This document shows positions 1 to 64,000 of a DNA stretch of 64,000 bases, one piece after another (positions within the stretch are counted from its first letter, which is position 1; every line of letters starts with the position of its first letter). A model generated the notes under the pieces. That model was not told the origin of the DNA and did not search any database. It saw only the letters and a list, made by a program, of their open reading frames with translations. The translations under genes and the position numbers were made by a program. Source of the DNA: Flavisolibacter tropicus (lineage in GTDB: Bacteria; Bacteroidota; Bacteroidia; Chitinophagales; Chitinophagaceae); assembly GCF_001644645.1 (NCBI RefSeq), contig NZ_CP011390.1, positions 2,170,001 through 2,234,000 of the forward strand. Direction: 5' to 3'.

Positions 1-788
1 AAGGCATTTTTAATCAGTAGAGGGGTTAAAGGGCTTTGGATTATCTCTTCTCCAATGGCACGAAGATAATCTCTAGTAAAAGCTACATTTTGTTCTATAA
101 AACACCCTTCTAATTTCATGACCTGCGTTTTCAAGAATGAAAAGCTATATAAATAGTGCGGTAATAATTCTTTAAGGTGAACACTATTGTCCGAAATAAT
201 CTCTTCAAAGAATTTGATCGGCATAAATTCTACTCTGCTCAATTGCTCATTTTTGGCGGCCATTCGGGATTGAATGCCTATCAAAAAGATTCGCTCACCC
301 TCAATAAAAAAAATTCCACCACCTGATTGCCCTACAATTTCGTCATAGTTTGCATTCCCACCTACGACTGCTTCAATATATCCATGCTCGCCAGTTTGGA
401 CAACCTCAATGTCGTTTAAACGAAGTTGGTAGGTTTTGTCACTGCGCACTTCTGGGTATCCGGCTAGTTTCAATGTTTTGCTGAAACTAACAGGATCGTT
501 AATTATCAAGAGCTGCAGACCCTTTTCTGCAAATTTGACCTTAATAATCGCTGCATCTTTATTTGGGTCTTTATGAATAAATGGCTGCTCTATAACTTCA
601 AGAGCCACCTCAACTAAATGTCCGTGGTCATCTAAATAATGAGCAGCCACCTGCACAGTTTGATTCGAAATAAGATTATGCTTACACGTAAGAACGTATA
701 GATAGTCGGTTGTTGCGCCATTGAAAAGGCAACCGCTACCGTTATTCACCATAACAGTGAAGTGGGCCAAGGTATCGTTATTAATCAC
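1..788 (-). CDS. Trypsin-like serine protease domain protein, partial (runs off left edge)
   Basis: Reading leftward from GTG at 788 gives an open frame of about 262 codons to the window edge. It shows the three landmarks of a chymotrypsin-fold protease: a histidine in LTCKHNL (about residue 37), an aspartate in DPNKDAAIIKV and the nucleophile in GQSGGGIF. The GTG overlaps the stop codon of the upstream metallo-beta-lactamase gene, so the two are translationally coupled; an internal ATG at 752 is an alternative start. There is no signal peptide, so it is probably cytoplasmic. Cytoplasmic trypsin-like domains coupled to MBL proteins occur in AVAST (Avs) type defence operons, where the protease is fused to a STAND NTPase. 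Any such fusion would lie outside this window, so the Avs assignment is inference. Confidence 0.75.
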   Translation of the reverse strand, partial: MINNDTLAHFTVMVNNGSGCLFNGATTDYLYVLTCKHNLISNQTVQVAAHYLDDHGHLVEVALEVIEQPFIHKDPNKDAAIIKVKFAEKGLQLLIINDPVSFSKTLKLAGYPEVRSDKTYQLRLNDIEVVQTGEHGYIEAVVGGNANYDEIVGQSGGGIFFIEGERIFLIGIQSRMAAKNEQLSRVEFMPIKFFEEIISDNSVHLKELLPHYLYSFSFLKTQVMKLEGCFIEQNVAFTRDYLRAIGEEIIQSPLTPLLIKNA

Positions 789-1860
789 AATTAAAATTTA
801 GTTCTGAAACTTCACCAACTAAAAACTGGTTTGAATCACAGTCTGACTTTGTGAAAATCTTTGCTGTTAACTCAGGGTAATTAAAGAGAATTTTTGGGTT
901 GTTACAGCAACCAATTATTCTAGCCAAGCATTGCTTGTCAGGTAAGTTGTGAATTTGTCCATTTGAACTGATGATAAAGACAGAGCTATCTAAGATCTTT
1001 AGAAGCTCCTTAGAAGTGTTAAACTTGCTACCGTGATGGCTGACTTTTACAAACTCAGCGGTGAGCCTTTTAGTTGAATCGAAACCGAAATGTCTAAGAC
1101 CTTCTATAATAACACTTGGGTGGGCATCTGCAAGGAACAAGAAATTTTTTGTTCCATACGTTAGAATAAATGCAATTGAGCTGCCATTATGAACGGAATC
1201 ATCTTCTAAGAATTGATCGTCTTTAATGTGATCTGCAATTGATTTGGAGTAGTCATTGCTTTTAGATGTATTAAGGGATTGATCCTCGGACTTCCATTTA
1301 TTTAACAACAACTGAACTCTATCTTTCGAGGGTGAAAGAATTCTGAATGTTAAACCAAAAACAGTATGTTCCTGCTCTTGTAAAATTAGCCGCCTTTCCC
1401 AGAGCTGGTTTGTAGTAGCGTACGTTTCAAACGTTGCGCCTTGCCTGATACTTGTATTATTGTTATCTCTAATATTTAATACAATGTCAAAATCATCTTG
1501 TTGCTTTTGATGAATATACTCACTTATCAAACGACCACTATTAAACCAAATTTTACCTATCAATTTGGAAAAAGAAGGGTCCTGTTCAAACCATTTCAGC
1601 AACCCCCCAATATGATCGTCGTCAACGTGAGTTAAAATCAACAAATCAATCTTATGGTTGCAATCTACTTCATTGAGCTTTTTTAAATTCTCAATTTCAT
1701 GTCCTAAATCCCCAAATACGGCTTTACCTTTTTTATCTTTGGACTGATAGGTTGAGCCAATTCCTCCATCAATCAAAATATTTCTAGGTTTGCTTTCTTC
1801 GTCTATCAAAGTGATCCATATGGCATCTCCATTAGATGCTTTCAAAAACTTAACTTTCAT
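781..1860 (-). CDS. ComEC/Rec2-like metallo-beta-lactamase-fold hydrolase
   Basis: This 359-residue soluble protein has the MBL signature LTHVDDDHIGG (metal ligands H, D, D, H), an N-terminal GDAIWITLID strand leading to LIDGG, a late FLFLADAHP segment and the VSHHGSKFNTS motif typical of ComEC/Rec2-type MBL domains. It lacks membrane segments, so it is a stand-alone hydrolase rather than a DNA uptake channel. It overlaps the start of the trypsin-like gene by a few bases, which indicates one operon. In defence contexts such MBL proteins act as nucleic-acid-cleaving or regulatory effectors, but the substrate here cannot be read from sequence. The ATG at 1860 is the natural start. Confidence 0.85.
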   Translation of the reverse strand: MKVKFLKASNGDAIWITLIDEESKPRNILIDGGIGSTYQSKDKKGKAVFGDLGHEIENLKKLNEVDCNHKIDLLILTHVDDDHIGGLLKWFEQDPSFSKLIGKIWFNSGRLISEYIHQKQQDDFDIVLNIRDNNNTSIRQGATFETYATTNQLWERRLILQEQEHTVFGLTFRILSPSKDRVQLLLNKWKSEDQSLNTSKSNDYSKSIADHIKDDQFLEDDSVHNGSSIAFILTYGTKNFLFLADAHPSVIIEGLRHFGFDSTKRLTAEFVKVSHHGSKFNTSKELLKILDSSVFIISSNGQIHNLPDKQCLARIIGCCNNPKILFNYPELTAKIFTKSDCDSNQFLVGEVSELNFNCD

Positions 1861-2643
1861 AAGTACATAGCAGTCTTTTGGTAAAAATTGAGCAAATCTT
1901 TAATATGAGGTCTGTAAAACACAGCCTGCATTTTGTCAATTTGTCTGATAGCAAATTTAAAAAAAGTTTATATACTCTAGATATGAGTGGCGAGACCCGT
2001 CAAATGTATCGCTTAACTTTTACAGGTTTTTGTCTGGATTTCGATTGAACTCAATTGCTCTTTTGTATCTTTTCAATTATCTGCTGGTGTTAGTATTCCA
2101 ATCCGGGATTTTACAATATAGGGCTACAAACACGTTTCCTGACTAAATACTGAGGCTTTTGTCAAATGTTAGTAATATAGACACACCTATCCTTTAATTC
2201 GTTTTCACTTCAATCTCTGGCTGCACATCGGGGTTATTCAGTATAAGGAAGCCAAGCAATTTTGTGTTAACCTCCCTTTCAATAAACCTACTTCGATTTA
2301 CAAGTAATTAGGGAGGATGCCCGTTACCGTTTATCGCACAGTGGTTCGAAGACCTTTCTTTGGCAAGACAAGGAGCCATTTCGCTATGTCTTCTTAGATT
2401 CAACTTTATTTAGTTTCATGAAATATTCCTGATGACATTGATGCTTCATTTGTCTGAACGCGGAGTACCGTACCTTTTGAATATAATACCTTCAGTTAGT
2501 TTGCATTATCAGTCTGACTGGTGTTTGCGCTATGCGTCTACTAACTTAAACTTAGATTGAAAAAAGAACTATTCCAAAACCCTTTCATTTTTTGCTACTC
2601 TAATTAAGACTAAGCCTTTGCCCCAAATATTACACCGGCGTTA

Positions 2644-2661
2644 TATTATTTAGAAATAATA
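2644..2661. promoter_or_regulatory. Perfect 18-bp palindrome, putative operator (site 1)
   Basis: The sequence is TATTATTTAGAAATAATA: two perfect 8-base arms around AG. The left half is repeated 10 bp downstream (TATTATTTAG at 2673). The same palindrome with a TG centre occurs at 40482 upstream of the large defence operon. It lies about 280 bp upstream of the XRE-family gene, a likely candidate for the protein that binds it. Confidence 0.6.
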
Positions 2662-2807
2662 AATATGAATACTATTATTTAGATACCAAAGAGTTATAAA
2701 AAATGCAGGTTTTTAATTGAACGTTTTATATATCATTTATTGCAGTCAAAAGCATATCTACTCCCTTATAATTACTCTGGCAATCTGACAACTATATATC
2801 CATGTAG

Positions 2808-2841
2808 TATTATTTGCGAATAATATGATTACCGAATAATA
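2808..2841. promoter_or_regulatory. Second operator-like palindrome with overlapping degenerate copy (sites 2 and 3)
   Basis: TATTATTTGCGAATAATA at 2808-2825 matches the 18-bp palindrome with one mismatched pair. An overlapping degenerate copy, TATGATTACCGAATAATA, follows at 2824-2841. Both sit 50-115 bp upstream of the promoter of the XRE-ImmA/IrrE gene, a position compatible with autoregulation. Confidence 0.55.
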
Positions 2842-2890
2842 AATATTAACATCGTAAACTTAAACTGTGCATAAATATCCAACTAGTTTA

Positions 2891-2922
2891 CTTGCATGTG
2901 CTACCGCAGAGGTATATCTTTG
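2891..2922 (+). promoter_or_regulatory. Bacteroidota-type promoter of the XRE-ImmA/IrrE gene
   Basis: CTTG (-33 region, 2891-2894) is followed after 20 bp by TATCTTTG (2915-2922), which matches the Bacteroidota primary sigma factor consensus TTTG-N19-21-TAnnTTTG. The start codon at 2944 lies about 20 bases further on, implying a short leader. Confidence 0.6.
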
Positions 2923-2943
2923 GATTCACAAATTAGATAAATT

Positions 2944-3993
2944 ATGACCGTAGGACTTTCTGAAAGAATAAAAGCAGCCAGACTGAGGGCCGGTTTATCT
3001 ATGGAGGATTTGGCCAAATTGCTCAACCTTTCCAAACAGAGCGTCTACAAATTTGAAAAAGACCAGCTTACACCGAATCCTGAGGTATTACACAATATAG
3101 CCTTATACTTAAATATTCCGATTAACGAGTTGTTTTCAAAAGAAAAACGGCTCGAGCAGGTATCGTTTCGCTCCGGAGTGGAAGAAGCCATGATTAAGCT
3201 TTCTAGTATTGAAGATGAAGTTATAGAAGAAATGGAGCTTACGACAGAGTTGGAAGCACTAACTAAGGATACAATTGTTTTTGACAATCCGCTTAAGCAT
3301 TGGCAGATTAAGGATCTTTCCGATGTAGAAAGAGCGGCTGCAGAAGTCCGATTGCAATGGCAATTAGGCTTTGCTCCTATTTCAAACATTGTAGGGGTTT
3401 TGGAGAACAAAGGCATTTGCGTGGTAGAAAAGAACAGCCAGTACGACTATGAAGGTTTTTCCGCTTTTTACCAGGGCAAACCCATTATTGTTTTAAACAC
3501 CAAAACTCAGGAGATTACTCGTAAGCGCTTTACGGCCCTTCATGAATTGGGTCACATCCTTTTGGGCTCTATTGTCGTTGAATCATTGAAAGACAATATT
3601 GAGCAAATCTGTGACACTTTCGCAGGTGCCCTTCTTTTACCGGAACAGGTATTGAAGCAATTTTGGAAAGGCCGTACCAAGTTTTTGATGCAGGACTTTA
3701 TTTCCCTTAAAGAAACCTTTGGCATTTCCATACAGGCTATCTGGCGAAGAGCCGTGCATTTGAAGCTGCTTTCCTGGGAAAGTTTGCATAAATGGAAAGA
3801 GGCTTATCAAGCTCAACCTAATTATGGAAATTACATGGGCAGCGAAAGTCCGAGGCGCCTTGAGTTACTTATGCTAAAATGCCTGGCCAACGGTAAAATA
3901 ACATATGATCAAGGAATTGAAAAAGTAAAAGGGCTGAAGAATAACTTAGATAAAACGCTATTAGTAAACTTAAAATATAGCTTATCGATATAA
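2944..3993 (+). CDS. XRE-family regulator with ImmA/IrrE metallopeptidase domain
   Basis: The 349-residue protein begins with a helix-turn-helix of the XRE/Cro type (residues 5-62, AGLSMEDLAKLLNLSKQSVY). After a linker comes a zincin domain with TALHELGHILLG (HExxH at 200-204) and a downstream glutamate near ICDTFAGALLLP. The arrangement matches ImmA/IrrE-type regulators, which control mobile elements or stress genes and can be inactivated or activated by cleavage of a DNA-binding partner. Here both domains are in one chain. It stands alone behind its own promoter and three palindromic sites, so autoregulation is likely. The palindrome recurs upstream of the helicase/methyltransferase operon, making that operon a candidate target (inference). 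Confidence 0.88.
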   Translation: MTVGLSERIKAARLRAGLSMEDLAKLLNLSKQSVYKFEKDQLTPNPEVLHNIALYLNIPINELFSKEKRLEQVSFRSGVEEAMIKLSSIEDEVIEEMELTTELEALTKDTIVFDNPLKHWQIKDLSDVERAAAEVRLQWQLGFAPISNIVGVLENKGICVVEKNSQYDYEGFSAFYQGKPIIVLNTKTQEITRKRFTALHELGHILLGSIVVESLKDNIEQICDTFAGALLLPEQVLKQFWKGRTKFLMQDFISLKETFGISIQAIWRRAVHLKLLSWESLHKWKEAYQAQPNYGNYMGSESPRRLELLMLKCLANGKITYDQGIEKVKGLKNNLDKTLLVNLKYSLSI

Positions 3994-4002
3994 AAATAAA
4001 TA

Positions 4003-4148
4003 CCAGATAGAAAGCCTACCCGGTATTGTATTTTCAAGAAGAGAATTCAGGCTTACTCCCTGACTCACTACTTAGAATTCGCACCTCAAAAGTAAGACCT
4101 CTTCTTGAATTTACAATACCTCCCCTAGCCATCAGGCTTCCTATCTGG
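4003..4148. repeat. 146-bp rod-like imperfect inverted repeat, possible structured RNA
   Basis: The outer arms CCAGATAG and CTATCTGG are perfect complements. Inside them AAAGCCT pairs with AGGCTTC apart from one mismatch. After an internal loop GGTATTGTA and TTCAAGAAG pair with CTTCTTGAA and TACAATACC across a 2x2 mismatch, and AGGCTTAC pairs with GTAAGACCT with one bulge. The apical loop is about 30 bases and contains a second copy of GAATTC. The element starts 10 bp after the XRE gene stop codon. It has no coding potential. It may be a transcribed RNA, an elaborate terminator, or a relic of a palindromic mobile element; the sequence alone does not decide. Confidence 0.7.
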
Positions 4149-4249
4149 AATTGTTAACAATAAAATAGAGTCAAGTAAACAAGAAAGCACACCATCCGGT
4201 ACTCGGATTGGACATGCCCTTGGTATGTCTAAGAGAGTAACTAATCGAA

Positions 4250-4276
4250 GGAGGCTTTAGAGAAACTACAGCCTCC
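4250..4276. repeat. Small stem-loop in the intergenic region
   Basis: GGAGGCT and AGCCTCC form a 7-bp stem around a 13-base loop, about 35 bp before the small gene at 4313. No strong U-tract follows, so a terminator role is doubtful; it may be a leader structure. Confidence 0.4.
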
Positions 4277-4312
4277 AGGAAATCTATTTTAATCATTCAA
4301 CAATTCGTTTTT

Positions 4313-4453
4313 ATGAAAACAAATAAAGTAACCCTATGCAGTAAGGGGACATGCATGACTGTGTACGGCAAAGAAGCCGAACTACTCTCTGGCATAGCCC
4401 TATTTACCCTGGTTTGCATAGCTCTTAGAGCAGTAATAAAATTAATCGATTAA
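4313..4453 (+). CDS. Small membrane protein, 46 residues
   Basis: An ATG-initiated frame encodes a 46-residue peptide with a polar, cysteine-containing N-terminus (TLCSKGTCMTVYGKEAE) and one C-terminal hydrophobic helix (LLSGIALFTLVCIALRAVI). Two cysteines four residues apart precede the helix. It lies in the same direction as the YegP-like gene 45 bp downstream. I recognise no named family. The composition looks like a real single-pass membrane peptide, but a chance frame cannot be excluded at this length. Confidence 0.45.
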   Translation: MKTNKVTLCSKGTCMTVYGKEAELLSGIALFTLVCIALRAVIKLID

Positions 4454-4498
4454 TCTGGAAGACAGCTCTATTGCCGTCTTCTAACTAAATTTTAAAAA

Positions 4499-4852
4499 GT
4501 GAATAATCCCAAGTTTCAAATATTTAAAAGCAATACGAATAATCAGTACTACTATAACCTAAAAGCCGCAAATGGTGAAAAGGTCTTAAGTAGCGAAGGC
4601 TATACCACAAAACAAGCTTGTATCAATGGCATTGCATCAGTAAAGGTCAATGCCCCTTACGACAGCCGCTATGAACGCAAGAATGGCTACTCCAATTACA
4701 CTTTTAATTTGAAAAGTGCTAATGGTGAGATCATCGGCCGCAGCGAAAATTATACGAGTGAATCTGGTAGAGAAAATGGTATTGCAGTTGTAAAACGTGA
4801 TGCACCTCTAGCACCGGTTGAAGATCTATCACTCACGGGTACATATTCTTAA
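4499..4852 (+). CDS. YegP-family protein (two DUF1508 repeats)
   Basis: The 117-residue protein consists of two tandem DUF1508/YegP units, each with the pattern F-x-I/L-K-S-x-N-x-(Q/Y)-Y-x-F/Y-N-L-K-(A/S)-A-N-G-E followed by SExYxxxxxxxNGIxxVKxxAP (residues about 5-55 and 59-107). The family is small, cytoplasmic and uncharacterised, with a beta-rich fold, and is widespread in Bacteroidota. The start is GTG at 4499; no in-frame ATG precedes the first repeat. It lies between two very small genes in the same direction. Confidence 0.85.
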   Translation: MNNPKFQIFKSNTNNQYYYNLKAANGEKVLSSEGYTTKQACINGIASVKVNAPYDSRYERKNGYSNYTFNLKSANGEIIGRSENYTSESGRENGIAVVKRDAPLAPVEDLSLTGTYS

Positions 4853-4872
4853 TTTATTAAAACATCCTTTTT

Positions 4873-5016
4873 ATGTCCAAAGGAAAATCATCAAGGAGTA
4901 GTTATCGTAGCGCAGTAACTGGCCGCTATGTAAAACCGTCCTATGCCAAATCACATCCAAATACGACGGTTAAGGAAACAAACAAGCCTAACTCTTCTAC
5001 TAAAAAGAAAAGTTAG
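4873..5016 (+). CDS. Small basic conserved protein, 47 residues
   Basis: An ATG-initiated frame 21 bp after the YegP-like gene encodes a Ser/Lys-rich 47-residue protein containing SAVTGRYVKPSYAKSHPNTT. It resembles the short conserved proteins with an S-A-x-T-G-R-(Y/F)-V-x-x-x-Y-A-x-x-H-P-x-T-T core common in many bacterial genomes; their function is unknown. A strong terminator hairpin starts 9 bases after the stop codon, supporting a real transcription unit that ends here. Confidence 0.6.
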   Translation: MSKGKSSRSSYRSAVTGRYVKPSYAKSHPNTTVKETNKPNSSTKKKS

Positions 5017-5024
5017 TCAAATCT

Positions 5025-5057
5025 ACAAGACCGCATAAGCGGTCTTGTTTACTTTTC
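5025..5057 (+). terminator. Rho-independent terminator
   Basis: ACAAGACCGC and GCGGTCTTGT form a perfect 10-bp stem around ATAA, followed by TTTACTTTT. It closes the YegP and small-protein transcription unit and insulates it from the SMC operon downstream. Confidence 0.85.
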
Positions 5058-5065
5058 CTATGATT

Positions 5066-5157
5066 AAAAATGAATAATAGTATTCCAAACTCGCTCAGGC
5101 AATGATTGATTATCCTGAAAGTTTGGAGATGGTAAATAGTACTATTCTTCATTTTTT
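5066..5157. repeat. 92-bp imperfect inverted repeat upstream of the Wadjet operon
   Basis: AAAAATGAATAATAGTA at the left pairs with TACTATTCTTCATTTTT at the right with one mismatch. Further in, CCAAACT pairs with AGTTTGG and TCAGG with CCTGA around a 14-base loop; one side has an extra unpaired stretch of about 12 bases. The element ends about 115 bp before the start of the kleisin gene. It could be a leader RNA structure, an operator region or a remnant of a palindromic element. Confidence 0.6.
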
Positions 5158-5274
5158 AAACATTACCAATATGACAGATTTGACTAAGTACTTTCTTTAG
5201 CTTATGTTAGCAAGTCTACTCAACTTTTAAACCTATAAATATTTTGCGTCCAACTACAAAAGAAGGACACCCCT

Positions 5275-6501
5275 ATGTCCATTAGACTTTCTATAAAAGA
5301 ATTACTAAAACTACTGCACCAAAACAGTGACTTGATCGACCTTCTTTTCGGAAAAAAGGAATCCATCCTGACTTCCGAAATCCTGGCTCGGGAAGAGGTT
5401 ACATTGGACAAGATGGAGTATTTGATCAATTCGGGAATCATTCATGAAAACAACGGATACGTTAGCTTGGACGAGCGGCTCTCTACTTTCTTTTTAGACT
5501 TTTTGGAAATAGGAGAAATTTCAATTGGCTTTATTGATGACAACGTACAAGCTCTTAATGAGAATTTAAATTATTACCGCCAAGAGCAAAATCCCAAGTA
5601 TGTCAAAAAGATAAAAAACACGCTACAAAAGATTATTTCGATTACTCATCGAGAAATCATAAAGCTCCAAAAAGCCATTGATGATACGTACCGCAATGAA
5701 GCGAACTACAGCATCAAAATGCAGCGGCTTGAAAGTTTTAAAATCAAAAGAGACACTATTATTGATCTTATAGAAGAAACTGAAAAGATCTATCAAGAAT
5801 CCAAAGGTCTTTTGGTAAGCATAGTTGACGCAGAATTATCTTCCCTGCTCCATTCCTTGCGATTTAGTTTAAAATCTGACAAGGATTACCTAATCGAAAT
5901 CCAAAATAAAATCCTTGAATACATCAACCGCGTCCGGGAACAGCAAGTGCTCTTTCAAAAGTGCCAATACTTAAAGGAGTTAAAAAACCGAGGCGAGCTC
6001 CACCACCAGACCAACTTCAAAGCTGTATTAGAAAGAGAAAACCTTCTTTTATTTGAAAAAAGACAGGTGCTGAAGCCAAGAATATCCCTTGAGTATCTCC
6101 GGACAGACGAGGGTTCTAAGGTTTTAGCCAAAGTCGCTGAGCGGCTAAAATTGCAGCAGGCAAAGCCAATCCAGGATTCCCTACATAAAACCATTGATCT
6201 TGAGGAAGCTGCTCCAGAAAAGGCACTTAAAATCAATATCAACAGCTTGGTAAAGAAATTTGCTGAGAGCAATAGCAACCTATTTGAGTTCCTTGTCCGC
6301 TTTCCTTACCCCGAAGCGCTTGGAACCATCACACTAGAAGACAAGCTCCGGCTATTTATTGAAATTGTCATGGATTACGATGACGCTTTGGTTATTAACC
6401 ATGACTTTGACCATTATGAATTTATCAATGTAAACGGGCAAAAACAAAAGATTGGTTTTGCATTGGTTTATGCCAAACAAGATGTTTATGAACCTGCATA
6501 A
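5275..6501 (+). CDS. jetA: Wadjet JetA-like kleisin subunit (MukF-like)
   Basis: This 408-residue protein is first in a four-gene cluster with the A-B-C-D order of Wadjet systems. Its N-terminal 75 residues look like a winged-helix fold; the centre is long, charged and helical (about residues 90-300). The C-terminal 100 residues (from SLVKKFAESNSNLFEFLVRF) would form the second globular contact. In Wadjet, JetA is the kleisin that bridges the two SMC heads and binds JetB; the complex extrudes loops on small circular DNA and cleaves it. The assignment rests on position, size and architecture rather than on a diagnostic motif. The gene overlaps the next one. Confidence 0.75.
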   Translation: MSIRLSIKELLKLLHQNSDLIDLLFGKKESILTSEILAREEVTLDKMEYLINSGIIHENNGYVSLDERLSTFFLDFLEIGEISIGFIDDNVQALNENLNYYRQEQNPKYVKKIKNTLQKIISITHREIIKLQKAIDDTYRNEANYSIKMQRLESFKIKRDTIIDLIEETEKIYQESKGLLVSIVDAELSSLLHSLRFSLKSDKDYLIEIQNKILEYINRVREQQVLFQKCQYLKELKNRGELHHQTNFKAVLERENLLLFEKRQVLKPRISLEYLRTDEGSKVLAKVAERLKLQQAKPIQDSLHKTIDLEEAAPEKALKININSLVKKFAESNSNLFEFLVRFPYPEALGTITLEDKLRLFIEIVMDYDDALVINHDFDHYEFINVNGQKQKIGFALVYAKQDVYEPA

Positions 6502-7066
6502 AGAGTACACCACCGAAATCTTTCAGCTTCTAAGTAAAGGCAACTTTATATCATCAAATGCCTCAAAAGACCACGCAGGTAAACTCTACCGCTACATCAG
6601 TGAGGAAGACCACTTTGAACGGCTAAAAGCCTACTTCGCACTGATCAACCTTAGCTTGGAATGCGGTAATGGCTATTATTATTTTAGCCAGATCAGCGAA
6701 AAAGAGACACTAAGGGAAGAAAAGATCCTAAAATTTGAACGCTATATAGACATACTCGACCTTTTCACCTCCCTGGAGAACCCTCCATTTGTAGGGACCA
6801 GATACACAATCACCGAAATAGCACAGGAATGCCTGGGTAATCCCATGCAAAAAGAAAAGCTCGAAGAAATCCGAATTGGCGGCAACAAAGCCAATATAAC
6901 GGACAAGCTGCGGGAGATTTTGGATTTCTTGACCGCTGATACCTTTTTGGAATTGGAAGACGAAGAAACAGAGACTTATAAGGTTTTGGATTCCTTTAAT
7001 TATTTACTTGAAATTATTAAGCAGATCGAAATTTATGGAGAGCAAGCACTTTCGGCAACTGAATAA
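6482..7066 (+). CDS. jetB: Wadjet JetB-like KITE subunit (MukE-like)
   Basis: About 195 residues, starting at the ATG at 6482 (or 6488), which overlaps the jetA stop by about 20 bases. A longer frame from 6452 would overlap jetA more and begins in jetA-coding sequence. The protein has the size and mixed helical, winged-helix character of JetB/MukE subunits, including a hydrophobic stretch near YRYISEEDHFERLKAYFALI and a C-terminal helix. It sits between kleisin and SMC genes, as JetB does. KITE subunits dimerise and bind the kleisin and DNA. It overlaps jetC by about 32 bases, which suggests translational coupling. Confidence 0.75.
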   Translation: MFMNLHKEYTTEIFQLLSKGNFISSNASKDHAGKLYRYISEEDHFERLKAYFALINLSLECGNGYYYFSQISEKETLREEKILKFERYIDILDLFTSLENPPFVGTRYTITEIAQECLGNPMQKEKLEEIRIGGNKANITDKLREILDFLTADTFLELEDEETETYKVLDSFNYLLEIIKQIEIYGEQALSATE

Positions 7067-10000
7067 AATCGTATTCATTAACGTAGGCAATTGCCCCTAC
7101 TCTGAAATCGAGTTGTCAGGCAATACTTGTTTTATCGGGATCAACGGCGAAGGAAAGTCCACCACGCAAAGAGCCATTTTATTCTTTTATAACGCCGATA
7201 CTCAAAAACTGGGCATTCCACGCAACCTTCCCTTTAAACCTTTTGAAGAATATTACTTTCCCAGTTACAACTCTTATATTATTTATGAGGTAAAGACAGA
7301 AACGGGAGAATTTTTCCATATTATTACCAGTCGTCAGAACCGCATCGTCTTTTATTTTGTAGAGGGGCCCTACAACAAAGAACACTTTATTCAAGACCGA
7401 ATGGCTTTGGGACTCAACGAGGTTCTGGCTTCCATCCGAAATGTTCTGCCTTCCATTTACGTGAGCAAACGGGTTGATACGTTTCAGGAATACAGGGAAA
7501 TCATCTACGGTGCCACCAAAAGCAAGGACTTTAAGGACTTTTACCTGATTCATGGTAACAGCAAGTATGACAATGTACCGCGGGCTATTACAGACATCTT
7601 TTTGAGTTCCTCTGCGACCATTGAAGCCGACTTTATCAAAAACTTTATTGCAAATGCTGTCAGCGAAACTGGCACCGATATATCGCTGGATCAGATAAAA
7701 CGGCAGATACGTCAGTTTAAAGATAAATTGGAAGACGTTGAAAATTTCAAAAGACCCGAAAACCAGCACTTAGCTCAACTCATCGATAAAACGTTCGATC
7801 AGCTCGAACAGTATAAATTTTCCCAACAGGATACAGCTGTACAGTTGGGTAGCGCTATAAAGTATGCGCAAAACCAAATTGATGTTTTAGATTTTGAATT
7901 GGGAAAAATTAATGACCACATCTTTCAAGCCGACCAAAATTTTAAAGAAAAAGAATATAATCACCAGCAAACTAAAGATCAACAAAACATTCTTCTAGGG
8001 GGCATTGAGAGCAATATAAATAAAGCTGAAAGTCTGGAACGTACCTATCACCAGAGCAATGCCCCTACCCTGCTTTCGCTGTATCAGCAGAAAGATTCCA
8101 CCAAAGCCGAATGGAATGCCAGAACAATCGAGTACACGACTTTAACTACAGCTTTTCAGGACACCGAACAGCGATTTGCATTATTGTACCAGGGTGTGGA
8201 CAACGAGCGCGCTAGTTTTGAAATTGAATTAAGCAAAAAGGGGCTTGAGATAGATCGCCTTTTTACTGGTAAGCAGGAAGAGATTAAACATGTTTATGCC
8301 CAACAACTAGATGTCTTAAATCAGCAGCAAACCCAAGAAATCACAGAACTAACTTATGACGCCGCCGCCAAAAAAGAAGCCCTGTTCAAACTAGAGCTTG
8401 AAGTTTCCCTTATCAAAGGAACTGTTCCTTTTCAAAAGGAACTCTCAGAGATAGAGCGCCAATTACTAAACATAAACCAAGAACTCTATGAAGCAAAACT
8501 AGCGCTGGAGCAAAATCCTAAAGACATTAAGAGCCTAATCGAAAAAGCTGGATTGGTTGAGGAGAAGTATAAGTCAGAGCTAAAGAATTATCAGGAGCGC
8601 AAGCAACAAGCTATTGCTGAAAAAAAAGAACAATTGGAAAGCCTACGTAAAAAGCTTTCCCTTCAGCATAATGCCTTTTATGGGTTTTTAGAAACCAATT
8701 ACCCCGATTGGAAAGAAACAATTGGCAAGGTTTGCAGTGAAGATCTCTTGTTCCGTACTGATTTGGAGCCTAGTCTTTCCTCGCTACAGGTTAGTCTATA
8801 CGGTATACAATTAAACCTAAGTGGCGTAGAAGTCCAGGCAAAATCCATTCAGGAATACGAAACAAGTCAAAGAGCCATTGAGCAGGAAATAAAAGAGTTA
8901 GAAAACGCTGTTATTGAATACAGAAAGGAAGCAGGGGAAAAACAAGAAGCGGAATTAGCACCTCTTCGAAAAAAGATTCAAGAGTTGAATGAGCAAAGTG
9001 GCCATTTAAACTACAAGGTACAAAGCCTGCAAACCACCCTGGAAGAAAAGCAACTATCCCATTCTGATTGGATCTCCAAATCACAAGGGGAAAAGGATCG
9101 GCTTACTATGCAGAATAATGACAAGCAGAAGTCGATTCGGCAAGATCTTCAAGCAATCACTAATAAAATAACATCGCTCCAAAACATCCTTAAAACGGAA
9201 ATACAAAGCCTACAAAGCGAAAGGTGGGAGAAAGAAAAAGCTATACGTGAGCAGCACAACCGTTCCTTGGAAATACTTCAAGAAGAAAAAGAAAGTAAGC
9301 TTACTGATCTCGCCCAAAGACAACTGGAAATTGACCAGCAAAAGGCCTCAGCGCTTCAAAACGAAGGCATCGATTCTAAAAGGATTACTCAGGTTCGGGA
9401 AGAAGTCAGGAAGTTAAAAGCTATATTGGATCAATTAGAGCAAAATGAGGAACTGGTTATTAAGTATAAAAATGATAAAGAGGAGTATATCGACAAAATA
9501 GAGGTATTTAAAAAAGAGCGGCAGCAGCTATTGAAAAAACAAGAAGAACATACGCAGGAATGGGAAAAGGTCAAAAAGGATCATGCAGGCATTAGGTTAG
9601 GACTTGAAAGCCAACAAAGACAAGTTGAGGCCAGTAAGAAGGAACATGTAGAAGGGCTTCGTTACTATGAAAAACAGTTTGCCAGCTCCAGCCATTTAGC
9701 GGAAGTTTATAAAAACAAAATCACCCAGGCGCCGGAAGCTTTTGTAGAAGTCTCAATTATTGATTTATGCTTAAAATTACAAAGCCTACAACAGAAGTTC
9801 ATTAACGATTCTCAAATCCTTCGCGAAAGCATCAGTAAGCTGGCTGGTTCCTTTAGAGCAGACAACCATTTCAACTTTAAGGTAAATAACACTACGGAAT
9901 TCGACTATCAAGCCTTTGCTACCAATTTAAAATCTTTTGTGGTGGAGGACCGACTTAGAACCTCAATCGATGAGCTGGGCCGACAACACTGGATGATCCT

Positions 10001-10730
10001 GGACTCCATAGGCACTAAGGTTAATGATCTAATGCGGCAACTGGACAAGGTTAAAAAGACAATCCTAAACATTGACTCAGAACTGGAAAGTAGTAACTTT
10101 TCCGAAGGCCGGCTTATTCAGTTTATTAAAATCCGGTACAAAGAAGGCAAAAGCCTGGTGTTAAAACAATTGCAAGCCATTGCAGAGATAAAAAACGCTC
10201 ATCAGTTTGGCATAGGAGAACTCAACTTGTTTAACAGCAACACCAAGCAAAACAACGAATTGCACAAAAAATCTGTGGACGCCTTGGCTAAGCTCTTTAA
10301 GATTTTAGAAGAGGAAGGCAAAGAAAAGATTCAGCTCCAGGACACTTTTGAACTCCAGTTCAACATCAAGGAAAAGAAAAACGAGACCGGCTGGGTGGAA
10401 AGACTACCTAAAATAGGATCCGATGGAACGGATATTTTAGTTAAATCCATCATTTATATTATCCTGCTCAACTTATTCATCAAAGAATCTACTCAAAAAA
10501 CCGCACAGCACTTTAAGGTGCATTGCTTGATTGATGAAGTGGGCAAGATTGCAACCAATTATATGAAAGAGCTCTTAAAGTTTGTGGCGCCCAAAAACAT
10601 TTTGCTGATCAACGGTTTGCCCAACGAAAGCAAGCTGGAGATGCACTATAACACCACGTACAAGCTAAGGAATGGCAAAAACGATACGATGCAGATTATC
10701 AAACTATTGACCAATACTATAGAAGTATAA
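7035..10730 (+). CDS. jetC: Wadjet JetC-like SMC ATPase (MukB-like)
   Basis: About 1231 residues from the ATG at 7035; the frame is open further up, but the ATG gives the natural start MESKHFRQLN. The Walker A site is GINGEGKST at residues 35-43, preceded by the strand typical of SMC heads. Long coiled-coil arms run from about residue 240 to 950, with a break near residue 560 (LETNYPDWKETIG) that may be the hinge. The C-terminal head has a Walker B-like HCLIDEVG. SMC-type ATPases of Wadjet drive loop extrusion on plasmids. It is directly abutted by jetD with no intergenic base. Confidence 0.9.
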   Translation: MESKHFRQLNKIVFINVGNCPYSEIELSGNTCFIGINGEGKSTTQRAILFFYNADTQKLGIPRNLPFKPFEEYYFPSYNSYIIYEVKTETGEFFHIITSRQNRIVFYFVEGPYNKEHFIQDRMALGLNEVLASIRNVLPSIYVSKRVDTFQEYREIIYGATKSKDFKDFYLIHGNSKYDNVPRAITDIFLSSSATIEADFIKNFIANAVSETGTDISLDQIKRQIRQFKDKLEDVENFKRPENQHLAQLIDKTFDQLEQYKFSQQDTAVQLGSAIKYAQNQIDVLDFELGKINDHIFQADQNFKEKEYNHQQTKDQQNILLGGIESNINKAESLERTYHQSNAPTLLSLYQQKDSTKAEWNARTIEYTTLTTAFQDTEQRFALLYQGVDNERASFEIELSKKGLEIDRLFTGKQEEIKHVYAQQLDVLNQQQTQEITELTYDAAAKKEALFKLELEVSLIKGTVPFQKELSEIERQLLNINQELYEAKLALEQNPKDIKSLIEKAGLVEEKYKSELKNYQERKQQAIAEKKEQLESLRKKLSLQHNAFYGFLETNYPDWKETIGKVCSEDLLFRTDLEPSLSSLQVSLYGIQLNLSGVEVQAKSIQEYETSQRAIEQEIKELENAVIEYRKEAGEKQEAELAPLRKKIQELNEQSGHLNYKVQSLQTTLEEKQLSHSDWISKSQGEKDRLTMQNNDKQKSIRQDLQAITNKITSLQNILKTEIQSLQSERWEKEKAIREQHNRSLEILQEEKESKLTDLAQRQLEIDQQKASALQNEGIDSKRITQVREEVRKLKAILDQLEQNEELVIKYKNDKEEYIDKIEVFKKERQQLLKKQEEHTQEWEKVKKDHAGIRLGLESQQRQVEASKKEHVEGLRYYEKQFASSSHLAEVYKNKITQAPEAFVEVSIIDLCLKLQSLQQKFINDSQILRESISKLAGSFRADNHFNFKVNNTTEFDYQAFATNLKSFVVEDRLRTSIDELGRQHWMILDSIGTKVNDLMRQLDKVKKTILNIDSELESSNFSEGRLIQFIKIRYKEGKSLVLKQLQAIAEIKNAHQFGIGELNLFNSNTKQNNELHKKSVDALAKLFKILEEEGKEKIQLQDTFELQFNIKEKKNETGWVERLPKIGSDGTDILVKSIIYIILLNLFIKESTQKTAQHFKVHCLIDEVGKIATNYMKELLKFVAPKNILLINGLPNESKLEMHYNTTYKLRNGKNDTMQIIKLLTNTIEV

Positions 10731-11603
10731 ATGAAACTTTCCATCACCACAGCACAGAATCTTTTAAATCTAGTAAAAGAGCAAGAAGAACTTAATCTAA
10801 GTGTCTTTAAAGGCAGCGGCAAAACACTGGCTGAAGAGTTGATAAAGGAAGGTATTCTATCATCAAGGAGAGTGGGAACAGCCATGTATAAAGTGAGGTG
10901 TAATTATCCGGACCGTCTCTCATCCTATTTAAAAAGCCAATATCAAATTGCGTCCCTTCCCTCCTATATTGAATTTCTTACAAATGAAGAATCAACCAGA
11001 GCGGACGCCGTGGAAGCAACGGGGAATTCAAAGTTTAAAAAAGGCAAGCTTTTCCAAGGCTTTTTGGTAAATGCGTTAGAACCCATTGAGATAATCATCA
11101 GCGGTGAGAAGGTGATTATTCAACCGGGGGGATCCCATTTTACCTTCATCCACGACTTTAGTAATATCGTTCTTGATAAGGCAATTACCATTGTGGGAGT
11201 AGAAGGCTTTGAGAGCTTTAAGCAAATTTCAAAGCAAAAAGCTCTTTTTGCTGGGACAAAGGCGCTATTCCTATGGCGCTATCAAAATAGTAATTCCATC
11301 ACTGATTGGCTTAAGCTTATTCCAAATAAATACCTGCATTATGGCGATTTTGATCTTAAAGGCATCCACATTTATATCACAGAGTTTAAAAACAAAATAG
11401 GTACACAGAGGTGTGGTTTTCTAATACCGGATAGAATTGAGGAGTTCATCTCACACCACGGAAGTCGCGAATTGTACCAGAAACAAATTAACCACTTGAA
11501 AGATTTCGATTTCAATGCCCATCGAGAGGTCGATGGTTTGGCAAACTTTATAAAGGCACAAAAGAAAGGGTTAGAGCAGGAATTTTTTATTCGTTCAAGA
11601 TGA
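10731..11603 (+). CDS. jetD: Wadjet JetD-like Toprim nuclease subunit
   Basis: The 290-residue protein starts at the base after the jetC stop. The C-terminal half shows Toprim features: a glutamate in IVGVEGFESF (about 158-161) and a DxD in LHYGDFDLKG (206 and 208). The N-terminal part would be winged-helix. JetD is the topoisomerase VI-like nuclease that cleaves plasmids once the SMC complex stalls. At 290 residues it is shorter than type I JetD (roughly 380), so it may belong to another Wadjet subtype (the DUF7281-like form); I cannot settle the subtype without a profile search. Confidence 0.8.
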   Translation: MKLSITTAQNLLNLVKEQEELNLSVFKGSGKTLAEELIKEGILSSRRVGTAMYKVRCNYPDRLSSYLKSQYQIASLPSYIEFLTNEESTRADAVEATGNSKFKKGKLFQGFLVNALEPIEIIISGEKVIIQPGGSHFTFIHDFSNIVLDKAITIVGVEGFESFKQISKQKALFAGTKALFLWRYQNSNSITDWLKLIPNKYLHYGDFDLKGIHIYITEFKNKIGTQRCGFLIPDRIEEFISHHGSRELYQKQINHLKDFDFNAHREVDGLANFIKAQKKGLEQEFFIRSR

Positions 11604-11726
11604 AGACAGAAAGCCAATCCTCTAATTAGGAGCACATCTGTTCTTTCCATCAAATTGCACGATTTCGTGGCATCTTATAATAAATGTAGAACCATAGAAT
11701 CGTACTTTCCCTTTAAAACCTGAAAC

Positions 11727-12848
11727 ATGGAAGCTACCAGGCAAGACACTTTCACCCGTAACCAGCTTTATGAGTTGGTGTGGTCACAATCCCTACTTTC
11801 CCTTTCTAGAAAGTATGCGATTTCGGATGTTGGATTGCGTAAGCTTTGTATTCGGATGAATATCCCGTTACCAAAAGCTGGCCATTGGGAAAAGCTCAAA
11901 CATGGAAAGCCAGTTGACAAAATCAAACTGCCTACTACTTATTCAGGAGCAAGTGAGGTGCGGCTTTCTCTACGAAATGAAGATGACGTAGATAACATTT
12001 CTAAAAAGGAGTCTGTGCATGCATTGGTGAAGCAACTTCAAGCCAACTCTGAATTAAAATTTGTCGTTCCCGACAGACTAACCTCTCCCGATCCACTCAT
12101 TGCGTCTGCTAAAGTAAGCTTGAGTCGGAAAGAAGCAAGCTATGGTCCTTATCAAGGCGTTATCTCCACGTCAAGAGGCGAACTTACTATTCGTGTTTCA
12201 CCTCAAAATATAAGTCGGGCACTTCGCATTTTAGATACACTGATCAAAGCGTTACGCAGTAGGGGGCATACAATTGAAGTAGACACCGAAAAAACATATG
12301 TAATCATAAATACACTAAAAATTGAGGTTAGTATAAAGGAGAAACTTAAACGGGTGATAATCGACAATCCTAAATGGTCCTGGCAATCTTCTGAATTATG
12401 CCCTACCGGTATTTTGTCCTTTCGGATTGAAGGTGGATCTGAATGGAAAGATGGCAAAGAGCCCTTAGAAGCGCAACTGCCTAGAATTATAGCCCGCCTT
12501 GAAATGGAAGCCATTCGTCGTAAAGAGCGCCAGGAACAGCTGGAAAAATTCTGGCAAGAACAGCGCGAAAAAAGGCGCCTAGCCGAAGAGTTTGCCGCGC
12601 GAAAAGAAAAAGAGCTAATAGATTTTAAAATTATGCTTCAAAAAGCTGAGCGCTGGCACAAGGCCGTTACTCTACGCAACTATATTGAGGCAGTAGAACA
12701 AAAAGCCGTTCAGAGTGTCGGTCCTTCAGAAGAAATCACGCAATGGCTTGCTTGGGCACGAAAAAAGGCGGATTGGTACGACCCTTTTATAGAAGCCGAC
12801 GATGAATTACTTCATGATATTGATAGAGTTTCCCTAATGCACAGGTAA
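11727..12848 (+). CDS. Conserved accessory protein of unknown function
   Basis: This 373-residue protein starts with a conserved segment (FTRNQLYELVWSQSL, YAISDVGLRKLC, MNIPLPKAGHWEKLKHGK; residues 9-62) that recurs in many plasmid and island proteins and resembles a helix-turn-helix fold. The C-terminal half contains a basic coiled coil (about residues 255-315). No enzymatic motif is visible. It lies 123 bp downstream of jetD in the same direction, so it could be read from the same transcript or its own promoter. The family is a recognisable conserved unknown; no function is assigned. Confidence 0.75.
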   Translation: MEATRQDTFTRNQLYELVWSQSLLSLSRKYAISDVGLRKLCIRMNIPLPKAGHWEKLKHGKPVDKIKLPTTYSGASEVRLSLRNEDDVDNISKKESVHALVKQLQANSELKFVVPDRLTSPDPLIASAKVSLSRKEASYGPYQGVISTSRGELTIRVSPQNISRALRILDTLIKALRSRGHTIEVDTEKTYVIINTLKIEVSIKEKLKRVIIDNPKWSWQSSELCPTGILSFRIEGGSEWKDGKEPLEAQLPRIIARLEMEAIRRKERQEQLEKFWQEQREKRRLAEEFAARKEKELIDFKIMLQKAERWHKAVTLRNYIEAVEQKAVQSVGPSEEITQWLAWARKKADWYDPFIEADDELLHDIDRVSLMHR

Positions 12849-12917
12849 TAACTATGCTTAAGCACTTTACTAATGAACCTTTGGATATAATTATCCTATA
12901 AATATTTACACATACTT

Positions 12918-13245
12918 TCATCCATTCTTATACTCCTTTTCATACACCTTCACCTTAATATTGCTACATCCGCCAGGATTCTTTTTTACTTCTATCTGCG
13001 TACCAATCCGTTCTTTCAGAGCCTCTACGTGCGAAATAATACCGATCGTTTTGCCGCCAGCCTGCAACTTTTCCAAAGCAGAAATTGCAGTGTCAAGCGT
13101 TTCTGAATCCAAGGTGCCGAAACTTTCGTCAATGAAAAGGGATTCAATTCTCGTTTTTCTTCCAGCAAGGTCAGACAATCTCAAAGCAAATGCAGGATCA
13201 CCAAAAAGCTTTCGCCACCCGAAAGTGTTGATACTGGGCGCACAG
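12918..13245 (-). pseudogene. sbcC: Truncated, frameshifted sbcC fragment (C-terminal ABC ATPase head)
   Basis: Reading leftward, the sequence gives RPVSTLSGGES (ABC signature, ending near 13215), then a one-base frameshift near 13200, then the rest of the SbcC C-terminal head: LFIDESFGTLD (Walker B and D-loop), GGKTIGIISHVEAL (switch histidine) and a C-terminal VKVYEKE. The whole N-terminal head and the coiled coil are missing. SbcC with SbcD cleaves hairpin DNA; this relic cannot do so. It looks like the residue of a deletion or recombination event at an sbcC gene. Confidence 0.85.
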
Positions 13246-13391
13246 CACCGGAATGGAGCAGAATTGAAACGGTTAGAAGTTTATGTAGGGGCAGGCATGA
13301 CTCATTAAACAGGGCCTCCAAATCCCTCCACCTCAAACAATTTACTATTCTTTAAATACTAAATAAAGCTTTGATACTACTTTAAAAATTT

Positions 13392-14477
13392 TCACTCTTC
13401 CGCTATTTTATCTACAAGAAGATGTTTAATCTTTTTATAACTATCAATTGCATTCCTTTCGTAATTATTTTTCTTCTTTTTATCCTTTAAAACTTTGCGT
13501 AAGCGATTAGTAACCTGAAGATAATAGTTATTTAGCCGATAACTTTCTTGGATATTTGTCCAGTGGTCTTTGCTAACTACTCTGCTATCTACAGACCGTT
13601 GCCGCAAAACAAACTCAGTTATCAACGAATAATTATATTCTGCTTTGTTCTTCAGGAAGGCTTCCACTCTTTCTTTAAAGCTAGTGGCGCGCCTTTTCAG
13701 GGCATCATCAGCTTCTATGGTGGAAGGCTTGTCATTAATATCATAAATGTCAAATAGGACAGGCAGTATAGCTTCTCTATCAATAGATGTTATATACATT
13801 TTATAATAATGGCGAATAAAGCTGTACATGGAGTGTGCAAAACTCAGCCCATGAGGGGAGTTGAAGTTAGTCAGCCGTTGAATCGACAGTACATAAATCT
13901 GATGTTCGTCTATACGTTGACATATTGAAAAGTATAGACAAAGATTTTTGTCCAGATCATACCCATTACACATGGTAATGCTTATAAAATAATCTGAGAA
14001 CTGCTTGTCCAAAAAGATATCAAAGTCAGAAGCAGAAACATTTAGCTCTTTTTCAAACCTTGGAAAGTCAAATAAGTCTATAAGTTGGCTCTTCCCATAA
14101 ATTAAACGTTCTTGGCGAAGCTGATACTCCAATACTTTATGTAAGCTTGGACCAACCAGCATCGCATGAAATTCATTTTCAGCGACGTTAACAGCAGCAA
14201 AAAAGAGGGTTGGCCTTGTATCGGTTAAGACTCCTATGGCCTCACAGCCTTTAATGTAAACCTCAGCATTAGTAAAAAGCTTATGATGTTGGCGCTTTAC
14301 TCCTAAAAACTTCTCTTTCTCGAATGATCTAACATCTTTTCCAATGCAGTAATAACGATCAATCACCTGCCCTTCATACTGAAAAGTTGTCCGCTTTACT
14401 TTAAAAAAGCATCTATCATAGTGTTCTTGGGTGCAAATAGTGAAATAGCCACCCAATAGTGTTTTTTGTTCACTCAT
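13392..14477 (-). CDS. Hypothetical protein, 361 residues
   Basis: I do not recognise a family. The protein is soluble, rich in aromatic and charged residues and ends in a very basic helical tail (KDKKKKNNYERN and following). There is no signal peptide, membrane helix or obvious catalytic motif. It is the last gene in the long leftward array but is separated from the preceding gene by 337 bp, so it may have its own promoter near the tandem repeat at 14530-14579. The uninterrupted frame of 361 codons makes it a real gene. Confidence 0.65.
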   Translation of the reverse strand: MSEQKTLLGGYFTICTQEHYDRCFFKVKRTTFQYEGQVIDRYYCIGKDVRSFEKEKFLGVKRQHHKLFTNAEVYIKGCEAIGVLTDTRPTLFFAAVNVAENEFHAMLVGPSLHKVLEYQLRQERLIYGKSQLIDLFDFPRFEKELNVSASDFDIFLDKQFSDYFISITMCNGYDLDKNLCLYFSICQRIDEHQIYVLSIQRLTNFNSPHGLSFAHSMYSFIRHYYKMYITSIDREAILPVLFDIYDINDKPSTIEADDALKRRATSFKERVEAFLKNKAEYNYSLITEFVLRQRSVDSRVVSKDHWTNIQESYRLNNYYLQVTNRLRKVLKDKKKKNNYERNAIDSYKKIKHLLVDKIAEE

Positions 14478-14529
14478 AAATAAACCTCTTTGACATCTAT
14501 TTAGCTATTTGATTTGTAATCGATTTTTA

Positions 14530-14579
14530 TGCACATGTCTTTTTAATTTCTCAGTGCACGTGTGTCTTTTAATTCTATG
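14530..14579. repeat. Two tandem imperfect 25-bp direct repeats
   Basis: Two adjacent units start TGCACATGTC and TGCACGTGTG and share the downstream core TCTTTTTAATT / TCTTTTAATT. They lie 50-100 bp upstream of the start codon at 14477, where tandem operator half-sites would be expected. The 337-bp gap around them (14478-14814) contains no credible gene. Confidence 0.5.
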
Positions 14580-14814
14580 TACTACTGTATTTGAGTTTTA
14601 GCATTAAAGCGCTACCCACTGTCATATCTCTCAATATTTCTATAGTAATTCTATATCATTATTGGGTTAAGTAGAAGGGTTAGAACAAAATTCACCAACA
14701 AGTGTAGTTTGGAAATAGCTTTAAATAGATTGAAAAGCATATTTTTTGTTCTATCGGTTGTTGATATAGTTATCGCACAAATAATAAAAACACTAAAAAC
14801 ATGTAAAAACCTTG

Positions 14815-15414
14815 CTAGCCAAGAGTTAAAACAGGACTATTAATGGTTCTGAGCTGTCTTAAAGGAGTTCTTCCCATCCCATTTATCAGATCAAATTCAT
14901 TATAGATATTAGCAGTTGGCTTTCCGTATAATGCAAAGTAAAAATCATATGTTTTCATATAAGCATCATTGAGCGAGTAAGCATATATTGGTTCAAAGCC
15001 TGAAAGCTGATCGCCACGAACTGCATCAACCACGCAATTACACCCATAAACCACTGCAGAAGCCGTTGTATTCTCTTTCTTAAACATGTAAAGTTCTTCC
15101 AGCAGTCTAAGTGTGAAAGTGCACTGGACTTTATATTTTGTTTGTCCTTTTGCACGTCCTGCCTTAATAGTAAATTCTAAGGTATCTCCCCTTTCTGCTA
15201 TCTTCTTAAAACTGTAATACTTCTTTTCTTGAATCTCCTTATATAATTGCTCAGCATCTCTAGGAGGAGTAGGCTTGTTATAAGGGTCTACCGATAGTAA
15301 TTTATATTCCTCAATAAAAAGCCCAAATTCGGCTTCCTCAGATATTAGAATACGCTTATTTGTATCGCGATCATAAAGTTTACCATAGCGATAAACAACG
15401 TTAAATGATTTCAT
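14815..15414 (-). CDS. Hypothetical protein, 199 residues
   Basis: Not recognised. A soluble protein with a beta-rich N-terminus (FNVVYRYGKLYDRDTNKRI), a central helical segment and a C-terminus ending GRTPLRQLRTINSPVLTLG. It has two neighbouring cysteines (VYGCNCVVDAV). It starts 23 bp after the acyl-carrier/LnmK-like gene in the same direction, so it probably belongs to the same transcript. Confidence 0.6.
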   Translation of the reverse strand: MKSFNVVYRYGKLYDRDTNKRILISEEAEFGLFIEEYKLLSVDPYNKPTPPRDAEQLYKEIQEKKYYSFKKIAERGDTLEFTIKAGRAKGQTKYKVQCTFTLRLLEELYMFKKENTTASAVVYGCNCVVDAVRGDQLSGFEPIYAYSLNDAYMKTYDFYFALYGKPTANIYNEFDLINGMGRTPLRQLRTINSPVLTLG

Positions 15415-15437
15415 TAGTACAGATTAATATTTATTAT

Positions 15438-16535
15438 TTATGCTCCCGTCTTTTCTTTAACAGCTATCACTTTGGCTAAAGCCTTATTGTCGCTCTTACG
15501 ACTTAATGAACAAACATACTTGACGAGCTTTTCTTCTATCACTAAATTGTTCAACGTAAATGATATTGTATCATTACAATTGCAATTTGCGAAATAAAAG
15601 ATATCCCTATAGACTGTATGATAATCATCGCAAAAATTAATACTATTGTTTTCTTGTTTGAAATAATTTAAAATGCATTTATCTGCAATTGCTACATAAG
15701 AGGCAAAATATAATAGGCCAACCCCATTAATGTCATAAAAAGGGTTTAGGTCATATTCGCAAGAAAATATTGATCTTTCACTCAGATCAAACGTTCCAAA
15801 AGCACAAGCATACTCTTCCAGTAAGCTCTTTTTAAGAAGCCGATAATCATCTAGGAAAGGAGGTGTGTGTGATATCTCAGGAATATGGTTAACGCATTGC
15901 ACAGGTTTTGTTTTAACCATTTCATTATTGCCTCCATTCTCTCTAATCGAGAAAATAGTCATTAATGTGGCATCTATATTATTACTGTTGCTATCTCCTA
16001 AGATTTTACTTAAATAAGTCTCGTTGCCAAATCGATTTATCTCTCCCTTGAAGTTTATTATATTGTTTTCATTGAATTTTTTCAGGGAAGACAAACTGTA
16101 ATTAATTCTTACGAAGGTTGCGTATAAGCGATTCCCTAGATCATCTTTAAATTGAGAAGAGCTTTGCACTAAACCTTTTGAAAGTAAAAGCCAGTGCACA
16201 TCTCCTAAATACTTCATTAACCAGTTCTCAGACAAAGCACTATTTGCCATCTGCGGCATCCTTACTTCAACAATATCCGTCAGCTCTATGTCTTTACTTG
16301 CCGCTGATGTTATTTCATCACTTTTGCTATTATGAAAATAATGTATTGCTTCAGATAAAGATTGGAATTGATACCATACAGGATCTGTAATTACATGATT
16401 AAAGTGCTTTTCTAAGGCTACTCTAATCACAACAATATCAAGGCTGTCAATGTTTGTCTCATTGATTGGCAAATAAAGATCAGCCTCCGTAACAGATGGT
16501 AGCCCTTTTTGTATTATGTATAGATATTCCTTCAT
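15438..16535 (-). CDS. Acyl carrier protein domain fused to LnmK-like (Pnap_2097-type) hotdog domain
   Basis: Residues 1-70 look like an acyl carrier protein: NIDSLDIVVIRVALEKHF has the DSL phosphopantetheine attachment site (Ser31) followed by the usual helix, with FQSLSEAIHYF as the last helix. Residues from about 90 (MPQMANSALSENWLMKYLGD, LGNRLYATFVRI, GEINRFGNETYLS) resemble the LnmK/Pnap_2097 family of double-hotdog acyl transferase/decarboxylases from polyketide pathways. The gene overlaps the dual-OB-like gene by one base and lies in the leftward defence array. A carrier protein is unexpected there; an acylation step is inferred from the domains only. Confidence is good for the domains and low for the role. 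Confidence 0.7.
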   Translation of the reverse strand: MKEYLYIIQKGLPSVTEADLYLPINETNIDSLDIVVIRVALEKHFNHVITDPVWYQFQSLSEAIHYFHNSKSDEITSAASKDIELTDIVEVRMPQMANSALSENWLMKYLGDVHWLLLSKGLVQSSSQFKDDLGNRLYATFVRINYSLSSLKKFNENNIINFKGEINRFGNETYLSKILGDSNSNNIDATLMTIFSIRENGGNNEMVKTKPVQCVNHIPEISHTPPFLDDYRLLKKSLLEEYACAFGTFDLSERSIFSCEYDLNPFYDINGVGLLYFASYVAIADKCILNYFKQENNSINFCDDYHTVYRDIFYFANCNCNDTISFTLNNLVIEEKLVKYVCSLSRKSDNKALAKVIAVKEKTGA

Positions 16536-17251
16536 CAGAATGGCAGATCATCAGCAATATCATCAATTATTGCCCGAACATTTGCATGTAACCTATGAAC
16601 ATTTGCGTGCTCATAGATTATTCCTGCAACAAGCTTAGACGACCATTCTTCATGTGGCGCGGCAAGGGATAAAGTAACATACACTCTCTGCCTTCCTAAT
16701 AAAATATCATTATTCAATCCATAGTTGTGACGAAAATATGGATCAGTGATTGGGAGGTTATATAAAGTGCCATTATAACGGAAAGAAAGTTTTACTTGTG
16801 GATATTGGCGTCCTTCAAAATTCCTTTCGTTTGTCTCGAATTCATTTAATAATACTAACATCAAAGAGTAGTTAAAATCACTTACTTGATGCTCTGGCAC
16901 AGCAGCTCCGCGATTGCCGAAAACTAAATGGTATCGATTATTATCTGTAAGTACATCTAGATTAGTAATTGGGAATTGACCAACTACTCTAATGCTGTTT
17001 GTTTGAAAAAGCACATTCTCAGATTGGTGTCCATGACCATTTGCATGAATGGGCTGAAACTCAATAATATCTAAAAGATTAATGTGTGAGACTAATATAG
17101 TTGGAACCTCTTCATGTTCTGTATTGCAAACCGGCCTTATCCATTTTGGACGACCGTTTTGGAAGATTGGGTTATTGTTTTGGTCTAATTCAATGCCGCC
17201 AACGCAGCGGCCACCAACTCTAAAAGAGTTAGCTAAGCAAACGATCTTCAT
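16535..17251 (-). CDS. Dual-OB-domain-like protein
   Basis: The 238-residue protein starts MKIVCLANSFRVGGRCVGGIEL, continues with WIRPV and a LLDIIEF... segment near HQSEN, and ends in an acidic tail. This pattern matches the small family described as dual OB-containing proteins that sits beside DUF488 genes. OB folds would suggest nucleic acid or nucleotide binding. It is the middle gene of a tight run (4 bp after a DUF488 gene, 1-bp overlap with the ACP fusion gene), so it probably works with them. Function unknown. Confidence 0.6.
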   Translation of the reverse strand: MKIVCLANSFRVGGRCVGGIELDQNNNPIFQNGRPKWIRPVCNTEHEEVPTILVSHINLLDIIEFQPIHANGHGHQSENVLFQTNSIRVVGQFPITNLDVLTDNNRYHLVFGNRGAAVPEHQVSDFNYSLMLVLLNEFETNERNFEGRQYPQVKLSFRYNGTLYNLPITDPYFRHNYGLNNDILLGRQRVYVTLSLAAPHEEWSSKLVAGIIYEHANVHRLHANVRAIIDDIADDLPF

Positions 17252-17255
17252 GTAT

Positions 17256-17699
17256 TTATTTGATTAAGTGAATAATTTCTATATCACTCTTCACATGCTT
17301 TAAATACTCAGCTAACAATCTTCTATGACACTTTTCAGGAGTGTGTTCACTACACAATAAGCAGTGTTCATGCAGCTTCTCTATGTTCGTTTTCTGAGCA
17401 ACGCGCCTTATATCAAGTAGGTTTAAATACCCAACTTCATACTCTTCCCAAGACATTTTTTTATCCCGGTATTTGGTTAGCAACTCTTTTGTTGGTGCAA
17501 AGTCTATATTATGTTCATAGGACATATTCCCAATTTCCCTTGCAAAGAATCTTAAATCACTTCCTTTTGCGAAACCAGCTAATTGGGAAACATTGTTTAT
17601 GCGTGTATCAATTATTTTTTTAACACCTGCAGTTTTTAGCAGGTTAAAAAACTTCTCTGCAGGCTTTTCTGTAAATCCAATAGTGTAAAGCTTAATCAT
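17256..17699 (-). CDS. DUF488 family protein (second copy)
   Basis: The 147-residue protein has the family hallmarks: an N-terminal YTIGF strand, a conserved DTR in KIIDTRINN, and the C-terminal LLCSEHTPEKCHRRLLAEYL motif with paired cysteines and CHR. DUF488 proteins are small, soluble and uncharacterised, and are often linked to nucleic-acid conflict genes. It overlaps the preceding DUF488 gene by 8 bp. The two copies are quite diverged in sequence, which suggests two roles rather than a recent duplication. Confidence 0.85.
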   Translation of the reverse strand: MIKLYTIGFTEKPAEKFFNLLKTAGVKKIIDTRINNVSQLAGFAKGSDLRFFAREIGNMSYEHNIDFAPTKELLTKYRDKKMSWEEYEVGYLNLLDIRRVAQKTNIEKLHEHCLLCSEHTPEKCHRRLLAEYLKHVKSDIEIIHLIK

Positions 17700-18327
17700 G
17701 ATTTTCCTGTTGCGGTTGTTTTGAATAGGGCGAAAAGCCGATCTCTTTATTCTTTAATCGATACGCTTCTTTTAATTGATCTGCAACAGAAACATTAGGA
17801 TTGAAGATATCTGGCTTAGGCAGCTTTTTATCATACTTTTTTAAAAGTATACTTTCAAGATCGGTATGACTTTTTAGGCTTTTGTCTTTCAAGATATGTT
17901 TTACGTCAAAACCATCCCTTACTAACGCCAAGGAAACCATTGAAAACCTATGGCAGTCTAATGGTTCGCTTTCTGAACACATCATGGCAATTACAAATCC
18001 TTTTTCAACACCTTGCCAAAGTCTTTCAACTCCATTTTTAAAAGACCATGATTTTCTCACTTTTTCAAAGTCAACTTGCCCATCATCATCTAATAGATCT
18101 GGATCAGTAAACCTAGCACCAAATTCCTCTGAAAAGTGCAAATAAGTTACTCCATGATTCTTCAAATAATTTTTTAGAGGCTCTTGGTTATACTGTGGAT
18201 TATATGAACTAGCTGCCACACTTCGAACATCTATTAAACAGGTAACTCCATATTCTTGAATCAATGAAACAAAATAATCCAACTGGTGGGTTGAATGTCC
18301 TACAGTATATATTATTGGCTTATTCAT
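17692..18327 (-). CDS. DUF488 family protein (first copy)
   Basis: The 211-residue protein shows YTVGHS at the N-terminus, CLIDVRSVAASSYNPQYN, an acidic loop with FEKVRKSW, and the C-terminal MMCSESEPLDCHRFSMV motif (cysteine pair, CHR). This is the canonical longer DUF488 form, with a C-terminal extension ending KNKEIGFSPYSKQPQ. It starts 76 bp after the giant ATPase-helicase gene and overlaps the second DUF488 gene. The function of the family is not established. Confidence 0.9.
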   Translation of the reverse strand: MNKPIIYTVGHSTHQLDYFVSLIQEYGVTCLIDVRSVAASSYNPQYNQEPLKNYLKNHGVTYLHFSEEFGARFTDPDLLDDDGQVDFEKVRKSWSFKNGVERLWQGVEKGFVIAMMCSESEPLDCHRFSMVSLALVRDGFDVKHILKDKSLKSHTDLESILLKKYDKKLPKPDIFNPNVSVADQLKEAYRLKNKEIGFSPYSKQPQQENHD

Positions 18328-18403
18328 TTGCTATCAGGCTTACAAAATAATTCTTTTTCAGTAAAAGCAAAATATCCTCACGAACTATATATCCATACAT
18401 CCA

Positions 18404-21400
18404 TCAATCATTAAACTTTCTTAGCTGAATGTCAATTGCTCCTTCATTAGCTTTTATAAAGTATTTCATTTCAATTTGCCCAAATACGTTCACGTTATCA
18501 TGCCCAGTTATGTAACTATTCTTCTCAATAAAATCTTTTTGTCCGAAAATATGCTTTTCGAACTCTGAACACTTTCTAATAAGTGGGTTTTCAAAGTGCT
18601 TGTGATAGCTAGAGCATATAGACTGAATAAAATGATTCCCCTTGATTGTTTCGAAAGGATGCAAAATGACCAAATAATCTCTAGCTCTACTTATTGCAAC
18701 ATTGTATATATACTCTTTAGATAAAAGGCACTTAGGATGCCCTGTATAGTGATAATTATTTGGATTTGAAATAAAGAACACAATATCGCATTCATCCCCT
18801 TGGAAACCATGGACTGTATCAGCATATACTTTTAGTTTATCTGACAAGCCGTATGATGTAACTAACTTGTTTAGCAATACAGCTTGCGCTTTATAAGGAG
18901 CAATCAGCCCAACTGACCAATTTTCTTTTTCGTCTAACAGTGAGTCAAGGTACTTTAGTAACTCTGCGACAAAGATGGCACTATAGGTATGATATGAGCT
19001 ATATAAAAGCTTACTTATTTTAAATATAGAATTATCAGCATTTAAAGGGACATCTATAAACGTTACGTTCTTATTAATCAATTTTGCGAAATTGGATGGA
19101 AGGGTTTTAGCTTTATTATTCTTATTCTCCCGATCATGCTTTAATTGTTCCCCATATGATAATGAACTAAAGAGCTGACCAATTTGCTTAACACTTCTAT
19201 ATTGCGTTTCCAGGTTTGTGATTCTATCTACACTTCGAAGGTTCTGCTCAGAGCTTTTAAAGCTGCTTATACCCATCATAGTATAAACGTTCTCGTCTTG
19301 TAAATCCAATTCTTCTAAATCTTTATCATTTACATCTACAACCGGTGGAATTTGTTTAGGATCACCTGCCACAATGAACTTAGCATTAGGGTTAAAATTG
19401 TGAATAGAAAGGATTGCAAAAACCAGGTATGGTAAATTAATCATTGATGACTCGTCAAAAATCACATAATCCCAATGATCTTTCAACTCGAAAAGTCTAT
19501 AACTCTCATCATTTTCATCGTCCATTACTTCAAAGTATGGGATTCGATGTATAGTAGAAGCAATAATATGGGCATAATCCAACTGCTTCATATCTATTGA
19601 GTCGCTATAAACGCCATCTTCCAGAACTTCTAATTCAGGATCTGTCGGCTTACCAACCCTAATAATAGATATAGATTTACCAGCCTTTTCTAAACTGTCT
19701 AATTTACCCCTTACAATGTCTCTATCATTATCAGATGGTAATAATAACTTCTTGCATAAAACGTCTGCAGCCTTATTTGTTGGTGTTAGTAATAGATATT
19801 TTGCGTTATACTTTTCGCTTACACCATCTATTATAGAACAACAAAGTGATGTAGTCTTGCCTGTTCCAGGAGGGCCATATATAAAATGTAAGCCGGGTAA
19901 TACATCTTTGATTTCCTCCCAAACATTTAAATAATATCTATTGCTAAATGCACTATATAATCTTTGCAATAAATCTATAACAGGAGAGAAACTAATCTTA
20001 ACCTGGATCACATCTTTGAAAAGACCTATTGTTGATTGAGATAAAGGCTCTCTACAATAGATTAAAAGATCTTGACCTTTTTTTGATACCCCTTCTACAA
20101 AAACATTTTCGTTTTGGCGGTTTTTTATGATCAGTGTAATTCGAAAATCTTCAAAATCTTCAATGTTTACAGGAATTAGAGAGCTTGCACCACATAGCAG
20201 AAAGTATTTGTTTGAAATTTCGCCATTGATAGCATAACGCTTAATCTCTTGAAATGATATTGTTTTTTGTCTTGTATTATCCTGCTTGGTTTCAAATGTT
20301 AACAAGAACTTCAAATATGAATCAAACCAAGCATAAGAATAATCATCATTTGACTTTATATCTTCAATAAGCTCCTTTCTTTCTTGTTTTAGATTCTCTT
20401 CTTGAAAAGCAGACTTCAGGGCTTCCAAATGTGCTGTATTGACTTCACCTTTGCCAGCAGCATTTAAAGTATTATAGAAACTTGCTAACATTATGTTCCT
20501 TCTATGTATCAAGTTTTCTACAGCCTCCGAAAGATGTTCATAGTCATCTTCTAACTGATCTCTTAAGTCTTCTAATGAAATGCTTTGTAAATAATGAATT
20601 GTTGTAACCTTTTCACCTTCTTCAACATAAAAAGAGCCTTCATCAACCCTTCCAACCATAATCATAATATCATCTTCTGTGGATATTGAAACATCATAAA
20701 AAAGTTCTCTCTCTTTAAGAAGTTCAATATCATTTTCTTCTTTCCATTGATGATAAAATGGCTCGTCATGTTCTTCGCTAGTTTCATTTATAATGAATGT
20801 TCTATCAAACTCTAGCTCAGTACTACTATTTACCACTGCTTCATCCACAGAAGAAGACATGCGGAGTACACTATAACTTTGGTAAACTTTATTTAATTTA
20901 TTTTCACCATACAGCGTTAACCTGGCGTGTAAGTCCTCATTTATTGTGTATATATCCTCTATGCTTGAATCTAATATTCTAAAGGTATCAGTTGTGTCAT
21001 ATACAATTACAGGAAATTCCCCCAAGTCAGAACAAGCCAAGTCATTGACGACTTTTTGAATTAATTCCAAACGATCTTTATCCCTGTCCGATTGATAAAC
21101 GATGTACTTCCCGGCTAATGGTATAAAAGCACCTGCGGCACCATTTAAAGAATTCAGTAGCAGCTTATTACTAAAGGCCTCAACCTTAACTGTATCAGGC
21201 AGATCACTGATTTCACCTAATAAGTATCTTCTCAGCTTTTGAAGAGGGCTGTCATTAACATGAATACCAAGTGCAATAAAAAAATCATCCTTCCTTTTTA
21301 CCTTATTATGCCACAATATGAACTCCTCGGGCAAGCATTCACTTTCCAAACAGATTCCGTTTAGCACATACTCATTTGGAGATAACCCCAGATAATCTTC

Positions 21401-24400
21401 CCAATCCTGATTTCTTTTATACTCTTTCGCTTGCTGAGACAGATTGATCCAACCTTTATATAGATAATTTAGCTTATCGCTTATTTCGGCTTCATTATCT
21501 AAAATTTCAGGATTACAACCTTTTACAAATAAAAATCTGGGAGCTATTATATCATCTTCACCTTCCCCATAATTAAACACTTCCAAATCATTAAGCTGTA
21601 ATAAGGATTGCAAATCATTATATTCTCTATTTAGTAAGTAAGAGCCATGTATATAACTTTGATTTTCTTCTGAAAAAATTATTATTGGTTTCTCTATAGT
21701 ATACCATTCATCATTATGGGACTTAAGCTTATAATCCTTAAAATTTTCCTTTTCAAATCTACCAGACAATAAAACAAAGAGCAATTGATGTGAGTTTACC
21801 AATTGATTATCGCTTAAGTTAGCAGTAAACCGAGATACTAGCTCATCAGTAATACCCACATCAGACAACTTGAAAAGCTTATCTGCACTTGTTTGACTAA
21901 TTAAATCCCTCTTTTTAGCTTCATCATGAAAAGCTTGAATTAACTTAATATTCTCAGCACTTTCAAGATTCAAGATTTGGGACTGGGACAATATTATTTC
22001 TTTATCCTCTCTAAACACTTTTATTGAGTCATGAGCACTATCTATGTCTCCTATTATAATTTGTTGGTCATCTTTATTAATTACTATTTTATTATGGATT
22101 TGAGACAGTTCTTCTGAAGAGATGTCACCCTCTACAACTTCTTTTAAAAGTTTTATATACAGCTCATTTTCTCTTACCTCCTGCCAATTGGCATCTAAAG
22201 TTGTATATGTAAGTTTCTGAAGCAATTCCTTTTTATCATCAAAGCGCTCCGGTAGAACAATTTCAACTAAATCCAACTCTTGCTCTAGATTATCATCCTC
22301 ACTAAAAATGTCAATCAAATGAGATATTAATTTGCTACCCGATAACTCTATTTGCGATTTATAACTTTCAAAGCTGTTAGGTATAAGTATAAAATCATCA
22401 GAATAATACGTTTTAATATATTTTTTTACTGCTGGTTTGGATGTAGCTATTTGTACCTTTCCAGAAGAGCTTACATAGTATTTACCATCAGAAAGACTAA
22501 TATGGTTAGATGCAAAAAAGTCAAGGTTACAAACTTTAGAGAACAGCAATAAATCATTTATCTCTTCTAAGCTGCTAACTGTCTCCTCGATATCTAATTG
22601 AATGCTATATGGGGTATAAGAAAGAGGTAACTTATCCAGATAAGGCAATACATACTTATCCGGTATATGGCAATCAAAATATTTAAGTACTGATAATTGA
22701 ATATTTTTAAAATCTTCATCAGTAAGATTTAGCAAGTCATTATTGTAGTATATCTTTTCTGATTCAAGGACCTCAGCGTTAAATATTGCCAGTTTAGAAT
22801 TATGAAGTAGAAAATTTGACTTTTCTTGCCAAGTACTTTTCTCATATGCATCAATAATAGATTCTAAAACTTCTTTGGCCATTTTATGATTAGAAGCTAT
22901 GTAATTAGCTATCTGATCCCAAAATGGTAGTATAATGCCTTGGTATAACGACTCTGGCTTGTCAAGAAGGTAGCTTTTATAACTAGCATTATCTTCAGAA
23001 CTATTGATACAAAACTTCTGTAACCAAGGGGCAGTAGACTTGGCATACAAATTCTTGAACCGTACATGAACATTATTGTTGTTTCTAAACAACTTCAGTT
23101 CTCCCATCCTATCGCCTGGCGAATCATTTAAAGTCCTGAAGGCTTCGAAAATTCTATGCTTCTCACCAATAGTCAACTTTGCCAACTGATCATCATCGAC
23201 TACTTGACTGAACAACTTTGTTAATATCGTATAACTCTTAACCTGAGACTCGTTAGCGAAAAAACCGAAATATTTTGGATTGAAATTGTAGTCATCAAAG
23301 TTATCTTTCGTATAAAACAAACCGAGCTTTTGTAGTAAATCCCGAATATCATTGAGCTTATTAAAGATAATGAAGTACCCATCTTTTTCTTTTTCTTGAA
23401 ATTCTGTTATAGCGAGAATCTCCTCATTATTGAACTTCAACAACTTTGTAGCAAAAAGATTTTTTTTGAACGTTTGATCTTTAATTAGCTCGCCATCCAG
23501 AAATTTAATTTCCGATAAGATAGCTTTGGCTTTAGCATGATCATTACCTATCCAATTATTCAAGTGAGTGCTTATAGTGTCATTGGAAGTAAGTAAATTA
23601 TAAATTGCAAAACCTTGCACACCAAGCTTCAAATCTGCATTAATTCGTATTGATGGCTCTGCATCTTCTCCCCAATAAAACCAATTAACATCTTTTAAGC
23701 CCCACTCATCAGTATCAATATCAACGTTCGTTTTCTTTATAAAAACACTCTCGGGATTATCAGTTATTTCAAAATCAGTTGATCCATTTGATGACTTAAT
23801 AGGGATATACTTCTTAATTACTTTGTCTATCTGGTTTATATATGGGTCTTCGATCCATTTCCTGTCCTGGTTTAAGCTACTACCAGATGTTAGCAACGCA
23901 GCATAGAAATCAAGGAACAATTCTCTTTCATCCGGGATTGTAGAAGTGGAAAGACGATTTAGTTCACTATCTATCTTTTCTACAATAGTTTTTAACAAAC
24001 GCTCGTTTATACCGTCTTCCTTGCTACTGCCCTTATGCAGGAAAGTACGAGAGCTGCCTTTATAGAATGCATTAGAATGTAGTATATAGTTAAAATTGTG
24101 GACCTCCTCTGACAAAGGAAAATAGAGGTATAAATTAGGTGCTCCTTGAAAGTAGTCATGTATTTCATTATGCCTCCTAAATCCAAACAGCGCTTCAATA
24201 TTTGCTTCTTCTTTAATTTCTTTCCTTTGTTCTTCTGTTAGTTCTTCAAAATTCTGAACACCAAAACGCACATATGCATACGTATCTTTTTCCGTCTCTT
24301 TATCAACCGTAAGCTTTATAAACTTCAAATCAGGGTAAGTAATTGGATCTTCGTTATTTAACTGTACAGTTCGAAGAACTTTGTCTTTTCTCATCTCTAC

Positions 24401-25333
24401 ATCTGCCGTTTCCCTCAGAATGGCTAAAGCAAACCTTACTCCCCCTTTTAAATTTTTCTCAGCCAGTTCTGTTTCCTTACCAGTACCTAACTTGATAAAA
24501 AATAAAGACCCCTCATTATAAACTTCTTTATTTAAAATGTGGCTATTGTTCTTGACCCAACGAGATAAAACTTCATATTCCGATTTACTAAAAGGAGACA
24601 GTTGCGCTTTTTCGCCAGTTACCATTTTAGGTAAGTCTTGTATTAATGGGTTTTCCGGCAAACAGGGAAAGCAAGTGATTAATATCTTAAAAAGCCAGGG
24701 ATTTTCGTCTTTAATAAGAATTTCTCCTTTTTCGTTTTTAGCTATGCTCAATTCTTTTGGAATTGGATTAGAGCCCGCTGCCAACTTTGCTAACTCATAA
24801 TTTTTCCAACTAAACAACAAGGGGCCTGAGCTTTCATTGATCAACTCGTGCAGACCATTGTCTTTACCCACTAATCTATGTGCTAGCTTGAAGCCAATTC
24901 CAAACTTACCAATGGTTCTACTGTCGGCACTTTTAGTAGATGAACCAACATTTAGTATAGAACGAATGCTATTCGGGCTAAACATTTCACCGTTATTAGC
25001 AACAAGCAAATAGTAATTACCATCTATTTCATCTTTGCCCCAAACCATAGTATAATGGGTACTGCCGGCATCTACAGCATTTTGCAGAAATTCATAAACA
25101 GCTTGTCCATCCTTAGCCATATCCAAGAAACTTTGCAAAAAGTTTTTAATACCTGCTTCAGGAGTGCTAAAGCCATCTCTATCCCCATGATACATGGTAA
25201 ACCAACCAAAGTTCTTTTCACTAGTGGCTTCTTCAATATAGTAGTTACCTATAAAGTCTTCTTCCAGTGAAGTAGAAACTGGACGCGTTGTTTTATAAAA
25301 GCTCCGATACTGTTTAATGTTTTTGATTTCCAT
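18404..25333 (-). CDS. Giant HSP90/sacsin-type ATPase fused to SF1 helicase, 2309 residues
   Basis: The N-terminus carries a GHKL ATPase of the sacsin/HSP90 type: EFLQNAVDAG (81-90), NNG (113-115), GKFGIGFKLAHRL (142-154). A region of roughly 1600 residues without motifs I recognise follows. The C-terminal 500 residues are an SF1 helicase of the Upf1/Dna2 class: GPPGTGKT (about 1820-1827), FDESSMIN (about 1960), ETQYRS, VHGFQGDECDIVFF and YNVAISRARDYLVI. The combination suggests a sensor or conformational switch driving a nucleic-acid motor. It is cytoplasmic, lies in a long leftward array between a CBS-HEPN gene and DUF488 genes, and has its own 104-bp leader gap. I know no named system with exactly this neighbourhood. 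Confidence 0.88.
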   Translation of the reverse strand: MEIKNIKQYRSFYKTTRPVSTSLEEDFIGNYYIEEATSEKNFGWFTMYHGDRDGFSTPEAGIKNFLQSFLDMAKDGQAVYEFLQNAVDAGSTHYTMVWGKDEIDGNYYLLVANNGEMFSPNSIRSILNVGSSTKSADSRTIGKFGIGFKLAHRLVGKDNGLHELINESSGPLLFSWKNYELAKLAAGSNPIPKELSIAKNEKGEILIKDENPWLFKILITCFPCLPENPLIQDLPKMVTGEKAQLSPFSKSEYEVLSRWVKNNSHILNKEVYNEGSLFFIKLGTGKETELAEKNLKGGVRFALAILRETADVEMRKDKVLRTVQLNNEDPITYPDLKFIKLTVDKETEKDTYAYVRFGVQNFEELTEEQRKEIKEEANIEALFGFRRHNEIHDYFQGAPNLYLYFPLSEEVHNFNYILHSNAFYKGSSRTFLHKGSSKEDGINERLLKTIVEKIDSELNRLSTSTIPDERELFLDFYAALLTSGSSLNQDRKWIEDPYINQIDKVIKKYIPIKSSNGSTDFEITDNPESVFIKKTNVDIDTDEWGLKDVNWFYWGEDAEPSIRINADLKLGVQGFAIYNLLTSNDTISTHLNNWIGNDHAKAKAILSEIKFLDGELIKDQTFKKNLFATKLLKFNNEEILAITEFQEKEKDGYFIIFNKLNDIRDLLQKLGLFYTKDNFDDYNFNPKYFGFFANESQVKSYTILTKLFSQVVDDDQLAKLTIGEKHRIFEAFRTLNDSPGDRMGELKLFRNNNNVHVRFKNLYAKSTAPWLQKFCINSSEDNASYKSYLLDKPESLYQGIILPFWDQIANYIASNHKMAKEVLESIIDAYEKSTWQEKSNFLLHNSKLAIFNAEVLESEKIYYNNDLLNLTDEDFKNIQLSVLKYFDCHIPDKYVLPYLDKLPLSYTPYSIQLDIEETVSSLEEINDLLLFSKVCNLDFFASNHISLSDGKYYVSSSGKVQIATSKPAVKKYIKTYYSDDFILIPNSFESYKSQIELSGSKLISHLIDIFSEDDNLEQELDLVEIVLPERFDDKKELLQKLTYTTLDANWQEVRENELYIKLLKEVVEGDISSEELSQIHNKIVINKDDQQIIIGDIDSAHDSIKVFREDKEIILSQSQILNLESAENIKLIQAFHDEAKKRDLISQTSADKLFKLSDVGITDELVSRFTANLSDNQLVNSHQLLFVLLSGRFEKENFKDYKLKSHNDEWYTIEKPIIIFSEENQSYIHGSYLLNREYNDLQSLLQLNDLEVFNYGEGEDDIIAPRFLFVKGCNPEILDNEAEISDKLNYLYKGWINLSQQAKEYKRNQDWEDYLGLSPNEYVLNGICLESECLPEEFILWHNKVKRKDDFFIALGIHVNDSPLQKLRRYLLGEISDLPDTVKVEAFSNKLLLNSLNGAAGAFIPLAGKYIVYQSDRDKDRLELIQKVVNDLACSDLGEFPVIVYDTTDTFRILDSSIEDIYTINEDLHARLTLYGENKLNKVYQSYSVLRMSSSVDEAVVNSSTELEFDRTFIINETSEEHDEPFYHQWKEENDIELLKERELFYDVSISTEDDIMIMVGRVDEGSFYVEEGEKVTTIHYLQSISLEDLRDQLEDDYEHLSEAVENLIHRRNIMLASFYNTLNAAGKGEVNTAHLEALKSAFQEENLKQERKELIEDIKSNDDYSYAWFDSYLKFLLTFETKQDNTRQKTISFQEIKRYAINGEISNKYFLLCGASSLIPVNIEDFEDFRITLIIKNRQNENVFVEGVSKKGQDLLIYCREPLSQSTIGLFKDVIQVKISFSPVIDLLQRLYSAFSNRYYLNVWEEIKDVLPGLHFIYGPPGTGKTTSLCCSIIDGVSEKYNAKYLLLTPTNKAADVLCKKLLLPSDNDRDIVRGKLDSLEKAGKSISIIRVGKPTDPELEVLEDGVYSDSIDMKQLDYAHIIASTIHRIPYFEVMDDENDESYRLFELKDHWDYVIFDESSMINLPYLVFAILSIHNFNPNAKFIVAGDPKQIPPVVDVNDKDLEELDLQDENVYTMMGISSFKSSEQNLRSVDRITNLETQYRSVKQIGQLFSSLSYGEQLKHDRENKNNKAKTLPSNFAKLINKNVTFIDVPLNADNSIFKISKLLYSSYHTYSAIFVAELLKYLDSLLDEKENWSVGLIAPYKAQAVLLNKLVTSYGLSDKLKVYADTVHGFQGDECDIVFFISNPNNYHYTGHPKCLLSKEYIYNVAISRARDYLVILHPFETIKGNHFIQSICSSYHKHFENPLIRKCSEFEKHIFGQKDFIEKNSYITGHDNVNVFGQIEMKYFIKANEGAIDIQLRKFND

Positions 25334-25437
25334 GGCAGTTATGTTTTGATAGATGCTTTTGAATTATTTAGTCGTTTTCTTTAAGATTGTGCGAATTGGC
25401 TCTCCCCATTTATGTTTTTACAACTTACTTTTTATAT

Positions 25438-26277
25438 CTAGGATGAAACATTGTTTGCAAATGAGAACCTTAATGCATTTTCAAGTTCCTCTATTTTAAC
25501 AGTAGCCTTCCATAAGTCATTTAACGCACCGCGACTTTTTACTAAACTTTTATTTGGATGCGCAATGCCATTTCTAAGTGCTTTTAATTTACCAGAGCTC
25601 CTCTCAAATGTTTCTTTTGTTTTGTAGCCTAATTTTTTATACAACTGGAGCTCTGATATCAAAAGGAAAAGATCACTTAAGTACAAGTATTCAATAATGC
25701 TGCTGTCCATGCCCTTTTTGGCATCTTCCTTAAATCTTCTTGCTGAATCCAATGCAGATGGAATATCTTTTTCCTTTCCCCAAAGTTCCAATGAATCTAA
25801 AATCTGACTTGTCTCCAAGCTATCACACACAAACTTTCCTAGCTCTCGTTCTAAGGAGCAGATAAGATTATAATAATAGATAGCAACATGCTTACAGTTC
25901 AAATTGCCTATGGTAATCAGTCCAATTACAGTTGAATGATTGGTAAGGAAATAAAAGTCCCTATCATTGTCACTCATCAGCCTAATTACATCTTTTATGT
26001 GCGTCAGGTAATATAAGCAGTCTTCTTGCTTTATTCTGCTCCATTTGATGTCCTGAACAGAATACTTACCCCACTCTTCTGTATGATAAAAGGTATTTAC
26101 GGTTCCGTCTTTATTTATTTTAGGCAGAATATCAAAGCCATATTCTACCATCTTTTCATAAGCATCAGATAAGGTTTCATTTGACTGAGTACATATCCAC
26201 TCTTTTTGCGAAATGCCTACAATAGCCGCATGAATTTCAGGAGTACTACCCTGACTGAAATAGTGATATTCCATCAT
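25438..26277 (-). CDS. CBS-pair-like plus HEPN-like protein
   Basis: Residues about 15-125 resemble a CBS domain pair: ETLSDAYEKMVEYGFDILPKI, then DVIRLMSDNDRDFYFLTNHSTVIGLITIGNL. The C-terminal half is all-helical and ends in KLKALRNGIAHPNKSL, where R235-N-G-I-A-H240 fits the RNase motif R-x4-H of HEPN domains. CBS domains bind adenine nucleotides; HEPN domains are often RNA-cleaving toxins. A nucleotide-gated RNase effector is a reasonable reading, but unproven. It lies between the nuclease gene and the giant ATPase-helicase gene in the same direction. Confidence 0.6.
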   Translation of the reverse strand: MMEYHYFSQGSTPEIHAAIVGISQKEWICTQSNETLSDAYEKMVEYGFDILPKINKDGTVNTFYHTEEWGKYSVQDIKWSRIKQEDCLYYLTHIKDVIRLMSDNDRDFYFLTNHSTVIGLITIGNLNCKHVAIYYYNLICSLERELGKFVCDSLETSQILDSLELWGKEKDIPSALDSARRFKEDAKKGMDSSIIEYLYLSDLFLLISELQLYKKLGYKTKETFERSSGKLKALRNGIAHPNKSLVKSRGALNDLWKATVKIEELENALRFSFANNVSS

Positions 26278-26359
26278 TTTTACTCTCGTTTAACAAGCTT
26301 ATTAGTTCACCATCAATTGTCCTTTCCCTTGTTCCTAGTGTGCACAGGCACCAAAAGCA

Positions 26360-27073
26360 TTATGGTATCACATTAAAAGTTTTACCAACAATAAATTCCC
26401 CTACCTGCTTTATACAATCAACCTTGCAAGCATCTTTATGTTTATCTAAAACAGAGGCATTTGACAATAAAGCATTTGCGTTCAAGTCTTTAAATGAACC
26501 AAAGTTCAACTTTACATTTTGCGACTTCCTGGCTCTTAGTAAAACTTCAACAATGTGACTAAATTCATTTATTTGTGATACCGAAATTTTTCCTGGCTCT
26601 TTTGGCTTTCCATTCTTTCTTTTAGGATATACATATTTTGCGTCTAGCAATAACACAACATCATCACCAGCAGGATCATCATTTTTGGGAGCGGATGGCT
26701 TTTGAAAAGAAATGTCAGGATGATGTATGGTGTCAGGCGCATCTTTTCGCTTAATGCCAGTTCCGGCACAGACTAAATATAATGGCTTGCCTTTATTATC
26801 CGTAATTTCATAATAGGCCCAATTTTTCTTTTTAGAGGAAGGTGCCGCCGGGAACTTCCGAGATCCTCTTAGATGGACCTTCTGATTTGGAACATTATTG
26901 ATTTCGCAAAGTATTTTTAAATAACACCAAAACTCATAGACGTAATTTTCCTTTGTAGTCTTAACTATATGACCAAAAGGTTTCTTAGAACCTTTCCATG
27001 ATGATACATTTTCAATGCTTTTCGCAAAGGAATCTATTTCTTTAAGCAAAGTAGTCCTAGTAGAGGCCGGCAT
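26360..27073 (-). CDS. PD-(D/E)XK nuclease-like protein
   Basis: The 237-residue protein shows the order of a PD-(D/E)XK fold: a glutamate in NYVYEFWCYLKIL (first helix), HPDISF (aspartate), VVLLLDAKYVYP (D-x-K) and a glutamine helix SVSQINEF. Many basic residues surround the core, consistent with DNA binding. It lies 4 bp after the EVE-like gene in the run that begins with two helicases and a methyltransferase. A nuclease gene beside an adenine methyltransferase suggests the restriction activity of the cluster, or a McrBC-like partner. Its specificity is unknown. Confidence 0.6.
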   Translation of the reverse strand: MPASTRTTLLKEIDSFAKSIENVSSWKGSKKPFGHIVKTTKENYVYEFWCYLKILCEINNVPNQKVHLRGSRKFPAAPSSKKKNWAYYEITDNKGKPLYLVCAGTGIKRKDAPDTIHHPDISFQKPSAPKNDDPAGDDVVLLLDAKYVYPKRKNGKPKEPGKISVSQINEFSHIVEVLLRARKSQNVKLNFGSFKDLNANALLSNASVLDKHKDACKVDCIKQVGEFIVGKTFNVIP

Positions 27074-27077
27074 ATAT

Positions 27078-27917
27078 TTAATTTAGTGATATGGGTAATG
27101 GAATTGAATTGAAAGACGCACCAAATGATGCCTCATCGCTTGCAACAGTTTGTATCTCATTTAATAGCGCTGTCAAATAGTTTTCGCCAAATTCTGATCC
27201 CAAGAAAGTATTGCAGATACTTACCTGTTGCATAATATTATCGTTCCTCTCTCTTTTCCCATGCTCAGAGAACTCCAGAGTATGGGCACTATTTTCATCA
27301 AGCCTTAATAAATAGTCACCTATCTCGCGCATCATTTCAATATCAGGATATATATAATCCTCAATATATTCCTTGAGCATCTGAAATGCCTCTATATAAT
27401 TATTACCTCTTCTAAATAGCTGAGTATTATCTTGTATAATCTGCTGAAGAAAAGACTTTCGATGTTCCAAATGCAGGCCATTCACGACTTTCCCAAAAGC
27501 TGTTCGCGAGATGAAGATCTGGCTATTCGTTATCGCTTCATAATCATGGTCAGGTAAGTGGCTGTATGGCTCTCTAAAGTGCTTAATTGGGTCATTAAAC
27601 CATTTATTAATTTTCAAAAGCGTATAACTAAAATCTTTTAAGCTGTTTGGCTCAGACAATGCTTTGATATCAGTAACAGTTACTTCAAAAAGGATTTTTG
27701 TGTTTCTAACACCTTCAGAGTTTGATCTTCTGATTTTAGAAATAGTTCCCTTATGTGAAAACCTCCACCTACTATTATCCAATAAAAAGACAACTTGGTC
27801 GCCTTCAGCACCACCGAAGTTTCTTTTTTGTAAGAACGAATAAACAAGTTCAGGTCTATTACTGTTTAATGTTTGAATTATATTAGGGTCTGTCGTTTTA
27901 AAAGCCCAATATTTCAT
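27078..27917 (-). CDS. EVE/PUA-like domain protein
   Basis: The N-terminus (MKYWAFKTTDPN, then GAEGDQVVFLLDNSRW and GTISKI) has the look of an EVE/PUA-like domain, which typically reads modified bases. The rest (residues 120-279) is helical, with no motif I recognise. It lies 11 bp after the methyltransferase gene and 4 bp before the nuclease gene. Reader, nuclease and methyltransferase together would make a modification-sensing restriction set, but the EVE assignment is by pattern only. Confidence 0.45.
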   Translation of the reverse strand: MKYWAFKTTDPNIIQTLNSNRPELVYSFLQKRNFGGAEGDQVVFLLDNSRWRFSHKGTISKIRRSNSEGVRNTKILFEVTVTDIKALSEPNSLKDFSYTLLKINKWFNDPIKHFREPYSHLPDHDYEAITNSQIFISRTAFGKVVNGLHLEHRKSFLQQIIQDNTQLFRRGNNYIEAFQMLKEYIEDYIYPDIEMMREIGDYLLRLDENSAHTLEFSEHGKRERNDNIMQQVSICNTFLGSEFGENYLTALLNEIQTVASDEASFGASFNSIPLPISLN

Positions 27918-27928
27918 AAGTACGAATT

Positions 27929-30900
27929 TTAAAATAGTTCTTCCTGCCCTTCTATTTCTTTCGCCTTCTTTTTTGATTTCTTCTTATCCCATAACCCTGC
28001 CTTTACTTCCTCTTCATGTATTTTATGGTTTAGCTCAAGCAACCGCTTTAACACTTCTTTGCGGGCATCAGGGTGGATAGTAAAGCGAACGCGATCATTT
28101 TCAGGTAGATAATCCACTTCATAGAAGTCATGGCGAAGCTGTATATCACTCCAGCCATAGGCATCCAGTACGGAATTGTCCATTTGCACATGTAATTCAC
28201 GAAGTTTTTCTATATTAATGATCGCTTCTTCTAGTGTGCAAGTGCCTAATGAATTGTGCAAATGATTCCAAAGATTCCACACTTCTTTGCCGTACTTTTT
28301 TTCTATATCCTTTTTAGTCAAAGACTTCAATTCATTAGATGTGACCTTATAATGAACCTCCTGTGCATGAAAAGCATTATAAGTTTTAGTCAGCCCCAAT
28401 TGCATAGATAACATAAGTTGACGACGATGTTCATCATACTGTCGCCCAATATTTTCTAAAACTTCCCCTATTGTAATTAGTTCTTTTTGAGGGAACGGGA
28501 ATGTTTCAAATACATCAGAAGGTGTATATCTTATATCTGACTTCAAAGCCGAAGCATATTTATGTACCCACTCCTTATGTATAGTTGACTGCAGATAAGA
28601 AAGCCATAAGTTGCTCTCAAAAGTTAGAGCTATACACATCATTGATATGACTTGATTGGTAGGAACAAACACAAATCCAAGAGTTTTGCTTACTTGTGCT
28701 ACTACCAAAACCCTTTGCATTGGTTTCAAAGCACTATAAAGAGCGGGTCTTTTCTCACCATAAATCCACCATTTTTCAGGAAGGGGCTTCCTCAATGCAT
28801 ACTCCCCAACAATTTCATTTCCATCTTTATCTTTTGCCCAGCGTTGTCTTTCTGGCTTAACTAACTTCTCAACAATACTATAACAGGCTTCATATTCTTG
28901 AGCTTTTTCTTCCGTCCAATCAAAATAATTAATTACCCATCGACTCGCGCTTTGATCTGGACTATTGTTCAAATCCTCACCGCTTAAATAAGGCATTAAT
29001 ACCTCCTTATTAGTCTGATCCTGATTAATAAGATTGCTCGCTTCATCTGGCTCTAATAAAAACCCTTTCCCAAGAACTATACTCCCTTGGAAACTTTTTC
29101 CTTGATTTTTAATTAGGGTGAAGGGATTACCAATTGTTTCTGAATCATCTAAATAAGGTGTAATAGTAGTTACTCGTCTACTTGAAAGAAAAAGTTCGCC
29201 TTTCCAAGATTTTTTAGTGATAGTGACCAATGAAACTTCAACAGCCGCCTGCCCAGGCCATTTCATACTTCTAACAGCATGGTTAATTTTACCTCCACTT
29301 TTTACAATTATATCTAAACCATCTTCGCGAGCCTTTCCCTGACTTATGGTATTTGTTGAAATCAACGATTGAAAACCATTATTATTTATTATTGAGAATA
29401 TCCTTCTGAAGAAATATGTAACTAAATCAACCGCACCAATAGGCTCAAACTGTTTTTTTATACATTCTAAATAATTATCTCCGAATGTTCCAGACAACTT
29501 CTGGCCACCTAAAAATGGAGGATTTCCTAAAATGCAATCAAACCCACCTTGTTCAAATACTTCCGGGAACTCTAAAAACCAATGAAAAAACCTCTTATCA
29601 TTAGATACTTGCTCAGCTTTTGCCAGCTTAGAACTTTGTAATATTCCTAAATGTTTGTTTACTTGTCGTAAGAAGCTGCGATATTCAGTATCCGTTATTA
29701 AATAATGTTTATTACTATCTGTTTTAGTAATAAAGAACTGTGCTATTTGTGCATCTGCTAGTTGACGTAATCGTATCCTATGATAATCATGCTCAAACTT
29801 TCGATATTGTTTTTCTTTGTTTGCGACTTCATCTGGTGTACGTTCAGGTAATTTTTTAAACAAATTATATTGTTCAATGATCGCCTCGACTTCGGCGTTA
29901 ACATCTACACCAAAACCTAGCTCTGTCTGTTCCTTTTGTTTGCGTTCAGCTTTGTTACGTCTCAAATAGGCAGCTGCGATCCCCTTATCATCACCAGGCA
30001 ATGTTTTAAAGGCCTCATCAGCAATACCTCTTTCTAGCTCCTCCCTGTGCGCTAAACCTATAATAGCATCCCCACATTTAATGTGATGATCCAAAAAGTT
30101 AAGTGGTTCACCAGGATTATGAGCTTCCAGCCACATTGCTACTTTACATAGCTCTACTGCCAATGGATTCTGATCAACCCCATATATACAGTTATTTATC
30201 ACATCTCTTATGGCTAGCCTCAATACTGTTGGCGAAGGTTGATCTTCCTTACTGCGTAGCTTGGCTAATTCAAAGCCAATGCGTCTAGCAGCAGAAAGCA
30301 AAATATGACCACTACCACAAGCTACATCGCAAACCTTCAAAGAGAGTAAGGCCGCTTCTGGATCTTTCTCCTTCAACTTGTCTACAATTAAGTGATCCAA
30401 CGAGTGTTGGATTAGTGGCTTTACCAATTCTTCTGGTGTATAATGGCTACCGCTTTTGCTACGTTCATTTCCTTCTTTAAATATAAAATGTGGCTCTCCT
30501 CCTAAATCTACTAGCTGTGGTTCATACTCCAACAACCCTTCGTATACCGAACCAAACTCTTCTACATCTAGATCAGCATAGTTTACGCGTACACGCTGGC
30601 CTGTTTCACTTTCAAAGGTTACAAGATTGCGCAGGACTTTTAGTACCGTTTCATTGTCCAGCATCTGCTTGCCCATAATACCTAACGCATCTGGTGCAAA
30701 CAATCCCGAGCCAAGTGGTGCAATGCCAAGTTGTGCGCTGTACTTACTGTGCTCAAATAAAGCAAAGCAGGTTACCAACGACTGCCATAAATCTGTTTTC
30801 TTAGGATCTACATAAACTGTTTTTTCCACTAGCTTGCTTAAGCGCTGTACGCTATAGTAGTTATAATAAATAGCCCTTTGCTGTTCCAGCTTTTCATTAC

Positions 30901-31810
30901 GCTCTGCCGGAAAAATGAGCTTACGCTCTTCGATCACCATTAAAAAGAGCACCCGGTAAATAATACGCAGGTTGTATAGGTAATAGTCTTTAGCATCTAA
31001 ATGATTGGCTATTGCTGTACGCAGGCTTTCATTAGCAGTATGATGCAGGAATCCATTTGCCAGTTCTTTTATAGATGTTTCTACCGCTATGCTCAATCGC
31101 TCCCTAATACGTGATCCCGAAGCCAAGGCTTCCTGATGGTAAAACTCCAATATACTATCCGGGCCCGCATCCATCTTTTGTGGCATGCGGCTGGCATGCA
31201 ATACGCGGTATAGCAAAGCAAATTCAGCATAGAGGCTTTCCTCCATCATTTGCTCCAGGTTAAACTCAATATAGCTTAAGCGGCTAAGCCGGGTAGCATC
31301 GCGCAACAGACGCAAAAACTTACCATTGCTTACTAAGGCATACATGTGCTCTTGGTTATTAAGGTATTCTTGCGCCAGCGCATGCGGAGAAAGGCGGGGC
31401 CCGCCAGACTCTGCCCTGGCATCCAGTGACTGGTTGATACCTACCACATGTACGGGATAGTTCCCCAGGTTAGTAGCACGGAAGGAAATAGCGTAGCTTT
31501 TTCCATTAATGATTTCCGCAGTGGCAGCCGATAATTCATACCCAAGAATACCCATCAGGGGTTTCATCCAATAGTTGCGGGTTTCCGTTGTACCGGTATC
31601 CGTTGTAAAGAGTTTATCTCTTTTTTGCTTAAAGGCCTTCCAGTGCGAAAGGGCCAGCGACCAAGCCAAACTGATCTCATCACGCACAGATGCTTGGGGA
31701 TCAAGGCCAAAGTCTTTGGCGTTTTGAAAGCGAATATCTTCGGTACGGATCTTTTCCAACACCTCGCTACTGAGGATATTGCCTTGTATGTTGATAGCAG
31801 AATAATTCAT
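27929..31810 (-). CDS. Eco57I-type N6-adenine DNA methyltransferase, 1293 residues (DrmMI-like)
   Basis: Motif I is VCDVACGSGHILL (Asp495 region) and the catalytic motif IV is LGNPPF (residues 763-766), the order of gamma-class N6-adenine methyltransferases. The N-terminal 480 residues are mostly helical, and the C-terminal 400 hold the likely target recognition region (WWIYGEKRPAL, YTPSDVFETFPFP). The size and position beside an SNF2 helicase resemble DrmMI of class 1 DISARM, although that link is inferred. It starts 3 bp after the SNF2 gene. It would mark host DNA for self-recognition. The C-terminus ends in a lysine-rich tail. Confidence 0.85.
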   Translation of the reverse strand: MNYSAINIQGNILSSEVLEKIRTEDIRFQNAKDFGLDPQASVRDEISLAWSLALSHWKAFKQKRDKLFTTDTGTTETRNYWMKPLMGILGYELSAATAEIINGKSYAISFRATNLGNYPVHVVGINQSLDARAESGGPRLSPHALAQEYLNNQEHMYALVSNGKFLRLLRDATRLSRLSYIEFNLEQMMEESLYAEFALLYRVLHASRMPQKMDAGPDSILEFYHQEALASGSRIRERLSIAVETSIKELANGFLHHTANESLRTAIANHLDAKDYYLYNLRIIYRVLFLMVIEERKLIFPAERNEKLEQQRAIYYNYYSVQRLSKLVEKTVYVDPKKTDLWQSLVTCFALFEHSKYSAQLGIAPLGSGLFAPDALGIMGKQMLDNETVLKVLRNLVTFESETGQRVRVNYADLDVEEFGSVYEGLLEYEPQLVDLGGEPHFIFKEGNERSKSGSHYTPEELVKPLIQHSLDHLIVDKLKEKDPEAALLSLKVCDVACGSGHILLSAARRIGFELAKLRSKEDQPSPTVLRLAIRDVINNCIYGVDQNPLAVELCKVAMWLEAHNPGEPLNFLDHHIKCGDAIIGLAHREELERGIADEAFKTLPGDDKGIAAAYLRRNKAERKQKEQTELGFGVDVNAEVEAIIEQYNLFKKLPERTPDEVANKEKQYRKFEHDYHRIRLRQLADAQIAQFFITKTDSNKHYLITDTEYRSFLRQVNKHLGILQSSKLAKAEQVSNDKRFFHWFLEFPEVFEQGGFDCILGNPPFLGGQKLSGTFGDNYLECIKKQFEPIGAVDLVTYFFRRIFSIINNNGFQSLISTNTISQGKAREDGLDIIVKSGGKINHAVRSMKWPGQAAVEVSLVTITKKSWKGELFLSSRRVTTITPYLDDSETIGNPFTLIKNQGKSFQGSIVLGKGFLLEPDEASNLINQDQTNKEVLMPYLSGEDLNNSPDQSASRWVINYFDWTEEKAQEYEACYSIVEKLVKPERQRWAKDKDGNEIVGEYALRKPLPEKWWIYGEKRPALYSALKPMQRVLVVAQVSKTLGFVFVPTNQVISMMCIALTFESNLWLSYLQSTIHKEWVHKYASALKSDIRYTPSDVFETFPFPQKELITIGEVLENIGRQYDEHRRQLMLSMQLGLTKTYNAFHAQEVHYKVTSNELKSLTKKDIEKKYGKEVWNLWNHLHNSLGTCTLEEAIINIEKLRELHVQMDNSVLDAYGWSDIQLRHDFYEVDYLPENDRVRFTIHPDARKEVLKRLLELNHKIHEEEVKAGLWDKKKSKKKAKEIEGQEELF

Positions 31811-31813
31811 GGT

Positions 31814-34654
31814 TTACAGGTCTTTTGGTTTTGGCATCAGCATATACACACCTATTACATCGGGCGGCAGTACGGGCGTTGCTTTTTCATAACGTCGTCC
31901 GCCTATTAACTCTTTGAAGCGGCTGTGCGCTGCTACGAGTTCGTCGGCTCGTATGCTAGCCAGTTCTAAGAACTGGTGCTTCAGGTCCTCAAAGCGGGCC
32001 ATTTCATTTTGTATATCGGCTTGTTGCCGCTCTACTGATAAGTTGGATAAGCTCTTGGAATGCAGCAGCAGTTCTTTTGCTTCTTTAAAGTCCAGGGTTT
32101 CTGTTTTACCACCTACAGATCGGTAGCCCCATAGATACATTTCTTCAGCAATGCTTTCCTTTTTGGATGCTACTTCTTTGATCACATTTCGTACCCGGAA
32201 AACAACTAGTACCGTCTTAGTAGAGACTGTATTGGTTTGTACCTCACACACTCTAGCTATTCGGCCATGCTCACTTCTAGGCTCAAACGATAAGGCAATT
32301 AAAAACTGACATAGTAGCTCCGTAAACTTATGGTTGCGGCCTATGTAAGTGTAACCTTTTGGAGTAGGAGAGTCAAAGCTTACTTTAATGCTAGCTGCAT
32401 TGTTGAAACACCGACTGATATGCGGCGGCAAATTTTGTAAGCGGAAGATATAGCCACCATTACTATCCTCTTCACAAGAGCCGCCCAACTGCTGTACAGC
32501 ACTGCACACAAAATGCTCAACCGTTTGTATATCACCTATGGCTTCATCCACTGCTTCTAAATCAGCTTTAATGGCATCTGGATTAATAGACTCATGAGCA
32601 AATATGCTACGGATGTTTTCCCCTTTTTTACGGGCTAACTCCAGTTCATTAGTGATGGTCTCGTTGGTATCTCTAAATAGCTCTTGCTGAACCGCATCCT
32701 TTTTGGCATCAAATAGTAAGCGTTGTGCCGCCTCACTCATGATGGACTTACTGTTTTCACCAATACTGATAGAGACTCCGGTTGAGCGTTGAATATCCCT
32801 TACTTTACGAATTAGTACTTCCAGGATAAACATATCCATATCATTGTTCTCGCCATAAAGCAAATAGGTTTTTACGGTTGGAGCCGCTTGTCCGAAGCGG
32901 TCAACACGTCCTTCCCGTTGTTCGATACGGTTTGGATTCCAAGGAAGATCATAATGCAGTACGGCCGTGAAATGCTCCTGCAGGTTAATACCTTCACTCA
33001 AACAGTCGGTAGCTACCAATACCCTCTTCTCACTTTTCCCCATCAGATCTATCTTCTCCTTCCGTTGTTCATCGGCCAGATCGGAAGTAATGGCCTCTAT
33101 ATGAATACCTTTTGGCAAGGCTTCTCTTAATCTTTCCGCTACATAATTAGCAGTAGGTATATAATGACAAAAAATGATAGGAGCAAAGCCCTCTTTAATC
33201 CACTCTTTAATCAACTTGATGGTAGTTTCAATCTTTTGATCAGCGTTATTTTTTAGAATAGATTGTGCTTCATCATGCAGTTGTTCCAGATCTCTTAACT
33301 CATTCCGGGCAAATTCCAGGCTTTCAATTAAATCCTGGCGTGGCACATCCGACACTTGATCCAGTTCCTCAAACAAGGTATTTTCAATTTCACTATCACC
33401 ATTTACATCTATTTCTGCACTTTCTATTTTCTCTTTTCTTCGAGTAAGCATCTCCATGGCCATAGCTGGACTAGACATGGCGCCTTTGATCAACGAAATG
33501 GCTGCCCATGAACGCAACAATTGTGTATGCGTGCTTATTGATTCACTAGCCGTAGAAATTCCTTTTGCGAAATGGAGCAGATTGTTGTAAAAAAGTAGGT
33601 ATTCGTTGGTTAACGAGAACCCTAGCTCTCGTGAGTCCCTATCTGGAAACTCTGTATTTTCTTCAACTCCTGTACTTTCATATATCCAGCGTTTTATATT
33701 ATCTCGCTTTCTCTGCACAAAATGACGGGCTAATTTTTTCTTTTCTGCACCATCAATCTTTTCAAAGTTTAAGCGCTCAAACTCTGGCTTTAATAATCCT
33801 AGTAAAGAGGCAAACTCACTATCCTTTCCACTGTGTGGCGTAGCCGTTAGTAAAACAATTTGACGCTGGCCATCTTTTGCCAGATCATGAAGCAAGGAAT
33901 AGCGTTGTTGTTGTGATTTACTTTTTGATCCTGCTGGCAAGGTACAGGTATGCGCCTCATCTACGATAATAAACTCTGGACAATCATTGATAAAAATCCC
34001 TCGACGCTTATCAGCCTTTACATAATCTATGGATACTACCTGGAAAGGCACGTGATGGAAAACACTCTGATCATCCGGCAGTTGGCGGTCAAGCTTTGCG
34101 GCCGTACTGGAGCGGATAATTTCAGCATCAATATCCAGTTTATTCTTTAGCTCTTGCTGCCATTGCTCACATAGATGCGGTGGACAGATAATGGCAAAAC
34201 GTTTTACTTCTCCGCGCTCCATTAACTCTTTCAGAATAATAAGGGCTTCCACCGTTTTACCGATACCCACATCATCTGCTATTAATAAACGCGCAGCATC
34301 TAGCTTTAAAGCCATTACTAATGGAACTAACTGGTAAGCTCTTGGACGGAAAGATAACTTACCCATACAGCGGAAAGGGCCAGATGCATTTCGAAACGAA
34401 AGACGAAACGCATCATATAGAAGCCTTGCTGTTTCAAAAGAGCCAACTTGTGTAGGATCAGGCTCTGGAAATTGAGCCGATCTAATCTTTTCAAATGGAA
34501 TTGCTAGTGGGAGAAAGACAGCTGTCTCCTCTTCTTCTGATCCACCCAATGGCTTTATGCGTAATAAATCTGGGTTTTCAGAGGGCAGCACCATCCAATC
34601 GCGCTGGCGGTAATGAACCAATGTTCCCGGTTTATGTTGTGTAGTTCCTGACAT
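31814..34654 (-). CDS. SNF2-type helicase (DrmD-like), 946 residues
   Basis: The protein has an SF2/SNF2 core: LIADDVGIGKT (Walker A, 126-134), IVDEAHTC (DEAH, 232-235), LLTATPHSG, and a C-terminal lobe with REGRVDRFGQ, VATDCLSEGINLQEH and ALPKGIHIEAIT. The segment RPRAYQLVPLVMALKL before the Walker motif is the Q-motif region. A helicase of this class next to a DrmMI-like methyltransferase is the pattern of class 1 DISARM, where DrmD is the SNF2 partner. The C-terminal 350 residues are coiled and helical. It starts 4 bp after the DEAD-DUF1998 helicase gene. Confidence 0.85.
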   Translation of the reverse strand: MSGTTQHKPGTLVHYRQRDWMVLPSENPDLLRIKPLGGSEEEETAVFLPLAIPFEKIRSAQFPEPDPTQVGSFETARLLYDAFRLSFRNASGPFRCMGKLSFRPRAYQLVPLVMALKLDAARLLIADDVGIGKTVEALIILKELMERGEVKRFAIICPPHLCEQWQQELKNKLDIDAEIIRSSTAAKLDRQLPDDQSVFHHVPFQVVSIDYVKADKRRGIFINDCPEFIIVDEAHTCTLPAGSKSKSQQQRYSLLHDLAKDGQRQIVLLTATPHSGKDSEFASLLGLLKPEFERLNFEKIDGAEKKKLARHFVQRKRDNIKRWIYESTGVEENTEFPDRDSRELGFSLTNEYLLFYNNLLHFAKGISTASESISTHTQLLRSWAAISLIKGAMSSPAMAMEMLTRRKEKIESAEIDVNGDSEIENTLFEELDQVSDVPRQDLIESLEFARNELRDLEQLHDEAQSILKNNADQKIETTIKLIKEWIKEGFAPIIFCHYIPTANYVAERLREALPKGIHIEAITSDLADEQRKEKIDLMGKSEKRVLVATDCLSEGINLQEHFTAVLHYDLPWNPNRIEQREGRVDRFGQAAPTVKTYLLYGENNDMDMFILEVLIRKVRDIQRSTGVSISIGENSKSIMSEAAQRLLFDAKKDAVQQELFRDTNETITNELELARKKGENIRSIFAHESINPDAIKADLEAVDEAIGDIQTVEHFVCSAVQQLGGSCEEDSNGGYIFRLQNLPPHISRCFNNAASIKVSFDSPTPKGYTYIGRNHKFTELLCQFLIALSFEPRSEHGRIARVCEVQTNTVSTKTVLVVFRVRNVIKEVASKKESIAEEMYLWGYRSVGGKTETLDFKEAKELLLHSKSLSNLSVERQQADIQNEMARFEDLKHQFLELASIRADELVAAHSRFKELIGGRRYEKATPVLPPDVIGVYMLMPKPKDL

Positions 34655-34658
34655 GTTA

Positions 34659-37600
34659 TTATCCTAATATTTTAAAAACGTCTTTTCTGCTATTAACCAA
34701 TTCCTCTAGTGGTGTTTTGTAATGCCATACGATGACATCGTATCCTGCTTCATTCAACAAGGCTCTTTTGTGTTGATCATCTACTTGTACCGACTCCAGA
34801 TCATGTACTGATCCATCACAAAAGACTAACACAGGCCCATGGCCATTGTTATAAACAAAGTCGGCACTGATATAAAAATCATCCAGCCGCACCTGCGCTT
34901 TGTGTGGCAAGGCCAGTTTGTTTTGATACAGGTATTTTAAAAAGGGCAACTCTGAGTTACTGTTTTTATCGTAGTTGTCAAGCAGGTATTGGTATTGCTG
35001 GTCATAATCTTTTCCTTGCGTCATGGTAGAAACATTGCAGTCCATTAAGAACTCCAATGCTTCTTTTATACTCTTACGATCTAGTATCGTGTGATGGCGC
35101 TGGTTATAATAGGAAAGCAGGTCTTCATAAGAGGCTTTCGGCAGTGTCTTTCCATAGTCTGTTTCCTGCCTTGTATCTGGATCGAAGTGGAGGGCCTTGT
35201 AAGCGGTAACAAAGAGCTCTCTCAACTTAAGTGGCTCGTCTATCAGCTGCGACAAGATGCCTAGGCTTCCTTGTGCGGCTTCATAAATGAGGATATTGGG
35301 TGCATCTTTTTTCCCTAAAACACTTACACCAATTTCACTGCTCTCTACCTGGAACTGAATTTCAATAGCACGCTTTAATGCATAACTCAGTGTAATAACC
35401 TGATCACCGCTAAGGCGCAAGGACTCCAATGGCTGCAGATAAAGCGTATCAGCCGTTTCTCTTACAAAAAGCAGTACATCCCTTTTATTGTTGAAAGTTT
35501 CTTGATTTTCCAGCTCTTTTTGTGTGAGCCATTTGCCATTGCGTGTATCCAAAGCAAAGCCTTCCGTTTCAACATCTGCACGACGAGCCCTTCTATTTAG
35601 CTTGATCAACTCAGTGGCCTGACCGTATACCAGTTTCAATAGATCGGAATCCGCTCTTTTTATTATGGCATTTTTGGTATGATCAATACCCGATGGGTAC
35701 CGGAAATACTCTTCGATTATATATCCTTTCGATGATCGTTCTTCTTCTATACAAGAAATCCGTTCTCTGGGCCGGGCTTCTGTTTCACTCAGCTCAATCA
35801 GGTTGGTTTTGAATTCTACATTGGCACCTCTTAATTCTGTTAATGTAATTGGGTCATTATTCGCTGCCTCTGCTTCATCATCAAGAAAAGCATAGCCTGA
35901 ATTCGTAGATATCTTTATTTTACGTTGTAGCTCTTCAGAGTTTAGAATGCTCATCCGGTTCACTTCATATTTGCTACCATTGTGATATAAAACATTATGA
36001 GGACCGAATTCACTTAATGCCACAGAACGGGAGCGGGAGATATACTCGCCCTGATCTGCATGTTTGTATCCAACAAAAGTGCGTACTGGAAGGCGCGTAA
36101 AGTTGTAGCCAGGCAAGAAACCTTCGGAGGCAAGGTAGCGGAATACATAGAACTCTGACTCATTACCAATTTCTCTTTGAGCATCGTTCAATAAAAGTTC
36201 AACCTGCTTTAAACCAGCAACATGCCTTCTTTTGGCATCCTTTTTCATGTCGCTATCTTGCTTGATTGTAACATCATCCAGTATGGCTCTTGAAGCCTGA
36301 ATCATCTTCCTGGCAGACTTGTACAAATGGATCCAACGGGTAAAGGATGCTTCAAAGTGGCCTTCAAAAGAATTAATTCGCTGTTCAATCCAGTTATCGT
36401 TATACCACCAGGCCCTGCTCAAATCTGGTAAGATAGATGCAATAATTTCTTTGAAGTGTGCAATCCATGTTTGTTTTTGCGTTCTGATGCCATTGGCTAT
36501 CGCATCTCGGATATTTTGCCTTACAGTAATATTGTTTTCATTGCTTAAATCCAGCAGGTCCGCCACTGACTTACTTAAATCCCTAAGAGATAACTCCATT
36601 AGGATATAAGCATTCAAGTGTCCTGTTAATAGCTCTTCATTGATCAAATCAATACGTGGAGGAATAACTGAGCCTGCTACCATTTTAGCAGCAGCATGGA
36701 AATAGTTCTGATCGTGTGGTGACCATGCCGAACAATAGGTGACAACGACTGCCGTTTGTCCGCCCCGTCCTGCACGACCACTGCGCTGTGCATAGTTAGC
36801 AGGACTAGGGGGCACATTGCGCATGTGCACGATGTTAAGGTTAGCTATATCGATTCCCAATTCCATGGTAGGCGAACAAAACAAACTAGCCAGCTTGCCT
36901 TCCCGAAAATCATCTTCCCGTTGAATTCTATCATCAGAACTTAACTGGCCAGTATGTTCTCGGCCAATCAGCTCTCGTTGATATTGTTGAAAATCTGTTT
37001 GATATAGCTCTTTAAAGAAAGGGTTTGGCCTTAAGTTTAATGCCTTATAAGAGTTTATGCGCGTTTGATCAACTACAACGGTTTGTCCATCACCAGGCAT
37101 CCAACGGATACAATCGCTTCGTAGTAAATAACCGTCAACTGTACCTCGCTCACCTCGTAATCCCTCTTTCTTAATTAAGAACCCAGTGTTGGCTAATAGG
37201 TCACATAAGGTTTCAATATAAGTTCTGAAGTTATCCTGACTTAATGGATTAAGACCTACTGCGCTAAACTCTCTTTTCAAGTATCTTCCAAAACCAGATC
37301 TAGCTCCCATTGTCGCAAAGTAGACGCCTCTTTGCTCACTCCTTCCAGGCCGCACTGAAACCATGTAGGTAGGGCGATCCAACTTTTCACTATGGTCAAG
37401 TGACCACAGCTTATTTTCGTCAAGTCGGTTTCGCAAAAGGTTCTCGGTTTCTGCAATATCCTCCACTAAGTAGCGGTGATAGATGGCATAGTTGGTTCGG
37501 AAATAATTTAGTAATTGGGTGAGTATCTCTTTTCGCTTCTCAGCTGAAGCCTGATTCAACAATGCTAAACCTTGAAAACGGTCATCAAGATTTGAAAGCT

Positions 37601-39815
37601 TATCTAACCGGAAATAGTCAACTTTTAAAAGGGCAGTTTGCTCCAGGTTTGGTAAGGTATATCGCCAGCCCCTTTTTAGATCTTGGAATATCCGGATCAA
37701 AATATAGCTCTTGATCGCTTTTTCATTCTCCAACTCCGGAAAGTCTGGATCTTTACTCATGAAGTTTGGATTGGCATAGTCAGTCTCTTTTAACTTCAAT
37801 TCATCCAATACCCGTTCAGCAATGTTATTAATCTCTAGACCAGCCGCATTTTTTACAACGGCAGCATACAAGCCAGCTCTCAGTCTTACTGAGGCAATAA
37901 AATCATTGAAGTGACCGGCTTGTAATGCCGCATCTTGTCGGTTATCAGTAAAGCTTAACAGCTTTTGATTCTTTATTTCTTCCTTTTGTTCCAACAAAGA
38001 TTGAACGACAGCATACGAAAGAATGGTTGTAGCTGTACTTCTACCTTCATGGCCTAGGCTCATTAGCTTGGTCCCCTCATTGGTCTTTGAGTCTTCATAG
38101 AAAACACCTGCTGTAGGATCCACTCTCAGTTTAACCGGTAGGTAGTAGCCTTTTAGCGGATAGATAGGCTCGCTTGAGTATTTACCTTCCGAATTAAAGT
38201 AAATACGTTTTGGCATGTGCCAATCATAATACGGTCTGAATGCTGTTTCTGCATTATTTAACCAAGCCTCGGGAGCTAGATCGAGTAAGTCATCATTCCA
38301 AAAAGCTTCACCTTCATCCAATACCAGATAACCAAACCTTAGATTATGTTCATTTAAATTATCCCCTGTCAACTCTTGTTGGCTACGTGTGGGTACAGGC
38401 TCTTCCGGATTTCTTGGAAGTAAGACTTGTTCGTTTGTGTTCTTCTCCACACAAATAAAGTCAACACCTGAATAGCGGCTGAATAAAACCGGGTATAATG
38501 TTTTTTCACCCTTTTCGTCTTTTACGTAACGGCCAGCTTTAATAGTTATGACCCTGTCTTTTCTAGACTCTAAGGTGACAGAAACAGTACTTGTTTGAGA
38601 GATAAACTGATGAAACCGGAAAGGCAGAAAGCTTTTACGCGTTCTTGCTAATCTATTTTTCTCATTCAGCTTTTCTGTCCATTTTAGTAAAGCAACAACT
38701 GTTTCGTAGGCCTGTTTAAAATTTACCTCCGTTTCTGTCCTTAGCTTTTCTGCAATGTCTTTTATGGATAAGGGCTTACCTCTTTCCAGCTTTCCTTCAT
38801 TGTTTCTGAGTGCTATTTTCAGCTCTAGCCAGTTACTCAATTTGTGATCAACGAAAGTTTGCTCGGCAGCCTCTGAATCAATAGGAGTAGTAACCGCTTG
38901 TCGTAATTCTACAGCATTGGGCAATACACCGTTTGTACAAGCCTTTAAGTATTCATCAACAATTTGATCTTGTGTATATAGCTGGCCAAAAATCTTTGTA
39001 GCCACATCTGCCACTGCTTGTTTCTTTTCGGCAGGCGTGCCGCTGGATGCCATCGTTGCCGAGGTACCAATGCAAATCAAATCCTGTTTACAATGGCTCT
39101 TGATCCGGCGGATCAGCATACTTACATCAGCGCCTTGCCTTCCTTTATACGTATGCAATTCATCAAAGACAAGAAACTTTAAATGATGCTTCATGGAATC
39201 TCTTAACCAAGATTCAGATGCTCTGGTCATTATTAATTCCAGCATCATGTAATTGGTAAGAATGATATCAGGCTGTAGCTCACGGATACTTTCTCTTACA
39301 TCCTGCTTTTCCTGACCTGTATACTTTTTATAGGTTATTGGAAAGTTGGGACCAAAGTTTTCCTCAAACTTTTTTATCTCTTCTTCTTGTGAGTTAATCA
39401 GGGCGTTCATTGGGTAAACCAAGATGGCTTTTACCCCTTTAGTCTTATTCTGACCCTGATTAAAAATATCATTGAATATGGTAGATAGGTATGTCAACGA
39501 CTTACCAGAACCGGTACCGGAAGTAACAACAAACCCTTTTCCCTGAAGGCCAATCTTTAAAGCTTCAACCTGATGCTTATATAAGTTATAAGAGCCAAAT
39601 GCCTTTGACAAGTTAGAGTGTACATTCAACTCACTTAATGATTCTCCGGTCTCGTATGCCGGATTGAATTGTACTAATGGCTCTGGAATGAAGCCATCAC
39701 TTTCAAACGCTTTATTTACCTCTTCTTTTATTCTTTCGTCATCAATGGAAAGAAAGGACTTTAGATAGTTGCGGTAGTTTGAAACTATATGATTATGTGT
39801 TACAAATGCATCCAT
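34659..39815 (-). CDS. DEAD/DEAH helicase with DUF1998-type C-terminus, 1718 residues
   Basis: The helicase core has TSGTGSGKS (98-106), DELH (218-221), IGTSATM and SGRAGRGG (about 1010), with CSPTMELGIDIANL before it. A long middle region separates the motifs. The region near NILIYEAAQGSLGIL (about 1550) resembles DUF1998 of DrmB/DruE-type proteins. The last 70 residues (ADFVY, VLVFCDGSVHD, AGYDVIVWHY) look like a Vsr/PD-(D/E)XK-type nuclease tail. DruE and the DrmA-DrmB pair combine helicase and DUF1998; this protein may be their functional counterpart. It is first in the leftward array. Start ATG at 39815. Confidence 0.85.
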   Translation of the reverse strand: MDAFVTHNHIVSNYRNYLKSFLSIDDERIKEEVNKAFESDGFIPEPLVQFNPAYETGESLSELNVHSNLSKAFGSYNLYKHQVEALKIGLQGKGFVVTSGTGSGKSLTYLSTIFNDIFNQGQNKTKGVKAILVYPMNALINSQEEEIKKFEENFGPNFPITYKKYTGQEKQDVRESIRELQPDIILTNYMMLELIMTRASESWLRDSMKHHLKFLVFDELHTYKGRQGADVSMLIRRIKSHCKQDLICIGTSATMASSGTPAEKKQAVADVATKIFGQLYTQDQIVDEYLKACTNGVLPNAVELRQAVTTPIDSEAAEQTFVDHKLSNWLELKIALRNNEGKLERGKPLSIKDIAEKLRTETEVNFKQAYETVVALLKWTEKLNEKNRLARTRKSFLPFRFHQFISQTSTVSVTLESRKDRVITIKAGRYVKDEKGEKTLYPVLFSRYSGVDFICVEKNTNEQVLLPRNPEEPVPTRSQQELTGDNLNEHNLRFGYLVLDEGEAFWNDDLLDLAPEAWLNNAETAFRPYYDWHMPKRIYFNSEGKYSSEPIYPLKGYYLPVKLRVDPTAGVFYEDSKTNEGTKLMSLGHEGRSTATTILSYAVVQSLLEQKEEIKNQKLLSFTDNRQDAALQAGHFNDFIASVRLRAGLYAAVVKNAAGLEINNIAERVLDELKLKETDYANPNFMSKDPDFPELENEKAIKSYILIRIFQDLKRGWRYTLPNLEQTALLKVDYFRLDKLSNLDDRFQGLALLNQASAEKRKEILTQLLNYFRTNYAIYHRYLVEDIAETENLLRNRLDENKLWSLDHSEKLDRPTYMVSVRPGRSEQRGVYFATMGARSGFGRYLKREFSAVGLNPLSQDNFRTYIETLCDLLANTGFLIKKEGLRGERGTVDGYLLRSDCIRWMPGDGQTVVVDQTRINSYKALNLRPNPFFKELYQTDFQQYQRELIGREHTGQLSSDDRIQREDDFREGKLASLFCSPTMELGIDIANLNIVHMRNVPPSPANYAQRSGRAGRGGQTAVVVTYCSAWSPHDQNYFHAAAKMVAGSVIPPRIDLINEELLTGHLNAYILMELSLRDLSKSVADLLDLSNENNITVRQNIRDAIANGIRTQKQTWIAHFKEIIASILPDLSRAWWYNDNWIEQRINSFEGHFEASFTRWIHLYKSARKMIQASRAILDDVTIKQDSDMKKDAKRRHVAGLKQVELLLNDAQREIGNESEFYVFRYLASEGFLPGYNFTRLPVRTFVGYKHADQGEYISRSRSVALSEFGPHNVLYHNGSKYEVNRMSILNSEELQRKIKISTNSGYAFLDDEAEAANNDPITLTELRGANVEFKTNLIELSETEARPRERISCIEEERSSKGYIIEEYFRYPSGIDHTKNAIIKRADSDLLKLVYGQATELIKLNRRARRADVETEGFALDTRNGKWLTQKELENQETFNNKRDVLLFVRETADTLYLQPLESLRLSGDQVITLSYALKRAIEIQFQVESSEIGVSVLGKKDAPNILIYEAAQGSLGILSQLIDEPLKLRELFVTAYKALHFDPDTRQETDYGKTLPKASYEDLLSYYNQRHHTILDRKSIKEALEFLMDCNVSTMTQGKDYDQQYQYLLDNYDKNSNSELPFLKYLYQNKLALPHKAQVRLDDFYISADFVYNNGHGPVLVFCDGSVHDLESVQVDDQHKRALLNEAGYDVIVWHYKTPLEELVNSRKDVFKILG

Positions 39816-40248
39816 GTTAACTGAAGATTGGATTTATTGTTTGCCGTAAGTAAATTTTATCTATTAACCATTTTCATCTATGTTTCTTAAGAAGTAACTA
39901 TAAACGTATTAGTTGAGGAATGCAGCCGAAAATATGTTTGAGGGAACACGCCAGCACCATGGCATGTAGTTACTTTAATGCTATTTCCTTCATTTAATAA
40001 AACGCTTCCTTGACGAGCCTTGTATTGGCGCAAAGAAGAAATATGAACAAGAAATACTTTCATTACTAGTTAGTTTGGTGAAATTAAAGAAGCCGTAAAG
40101 TAATATTATTATTAAAACCCAGCAAATCTAACAGTATGATTTTCATTAGGAAAGGCTTAAATACTAAATAAGTTACCAATCAACGATATGTACGACAATT
40201 GAGCTTCAAATACATTAACATAAACTTATTCTAGTAAAATCAACCGGC

Positions 40249-40326
40249 ACAATCTGGAATATTCCGATTGTACCTCTTGTTATAACCAATAGATTATCTG
40301 GAACTTGTCAGAATATTCCAGATAAT
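40249..40326. promoter_or_regulatory. Cluster of TTCCAGAT half-sites, including an 11-bp inverted repeat
   Basis: ATTATCTGGAA (40293-40303) and TTCCAGATAAT (40316-40326) form a perfect 11-bp inverted repeat with a 12-base spacer. About 25 bp to the left, at 40249-40269, CAATC, GGAATATTCC and GATTG form a further imperfect palindrome containing the same CTGGAA core. Three related half-sites within 80 bp look like a cooperative operator upstream of the helicase gene. Confidence 0.45.
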
Positions 40327-40481
40327 TTGAAAATATTCGTGGAAACCAACGTTTTTAGAGCAAAAAGAAAACACTTTTCTTATACACTTGAATAATATAA
40401 CTCTTTTGCATTTCCTACCTTTTCCTATCTTGAAAATGCTAGCTGATACTTATTATATTCCATGTATTCATACAAAAGCAA

Positions 40482-40499
40482 TATTATTTTGAAATAATA
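40482..40499. promoter_or_regulatory. Perfect 18-bp palindrome, putative operator of the defence array
   Basis: TATTATTTTGAAATAATA: two perfect 8-base arms around TG, extended by one more pair outside (A and T). It is the same palindrome as at 2644-2661 in front of the XRE-ImmA/IrrE gene. It lies 670 bp upstream of the first helicase gene, with no gene between. Confidence 0.6.
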
Positions 40500-40633
40500 T
40501 GCTTTACACGTAATAATTGGGGCATTACACTTGCTTTTTCAGTTGACAGCAATTAAGAATTGCTACAACAAAAAGCTATCCCAAGAAAAGAAAACTTTAT
40601 TTGGAAGTGGTAATAGTTAAATCAAAACAGCAA

Positions 40634-41674
40634 TTACTGATGACTTTTATTACCACTTAAAATATCTTCCAAATGGTTTAGAAGTAATTTTATAGCATCA
40701 GGATGAGAAAGAATATAAGCGGAAGGGGGCTCTGTCAGATAAGTAACCGTTACCTTTTCCCCCTCACTATTTGTAGCAAATGGGAACATGTCTCTTCCAA
40801 ATTTTATCGTAGTATACAAAGCGGAGGCTACCGCTTCATTCTGTAAGATCTTATTTGCTTGCAGCCACATTTTGATCTCAGTTTCCCATACACAATTCAT
40901 ATAGACTTTCTTTGCTACCATTTTGGTGTCAATAGGAAAATCACCACTTAACATCCACTTCAAATATTCAAGTTCAGTACAAGCCAGCTTACCTCTGTGC
41001 ATCCCAAAGTTGAATACAACTTCACCGTTTTCATCACGCACGAACTTTCCGCTAAAGTCTACCAGACTCCCACCACTGAGATAATCATGCAGAAAGCTTG
41101 TATTAGGCTCCAAATCCTCATATCTGAGAAGTTGGTGCTTTAAAATATCAATGGTGGCCAGCACATCGGCCTTGGCAGAGTGCGCGTCCTCATGTTCTCG
41201 TTCACAATAAAATCGTACAGCAGAAGACAAGTCTCGCTTTTCCTTGCTATGATAGATTACCATGGCATCTACTAACTTCACCTCTGTGTATATAATAGGA
41301 TATTTTTTAAAACGGTGAAACTCCTGCATCAACATCGGCACATCAAAACGTTTAATGTTGTATCCCCCGAGGTCACACCCTTCAAAAAAAGTAGTTAATT
41401 CATCTGCCAAGTCACCAAAAGTTGGCTTATCAACCACCATTTCATCCGTAAAACCATGGACTGCTGATGCTTCCGGTGCTATTGGGACAGTTGGATTTAG
41501 TAATTGATACAGCTCTACTTGACTGCCATCTGGCAGCAATTTAATGGCGCAAATTTCAATGACCCGATCGTATGATGTATTAGTTCCGGTTGTTTCGAGG
41601 TCAAAAAATATGATGGGTCTGGTAAGCTTTAAGAAATGGTTTTGGGTCTGAGGAATATAATAGGGCTGCTCCAT
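40634..41674 (-). CDS. DnaQ-type 3'-5' exonuclease with DUF3820-like C-terminus
   Basis: The 346-residue protein has the DEDDh exonuclease motifs: IFFDLETTGTN (residues about 22-32), GYNIKRFDVPML and HSAKADVLATIDIL (the H...D of the last motif). After this the segment VFNFGMHRGKLACTELEYLKWMLSGDF looks like DUF3820, a small domain often attached to such exonucleases. Stand-alone proteins of this kind degrade single strands in repair or editing, but may serve defence when they sit in islands. It is separated by 818 bp from the defence array and by 217 bp from the recombinase, so it is probably its own unit. Confidence 0.85.
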   Translation of the reverse strand: MEQPYYIPQTQNHFLKLTRPIIFFDLETTGTNTSYDRVIEICAIKLLPDGSQVELYQLLNPTVPIAPEASAVHGFTDEMVVDKPTFGDLADELTTFFEGCDLGGYNIKRFDVPMLMQEFHRFKKYPIIYTEVKLVDAMVIYHSKEKRDLSSAVRFYCEREHEDAHSAKADVLATIDILKHQLLRYEDLEPNTSFLHDYLSGGSLVDFSGKFVRDENGEVVFNFGMHRGKLACTELEYLKWMLSGDFPIDTKMVAKKVYMNCVWETEIKMWLQANKILQNEAVASALYTTIKFGRDMFPFATNSEGEKVTVTYLTEPPSAYILSHPDAIKLLLNHLEDILSGNKSHQ

Positions 41675-41891
41675 GGATTAATAAATACCGGCTTGATTAA
41701 AGGTCGGTTTTCATTTTAAATATAATTAATCCATTATTTAATGTTATGAAATTTATAGATGACGTGTAGTAACGGTATTACCAACAGAAGTATAAAGGCC
41801 TATTTTTCTCCTTACAATCTTGTAAGTACGTTGGTTCAAAAAAGCAAGTTTGATGTACTCTTTATTTAACTGTGTTTCATAACTTTTATAA

Positions 41892-42959
41892 CTAAGCAAG
41901 TTCTGGCAAAGCAACTGTAACTTTCTCTTTGTGGTAATAGTTGGCTATTACTGTCTGTAGGTTATCGCCCATCAAATACGCCACTTCATGGGCTTTTATT
42001 CCAGCCAAAACTGCTCTAGTAGCAAACGTATGCCGACAGGCGTATAAATCGCGTTCCTGAATTTTCAGCTCTTTCAGTAAGGGCTTAAACGTTCGGCGTT
42101 GAAACATGCGGTCATCGATCATTCGCCCTTGTTCGGTTGTAAAGACCAAGTCGGTCCCCTTTTTATCAATACAAAGTGGTTTCAGCAAATCCGTTAAAAA
42201 GGCGTTCATTGGAATAAAGCGAACATTATTGGTCTTCGTACCTTTTTCTTTACGCGCTGCTTCATTGGTGCCCTTACTCGTACGAGCAAGTGCCCGGCAA
42301 ATCGTTATTTCGCCTGTAGACCACAATACATCTCTAACCTGTAACCCTATAGCCTCCGCATTGCGAACACCGGTTTGAATCATAAAGGCCACAAAAGGAT
42401 AATACTGGGCATGGGAATACCGGGAATATTTCTTACGGAACCGATCCGTTTTTAACGCCTCTAAAATCACAGCTACTTCCCGTTCGGTAAAAGGTTTGCG
42501 TTGCTCCGCATTTCGCTGGCGCTTTTTAGCGCTCACATCAGCCAGGGGATTGTCCGACAACTTTCCTTTTCGCACTAGCCAGTCAAAAAACTTAAAAAGG
42601 CAATTCCTTCGGTCATTAAACGTTTTAGGACCAAAGCGCTCTCTACTTAGCAAAATCGATGTATCGTTAGGATCAAAAGAACCCCACTTTTGCAACATGG
42701 ACCTGGTCTGGGTATAGTAACTGGACAATTCTTCTGAATGTGGATCCATGGATTTAGCAGCTAAATAACGATTAAAATATTCCAGAAGAGGGATTGGTGG
42801 TTCAGGTGAAGCTAGGGCCACTTTATGTAAAGTTTGATTAACAGGAATATTGATGAGACCATCTTTGCAGGAATGCTGTTGTGACAACTGCGCTACCAAC
42901 GCTTTGTACTGCTCGAAGCTTTCATTGAGGGTTTTAGTCACCATATTATTTGCAATCAT
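41892..42959 (-). CDS. Tyrosine recombinase (phage integrase family)
   Basis: The 355-residue protein has a SAM-like N-terminal domain (about 50-150) and a catalytic domain with arginine in TGVRNAEAIGLQ, the RHTFATR box (the usual first histidine of the box is tyrosine: LYACRHTFATR), and the nucleophile region VIANYYHKE. This is the architecture of XerD-like or island-type tyrosine integrases of Bacteroidota. No tRNA lies near it, so it may mark an internal mobile unit or a relic. It probably acts on the chromosome. Confidence 0.85.
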   Translation of the reverse strand: MIANNMVTKTLNESFEQYKALVAQLSQQHSCKDGLINIPVNQTLHKVALASPEPPIPLLEYFNRYLAAKSMDPHSEELSSYYTQTRSMLQKWGSFDPNDTSILLSRERFGPKTFNDRRNCLFKFFDWLVRKGKLSDNPLADVSAKKRQRNAEQRKPFTEREVAVILEALKTDRFRKKYSRYSHAQYYPFVAFMIQTGVRNAEAIGLQVRDVLWSTGEITICRALARTSKGTNEAARKEKGTKTNNVRFIPMNAFLTDLLKPLCIDKKGTDLVFTTEQGRMIDDRMFQRRTFKPLLKELKIQERDLYACRHTFATRAVLAGIKAHEVAYLMGDNLQTVIANYYHKEKVTVALPELA

Positions 42960-43262
42960 TAGGACAATCGGTTCTGAGAGAAATAAATTGGTCTTCCTAT
43001 ATAGAAATAACGATATAAGTACTTTTTATACTGAATGCTGTCTCACTTGTTATGTGCTTAATCGTTACTGAGCCTAATAGATATAACCCATAGCCCATCC
43101 CTTTTACATGGCATTGAAGATAAAATAGGACTTCACCTGCACACGCATTGAGTTTGTGTAAGATAATACAATAAAAGGCCATTTAAAGTTGAGCCCCTAA
43201 TTCAATACTACGTCAGCTTTAGTGGATGAAGTTGGTTACAATTATTTCCATAAAACCACAGA
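42960..43262. other. 303-bp intergenic region
   Basis: No convincing gene is visible. It lies between the start of the tyrosine recombinase gene and the 3' end of a 184-residue unknown. It probably holds the promoter of the recombinase and possibly its attachment or regulatory sites, but I could not identify one. Confidence 0.5.
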
Positions 43263-43817
43263 TTATTTACAACTGGATATTAAATCGCTTAACTCATTCA
43301 TAGTCGTGCGGTTACTTTTGAGTAAAGCAAAATCTATTTTATGATTAAATCCGGTTTTAAGTAGTGCCAGCGCAAACAGCATGGCTTCAACATTTACGAC
43401 ATCTTTCACCACTTCTTTTCTATTGCAACTGGGATGAGCAAAACACCAGGGACCAGCAATGTTGGTAGTGCATAAAAATTCACCTCCCCAGTCAAACAAA
43501 AAATAATTCACCACGTCACTTAAGAGCTCTGTTTCGGCTTGAGTAAATTGGCAATAGCCAGAATACTGTAGCGATAGCTTCGTGAGTAAAGTGTAACAAT
43601 GATTGGATCGTTGTTGTATATCAAACACCCACTCACCTTCTCTTACCAATCGATGGATCGCATCTTCGTTTACTGCATTGCCTTCTGCATCTACCATTTC
43701 ATAAGTCTCCAAACCGGCTAATGCTAACATCTCTTCCTTTTTTCCATTGGCAATGTCATACATCAGCAGAGAAACCAAAAAGGCATTTTCTCGTTCATCA
43801 AAATATATTTCAATCAT
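43263..43817 (-). CDS. Hypothetical protein, 184 residues, paralogue of the 44540 gene
   Basis: Not recognised as a known family. It starts MIEIYFDERENAFLVSLL and has a central segment YSGYCQFTQAETELLSDVVNYFL. The latter aligns with SGYIELTVAEVECLHNVVHMYI in the 210-residue protein at 44540-45172, so the two are probable paralogues. A CNRK segment and HPSC occur in the C-terminal half. Both genes have a near-identical A/T palindrome 47-50 bp upstream of the start. No function is proposed. Confidence 0.65.
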   Translation of the reverse strand: MIEIYFDERENAFLVSLLMYDIANGKKEEMLALAGLETYEMVDAEGNAVNEDAIHRLVREGEWVFDIQQRSNHCYTLLTKLSLQYSGYCQFTQAETELLSDVVNYFLFDWGGEFLCTTNIAGPWCFAHPSCNRKEVVKDVVNVEAMLFALALLKTGFNHKIDFALLKSNRTTMNELSDLISSCK

Positions 43818-43866
43818 AAGAGTAAGGTTTTTACGTGGCGAAGTGGTAAATGTAGACGGACTACAA

Positions 43867-43884
43867 TTGAAAAAAATTTTCCAA
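43867..43884. promoter_or_regulatory. A/T palindrome upstream of the 184-residue unknown
   Basis: TTGAAAAAAATTTTCCAA lies 50 bp upstream of the start codon at 43817. It shares the GAAAAAAATTTTCC core with the site at 45219, which lies 47 bp upstream of the paralogous gene. Same motif, same orientation and same distance suggest a shared operator or promoter element. Confidence 0.5.
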
Positions 43885-44043
43885 CTGGATTTTTATACTA
43901 ACGCTAGTGCTTATAGTAGGCTATATCTTTAGTAAGTAGGTGTTTGTTCAACTAACAATTGTGCTTTTTAATTCCTGAAGGAACACTGCTTTTTGCCATT
44001 TTATAGAAGGCACAAACTTGGAGTTCTATTACTATCCGAACCT

Positions 44044-44310
44044 TTAGGCCAGCTCGATATAAACGATCATCATACCACCCAATACTGTTACTACTGTAGC
44101 TGATACTTTTTGTTTACGTAAAAGGTTAAACACCTTACCGTTTACATCATAACTTTTAGAGACATAACCCACCTTTTCACTTTGCTGGTTATACACTGCA
44201 ACGGCTTTGGAATCATAAGGGTTGCTAGGCTCTCTTTTTAATATAACCGTTTCGTTTGATTGGGGCTCTTTAAAAGTATAATACCTCAGGCCCATTACAC
44301 CTACAGTCAT
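44044..44310 (-). CDS. HIRAN domain protein, 88 residues
   Basis: The whole protein is a stand-alone HIRAN domain: GLRYYTFKEPQSNETVILKREPSNPYDSKAVAVYNQQ followed by VGYVSK and a C-terminal strand VVTVLGGMMIVYIEL. HIRAN domains bind DNA ends or damage in repair helicases such as HLTF. As a free-standing unit in an island its partner is unknown. It is transcribed leftward, flanked by the two paralogous unknown genes, with spacer of about 230 bp on either side. Confidence 0.8.
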   Translation of the reverse strand: MTVGVMGLRYYTFKEPQSNETVILKREPSNPYDSKAVAVYNQQSEKVGYVSKSYDVNGKVFNLLRKQKVSATVVTVLGGMMIVYIELA

Positions 44311-44539
44311 TTGCTTAGGTTTTGAAGTGAATTAAAGTTTTTAGGCTTTGCGCTTACTTTTATTAGGAAAAGGATATTTACTATCTATTCCAGGAACTTC
44401 GTTTGCTACGATTTTTAGACATAGAATCGTTACATTTTATAAGTTGATCGGATTATAATATTGGGCACTCTAATTCATGCTTACTGTTATACAATAGTAG
44501 GCCACTCCCTACTGAAAAGTAAAATCAACTTTCCAAGTA

Positions 44540-45172
44540 TTATTCAATACCATTTTGCCTGTTATATTCCTTGATTATTTTCAGCAACTCCTCAATGCGG
44601 TTATTATAATTAGCTATGGATTGAAGCAGGTTATTTCTTTTATAATACGATTGTAAGAAAGAGTAAAGATCTTCTGCTGCTTTATATTCCTGGTTAATGA
44701 AGTCCGAATCCATATTGCTTTTAATAAAGCCATCCCACACGCCATTGCTATTGGCTTGTTTTAAAAAAGGGATATATTCATAAATATTAAAGTCTTCACC
44801 TTCATCCGGTAATATCGATATTAGGGAATCCAAAAACTCGGCTATATACATGTGTACCACATTATGTAGACATTCCACTTCAGCTACTGTCAATTCTATA
44901 TATCCGGATGATATAGTGCCGACTTTGCTTGCAATTAACCTTGTTTGCTGTACCATTTCTTCAATTACCGATAAAGCGATTCCGTGCTGAATGGCCCTAT
45001 CGATTGCATCTGATGAGTCATCATAGTCTATATATCTTAACAATACACTCTCGAAGCCTTGGATATCACCATCATAAATCATTGCATAATCTGTCATTAC
45101 CAGATCTAACACACTAACAAGGGCTCTATTTAGAAGCAATACATTGCTATAATGGAAGAATATTTTTACCAT
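44540..45172 (-). CDS. Hypothetical protein, 210 residues, paralogue of the 43263 gene
   Basis: Not recognised as a known family. It begins MVKIFFHYSNVLLLNRAL and has the SGYIELTVAEVECLHNVVHMYIA segment shared with the paralogue. The C-terminus is a helical, glutamate-rich region (YNNRIEELLKIIKEY). It is soluble with no signal peptide. The palindrome 47 bp upstream is shared with the paralogue. The pair may be a small family of accessory proteins, but no function is supported. Confidence 0.6.
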   Translation of the reverse strand: MVKIFFHYSNVLLLNRALVSVLDLVMTDYAMIYDGDIQGFESVLLRYIDYDDSSDAIDRAIQHGIALSVIEEMVQQTRLIASKVGTISSGYIELTVAEVECLHNVVHMYIAEFLDSLISILPDEGEDFNIYEYIPFLKQANSNGVWDGFIKSNMDSDFINQEYKAAEDLYSFLQSYYKRNNLLQSIANYNNRIEELLKIIKEYNRQNGIE

Positions 45173-45218
45173 ATAATATCTTTTTATTTAGTGCATCAAA
45201 TATGAAGTATCCACCCTT

Positions 45219-45233
45219 GGAAAAAAATTTTCC
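45219..45233. promoter_or_regulatory. A/T palindrome upstream of the 210-residue unknown
   Basis: GGAAAAAAATTTTCC: 6-base arms around AAA, 47 bp upstream of the start codon at 45172. It matches the site at 43867 upstream of the paralogue. The rest of the interval up to the RHH-like gene (45234-45515) shows no credible gene; a 12-base motif at 45453-45464 recurs in a palindrome at 50157. Confidence 0.5.
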
Positions 45234-45695
45234 GTTATCCACATTCGCTGTAAAAACCTGCTATCTTAGCACCAGTAAGCATTTCAAAGGCTTAACTTTT
45301 TTTTCGCCTTCTTTTAATTTATTATTTCAACGTAATAAAATTTCAAGCACCTTTTTCTGGAATATCAGTTATGCATGCATCATCGACAGCCTTAATTGCC
45401 TATACTTTTTTTTAAAAAGAAGCAATGAAGCCAAAGTGTTTAAAGGACTGTTAACTCCGTAACGCCTTCGGCTGTTTAACATATCCAACAATATCTCATA
45501 CGGCCACAACAATAAGTGTATGAATACCAATATGAACAGAGATTGCAAATTTCAGTAAGAGTATCTAAAGATGAACTGCAACAACTGTATACGATTGTGG
45601 CAAATAATAGTTTAAACTCCTCATTTTCTGTGCTTTACTTCGTAAGTGAAAGATGTATACACCAACCGTATACTTTAACTATCAACCCAATTTGT

Positions 45696-46019
45696 ATGCA
45701 ATCAAAAGTCGTTTCGTTTCGCTTACCAGTTAAAGACTACGCACAGTTATTATCTAAAGCTGCGGATCAAAACATGGCTTTGTCGGACTATGTACTCACC
45801 AAGCTGTATAAGCCAGAAACCACCACAATCCATACCACAGTGCCCAGGCCCTCCTATTATTTCCAATACAAAGAATTGCTGCAGCGGCTTATTCAAGCAA
45901 CAGAAACCAACAAAGACATCTTGAGAATTGAAGCGCAGTATGGAAAAGGTACCCGCGTAGTTGTAATGAACGCTGAAATTGTCCAGGAACTAAAGGAGGC
46001 ATTAAAAAATATTAAATAA
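45696..46019 (+). CDS. Ribbon-helix-helix-like protein (MobC or plasmid-mobilisation type)
   Basis: From the ATG at 45696 the protein has 107 residues and begins with a typical ribbon-helix-helix motif, VVSFRLPVKDYAQLLSKAA...LSDYVLTKLY, followed by a helical C-terminal region. An open frame also runs upstream to GTG at 45516 (167 residues), and the longer form cannot be ruled out. Small RHH proteins of this type act as accessory DNA-binding proteins in conjugative or mobilisable elements, which fits the neighbouring recombinases. Confidence 0.55.
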   Translation: MQSKVVSFRLPVKDYAQLLSKAADQNMALSDYVLTKLYKPETTTIHTTVPRPSYYFQYKELLQRLIQATETNKDILRIEAQYGKGTRVVVMNAEIVQELKEALKNIK

Positions 46020-46072
46020 GGTTTCTCATATTTAACCAAAAGTGTACCTTTAGGTACGTTTTTTTCAAAACA

Positions 46073-47032
46073 ATGAACATTCAAACCATACAACTCGATA
46101 AATTAACCGGTAAAAGCTTTGAGGAGTTATATAGTAATCACCTAATTGATTTACTGGAAATGCAGCGAAACCTAAGGGTATCACAATTTGCTATTAAGGA
46201 TACAGATATAGAGCACCGCACTATTTTACATTGGGAACAGGAAGGACTCATTGAAAAACGAGAAGCCAAAGAGGGTACCTGGCGAAAATTCTCTTTCGAA
46301 GAGTATGTATGGCTCAGGATTATCAAAGAGCTGCGAGTTTTCGGCACCCCCATTCCCTTGATTAAAGAAATAAAAGCCTACTTATTTTCTTCAGCTGATT
46401 TTACTAGTATATCAACCATTGTTAATGAAGACCTATTAGAGCATCTAAAAGCGTCCTTTAAAGACCAAGAAAATATTGACCAGGACCAACTGGCGGCATT
46501 AGATATAAAGCAGCTAAAAGAATCTCTTAAGGAAAAATCTTCTATAACCAACTTTTTTGCTCTTCTGGTTGAGATTATTTACAGCCGTCCACCGGCATAC
46601 TTACTGGTCAATGCCAAGGGAGAATTTGCTCCAATTTTATTAAATAAAGTGAAGACTGAAGAAAAACTGCATATCCTGTTAGAAGAAATGCAAAAAAGCA
46701 GTCTATTAAGCATCAACATTACCCAAATCATAGAAGCCTTTTTTTCTACTACCCATTTTAGCGGCAGTGTGTATTACAATCTGTCTCCATTAAGCAGAAA
46801 GGAAAAGGAAGTGCTGGATATAATCCGGTTGCAACGGGTACACCGAATTGAAATTGACATAAAAGAAGAAGGTCCTTACAAAGTAGAATTTAAACGCTAC
46901 AGGCCTACTAAAGGCACCATTGACCAAATAGAAAAAATAATTGCTAAAGGCAAGTATGGCAACATTTCCTTGCATATGGCAGAGGGAAACATTTTGCAAT
47001 TTGTTGAAACCGAAAAACGAATAATTAAATGA
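46073..47032 (+). CDS. MerR-like regulator, 319 residues
   Basis: The N-terminal 110 residues carry a MerR-type winged helix: DTDIEHRTILHWEQEGLIEKREAKEGTWRKFSFEEYVWLRIIKELRVFGTPI spread over residues 44-95. The remaining 200 residues are longer than a usual MerR effector domain and have no recognised ligand motif. It is placed 53 bp after the RHH-like gene and directly upstream of the small gene and serine recombinase, so it may control the integration module. Possibly a new MerR-like subfamily of island regulators. Confidence 0.7.
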   Translation: MNIQTIQLDKLTGKSFEELYSNHLIDLLEMQRNLRVSQFAIKDTDIEHRTILHWEQEGLIEKREAKEGTWRKFSFEEYVWLRIIKELRVFGTPIPLIKEIKAYLFSSADFTSISTIVNEDLLEHLKASFKDQENIDQDQLAALDIKQLKESLKEKSSITNFFALLVEIIYSRPPAYLLVNAKGEFAPILLNKVKTEEKLHILLEEMQKSSLLSINITQIIEAFFSTTHFSGSVYYNLSPLSRKEKEVLDIIRLQRVHRIEIDIKEEGPYKVEFKRYRPTKGTIDQIEKIIAKGKYGNISLHMAEGNILQFVETEKRIIK

Positions 47033-47122
47033 CAAATAAACAACAACTGGAAATCCCAGCTTGCATTGTTCATCCGTCTGCTGACCTGAGAACCAGGATG
47101 CTGACACTACAACTGCTGTTGT

Positions 47123-47261
47123 ATGATCGACGCTGCAATCTGTCGAAAACTCCTGGAAGAAGATGGAAACCATTATAGTGAGCAGGAACTTTTAGAAATC
47201 ACCAATTTGTTATGGCAATTAGCCCAATTAACTACTGAACACAATTTAAATAGCAAAAGCA

Positions 47262-47278
<17 letters not shown>
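47123..47278 (+). CDS. Small protein preceding the serine recombinase, 51 residues
   Basis: The frame starts MIDAAICRKLLEEDGNHYSEQELLEI and ends NSKSNGNAE, overlapping the recombinase start by 17 bases. Small helical proteins of similar size and pattern precede recombinases in other Bacteroidota mobile elements (recalled pattern, not verified). The overlap with the recombinase start suggests coupled translation. Confidence 0.55.
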
Positions 47279-48854
<1,576 letters not shown>

Positions 48855-48929
48855 GAGCGAGGTGCAAAAATAGGATTTGAAACAATACGGACGGCATAAT
48901 AATTTCTCTCTTTCCTTAAATTTTTGGTT

Positions 48930-49793
48930 ATGCAGAAAGGTGGAGAAAAAAAGCAGGTAAAACCGGCCCAGAAACAAACTATGCCGGGCTCAGAACAAGA
49001 AATGAAACCAAAGCCCAAATCTGAACGCCCCAAGGAACCTCTCAAGTTGGAAGGCAAGGTTGCTCTCATTACCGGTGGCGATAGTGGGATAGGAAAAGCA
49101 GTAGCGATCCTTTTTGCCAAGGAGGGCGCTGATGTTGCTATTTCGTACCTCAGCGAGCATAAAGATGCTGAGGAAGTAAAACGCATAATAGAAGAAGACC
49201 ATGGTCGCAAATGCATACTGATGCCTGGCAATATTCGTAAGGAAGACTTTTGCAAGAAGATTGTAGAAGAAACAGTAAAGAAGCTAGGAAAACTGGATAT
49301 ATTGGTAAATAATGCCGCAACCCAAACAGAACAAAAATCGCTGGAAGATATTTCTACCGAGCAGCTGTATGAGACTTTTGAGACAAACATTTTTGCCATG
49401 TTTTGGATCACCAAACAGGCTTTGAAACATTTGAAAAAAGGTGCTTCTATTATTAATACAACTTCCGTTACGGCCTACCGCGGCAGTGGAGGTTTACTGG
49501 ATTATTCCTCTACTAAAGGAGCAATCGTATCCTTTACACGCAGTCTGTCGGCCAACCTGGTAGAGAAAGGCATTCGTGTAAATGGTGTAGCCCCCGGCCC
49601 TATCTGGACGCCATTGATTGTTGGTTCTTTTAATGAAGAGAAAGTCAAAACATTTGGTTCCGATGTACCTATGAAACGCCCCGGCGAAACGGCTGAAGTA
49701 GCGCCATGCTATTTGTTCCTGGCCAGTGAAGATGCCTCTTATATGTCAGGACAGGTGCTACATCCTAACGGTGGTGAAATTATTAATGGGTAA
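48930..49793 (+). CDS. SDR-family oxidoreductase
   Basis: From the ATG at 48930 the protein has 287 residues; the frame is open a little upstream (TTG at 48924), but ATG is preferable. After a polar N-terminal extension (residues 1-35) the Rossmann fold shows ALITGGDSGIGKAVA (NAD(P) binding), the NNAATQ motif and the catalytic YSSTKGA (Tyr, Lys). It resembles the YghA/general stress protein 39 group of aldehyde/alcohol dehydrogenases. It is the first chromosomal gene after the tRNA and is oriented away from it. Confidence 0.9.
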   Translation: MQKGGEKKQVKPAQKQTMPGSEQEMKPKPKSERPKEPLKLEGKVALITGGDSGIGKAVAILFAKEGADVAISYLSEHKDAEEVKRIIEEDHGRKCILMPGNIRKEDFCKKIVEETVKKLGKLDILVNNAATQTEQKSLEDISTEQLYETFETNIFAMFWITKQALKHLKKGASIINTTSVTAYRGSGGLLDYSSTKGAIVSFTRSLSANLVEKGIRVNGVAPGPIWTPLIVGSFNEEKVKTFGSDVPMKRPGETAEVAPCYLFLASEDASYMSGQVLHPNGGEIING

Positions 49794-49900
49794 TAGAACT
49801 TTGATTTAAAAGATTTAAAAGATTGAGAGGAAGGATTAAAAAGATAACTTATACGATTAGAAGGGTTGGCATTATTTCTGTTTTTACTACCACTTATAAC

Positions 49901-49980
49901 TCTCTGGGGTGGTTTAGCAATAAACCTGAGATCATACCCATACTACCTGATCTGGGTAATGCCAGCGCAGGGATGAGAGA
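49901..49980 (+). ncRNA. TPP riboswitch (THI element)
   Basis: The aptamer core is clear: GGGGTGG, CTGAGA, ACCTGATCTGGGTAATGCC and AGCGCAGGGA, closed by a P1 helix of TCTCT with AGAGA. It lies on the plus strand about 110 bp after the SDR gene. A terminator-like hairpin follows directly. The next gene on this strand is a VOC protein 420 bp away, and no thiamine gene is visible in the window, so the switch appears orphaned. Confidence 0.9.
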
Positions 49981-50014
49981 AAAAGGTTCAGGTATTATTA
50001 CTTGAACCTTTTAC
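49981..50014 (+). terminator. Terminator hairpin following the TPP aptamer
   Basis: AAAAGGTTCA and TGAACCTTTT form a 10-bp stem around GGTATTATTACT. It starts at the base after the aptamer, as expected for the expression platform of a thiamine switch. Confidence 0.7.
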
Positions 50015-50403
50015 ATTATAACTACAAGCAATGTATTTCTGTTTCACTTTCACCTCTTTTTCTTATCAACCTCCTCTACCATATTACAAACACTAATCAT
50101 TACTACTATACCCATCTATTTGCTTACCCCACTCTTGAGCCTAGGTTTGTTCTGACCAACTCCGTAACGTTACGGAGTTGAGTAAACTTTCGGCAAATAG
50201 TAACCAAGCTTTACATAAGACATTTGGAAGGCAAAGGCATGCCTTCCATACACTTTGAGTAGGGTAAGGCATCAACCTTTCTCAAGGAGCACGTACGGCT
50301 ACATATTTAATAATAAGGAACTGTGAAAATTGTTTATAATCAAACTTGCTGTTGGGAAAAACCACACCTTTAAGCTTGAACCACCAACACTAAAGATTAA
50401 AAA
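50015..50403. other. Intergenic region after the TPP element
   Basis: 389 bp without a recognisable gene between the terminator and the VOC gene. A perfect 24-bp palindrome lies at 50157 and a hairpin GGAAGGC/GCCTTCC near 50230. No remnant of a thiamine gene could be seen by eye. Confidence 0.5.
50157..50180. repeat. Perfect 24-bp palindrome
   Basis: CAACTCCGTAAC is followed at once by its exact reverse complement, with no loop. The 12-base segment AACTCCGTAACG at its left and centre occurs again at 45453-45464 in the island. It may be a binding site or a member of a dispersed repeat family. Confidence 0.6.
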
Positions 50404-50823
50404 ATGACTTTAGAGCATGTAGCCATTTGGACAAACCAGTTGGAAGAACTAAAGACTTATTATCAAACCTACTTCAATGGTGTGCCTAATGACAAGTACA
50501 CCAACGCTACCTCCCAATTTCAGAGTTACTTTCTAACGTTTAAATCTGGCGCGCGTTTGGAATTAATGTCTAAGCCAGATGTACCGGTAAACCGGAATGA
50601 TACCATTCACCAACAATACCTGGGAATTATTCACCTGGCGTTTGGTGTTAATACTATGGAAGAGGTAGATCTGAAAGCAAAAGAATTGGCAGCAGCCGGC
50701 TATCCTATCCTGCGTGGTCCGCGCCGGACGGGTGATGGTTATTATGAGTTTGAAACACTGGACCCCGATAACAACCGCTTAGAGGTAACGACAAAATATA
50801 TAATGCCTGACGGGCTCAAATAA
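50404..50823 (+). CDS. VOC-family (glyoxalase-like) protein
   Basis: The 139-residue protein starts [21 protein letters not shown] and ends with [17 protein letters not shown], the paired beta-alpha-beta-beta-beta units of the vicinal oxygen chelate fold. Metal ligands H5 (EHVAI), the central HLAF histidine and the terminal E of NRLEV are in the usual positions. Substrate unknown. It is 7 bp upstream of the NudK-like gene and probably co-transcribed with it. Confidence 0.85.
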
Positions 50824-50830
50824 AAAGAGT

Positions 50831-51409
50831 ATGAAAGACAAAATAAAAAATGTAAAGACAGATGTGCTTTCTGACAACTGGTATAAGTTGGAAAAAGTAA
50901 CATTTGATTACAAGAAGAATGATGGCAACTGGCAAACACAAAGCCGTGAAGTATATGATAGAGGCAACGGTGCTACCATACTCCTATATAACAAAAAGAA
51001 ACAAACGGTTGTACTTACCCGCCAGTTTCGTCTTCCAAGCTATCTTAATGGCAACCAGGAAGGCTATTTAATAGAAACCTGTGCCGGCCTGCTGGATGAA
51101 GACGATCCTGTAGCCTGCATACGCAGGGAGGCTGAAGAAGAAACCGGTTACCAACTGGAAGAAGTGCATAAAGTGTTTGAGGCCTATATGACGCCGGGGG
51201 CAGTTACAGAGATCCTTTATTTTTTTGTAGGTGAATATGCACCCTACATGAAAGTAGCAGAAGGCGGTGGAGTGCCCCACGAGCATGAAGAAATAGAAGT
51301 ACTGGAAATGCCCTTTCAAAAAGCTTACGACATGATTGCATCTGGCGAGATAAAGGATGCTAAAACAATTATGCTTCTTCAATACGCTAAACTTAATAAT
51401 CTCTTCTAA
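50831..51409 (+). CDS. nudK: NUDIX hydrolase of the NudK/GDP-mannose pyrophosphatase group
   Basis: The 192-residue protein carries a NUDIX box, [20 protein letters not shown], with the REAEEETGY core and the [14 protein letters not shown] segment typical of Nud[13 protein letters not shown] lies before the box. NudK-type enzymes cleave GDP-mannose or ADP-ribose in the cytoplasm. Stop and next start overlap as TAATG, so it is coupled to the DUF4406 gene. Confidence 0.85.
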
Positions 51410-51789
51410 TGACAACCAAAACTTCGCTTATGATTTTAGTGGCTGGCCCCTATCGCTCTGGCACTAATGACGATCCGCATCTTATTGAAGCCAACGTAAA
51501 AAACATGACTGACACAGCGTTGCTGTTGTATCGCAAAGGGCACTTGCCAGTATTGGGCGAATGGTTCGCCTTACCCTTGATAGAAGCGGCTGGTTCAAAA
51601 CAGATCGGTGATGCTGTTTTCAATGAAATCTTTCATCCTGTAGCTGTACAGCTCATTGATCACTGCGATGGTGTATTACGCATTGGTGGACCATCCTCTG
51701 GCGCTGATGAGATGGTAAATACAGGTAAAGCGAAAGGCAAACAGATCTTTTATAGCCTAGAGGAAATACCTGCAGCAGCAACGGTTTAA
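51409..51789 (+). CDS. DUF4406 (nucleoside 2-deoxyribosyltransferase-like) protein
   Basis: The 126-residue protein begins [23 protein letters not shown] with the AGPYRSG nucleotide-type loop, and has RKGHLPVLGEWFALPLIEAAG and DGVLRIGGPSSGADEMV, the pattern of DUF4406. Members resemble nucleoside deoxyribosyltransferases. It overlaps the NudK gene by one base and is likely the last gene of the VOC-NudK-DUF4406 unit. Confidence 0.8.
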   Translation: MTTKTSLMILVAGPYRSGTNDDPHLIEANVKNMTDTALLLYRKGHLPVLGEWFALPLIEAAGSKQIGDAVFNEIFHPVAVQLIDHCDGVLRIGGPSSGADEMVNTGKAKGKQIFYSLEEIPAAATV

Positions 51790-51814
51790 AAGTTTAAAGT
51801 TTAAAGTCTACTAT

Positions 51815-51871
51815 TTAAGGTTATTGTAAGAACTAGTCGACAATTCAATTGTCTGCTTACGATAACCTTAA
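51815..51871. terminator. Bidirectional terminator between convergent genes
   Basis: TTTAAGGTTAT and ATAACCTTAAA, with GTAAG/CTTAC and an inner GACAAT/ATTGTC hairpin, form a nested stem at the junction of the rightward DUF4406 gene and the leftward AI-2E gene. Its symmetry and flanking A/T tracts suit both directions. Confidence 0.75.
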
Positions 51872-51896
51872 ACTTTACTTCTTAAACAAATAAACA

Positions 51897-53117
51897 TTAA
51901 AGCTTTTTGTCGTCATTATCAGTTTTATTGCTTTCATCCGTTTTCTTTCCAGCCTCTTCATTTTCATTAGTTGGCTCTATTTTATTTTGTACTTCCAGTT
52001 GTTCCTGAACTTCCTTGCTTTTAGAGCGCAATATGGGAAAAGCCAACGGGCTATGAGCAGGACGTTCATCACCTAACAATACGCCCCACTGTTTCATATT
52101 ATCCGTACGATCAAAAATGATTTTCATAACGGCTATAACGGGCAGAGAAAGAAACATACCCGATACGCCAGCCACTGCGCCTGCTACTATAACACCTACG
52201 ATAGTGGCCAGTGCATTTATTTTCACCTTAGATCCAACAATACGCGGCATCAAAATATTATTGTCGAGAAACTGTACAAAAGCAATAGTACCCAAGACAG
52301 CAAAGATGGGCCAGATCTCTTGGGAAGAAGTAAGCGTTAGTAAAACACCAATGATATTTCCAATTAAAGCACCTATATAGGGTATAAGGTTTAGAAAAGC
52401 AAAGATGACTCCGATAAGAATGGCATGTTTAATACCAATAAAGAATAGTATACCTCCAAGCAAAACTGTGATATAGGTAATCTGAATGGCCAACCCAACT
52501 AAATAACTCTTGATGATCGTTTGGCTCTCACGCACTGCTTCTTCAACCTTCTCATGTGATTGTTTAGGAAACCAGAGGAATACAAAACGCAACAGCAGGT
52601 TTCGATAAAAGAGCATCAAAAAAATATAGATCGGCAACAACGCCACAAATACAAACACCGATGTTATAGAACCAAAAGCACCTGAAACCATTCCACCGGC
52701 ATAGTTCATCAACTTGTCACTTTGCTCATTGATTATTTGAACTTGTTTAGCCGTCGTATAATTGGTCTTAGAACTGATCCAAGCACTGATCGAATTCAGA
52801 TGAGCCGTTACATTTTGCTTAATTACAGGAAAGTCGTTTACCAAGCTACTGATCTGTGCTGAAAAAAACCATACAAGTGCAGCCATTACTATAATAAGTA
52901 ACAACAACGTCAAAAGGATTGAAAACACCTCTGGTAGCTTCTTCCTATGAAAAAAGCGGAATACAGGCAGCAGCATGATAGCCAGGAAAAAGGCCATTAG
53001 CAGCGGCATGATAATGTCTTTACCCACAAGAATAATTGCGAATAAATAATAAATACCTACCAACTCAATAGCGCGCCTTACTGTTACCGGCAATTTTGCA
53101 TACTGTTCTTGTATCAT
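51897..53117 (-). CDS. AI-2E family transporter
   Basis: The 406-residue integral membrane protein has about eight hydrophobic segments, beginning LVGIYYLFAIILVG near residue 18 and ending before a charged cytoplasmic tail of about 60 residues (LEVQNKIEPTNENEEAGKK). The central ...GIKHAILIGVIFAFLNLIPYIGALIG... and the VGSKVKINALATIVGVI region are hallmarks of the AI-2E/PerM family. Such proteins are permeases or exporters of uncertain substrate. It is transcribed leftward, 56 bp downstream of the SMP-30 gene, and ends at the shared terminator. Confidence 0.9.
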   Translation of the reverse strand: MIQEQYAKLPVTVRRAIELVGIYYLFAIILVGKDIIMPLLMAFFLAIMLLPVFRFFHRKKLPEVFSILLTLLLLIIVMAALVWFFSAQISSLVNDFPVIKQNVTAHLNSISAWISSKTNYTTAKQVQIINEQSDKLMNYAGGMVSGAFGSITSVFVFVALLPIYIFLMLFYRNLLLRFVFLWFPKQSHEKVEEAVRESQTIIKSYLVGLAIQITYITVLLGGILFFIGIKHAILIGVIFAFLNLIPYIGALIGNIIGVLLTLTSSQEIWPIFAVLGTIAFVQFLDNNILMPRIVGSKVKINALATIVGVIVAGAVAGVSGMFLSLPVIAVMKIIFDRTDNMKQWGVLLGDERPAHSPLAFPILRSKSKEVQEQLEVQNKIEPTNENEEAGKKTDESNKTDNDDKKL

Positions 53118-53173
53118 GGTATAAATATAATCTCTCTAACGGCTCAATAAAACTGAGCCTTGCGAACGCTACA

Positions 53174-54067
53174 TTAGCGGGACTTTAAAAGTTGGCGAAT
53201 CAGGAAGATGTTTTGACGGGCAGTAATAAGAAGATCGTTTCCTTCAGCCCCACCCCAACAGGCATTGGCTGGGATAGTAGGCAACTCTATTTTCCCCAAC
53301 CGGTTACCTTCACGATCTAAAATAAGAATTCCTTCTTTGCTGCATAAATAAAGATTTCCATTAGGATCGCATTTTATACCATCACTGTTTTCTTGGGCTG
53401 CAATCTTTAAGAACTTCCAACTATGCGCATCAAATGCTAGTACTAGTTTTTCAAATGGCTTATTGGAGCAACAATACAGCACATCTTGATTGGGGGACAA
53501 ACAAACGCCATTGGGATAATGCAGGTTATCTTCTATCAAAACCACTTCTCCATTGCGCCAGACATAAACCCCAGCCAATGGCTGAAATGAAGCCGGCACT
53601 AGCTTTTGATCTTTTAATCCATACGGAGGATCAGTAAAGAAAACGGTTCCATCATTATGCGCCACAATATCATTCGGGCTGTTAAAGCGTTTGTCATTAT
53701 ACGATGCAATTAAGGGCTGCACCTCTTTACCATCATATCTACCTATAGCACCATTGCCGTGCTGACACACCAGCAGGTTACCTTCCCTATCATAAGTCAA
53801 ACCATTCGAGCCAATTTGCTCTGAAAGAAAAGAAGTATCCAGCAACGTACACCCACTAGCTACTATATATTTTTGTTTAGGCTGATCGGGTGACACTTTA
53901 TAAATTGAGTTTAAAGGAATATCACTGAATAAATAATAGCCTTCCGTATTCCACACTGGCCCTTCAGAAAACGAACAGCTATCATCCAGCAGTTCTATTT
54001 CAAAGGCTGTATTTATAAAGTCCGTTAGTTCTGGTCTATAAATGGTCAATGCTGGATGTGTGGCCAC
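53174..54067 (-). CDS. SMP-30/gluconolactonase-like beta-propeller protein
   Basis: The 297-residue protein has the propeller repeats of the SMP-30/gluconolactonase/LRE-like family: SFSEGPVWNTEGYYLFSDIP, GLTYDREGNLLVCQHGNGAI, FNSPNDIVAHNDGTVFFTDPPYG, LHYPNGVCLSPNQDVLY and DGIKCDPNGNLYL. The metal-binding Glu, Asn and Asp of these segments are present. Members hydrolyse lactones or act as calcium-binding esterases. It starts 22 bp after the LigD gene, so it may be on the same transcript. Confidence 0.88.
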   Translation of the reverse strand: MATHPALTIYRPELTDFINTAFEIELLDDSCSFSEGPVWNTEGYYLFSDIPLNSIYKVSPDQPKQKYIVASGCTLLDTSFLSEQIGSNGLTYDREGNLLVCQHGNGAIGRYDGKEVQPLIASYNDKRFNSPNDIVAHNDGTVFFTDPPYGLKDQKLVPASFQPLAGVYVWRNGEVVLIEDNLHYPNGVCLSPNQDVLYCCSNKPFEKLVLAFDAHSWKFLKIAAQENSDGIKCDPNGNLYLCSKEGILILDREGNRLGKIELPTIPANACWGGAEGNDLLITARQNIFLIRQLLKSR

Positions 54068-54089
54068 TTTAAATGTTTTTGTTATTATG

Positions 54090-56813
54090 TTACAGAATCG
54101 TAATCAATTGCTGGATCACTTTTTCCAAGTTAATACCTCTTCCTAAAACTGGCTTAAATAAATCACCTTCAGCCTTCACCCTTTCATAAATATTTTTGAT
54201 AGTATAGTCAGTAGGTGCAAGTCCTTTTTTTACTTCATCCCAATGTAAGGGGGTAGAAACAGAAGCCCCCTGCCTAGGACGGATAGAGTATGGGGCAGCA
54301 GCTGTTTGCGTTTCCTTATTTTGCAGAAAATCCAGATACACTTTTTCTTTGCGCTTAGCAGGACTGCGCTCCATGCTGGTACTATTGGGCATCTCCTGTT
54401 GCACTAATTTACAGATCAATTCTGCCAACTGCTTGCTTTGGTCAAAATCATACTTTGCGCCCAATGGAATATAAATATGCATACCTGTGGCGCCCGATGT
54501 TTTACAATAGCCTTTTGCGCCACTTGCATCCAGAATCTTCTTAATTACCTGTGCCACTTCAATTACCGTATTAAAACTTACGCCTTCAGGATCCAGGTCA
54601 ATGAGACACCAATCTGGATACTGCCAGCTATTAACTCTGGAATGCCAAGGATTCATTTCAATACAGCCCAAATTAGCCATATAGATCAGCGACGCTTCGT
54701 TTGTACATACCAGGTATTCTACATTAGTCTTAGTAGACTCGCTATAGTCTGTATAGGTTTCCAACCATTGAGGCTGCTTACCTTTCATATCTTTTTGAAA
54801 GAAATTCGGAGCCCCAATACCGTTAGGATGACGATTTAACGAGTGGGGCCGGTCTAGCAAAAAAGGCAAGATATATGGCGCCATTCGCAGGTAATGATTA
54901 ATTGAGTCGATCTTTTGAAAACCTTCATTTGGCCAATAGATCTTATCTAAATTGGTTAATGATAAGTCTATTTTATTTATTGTTACTGTTTGGTTAGCGC
55001 CATTCTCAAGCTGTAATTGCAAGCCAGATATTTTCTTAGAATTTTTAGATAAAGAAGACTTCTTTTTAGTCGTCCTTTTAACAGGTGTCTTGGTTTCCTT
55101 TTTTCCAGCCGCTTTTTTTACTATAGTGCTTCGCTTTTCTTCTTTTTCTACACGGACATCTTTAGCCTTCTTATCTGTACGCAGTCCCATAAAAATGGGA
55201 TGCCGGGCAATATGTTCTTTGGTCCACTCAGTAAACTTGATCTCACAAACCAATTGCGGTTTTACCCAAGTGGCAGGCATATTAGTCTTAGGCACTTTTT
55301 TAAATGGGCTTTTATTCGTTACCAAGGGCTGTAAGCGGTCATAGATCTCTTTCAGGCTTTTGGTATTAAAACCGCTGCCTGTATGGCCTACATACACGAA
55401 TTCATCATCTTCGTATACACCAAGCAGTAAGGCTCCAAAGAACTTACGGGTTTTGCGTGGCACTGTAAATCCTGCAATTACGACCTCTTGTCTTTTATTC
55501 ACTTTAATCTTCAACCAATCAGCTGTACGTTTTCCTGCTTCATAAATACTATCGGCGCGCTTAGCCATTATCCCTTCTAATCCTTGTTTCAAAGCCGCTT
55601 TATAAAAAGCACTTCCATTCCCAATTACATGATCGCTATAGCGCAAAATCAAATCTTTTGGAGGTATTAACTCGCACAAGATCTTTTTACGTTCTATTAA
55701 AGGCAGCCGCGTAAGATCATATCCATTGAGCCAGAGAATATCGAATACATAAAACTGCAATTGCACCGGCGCATTTTGCCAGTTTTGTAAAAGCTGAAAG
55801 TTTGCTAATCCATTTTTATCAATAGCCACGATCTCTCCATCAAACACAGCGTTTATCCCTAATTCTTTCAATGCCGCTGTTACCGGCGCATACTTATCGG
55901 TAAAAGGCTTATTATTTCTTGAGATTAACTTCACTTTAGTATTATTCAAATACGCTAAAGCTCTATAACCGTCCCATTTGATTTCATATAGCCATTGGGG
56001 ATCACTAAAAGGTTCATCCACCAAAGTAGCAAATGCAGGTTTTATATTAGCAGGCATTGGTTGTGCCTGAATGAGATCTTTATACGATTTTAATAGTGGA
56101 GATAGTACCCCAGCTCTCTTCGTTAGGCTTATCTTCTTTGCACCGGCAGCTGTCTTCACCGCAGTAATAGCTTTCTTTGCCCCCTTCTGTTGAGTGGCAT
56201 TTTGTTCTTTGGGGTGATTCAGTTTTACGCCTTTTTTCGCTGCTATATCGGCCAATGTTTTTCCTGACTTCACCGAAGCCTCTTGCGCTGTAACATCATC
56301 ATCAGTAGCATATTCGTCTTTACTCTTTATTAATAACCAAGCCTTCTCCTCTCCTTTTCTCATCCTTCTCAACGTGTACACACCGTTCAATTTCTTTCCA
56401 TAAAGAATGAATTTCAGGCTACCCATCTCTAGCTCCTTCAACAGAATTTGCTCCTGCTCTTTCCTACTTAGCTGCTCGCCGGCCACTGGTGTATAATATC
56501 CCTCATCCCACACGATTACAGTACCAGCACCATAATTTCCTTCAGGGATTACGCCTTCGAAATTTCTATAGTCATATGGATGATCTTCTACCATCATTGC
56601 TAACCGTTTATCAGCAGGGTTCAATGAAGGTCCTTTGGGAATAGCCCAGCTTTTTAGCACCCCATCCATCTCTAAGCGGAAATCGTAATGCAGGCTAGAA
56701 GCGTCGTGCTTTTGTATCACAAAGCGTAACGTAGACTTTGAAGTTTTTGTCTTTCCAGAAGGCTCTGGCGTCTGTGAAAAATTGCGCTTTTTATTGTATA
56801 AAGAAAGGCCCAT
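54090..56813 (-). CDS. ligD: Multi-domain DNA ligase D (phosphoesterase-ligase-polymerase)
   Basis: The 907-residue protein has three NHEJ domains in the order phosphoesterase, ligase, polymerase. The N-terminus (residues 30-180) has FVIQKHDASSLHYDFRLEMD and EGNYGAGTVIVWD of the 3'-phosphoesterase. The ligase has the lysine at residue 279 in YEIKWDGYR. The C-terminal polymerase/primase domain (from about 600) has IYWPNEGFQKIDSINHYLRM and LIDLDPEG. Lysine-rich linkers separate the domains. It joins double-strand breaks with Ku, which is encoded 227 bp upstream. Confidence 0.97.
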   Translation of the reverse strand: MGLSLYNKKRNFSQTPEPSGKTKTSKSTLRFVIQKHDASSLHYDFRLEMDGVLKSWAIPKGPSLNPADKRLAMMVEDHPYDYRNFEGVIPEGNYGAGTVIVWDEGYYTPVAGEQLSRKEQEQILLKELEMGSLKFILYGKKLNGVYTLRRMRKGEEKAWLLIKSKDEYATDDDVTAQEASVKSGKTLADIAAKKGVKLNHPKEQNATQQKGAKKAITAVKTAAGAKKISLTKRAGVLSPLLKSYKDLIQAQPMPANIKPAFATLVDEPFSDPQWLYEIKWDGYRALAYLNNTKVKLISRNNKPFTDKYAPVTAALKELGINAVFDGEIVAIDKNGLANFQLLQNWQNAPVQLQFYVFDILWLNGYDLTRLPLIERKKILCELIPPKDLILRYSDHVIGNGSAFYKAALKQGLEGIMAKRADSIYEAGKRTADWLKIKVNKRQEVVIAGFTVPRKTRKFFGALLLGVYEDDEFVYVGHTGSGFNTKSLKEIYDRLQPLVTNKSPFKKVPKTNMPATWVKPQLVCEIKFTEWTKEHIARHPIFMGLRTDKKAKDVRVEKEEKRSTIVKKAAGKKETKTPVKRTTKKKSSLSKNSKKISGLQLQLENGANQTVTINKIDLSLTNLDKIYWPNEGFQKIDSINHYLRMAPYILPFLLDRPHSLNRHPNGIGAPNFFQKDMKGKQPQWLETYTDYSESTKTNVEYLVCTNEASLIYMANLGCIEMNPWHSRVNSWQYPDWCLIDLDPEGVSFNTVIEVAQVIKKILDASGAKGYCKTSGATGMHIYIPLGAKYDFDQSKQLAELICKLVQQEMPNSTSMERSPAKRKEKVYLDFLQNKETQTAAAPYSIRPRQGASVSTPLHWDEVKKGLAPTDYTIKNIYERVKAEGDLFKPVLGRGINLEKVIQQLITIL

Positions 56814-56987
56814 GCTTTTTACAAAATGGGCTAAAATTGTGTGCCAGAAAGAATTGCATAAGAGAGCTATAAGCTGAACGCTTCACGCCGTAAGCCGTTA
56901 GCTGTGAAAGGATGATTTTTCAGTCGGTCTTTCTTTGCGTGTAGCGTGAGGCGTATAGCTTGCAGCGTACTTAACATCTTACAAAAT

Positions 56988-57013
56988 AAAAGTGTGGCAT
57001 TAACCACACTTTA
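56988..57013 (-). terminator. Terminator of the Ku gene
   Basis: On the minus strand AAAGTGTGG and CCACACTTT form a 9-bp stem around TTAATG, followed by TATTTT. It lies 30 bp after the Ku stop codon. The remaining space up to the LigD start holds two copies of short GCTTCACGC/GCGTGAGGCG-like inverted segments, which may belong to an intergenic repeat family. Confidence 0.7.
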
Positions 57014-57039
57014 TTTCAAACTGTATAACAAAACAAACG

Positions 57040-57813
57040 CTAAGCTCTTTTCTTGCCTTTTTCCAGGCTTCGTTTTAATATATCCATTAAATCTTTTACA
57101 GTGGCCGTTGGCCTTTCTTCTGGTTCGGCTATACGTATATGTTTGCCAGCAGCCTTTGCTTTAATTACCTTTTTCAGTTCTGCGATATAGGTATCCTTAA
57201 AGGCTGTGGGGTCAAATGTTTCTGTTAAATTGGTTATCAGTTTTTTAGCCAACTCTAGTTCTTGCGCAGTCACTTTTGTACTCTTGGCAGCTTCAGGCAC
57301 TTCTTTAATTTCCTCCTGATAACGCATTTGATCTAGCAAAAGCACGTTCTTGTAGGGCTTAATAGCACATACATGCTCACGATTACGTAGCATAAATTCA
57401 GCAATCCCTACGGATTCGGTTTCTTCTAAAGCTTTTACTAAAAGACGGTAGGATTTTTCACCTCCCTTTGCGGGGACGATGTAATAAGGTTTTTCGAAAT
57501 AGATTGGATCTATTTCATCGCTTTTGGCGAACTGGAGAATATCTATAGAGCGTGATTTTTGTGGACTTGCTTTTTCAAAGTCCTCTTCGTCAACTACCAC
57601 ATATTTGCCTTTAGCATACTGGTAGCCCTTCACAATATCTTTCCACTCGACCTCGTTTCCTGTTGCTGTATCAATACGGGCGTAGCGTACCGGCGCCAGG
57701 TCATCTCTAGACAACATATCAAAATCAATAGCTTCTGATTGAACAGCGCTTACAAGCTTTACTGGTATATTCACTAATCCAAAACCCAACGTACCCGACC
57801 AGATCGCACGCAT
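57040..57813 (-). CDS. ku: Ku protein (NHEJ end-binding)
   Basis: The 257-residue protein begins MRAIWSGTLGFGLVNIPVKLVSA, the invariant start of bacterial Ku. ...RYARIDTATGNEVEWKDIVKGYQYAKGKYVVV, FAKSDEIDPIYFEKPYYIVPAKGG and MRYQEEI follow in order. The basic C-terminal tail, PTATVKDLMDILKRSLEKGKKRA, is the segment that recruits LigD. It dimerises on DNA ends. Ku and LigD are adjacent in one direction, separated by 227 bp with a terminator-like hairpin. Confidence 0.97.
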   Translation of the reverse strand: MRAIWSGTLGFGLVNIPVKLVSAVQSEAIDFDMLSRDDLAPVRYARIDTATGNEVEWKDIVKGYQYAKGKYVVVDEEDFEKASPQKSRSIDILQFAKSDEIDPIYFEKPYYIVPAKGGEKSYRLLVKALEETESVGIAEFMLRNREHVCAIKPYKNVLLLDQMRYQEEIKEVPEAAKSTKVTAQELELAKKLITNLTETFDPTAFKDTYIAELKKVIKAKAAGKHIRIAEPEERPTATVKDLMDILKRSLEKGKKRA

Positions 57814-57824
57814 GTCACAAGAAT

Positions 57825-58327
57825 TTATGAAGCAGGGAAGTAAGTGCTGGTGCCCACATGATTGGGGTTACGAAACCAAGCGGTCATTGCCCCCATAGCA
57901 CTGTGCCACCAGGAGTTCTTTGTACGCAACTGGGTTTCGTAATATTCCGCTTTCAGCATTTTTACTTTTACCAACACCATATCTTCCAGCTGGTTTGACT
58001 GAATATCATTAAACATTTCTAAAAAGGTGCTTTGCTCTTCTGGGTCAGTAACTACCCAGCCCTTTCCATTCACCTGCAAAAAGTAATCAACCCCTTTTTA
58101 AAGAAATCCATACGCACAGGAAATTCATTATCAAACTCTTGTAAGTTCTGTTTAGGCTTTTGTACAAAAAACCACATGTATCCGAAATCGTCTACCTTGA
58201 TGTTGGATACTAAAGAAGTGGGAAGCTTTAGCACAGACTCACTTTGGTTAAAGAAGATGGCGCTTCCAATTTGTTCGATTTTCTCTTGGAGGAAAGTTAA
58301 TTGTTGCGTTTGTTGACTTGCTGACAT
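57825..58327 (-). pseudogene. Pyridoxamine 5'-phosphate oxidase-like general stress protein, frameshifted
   Basis: Two overlapping frames give one protein. The first (58327 down to 58070) begins MSASQQTQQLTFLQEKIEQI and includes VDDFGYMWFFVQKP. The second continues as VDYFLQVNGKGWVVTDPEEQ and WWHSAMGAMTAWFR. The join lies in a G-run near 58090, where one base appears missing. The domains match the PNPOx-like general stress family (flavin-binding split barrel). Whether this is a true pseudogene or a sequencing error cannot be decided here. The first frame alone would be a truncated, non-functional protein of about 85 residues. Confidence 0.75.
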
Positions 58328-58524
58328 AATGTAAGTTTTGATGAGTAATCAAAGGAACTTATAGGAACAACTCCAAATTAAATACCACAAAAAACAAAGG
58401 CCAAAATGCCGTTTCCGTCTATTGCATGGGTAAATTCATCCACAAGCCAATTGAATTAACAGCCTAGGGACTGGCACCATTTTCGGGTAGTATTGGTATT
58501 ACTCACTGATAAACCACAATCTTT

Positions 58525-59088
58525 ATGGCAAAGTCGATATTGGCTACACCTACTAGGTCACAGCCTGCCACTAAGGTAAAAGACGACAGGACACTGCTAA
58601 AAGAATTGCTCATAGACGAGTTACGAGACATTTATTGGGCGGAAAAATACTTGACTAAAACAATGCCCCGCCTATTAAAGGCCGCAACGTCTCCCCAATT
58701 GGCCCATGCATTTGAAAATCATCTGATGCAGTCGCTGGACCAGATTACCCGCCTCGAGTTGGCATTTGAAATGATGGAGCTACATCCCCGCGCCCGTAAA
58801 TGTGAAGCCATGGAAGGATTAGTAAAAGAATGCCAGCAAATGCTGCAGGATATGCCCAAAGGCAGTTCAGCACTAGATGCCGGGTTGATCATTTGTGTGC
58901 AAAAGATTGAACATTATGAAATTGCAGCTTACGGCAGCCTGGTGCAACTAGCAAAAACAATGGGAAGAAAGGATGTAGCAGACATTTTACACTTAACATT
59001 GGTAGAAGAAAAAGAGACTGATGAATTGCTTACAGAGTTAGCAGTAAGTGGCATCAACCTGGATGCTGTACATGAAGAAGGGCAATAA
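58525..59088 (+). CDS. Ferritin-like DUF892 protein (YciE/YciF family)
   Basis: The 187-residue protein is a four-helix bundle: LKELLIDELRDIYWAEKYLTKTMPRLLKAA, then SPQLAHAFENHLMQSLDQITRLE, ALDAGLIICVQKIEHYEIAAYGSL and DILHLTLVEEKETDELLTELA. Glutamates and histidines sit where iron ligands occur in the family. YciE/YciF-type proteins respond to osmotic or envelope stress; the reaction is unclear. It ends at a clear terminator at 59114. Confidence 0.9.
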   Translation: MAKSILATPTRSQPATKVKDDRTLLKELLIDELRDIYWAEKYLTKTMPRLLKAATSPQLAHAFENHLMQSLDQITRLELAFEMMELHPRARKCEAMEGLVKECQQMLQDMPKGSSALDAGLIICVQKIEHYEIAAYGSLVQLAKTMGRKDVADILHLTLVEEKETDELLTELAVSGINLDAVHEEGQ

Positions 59089-59113
59089 ACGCCTGTATTC
59101 GTTAAGGGGAAAG

Positions 59114-59142
59114 GTCAGATTTTTGGTCTGACTTTTTCTTTT
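59114..59142 (+). terminator. Rho-independent terminator
   Basis: GTCAGA and TCTGAC form a stem around TTTTTGG, followed by TTTTTCTTTT. It lies 26 bases after the DUF892 gene stop. Confidence 0.8.
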
Positions 59143-59156
59143 GACAAAAGAAAACA

Positions 59157-59663
59157 ATGACTAGTTCATTAAACACCTCTAGGAAAACGGGCTTTTCTGC
59201 AAAGTTTGAAACAATAGCCAACAAAGTAACCCGTCTTGCCGGAAGCTCTTATGCCTTTTTAATTGCGTTTGCATTAATCCTGCTATGGGGTATAACGGGA
59301 CCTTTTTTTCATTTTTCAGATACCTGGCAGCTCGTTATAAATACCTCCACCACTATTGTCACGTTTTTAATGGTATTTATCATTCAGCAGTCACAAAACA
59401 AAGACTCAATTGCGCTACAACTAAAGCTCAATGAACTTATTGCCTGTAATGAAGCGGCCAGTAACCGGCTGATAGACGTTGAAGACATTACCCAGGAAGA
59501 GCTGGATACTTTAAAGAACTTCTATGTTAAGCTGGCTACATTGGCAAAAAAAGAAAATGAGCTATTTAGCTCTCACTCCATTGATGAAGCAGCAGATATT
59601 CATAATCAGAAAAGCCAATTTGCGAAAAACCGTGTAGCTAACCGGAATATAAAACCAGAATAA
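59157..59663 (+). CDS. Low-affinity iron permease-like membrane protein
   Basis: The 168-residue protein has two membrane helices, SYAFLIAFALILLWGITGPF (about 32-51) and LVINTSTTIVTFLMVFII (about 60-77), then a soluble C-terminal helical region starting QQSQNKDSIALQLKLNELI. This is the short low-affinity iron permease (Fet4-like) family of bacteria. Transport activity is not established for short members. It is 3 bp upstream of the topoisomerase gene. Confidence 0.8.
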   Translation: MTSSLNTSRKTGFSAKFETIANKVTRLAGSSYAFLIAFALILLWGITGPFFHFSDTWQLVINTSTTIVTFLMVFIIQQSQNKDSIALQLKLNELIACNEAASNRLIDVEDITQEELDTLKNFYVKLATLAKKENELFSSHSIDEAADIHNQKSQFAKNRVANRNIKPE

Positions 59664-59666
59664 CCT

Positions 59667-60746
59667 ATGGAAGTAGTACAACTCACGCATAAAGAATTTT
59701 TAAAGATCGATAAGGATTATAGCCAAGCAGCTAAGATCGCCGACCTCCATTACGTAAATGACAAACAGGCTGGTATACAACGTATCAAAAAAGGGCAAGG
59801 CTTTAGCTATATCTATAACGATCAACTGCTAACTGATGAAGCGGAGCTGGAGCGAATTAAAAAGCTGGCTATTCCGCCAGCCTGGACTAACGTTTGGATC
59901 TGTCCTAAGTCCAATGGTCATATACAGGCTACCGGGTTTGATACCCGTAGTCGGAAACAGTATCGTTACCACGAGCAATGGCAAACATTACGCAACGAAA
60001 CAAAGTTTCACCGCCTTTATGAATTTGGAAAGCTTTTACCCTCTTTACGCCTAAAATTGGAAGAGGACTTTTCAAACAAGGAGTTAAGTGAAGAAAAGGT
60101 TATTGCAACAGTTATTAGTCTTATGGAGCGCACCTATATACGAATTGGCAATAATGAATACGAAAAAATAAATGGGTCGTATGGATTAACCACCTTAAAA
60201 GACAAACACGTCAAAATTGAAGGTGATAAAATCCGCTTCTCTTTTAAAGGAAAGAAGGGTATTGACCATGACATTAGCCTTCGTAGTCGTAAACTAGCAA
60301 AGGCCGTTCAAGCTTGTCGAGATATTCCGGGCAAAGAACTGTTCCAGTACTACGACGTAGAGGGCAACAAAAAACCTATTGACTCTGGATGCGTGAACAA
60401 TTATATAAAAGACGCTACAGGAGGTGATTTTACAGCAAAGGATTTCCGCACATGGGCAGGCACTTTAAATATCCTAAGAGCTTTTAGAACTTTGGGGGAA
60501 GCCCCATCTGAGACCGAGTGCAAAAAGAATGTGATTAGTGCCCTGGACGAAGTAAGCAAGAAACTAGGTAATACTCGAACAGTTTGCAAAAAGTACTATG
60601 TACACCCCGGCATTATAAAACTTTATGAAGGCAATAGCCTTAATAAATACCTGAAAGAGCTGGATGAAATTGAAAAGGCAGATTTTCTTACTGGTCTTAC
60701 TTCAGAGGAAAGAGTATTAATGAAGATTCTCCAACAGTTGGTTTAA
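59667..60746 (+). CDS. DNA topoisomerase IB
   Basis: The 359-residue protein begins with the bacterial TopIB N-terminal domain (GIQRIKKGQGFSYIYN, LAIPPAWTNVWICPKSNGHIQATGFD) and continues with RYHEQWQTLRNETKFHR. The catalytic domain has MERTYIRIGNNEYEK, DFRTWAGTLNILRAF and the terminal KKYYVHPGIIKLY with the probable nucleophile tyrosine. It relaxes supercoils without ATP. It follows the iron permease gene by 3 bp, so the two may share a transcript. Confidence 0.93.
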   Translation: MEVVQLTHKEFLKIDKDYSQAAKIADLHYVNDKQAGIQRIKKGQGFSYIYNDQLLTDEAELERIKKLAIPPAWTNVWICPKSNGHIQATGFDTRSRKQYRYHEQWQTLRNETKFHRLYEFGKLLPSLRLKLEEDFSNKELSEEKVIATVISLMERTYIRIGNNEYEKINGSYGLTTLKDKHVKIEGDKIRFSFKGKKGIDHDISLRSRKLAKAVQACRDIPGKELFQYYDVEGNKKPIDSGCVNNYIKDATGGDFTAKDFRTWAGTLNILRAFRTLGEAPSETECKKNVISALDEVSKKLGNTRTVCKKYYVHPGIIKLYEGNSLNKYLKELDEIEKADFLTGLTSEERVLMKILQQLV

Positions 60747-60766
60747 ATGAACTTTACCGCCTTAAA

Positions 60767-60824
60767 AGTTTACAAGCTCACGTTTGGAGTATTTACTAAA
60801 AAGAAAAGGTGAACTTGTAAACTC
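60767..60824. terminator. Bidirectional terminator-like inverted repeat
   Basis: AGTTTACAAG-TCAC and GTGA-CTTGTAAACT pair with one mismatch around a loop of about 26 bases, between the rightward topoisomerase gene and the leftward 81-residue gene. Confidence 0.6.
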
Positions 60825-60842
60825 ATAAACTTTAAAATCTCA

Positions 60843-61088
60843 TCACTTACCTTTTCTTTCTGGTACTCCAGATCTTCCTGGAGCCTTGTTTGAACTTCCC
60901 TTACTATCCGCACTACGGCTACTACCGCCACCACGACTAGTACTGGTACCGGCACCGCTTCCTCGTCCTCTAACACCCGACGTAGCAGGCGTTTTACTAC
61001 TTCCGCCACTTGCCTCTTTTCTTCCCTCACTGGAAGTTCTATCAGTCCCGCCATCAGTGCGCCCTGAAGCATTTGAACGTATTGCCAT
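60843..61088 (-). CDS. Low-complexity basic Gly/Ser-rich protein, 81 residues
   Basis: The protein is MAIRSNASGRTDGGTDRTSS... with repeated R, G, S and a GRGSGAGTSTSRGGGSS centre, and no folded domain. It is translated leftward, 25 bp after the DUF6496-like gene. Similar short disordered, stress-induced proteins occur in Chitinophagaceae. It could act in desiccation or DNA protection, but nothing specific is supported. Confidence 0.55.
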   Translation of the reverse strand: MAIRSNASGRTDGGTDRTSSEGRKEASGGSSKTPATSGVRGRGSGAGTSTSRGGGSSRSADSKGSSNKAPGRSGVPERKGK

Positions 61089-61113
61089 ATTATGTTTTTT
61101 ACGTTACAATGAA

Positions 61114-61494
61114 TTACGCTTTTTTAGCTGTACGCTTTCGAGGAGCGGCTTTTGAACCTCGCTTAGTTGCTGTTTTACGTGCTGTAGTCTTTGTAGCGGT
61201 TTTACCTCTTGATGACTTCGCAGCTGTTTTACGTGCAGTGCTTTTGGCAGCAGTTTTACGGCCAGTACGCTTAGTTGCTGTTTTAGATGCAGTTTTACGT
61301 CCAGTACTTTTTGAAGCGCTCTTTTTCGCAGGCACTTTTGCGCCGCGTTCTCTGGCTTCAGAAAGTCCAATAGCAATAGCCTGCTTACGTGAGGTTACTT
61401 TTTTGCCACTGCGACCACTTTTCAGTTTACCTTCCTTCATTTCATGCATGGCATCTTTTACCTTTTTACCGGCAGTTCTTGAATATTTTGCCAT
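61114..61494 (-). CDS. DUF6496/histone H1-like basic protein, 126 residues
   Basis: The N-terminal 50 residues (KYSRTAGKKVKDAMHEMKEGKLKSGRSGKKV then SRKQAIAIGLSEARERG) match DUF6496-type proteins. The rest is a low-complexity tail of Lys/Ala/Arg/Thr repeats (TGRKTASKTATKRTGRK and similar), like histone H1. It is very basic, so DNA binding is likely. It is co-oriented with the 81-residue gene 25 bp downstream. Confidence 0.8.
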   Translation of the reverse strand: MAKYSRTAGKKVKDAMHEMKEGKLKSGRSGKKVTSRKQAIAIGLSEARERGAKVPAKKSASKSTGRKTASKTATKRTGRKTAAKSTARKTAAKSSRGKTATKTTARKTATKRGSKAAPRKRTAKKA

Positions 61495-61637
61495 ATGTCA
61501 GAATTTTAAATGAACAATAAAATAGTACTGTAATTATCGGACCAGTTTGCATCAGAACTAAATGCAAAGAGCCTTTTATCACATAAACAATTCCGTTTGG
61601 GTACGATTTTTTAATTCAATTCCTGAAATAAACAGCT

Positions 61638-62108
61638 ATGGAAAGAAATGAAAAAGTAGTAGACATCTTAAATGACCTGATCCGCATTAATCATGACCGT
61701 ATTGTAGGTTATGAAAAAGGTATTGAAGAACTTAAAGATGGTGATGCTGATTTAAAAACATTGTTTAACCGTTATATACAGGAAAGCAAACAATACGCGG
61801 GGGAACTTACACACGAAGTAAACCGCTTAGGTGGCACCCCTTCCGACGGCACTACAAACTCCGGAAAGATCTATCGTGTTTGGATGGATTTAAAAGCAGT
61901 GGTTGCAGGTCATGATCGCAAAACAGTTCTTGAAAATTGTGAATTTGGAGAAGATGCGGCTCAAAAGGCGTACGATCTTGCACTAAACAATGAAGATGCT
62001 CATTATGAGGCTCCGCTGCGTGATATTATCGTTCGCCAGAAAGCCCAATTAAAAGTAGGACATGATGAAGTAAAACGATTACGTGATATGTACAAGGCAT
62101 CTCATTAA
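61638..62108 (+). CDS. PA2169/DUF2383 four-helix-bundle protein
   Basis: The 156-residue protein is helical throughout: VVDILNDLIRINHDRIVGYEKGIEEL, then FNRYIQESKQYAGELTHEVNRLGG and ENCEFGEDAAQKAYDLALNN. The pattern is that of the DUF2383 (PA2169) family, a ferritin-like four-helix bundle of unknown function and stress association. It has its own leader and is followed by a terminator at 62275. Confidence 0.88.
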   Translation: MERNEKVVDILNDLIRINHDRIVGYEKGIEELKDGDADLKTLFNRYIQESKQYAGELTHEVNRLGGTPSDGTTNSGKIYRVWMDLKAVVAGHDRKTVLENCEFGEDAAQKAYDLALNNEDAHYEAPLRDIIVRQKAQLKVGHDEVKRLRDMYKASH

Positions 62109-62274
62109 TTAGAAGAACTGAAATAATTCTCATGCTATACTGTTGCGCTATTATAACAATAATAAAGCGATCATTTTATAGCACCGATTAGGTACAGCAT
62201 GAGATTTCAAAAAAAGTAAAGAAGGCAAGCACTGATAAGTAAAATTTACAGTTGCTTACATTCCAACACTAATT

Positions 62275-62306
62275 GAGGCTGACTTATTTGTCAGCCTCAT
62301 TCTTTT
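62275..62306 (+). terminator. Rho-independent terminator
   Basis: GAGGCTGAC and GTCAGCCTC form a perfect 9-bp stem around TTATTT, followed by ATTCTTTT. It lies 167 bp after the DUF2383 stop codon. Confidence 0.85.
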
Positions 62307-62391
62307 GGGGAAAGTGATACTCAGCGAACGGTCTTTTAAGCACTACTATTTTGGCAAACTATTTTATTTATATGCCTTATAAAAAATAGTT

Positions 62392-62742
62392 ATGCTGGTA
62401 AATGAAAACAACAGCATGCCTTATATGAAGAGCTTGGTTACTTGCTTAAACCGGATGATAACCGACGGGTATACAGAAGACTTTAAAGTAACAGACAATG
62501 GCTTAGAGGCATTACAGGCAGGTAAAATATATAAAGCAGATGAGGTGTCTGTTATTAATTTCTTCCGGTTCGAGGGAGCCTCTGACCCGGAAGACAATGC
62601 TATTTTATATGTACTTCTAACAAAAGATGGATTAAAAGGCACTCTCATTGACGCCTATGGATTATACAATGATCAACAAATTAGTCGTTTTATAAGTCAG
62701 GTAACATCGATTGCAAAGAAATCGACAAAAGCCAACTTATGA
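62392..62742 (+). CDS. Small conserved Bacteroidota protein, 116 residues
   Basis: The protein has MKSLVTCLNRMITDGYTEDFKV, INFFRFEGASDPEDNAILYVL and LKGTLIDAYGLYNDQ, a pattern seen in many short Bacteroidota proteins, often misannotated as phosphoribosylpyrophosphate synthetase. It lacks the motifs of that enzyme, so no reaction is assigned. The stop overlaps the start of the next gene by four bases (ATGA), so the two are coupled. Confidence 0.75.
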   Translation: MLVNENNSMPYMKSLVTCLNRMITDGYTEDFKVTDNGLEALQAGKIYKADEVSVINFFRFEGASDPEDNAILYVLLTKDGLKGTLIDAYGLYNDQQISRFISQVTSIAKKSTKANL

Positions 62743-63065
62743 TTATAACCAACTACCATAAACAGGCATGTATGGAGGCTTGGCTAAATTGTGAAAACCT
62801 CCTGATTTCGATCACACAAAAACCGACATCCTACTCACAATACACCTTAAGGGTAATAAATGAATGCGCGGACATTTGCCTGGCCGCACAGGAAGCTTTA
62901 AAATTTAAGTACGCGAACATTGGTGAATTAGCCTTGCTTTGTATAGGTATTTGTGAAGAATGCGCAGATATATGCGAACGGTATAGCGGTGTCCAATTTA
63001 AAACATGTGCATCTACCTGCCGCTACTGCTCTAATGTATTTGCTTCACTGGCTTTGAACGCTTAA
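62739..63065 (+). CDS. Cys-rich four-helix-bundle copper-binding-type protein (DUF326)
   Basis: The 108-residue protein has a Cys-rich bundle: CMEAWLNCENLL, NECADICLAAQEAL, CIGICEECADICERY and CASTCRYCSNVF. The regular CxxxC pattern with bundle spacing matches the DUF326 family of cytoplasmic copper-storage-like proteins. Copper binding is likely from the family, not proven here. It is translated from ATG at 62739, overlapping the previous gene. Confidence 0.85.
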   Translation: MIITNYHKQACMEAWLNCENLLISITQKPTSYSQYTLRVINECADICLAAQEALKFKYANIGELALLCIGICEECADICERYSGVQFKTCASTCRYCSNVFASLALNA

Positions 63066-63308
63066 TAAGGCCAATTGTACCAGCAGCTTCCGTAGCCATA
63101 AATATGCATACATGGTACTAGCTTGTTGAAAAGTTTAAATTTTGGTTTCTAGGCTAATTACTAATTGTTAGTTGCGGCTAGTAGACCTATCAAACCACCC
63201 CAAAAAGCGAATCCATTAACACCAATCCGTTAATCAGTAATAAAAAAATGGCCACAGTAGATACTGCAGCCTTGCTGATAGAATGGACCGTGTATATGAG
63301 AAAGAGAT

Positions 63309-63455
63309 TTATGCTCTTCGTATTATGGCTAATAAAATAGATATGATAGCCAGTATTATCAATATATGTATTAGCCCTGTAGCACTCCAGTAAAACACTC
63401 CCAATAACCAACCTATAATGCAGATCACAGCTAATATGTAAAGTAGACTACGCAT
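63309..63455 (-). CDS. Lmo0937-family small membrane protein, 48 residues
   Basis: From ATG at 63455 the peptide starts MRSLLYILAVICIIGWLLGVF and ends with a second hydrophobic helix, HILIILAIISILLAIIRRA. Two short transmembrane helices with a YWSATG loop are the Lmo0937/DUF5670 pattern. It is transcribed leftward in the gap between the copper protein and the YihY-like gene. Confidence 0.75.
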   Translation of the reverse strand: MRSLLYILAVICIIGWLLGVFYWSATGLIHILIILAIISILLAIIRRA

Positions 63456-63648
63456 AAGCTTTATTCACTTAAATATGTATTAAAAAAACATTGCCAACCA
63501 GTTATAAGCAGAAAAGTAGTAGCGTTTATGTAGAAGCGCTTATATGGCGGCGGTGTTGTGTGTAGCAATTTCCACAAGCAGAGTTTACTTCAGTTTTATA
63601 AAATCAAGCGTGGCACAGCTTTCTATATGTATTTACAAACAATTCGAA

Positions 63649-64000
63649 ATGAAAAGGGCACATTCCATTTGGAAGGCTTTTAAAATGGCAGGTGCTGGTT
63701 TTTTTGAAGACAATGCCTTTAAACTCAGTGCCTCGTTAAGTTATTATACGGTCTTTGCATTAGGCCCCTTGATTATTATGATCATTTCTTTAGCAGGCCT
63801 TTTCTTTGGACAGGAAGCTGTACAAGGCAGGGTTTATATGCAGTTAAATGGCTTAGTAGGAAGTACAGCGGCTTTACAGATTCAGGATATCATTCGAAAT
63901 ATTCAATCATCAAGACTAGGAACGGCAGGAGCCATCTTTGGTGGTATCGTATTATTTATAGGGGCAACCGGAGTGTTTACTGAAATGCAGGACTCTATTA
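63649..64000 (+). CDS. YihY/BrkB-family membrane protein, partial (runs off right edge)
   Basis: The first 117 residues are present: MKRAHSIWKAFKMAGAGFFEDNAFKLSASLSYYTVF spread over residues 1-36, then a membrane helix with LGPLIIMIISLAGLFFG, a loop with AVQGRVYMQLNGLVG and a second helix from GTAGAIFGGIVLF. The A-x-x-L-S-Y-Y-T pattern is the signature of the YihY/BrkB (RNase BN-like) family. The C-terminal half lies outside the window. Confidence 0.88.
   Translation, partial: MKRAHSIWKAFKMAGAGFFEDNAFKLSASLSYYTVFALGPLIIMIISLAGLFFGQEAVQGRVYMQLNGLVGSTAALQIQDIIRNIQSSRLGTAGAIFGGIVLFIGATGVFTEMQDSI

Follow-up and report, generated by a model that had tools for sequence, protein, structure and literature searches.

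Seven minus-strand genes at positions 14815-26277 of a window of Flavisolibacter tropicus DNA (the whole stretch analysed, 64,000 nucleotides) raise the question of whether they form one new defence system or several units that merely lie side by side. A preliminary description had proposed a candidate module with tight spacing and novelty as a set, next to a DISARM/Druantia-like core and either independent of it or an extension of it. The block is almost certainly a composite that contains a coherent four-gene operon, g3-g4-g5-g6, and comparative genomics splits the region into a lone g1, a lone g2, this operon, an orphan g7 and a separate upstream core (Table 1).

Table 1. Genes of the block and of the region upstream of it, with the profile matches that define them
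Feature	Position	Strand	Description
g1	25438-26277	-	CBS-like and HEPN-like protein (probable); R-x4-H at 235-240
g2	18404-25333	-	2309 aa; aa 1-1686 a HATPase part resembling Tiamat (TmtA), C-terminal part an SF1 helicase
g3	17692-18327	-	DUF488, opening gene of the operon; PADLOC PDC-M45B, 183.2 bits; CSESEPLDCHR at residue 117
g4	17256-17699	-	DUF488; PADLOC PDC-M45C, 198.7 bits; CSEHTPEKCHR at residue 116; -8 bp overlap with g3
g5	16535-17251	-	DuOB (dual OB-containing domain); PADLOC PDC-M45A, 114.9 bits
g6	15438-16535	-	fusion of an ACP domain (Ser31) and an acyltransferase/decarboxylase domain of LnmK type (Tyr138, Asn270 conserved)
g7	14815-15414	-	orphan 199-aa family
core	27929-39815	-	separate unit upstream of g1-g7
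DEAD/DEAH helicase	34659-39815	-	DruE models best (302.5 bits); DrmA 46.5
SNF2 helicase	31814-34654	-	DpdE (547.1 bits) above DrmD (286.2); DrmA 176.4
MmeI/DrmMI-like methyltransferase	27929-31810	-	DrmMI, 815.9 bits
279-aa gene	27078-27917	-	unassigned; between core and g1
237-aa gene	26360-27073	-	unassigned; between core and g1

Composition of the seven-gene block

The positions and common direction of the seven open reading frames were borne out, as was the domain reading of their products with Pfam, PADLOC and TIGR profiles, at lesser strength for CBS-HEPN. Tight spacing holds for g3-g4 (-8 bp), g4-g5 (+4) and g5-g6 (-1) but not for the remaining gaps, i.e., core-g1 (82 bp), g1-g2 (104), g2-g3 (76) and g6-g7 (23), and since gene starts in the gap table were trimmed to the BLAST alignment, small gaps are approximate. 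In favour of a single new defence system made of all seven genes are their shared direction within one island and the result of a simple scan, in which no minus-strand terminator-like site appeared between them; the one plus-strand terminator-like site of the same scan and the promoter-like sites, present at chance level, are uninformative. The sub-blocks are, however, parted by 76-104 bp, as against -8 to +4 bp within g3-g6, and the relatives of the individual genes keep different company, as detailed below. The full set was found at no other locus, and g3-g6 recurs without g1, g2 and g7 in the stretches available, so the idea of one module is largely refuted; we give a single seven-gene system hardly any credence.

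The product of g2 matches the profiles AAA_12 (80.1 bits), AAA_11 (51.3), SACS (44.0) and HATPase_c_3 (33.3) and has the motifs NNG at 113 and GPPGTGKT at residue 1820. It resembles Tiamat in that the TmtA profile matches its residues 1-1686 of 2309 with 569.8 bits and differs from it by the extra SF1 helicase; it is a neighbour of the operon and not a member. Matches to g2 came from 10 genomes, the window included, and at the loci displayed from 8 other genomes (that of G099 was left out of the display) none of the other six genes lies alongside. One relative, with 73% identity, belongs to a genome of the same genus (G047) and lacks the other six genes nearby; DuOB, M45C, g1, g6 and g7 gave no match in that genome.

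The scores of g1 are below the Pfam cut-offs (CBS 20.4 bits against 24, HEPN_Apea 14.8 against 24.4), and it does not reach the model of the CBS domain anti-phage protein DS11 (NF053863; 19.6 bits, cut-off 260). Across 18 aligned homologues its R-x4-H motif never varies at R235 and hardly varies at H240, and because of this conservation it is a probable CBS-HEPN protein despite the low scores. None of g2-g7 is annotated beside the one readable relative of g1; a second match was weak and not recovered as an open reading frame. The g7 gene was not found beside the four-gene operon elsewhere, its two relatives stand in other contexts, and neither g7 nor the 279-aa gene upstream of g1 has a match among plasmids. 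A viral origin was also considered: when g6, g7 and g1 were aligned with IMG/VR contigs, no relative was confirmed, and the phage records likewise contained none for g6 or g4.

The helicase-helicase-methyltransferase core stands apart from g1-g7. The same core order occurs without g1-g7 on two beta-proteobacterial plasmids, the two that were read of 96 with a match to the core methyltransferase, and among whole genomes the core has one partial match besides the window, on an 8.3-kb contig (G036) that ends within the methyltransferase. The DISARM class 1 set comprises DrmMI with DrmD, DrmA, DrmB and DrmC, and Druantia comprises DruE and further Dru genes. The likeness to both systems holds at the level of single genes, given the matches to DrmMI, DpdE/DrmD and DruE models, but neither gene set is complete: there is no DrmB or DrmC and no further Dru model among the matches listed (the best 25 for three proteins).

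An operon conserved in distant bacteria

The order g3-g4-g5-g6 is kept in 7 of the 8 loci with ACP::LnmK in the genome contigs searched; the eighth (L048) was judged apart, its contig beginning 141 bp upstream of g6. The hosts belong to Bacteroidota and Ignavibacteria and include a Desulfuromonadales MAG, i.e., the same order is found in distant bacteria. The window shares the 8-bp overlap of g3 and g4 with 6 of the 7 loci. Between two of the loci (L046 and L047), dN of the four genes is 0.016-0.068, far below a dS of 0.43-0.79, which indicates purifying selection on the operon. In L053 ACP::LnmK is split across two frames, of which the first alone was entered in the identity table, and in L045 a DUF488 was reported by the profile search, yet BLASTP gave no DUF488 match. 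None of g1, g2 and g7 is present at any of the 8 loci within the available stretches. A search of seven operon genomes for g2 was also empty; having been made without a positive control, it shows nothing.

Comparison with the window proteins revealed no gene beyond the four that recurs with the operon. The Chryseobacterium copy lies directly downstream of a type I restriction-modification system, and two copies have non-defence neighbours, namely an RNB nuclease and a polyprenyl synthase (L047) and a phosphoglucomutase (L049). The distribution is sporadic: ACP::LnmK occurs in 1 of 295 genomes of the class, which is that of the window, and M45C in 10 of 395 genomes of the phylum, the window's own counted.

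The operon is well supported, and its novelty is partial because three of its genes are already in PADLOC as PDC-M45. All three components (M45A, M45B and M45C) are matched by the adjacent genes at 16535-18327, in the order B-C-A, as opposed to A-B-C in the three plasmid loci read that contain all three. What the window operon adds is the ACP::LnmK gene, which, unlike PDC-M45 and TmtA in this block, matches no PADLOC model. The literature searched contains no description of ACP::LnmK with DUF488-DuOB; it did not extend to the paper by Burroughs and Aravind (2023) about the rhodanese-phosphatase superfamily, where DUF488 with DuOB or even LnmK may appear. One survey describes the majority of PDCs in its core set as unvalidated and does not mention M45 (PMC12988326); neither does PMC13356809, and DUF488, HATPase, dual OB, acyl carrier, CBS and rhodanese all go unmentioned in a paper on BREX diversity (PMC12839542).

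Both DUF488 proteins score well above the PF04343 cut-off of 22.2 bits (g3 64.2, g4 69.1) and retain the C-x-E...CHR motif; g5 matches DuOB (PF22557) with 140.3 bits and is presumed to bind nucleic acid. This set exists without LnmK elsewhere, as a g6 match is present at 0 of 17 other displayed loci, some of them incomplete. DuOB-DUF488-DUF488 adjoins CBASS genes at a plasmid locus and is also found amid the CRISPR genes Csx16, Csm6 and Cas1. A lone M45C-type DUF488 adjoins UvrA and formaldehyde-response genes on one plasmid and UvrB on another, neighbours that fit repair as well as defence. On three plasmids DuOB and an M45C-type DUF488 are combined with a third partner, DUF4326 or an mSLOG-DUF4326 fusion (in L076 DUF4326 comes from the annotation of the record only); these cassettes differ from the window operon in that partner and have no ACP::LnmK in the fetched stretches. 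M45C-type matches are present on 128 plasmids, of which 6 were read, and DuOB matches on 2, both read.

The ACP::LnmK fusion

The LnmK domain of g6 exceeds both family cut-offs, with 151.4 bits for TIGR04098 (cut-off 100) and 140.6 for TIGR04099 (cut-off 125). Its ACP domain is below the Pfam cut-off (PP-binding, 16.2 bits against 20.8) and matches solved ACPs with an E-value of 2.7e-6. Among the best 120 of 638 homologues, the query included, the phosphopantetheine serine Ser31 is present in 118, and Tyr138 and Asn270 in all 120. The whole sequence matches solved LnmK chains with an E-value of 1.2e-5; the second half of the alignment, with the NGVGLLYF loop, scores 23.8 bits, and the stretch in which Tyr138 aligns with residue 61/62 of these chains 1.8. 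We take Tyr62 to be the active-site tyrosine of LnmK. In g6 we consider a LnmK domain active on an acyl-ACP to be fairly likely, an estimate lowered slightly because of the 1.8 bits of the Tyr138-bearing alignment. The methylmalonyl-ACP decarboxylase LnmK is reported to use an asparagine on a loop resembling that of malonyl-ACP decarboxylases, with no residue number (PMC8666670).

LnmK matches are present on 21 plasmids, and in the five relatives that were read, all from other contexts and annotated without a fused ACP, Tyr138 and Asn270 are likewise conserved. Two of the five adjoin a methylmalonyl-CoA mutase, which fits a methylmalonyl substrate, and one, in Azospirillum, lies near a separate gene for a phosphopantetheine-binding protein, so that only the fusion, not an ACP partner as such, is special to the operon. 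The g6 product belongs by score to the family of LnmK of leinamycin biosynthesis (TIGR04098; PDB 4hzo, 6x7l) and has one conserved tyrosine and one conserved asparagine column. It differs from LnmK in carrying its own ACP and in being encoded with DUF488 and DuOB genes, not in a polyketide cluster: no PKS gene was detected among the scanned window genes at 14815-39815, and no ketosynthase, where sampled, among the neighbours at other loci.

Possible functions of the operon

We know of no established reaction of the DUF488-DuOB pair, and to our knowledge LnmK transfers to an ACP only. Judging from family membership and conserved residues, the LnmK domain would take a (methyl)malonyl group from CoA, load it onto the phosphopantetheine arm that Ser31 carries in the fused ACP and decarboxylate it to a short acyl thioester. 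DuOB would hold a nucleic acid whose terminal phosphate, sugar or base would be prepared by the two rhodanese-superfamily DUF488 enzymes; alternatively, their substrate may be a nucleotide or an ADP-ribose derivative. The acyl group may then be moved onto the prepared end or nucleotide as a putative acceptor, and the product could mark the cell's own nucleic acid, obstruct that of invaders or act as a cap in repair, with the operon acting as an add-on wherever a restriction-like core lies beside it. We assign a rough probability of 0.45 to this explanation as a whole. Regarding its parts, a role of the operon in phage or plasmid conflict appears slightly favoured, and acyl transfer to a nucleic acid or nucleotide is a tentative proposal. 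More doubtful still is the reading that acyl-carrier thioester chemistry here serves, for the first time, a system of conflict or nucleic-acid processing, in which a self-loading ACP::LnmK, with the DUF488 pair and DuOB, would acylate a DNA or RNA end (or a nucleotide or ADP-ribose) and create a new mark or cap; that such a system would be the first, and its mark new, is said within the limits of our knowledge and of the literature searched.

Two other readings, both rather improbable and equally so, draw on the neighbourhoods described above. The operon may make or process a small-molecule signal, DUF488 acting on ADP-ribose or nucleotide derivatives that ACP::LnmK would acylate into a messenger or toxin. 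The plasmid cassettes with DUF4326 or mSLOG-DUF4326 agree with this, DUF4326 being predicted to process terminal phosphates on ADP-ribose and to bridge NAD signalling with DNA modification (PMC9503650, PMC7824862), but no sensor or effector gene common to the operon loci was seen, and DuOB accompanies the DUF488 pair in full-set loci, which suggests a polymer as the substrate. If instead the operon repaired or capped damaged DNA or RNA ends, with defence not its primary role, the UvrA, formaldehyde-response and UvrB neighbours of the lone DUF488 and the two operon copies amid housekeeping-type genes would be explained; against it stand the sporadic distribution, carriage on plasmids and proximity to type I restriction-modification, CBASS and CRISPR genes. 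A small natural-product cluster, with DUF488 tailoring an ACP-bound acyl group, is suggested by LnmK relatives that reside elsewhere in a PKS-like cluster and in nitrilase/radical-SAM-type biosynthetic clusters. Such a cluster is very unlikely here, as no further gene recurs with the operon in the comparison with the window proteins, no ketosynthase appeared among the neighbours sampled with Pfam or PADLOC, and DuOB is an OB-type and presumably nucleic-acid-binding domain.

If acyl transfer by the four-gene operon is true, the DUF488-DuOB pair, which occurs both on plasmids and within defence islands, would acquire a concrete chemistry, with an acyl thioester going in and an acylated nucleic acid or nucleotide coming out, and nucleic-acid modification would extend to polyketide-type building blocks. 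Even if the acyl chemistry is wrong, the relevant unit has four genes instead of seven or twelve: within a defence island, separate parts are stacked in this block, and the only evolutionarily coherent one is DUF488-DUF488-DuOB-ACP::LnmK, an operon that joins two DUF488 proteins and DuOB to an acyl-carrier enzyme known in other settings from the biosynthesis of antibiotics.

Division of the seven-gene block

The seven open reading frames that the preliminary description had put forward as a candidate new defence module were all recovered on the minus strand at the positions given there, and domains were assigned to them by profile searches with Pfam, PADLOC and NCBIfam.

Genes of the block and of the adjoining core, with window coordinates
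Feature	Coordinates	Strand	Position
g1, CBS-HEPN	25438-26277	-	first in transcription order
g2, HATPase-SF1 helicase	18404-25333	-	second in transcription order
g3, DUF488	17692-18327	-	third in transcription order
g4, DUF488	17256-17699	-	fourth in transcription order
g5, dual OB-containing domain protein (DuOB)	16535-17251	-	fifth in transcription order
g6, ACP::LnmK	15438-16535	-	sixth in transcription order
g7, 199-aa protein, function not assigned	14815-15414	-	last in transcription order
Core: two helicases, MmeI/DrmMI-like methyltransferase and two unassigned genes	26360-39815		upstream of g1

The gap sizes already suggest sub-blocks within the set: inside g3-g6 they are -8, +4 and -1 bp, while 82, 104 and 76 bp separate core from g1, g1 from g2 and g2 from g3, and 23 bp separate g6 from g7. 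The comparative data agree and split the seven genes, which thus do not form a single defence system. In G047, a genome of the same genus, a g2 relative (73% identity) is flanked on one side by AbiE genes and on the other by Qat-like and BREX genes; neither g1 nor any of g3-g7 adjoins it. Across the order, 10 of 298 genomes (window's own included) carry a g2 match at E <= 1e-30, several of these partial; the g2 loci of 8 of the 9 other genomes were inspected, and g1 and g3-g7 were found at none of them. For g1, 28 homologues were found at E <= 0.001, query included; the single relative on a plasmid (Hymenobacter, L064:14953-16401) is part of a longer protein, which carries the annotation DUF3293, with type I R-M genes about 6 kb downstream, and a weak match in genome G139 yielded no corresponding ORF. 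The g7 homologues number 21, query included. Two distant g7 relatives in other genomes have no g1-g6 matches alongside. One is no more than 589 bp away from where its contig begins; the other, at L066:10162-10779, is the last gene of another methyltransferase-containing run, and the protein encoded before it looks like an ArdC-type antirestriction protein.

The helicase-helicase-MmeI-type methyltransferase core (27929-39815) fits neither DISARM nor Druantia cleanly. A Caballeronia plasmid and a Paraburkholderia plasmid (L081 and L082) carry its three genes with unchanged order and 41-48% identity, but have a different fourth gene, SMC/DUF2326, behind them; the fetched stretches of these plasmids contain no g1-g7 matches.

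Elsewhere in the window, four plus-strand genes (5275-11603) are read by us as a possible divergent Wadjet (JetABCD-like); PADLOC matches are very weak (JetC 17.2 bits, JetD 16.6 bits), and the first two genes have none. A metallo-beta-lactamase-like protein (781-1860) matches PADLOC LmuA at 377.6 bits. The 3' end of a serine-recombinase-like ORF (47262-48854) overlaps an opposite-strand tRNA-Ala gene, a possible island integration site.

The four-gene operon across genomes

Genes g3-g6 make up a genuine, conserved operon that is in part undescribed: a PDC-M45 variant to which an acyl-carrier enzyme is added. An alignment scan of the genome contig collection for ACP::LnmK found 8 loci, an undercount because two strict peptide patterns were used. 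The order DUF488-DUF488-DuOB-ACP::LnmK, on one strand, is established in seven of them, by record title two Bacteroidetes MAGs, a Prolixibacteraceae MAG, a Chryseobacterium, two Ignavibacteria MAGs and a Desulfuromonadales MAG; at the eighth (L048) the contig starts 141 bp upstream of ACP::LnmK, so that gene order is not judgeable. The available flanks of all 8 loci lack g1, g2 and g7; these flanks span 8 kb or more upstream in five (L047, L050-L053), and 2 kb or more downstream in six (L047-L049, L051-L053). A direct search of seven of these genomes gave no g2 match, an uninformative negative as it had no positive control.

The window shares the 8-bp overlap of its DUF488 genes with 6 of the 7 operon loci. 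For the two DUF488 proteins, pairwise identities correlate (r = 0.85, 28 pairs); those of DuOB track the pair less (r = 0.49 and 0.48), and the value for g4 and g6 is 0.53. Between L046 and L047 the four genes have dN of 0.016-0.068 and dS of 0.43-0.79, which shows purifying selection for this one pair of loci. For the two DUF488 proteins of the window, L046 is the closer locus (81 and 88%); the window's DuOB is 65% identical to that of the Desulfuromonadales locus (L052) and 51% to that of L046. DuOB may have been exchanged.

PDC-M45 and its partner genes

The DUF488-DUF488-DuOB trio is already catalogued as the PADLOC phage defence candidate PDC-M45. The set also exists apart from ACP::LnmK: no g6 match was found at 17 other DuOB-DUF488 loci inspected (some on short contigs, and L045 without a DUF488 match by BLASTP). 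The DuOB-DUF488 pair has an exchangeable third partner: a second DUF488 on plasmids of Agrobacterium (adjoining CBASS genes), Rhodovastum and Allochromatium (amid CRISPR genes), and DUF4326 on plasmids L071, L072 and L076, the Moraxella copy being an mSLOG-DUF4326 fusion. In two papers, DUF4326 is predicted to act on terminal phosphates of ADP-ribose derivatives, linking NAD signalling to DNA modification (PMC9503650, PMC7824862). A lone M45C-type DUF488 is found next to UvrA and genes of the formaldehyde response on the IncC plasmid L073, and next to UvrB on the Comamonas plasmid L075.

M45C-type matches occur in 128 of 72,556 plasmid records and in 10 of 395 genomes of the phylum, DuOB (single-sequence search) in 2 of the same 395, and ACP::LnmK in 1 of 295 genomes of the class, the window's own being included each time. 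A limited literature search, not covering Burroughs and Aravind 2023 (the likeliest source), found no description of the DUF488-DuOB/ACP::LnmK pairing and no paper naming an LnmK family or Pnap_2097; judged by listing, it gave nothing on defence for the LnmK acyltransferase/decarboxylase and nothing relevant joining acyl carrier protein with antiphage defense.

The acyl-carrier enzyme and the role of the operon

Candidate catalytic columns are conserved in g6: among the best 120 of 638 homologues, query included, the ACP serine is kept in 118 and Tyr138 and Asn270 in all 120. The g6 profile matches solved LnmK chains at E 1.2e-5, owed to its second half (23.8 bits), where the NGVGLLYF loop contains Asn270. 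In the first half, Tyr138 aligns with LnmK residue 61/62 at only 1.8 bits, which is suggestive of equivalence; in LnmK, Tyr62 is the acyl nucleophile. LnmK decarboxylation uses an asparagine on such a loop (PMC8666670). Tyrosine and asparagine are also kept in five LnmK relatives in other plasmid contexts. The annotated proteins of these five lack a fused ACP; one reads as a fusion to a hexapeptide-repeat transferase, one has a separate phosphopantetheine-binding gene nearby, and methylmalonyl-CoA mutase follows in two. The LnmK domain of g6 is predicted to be active, at odds of 0.65 (0.7 before the poor score of the first-half alignment was taken into account).

Housekeeping-type neighbours at L047 and L049, and UvrA or UvrB beside M45C-type DUF488, count against a pure defence role. 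Type I R-M genes directly upstream of the Chryseobacterium operon, CBASS and CRISPR neighbours, plasmid carriage and the patchy distribution of M45C, DuOB and ACP::LnmK count for defence. On the substrate, acceptor and purpose of the operon, which are inferred, the simplest proposal is that ACP::LnmK would load a malonyl-type group and decarboxylate it; the acyl group of the resulting acyl-ACP would be put onto a nucleic-acid end or a nucleotide by DuOB and the two DUF488 proteins.
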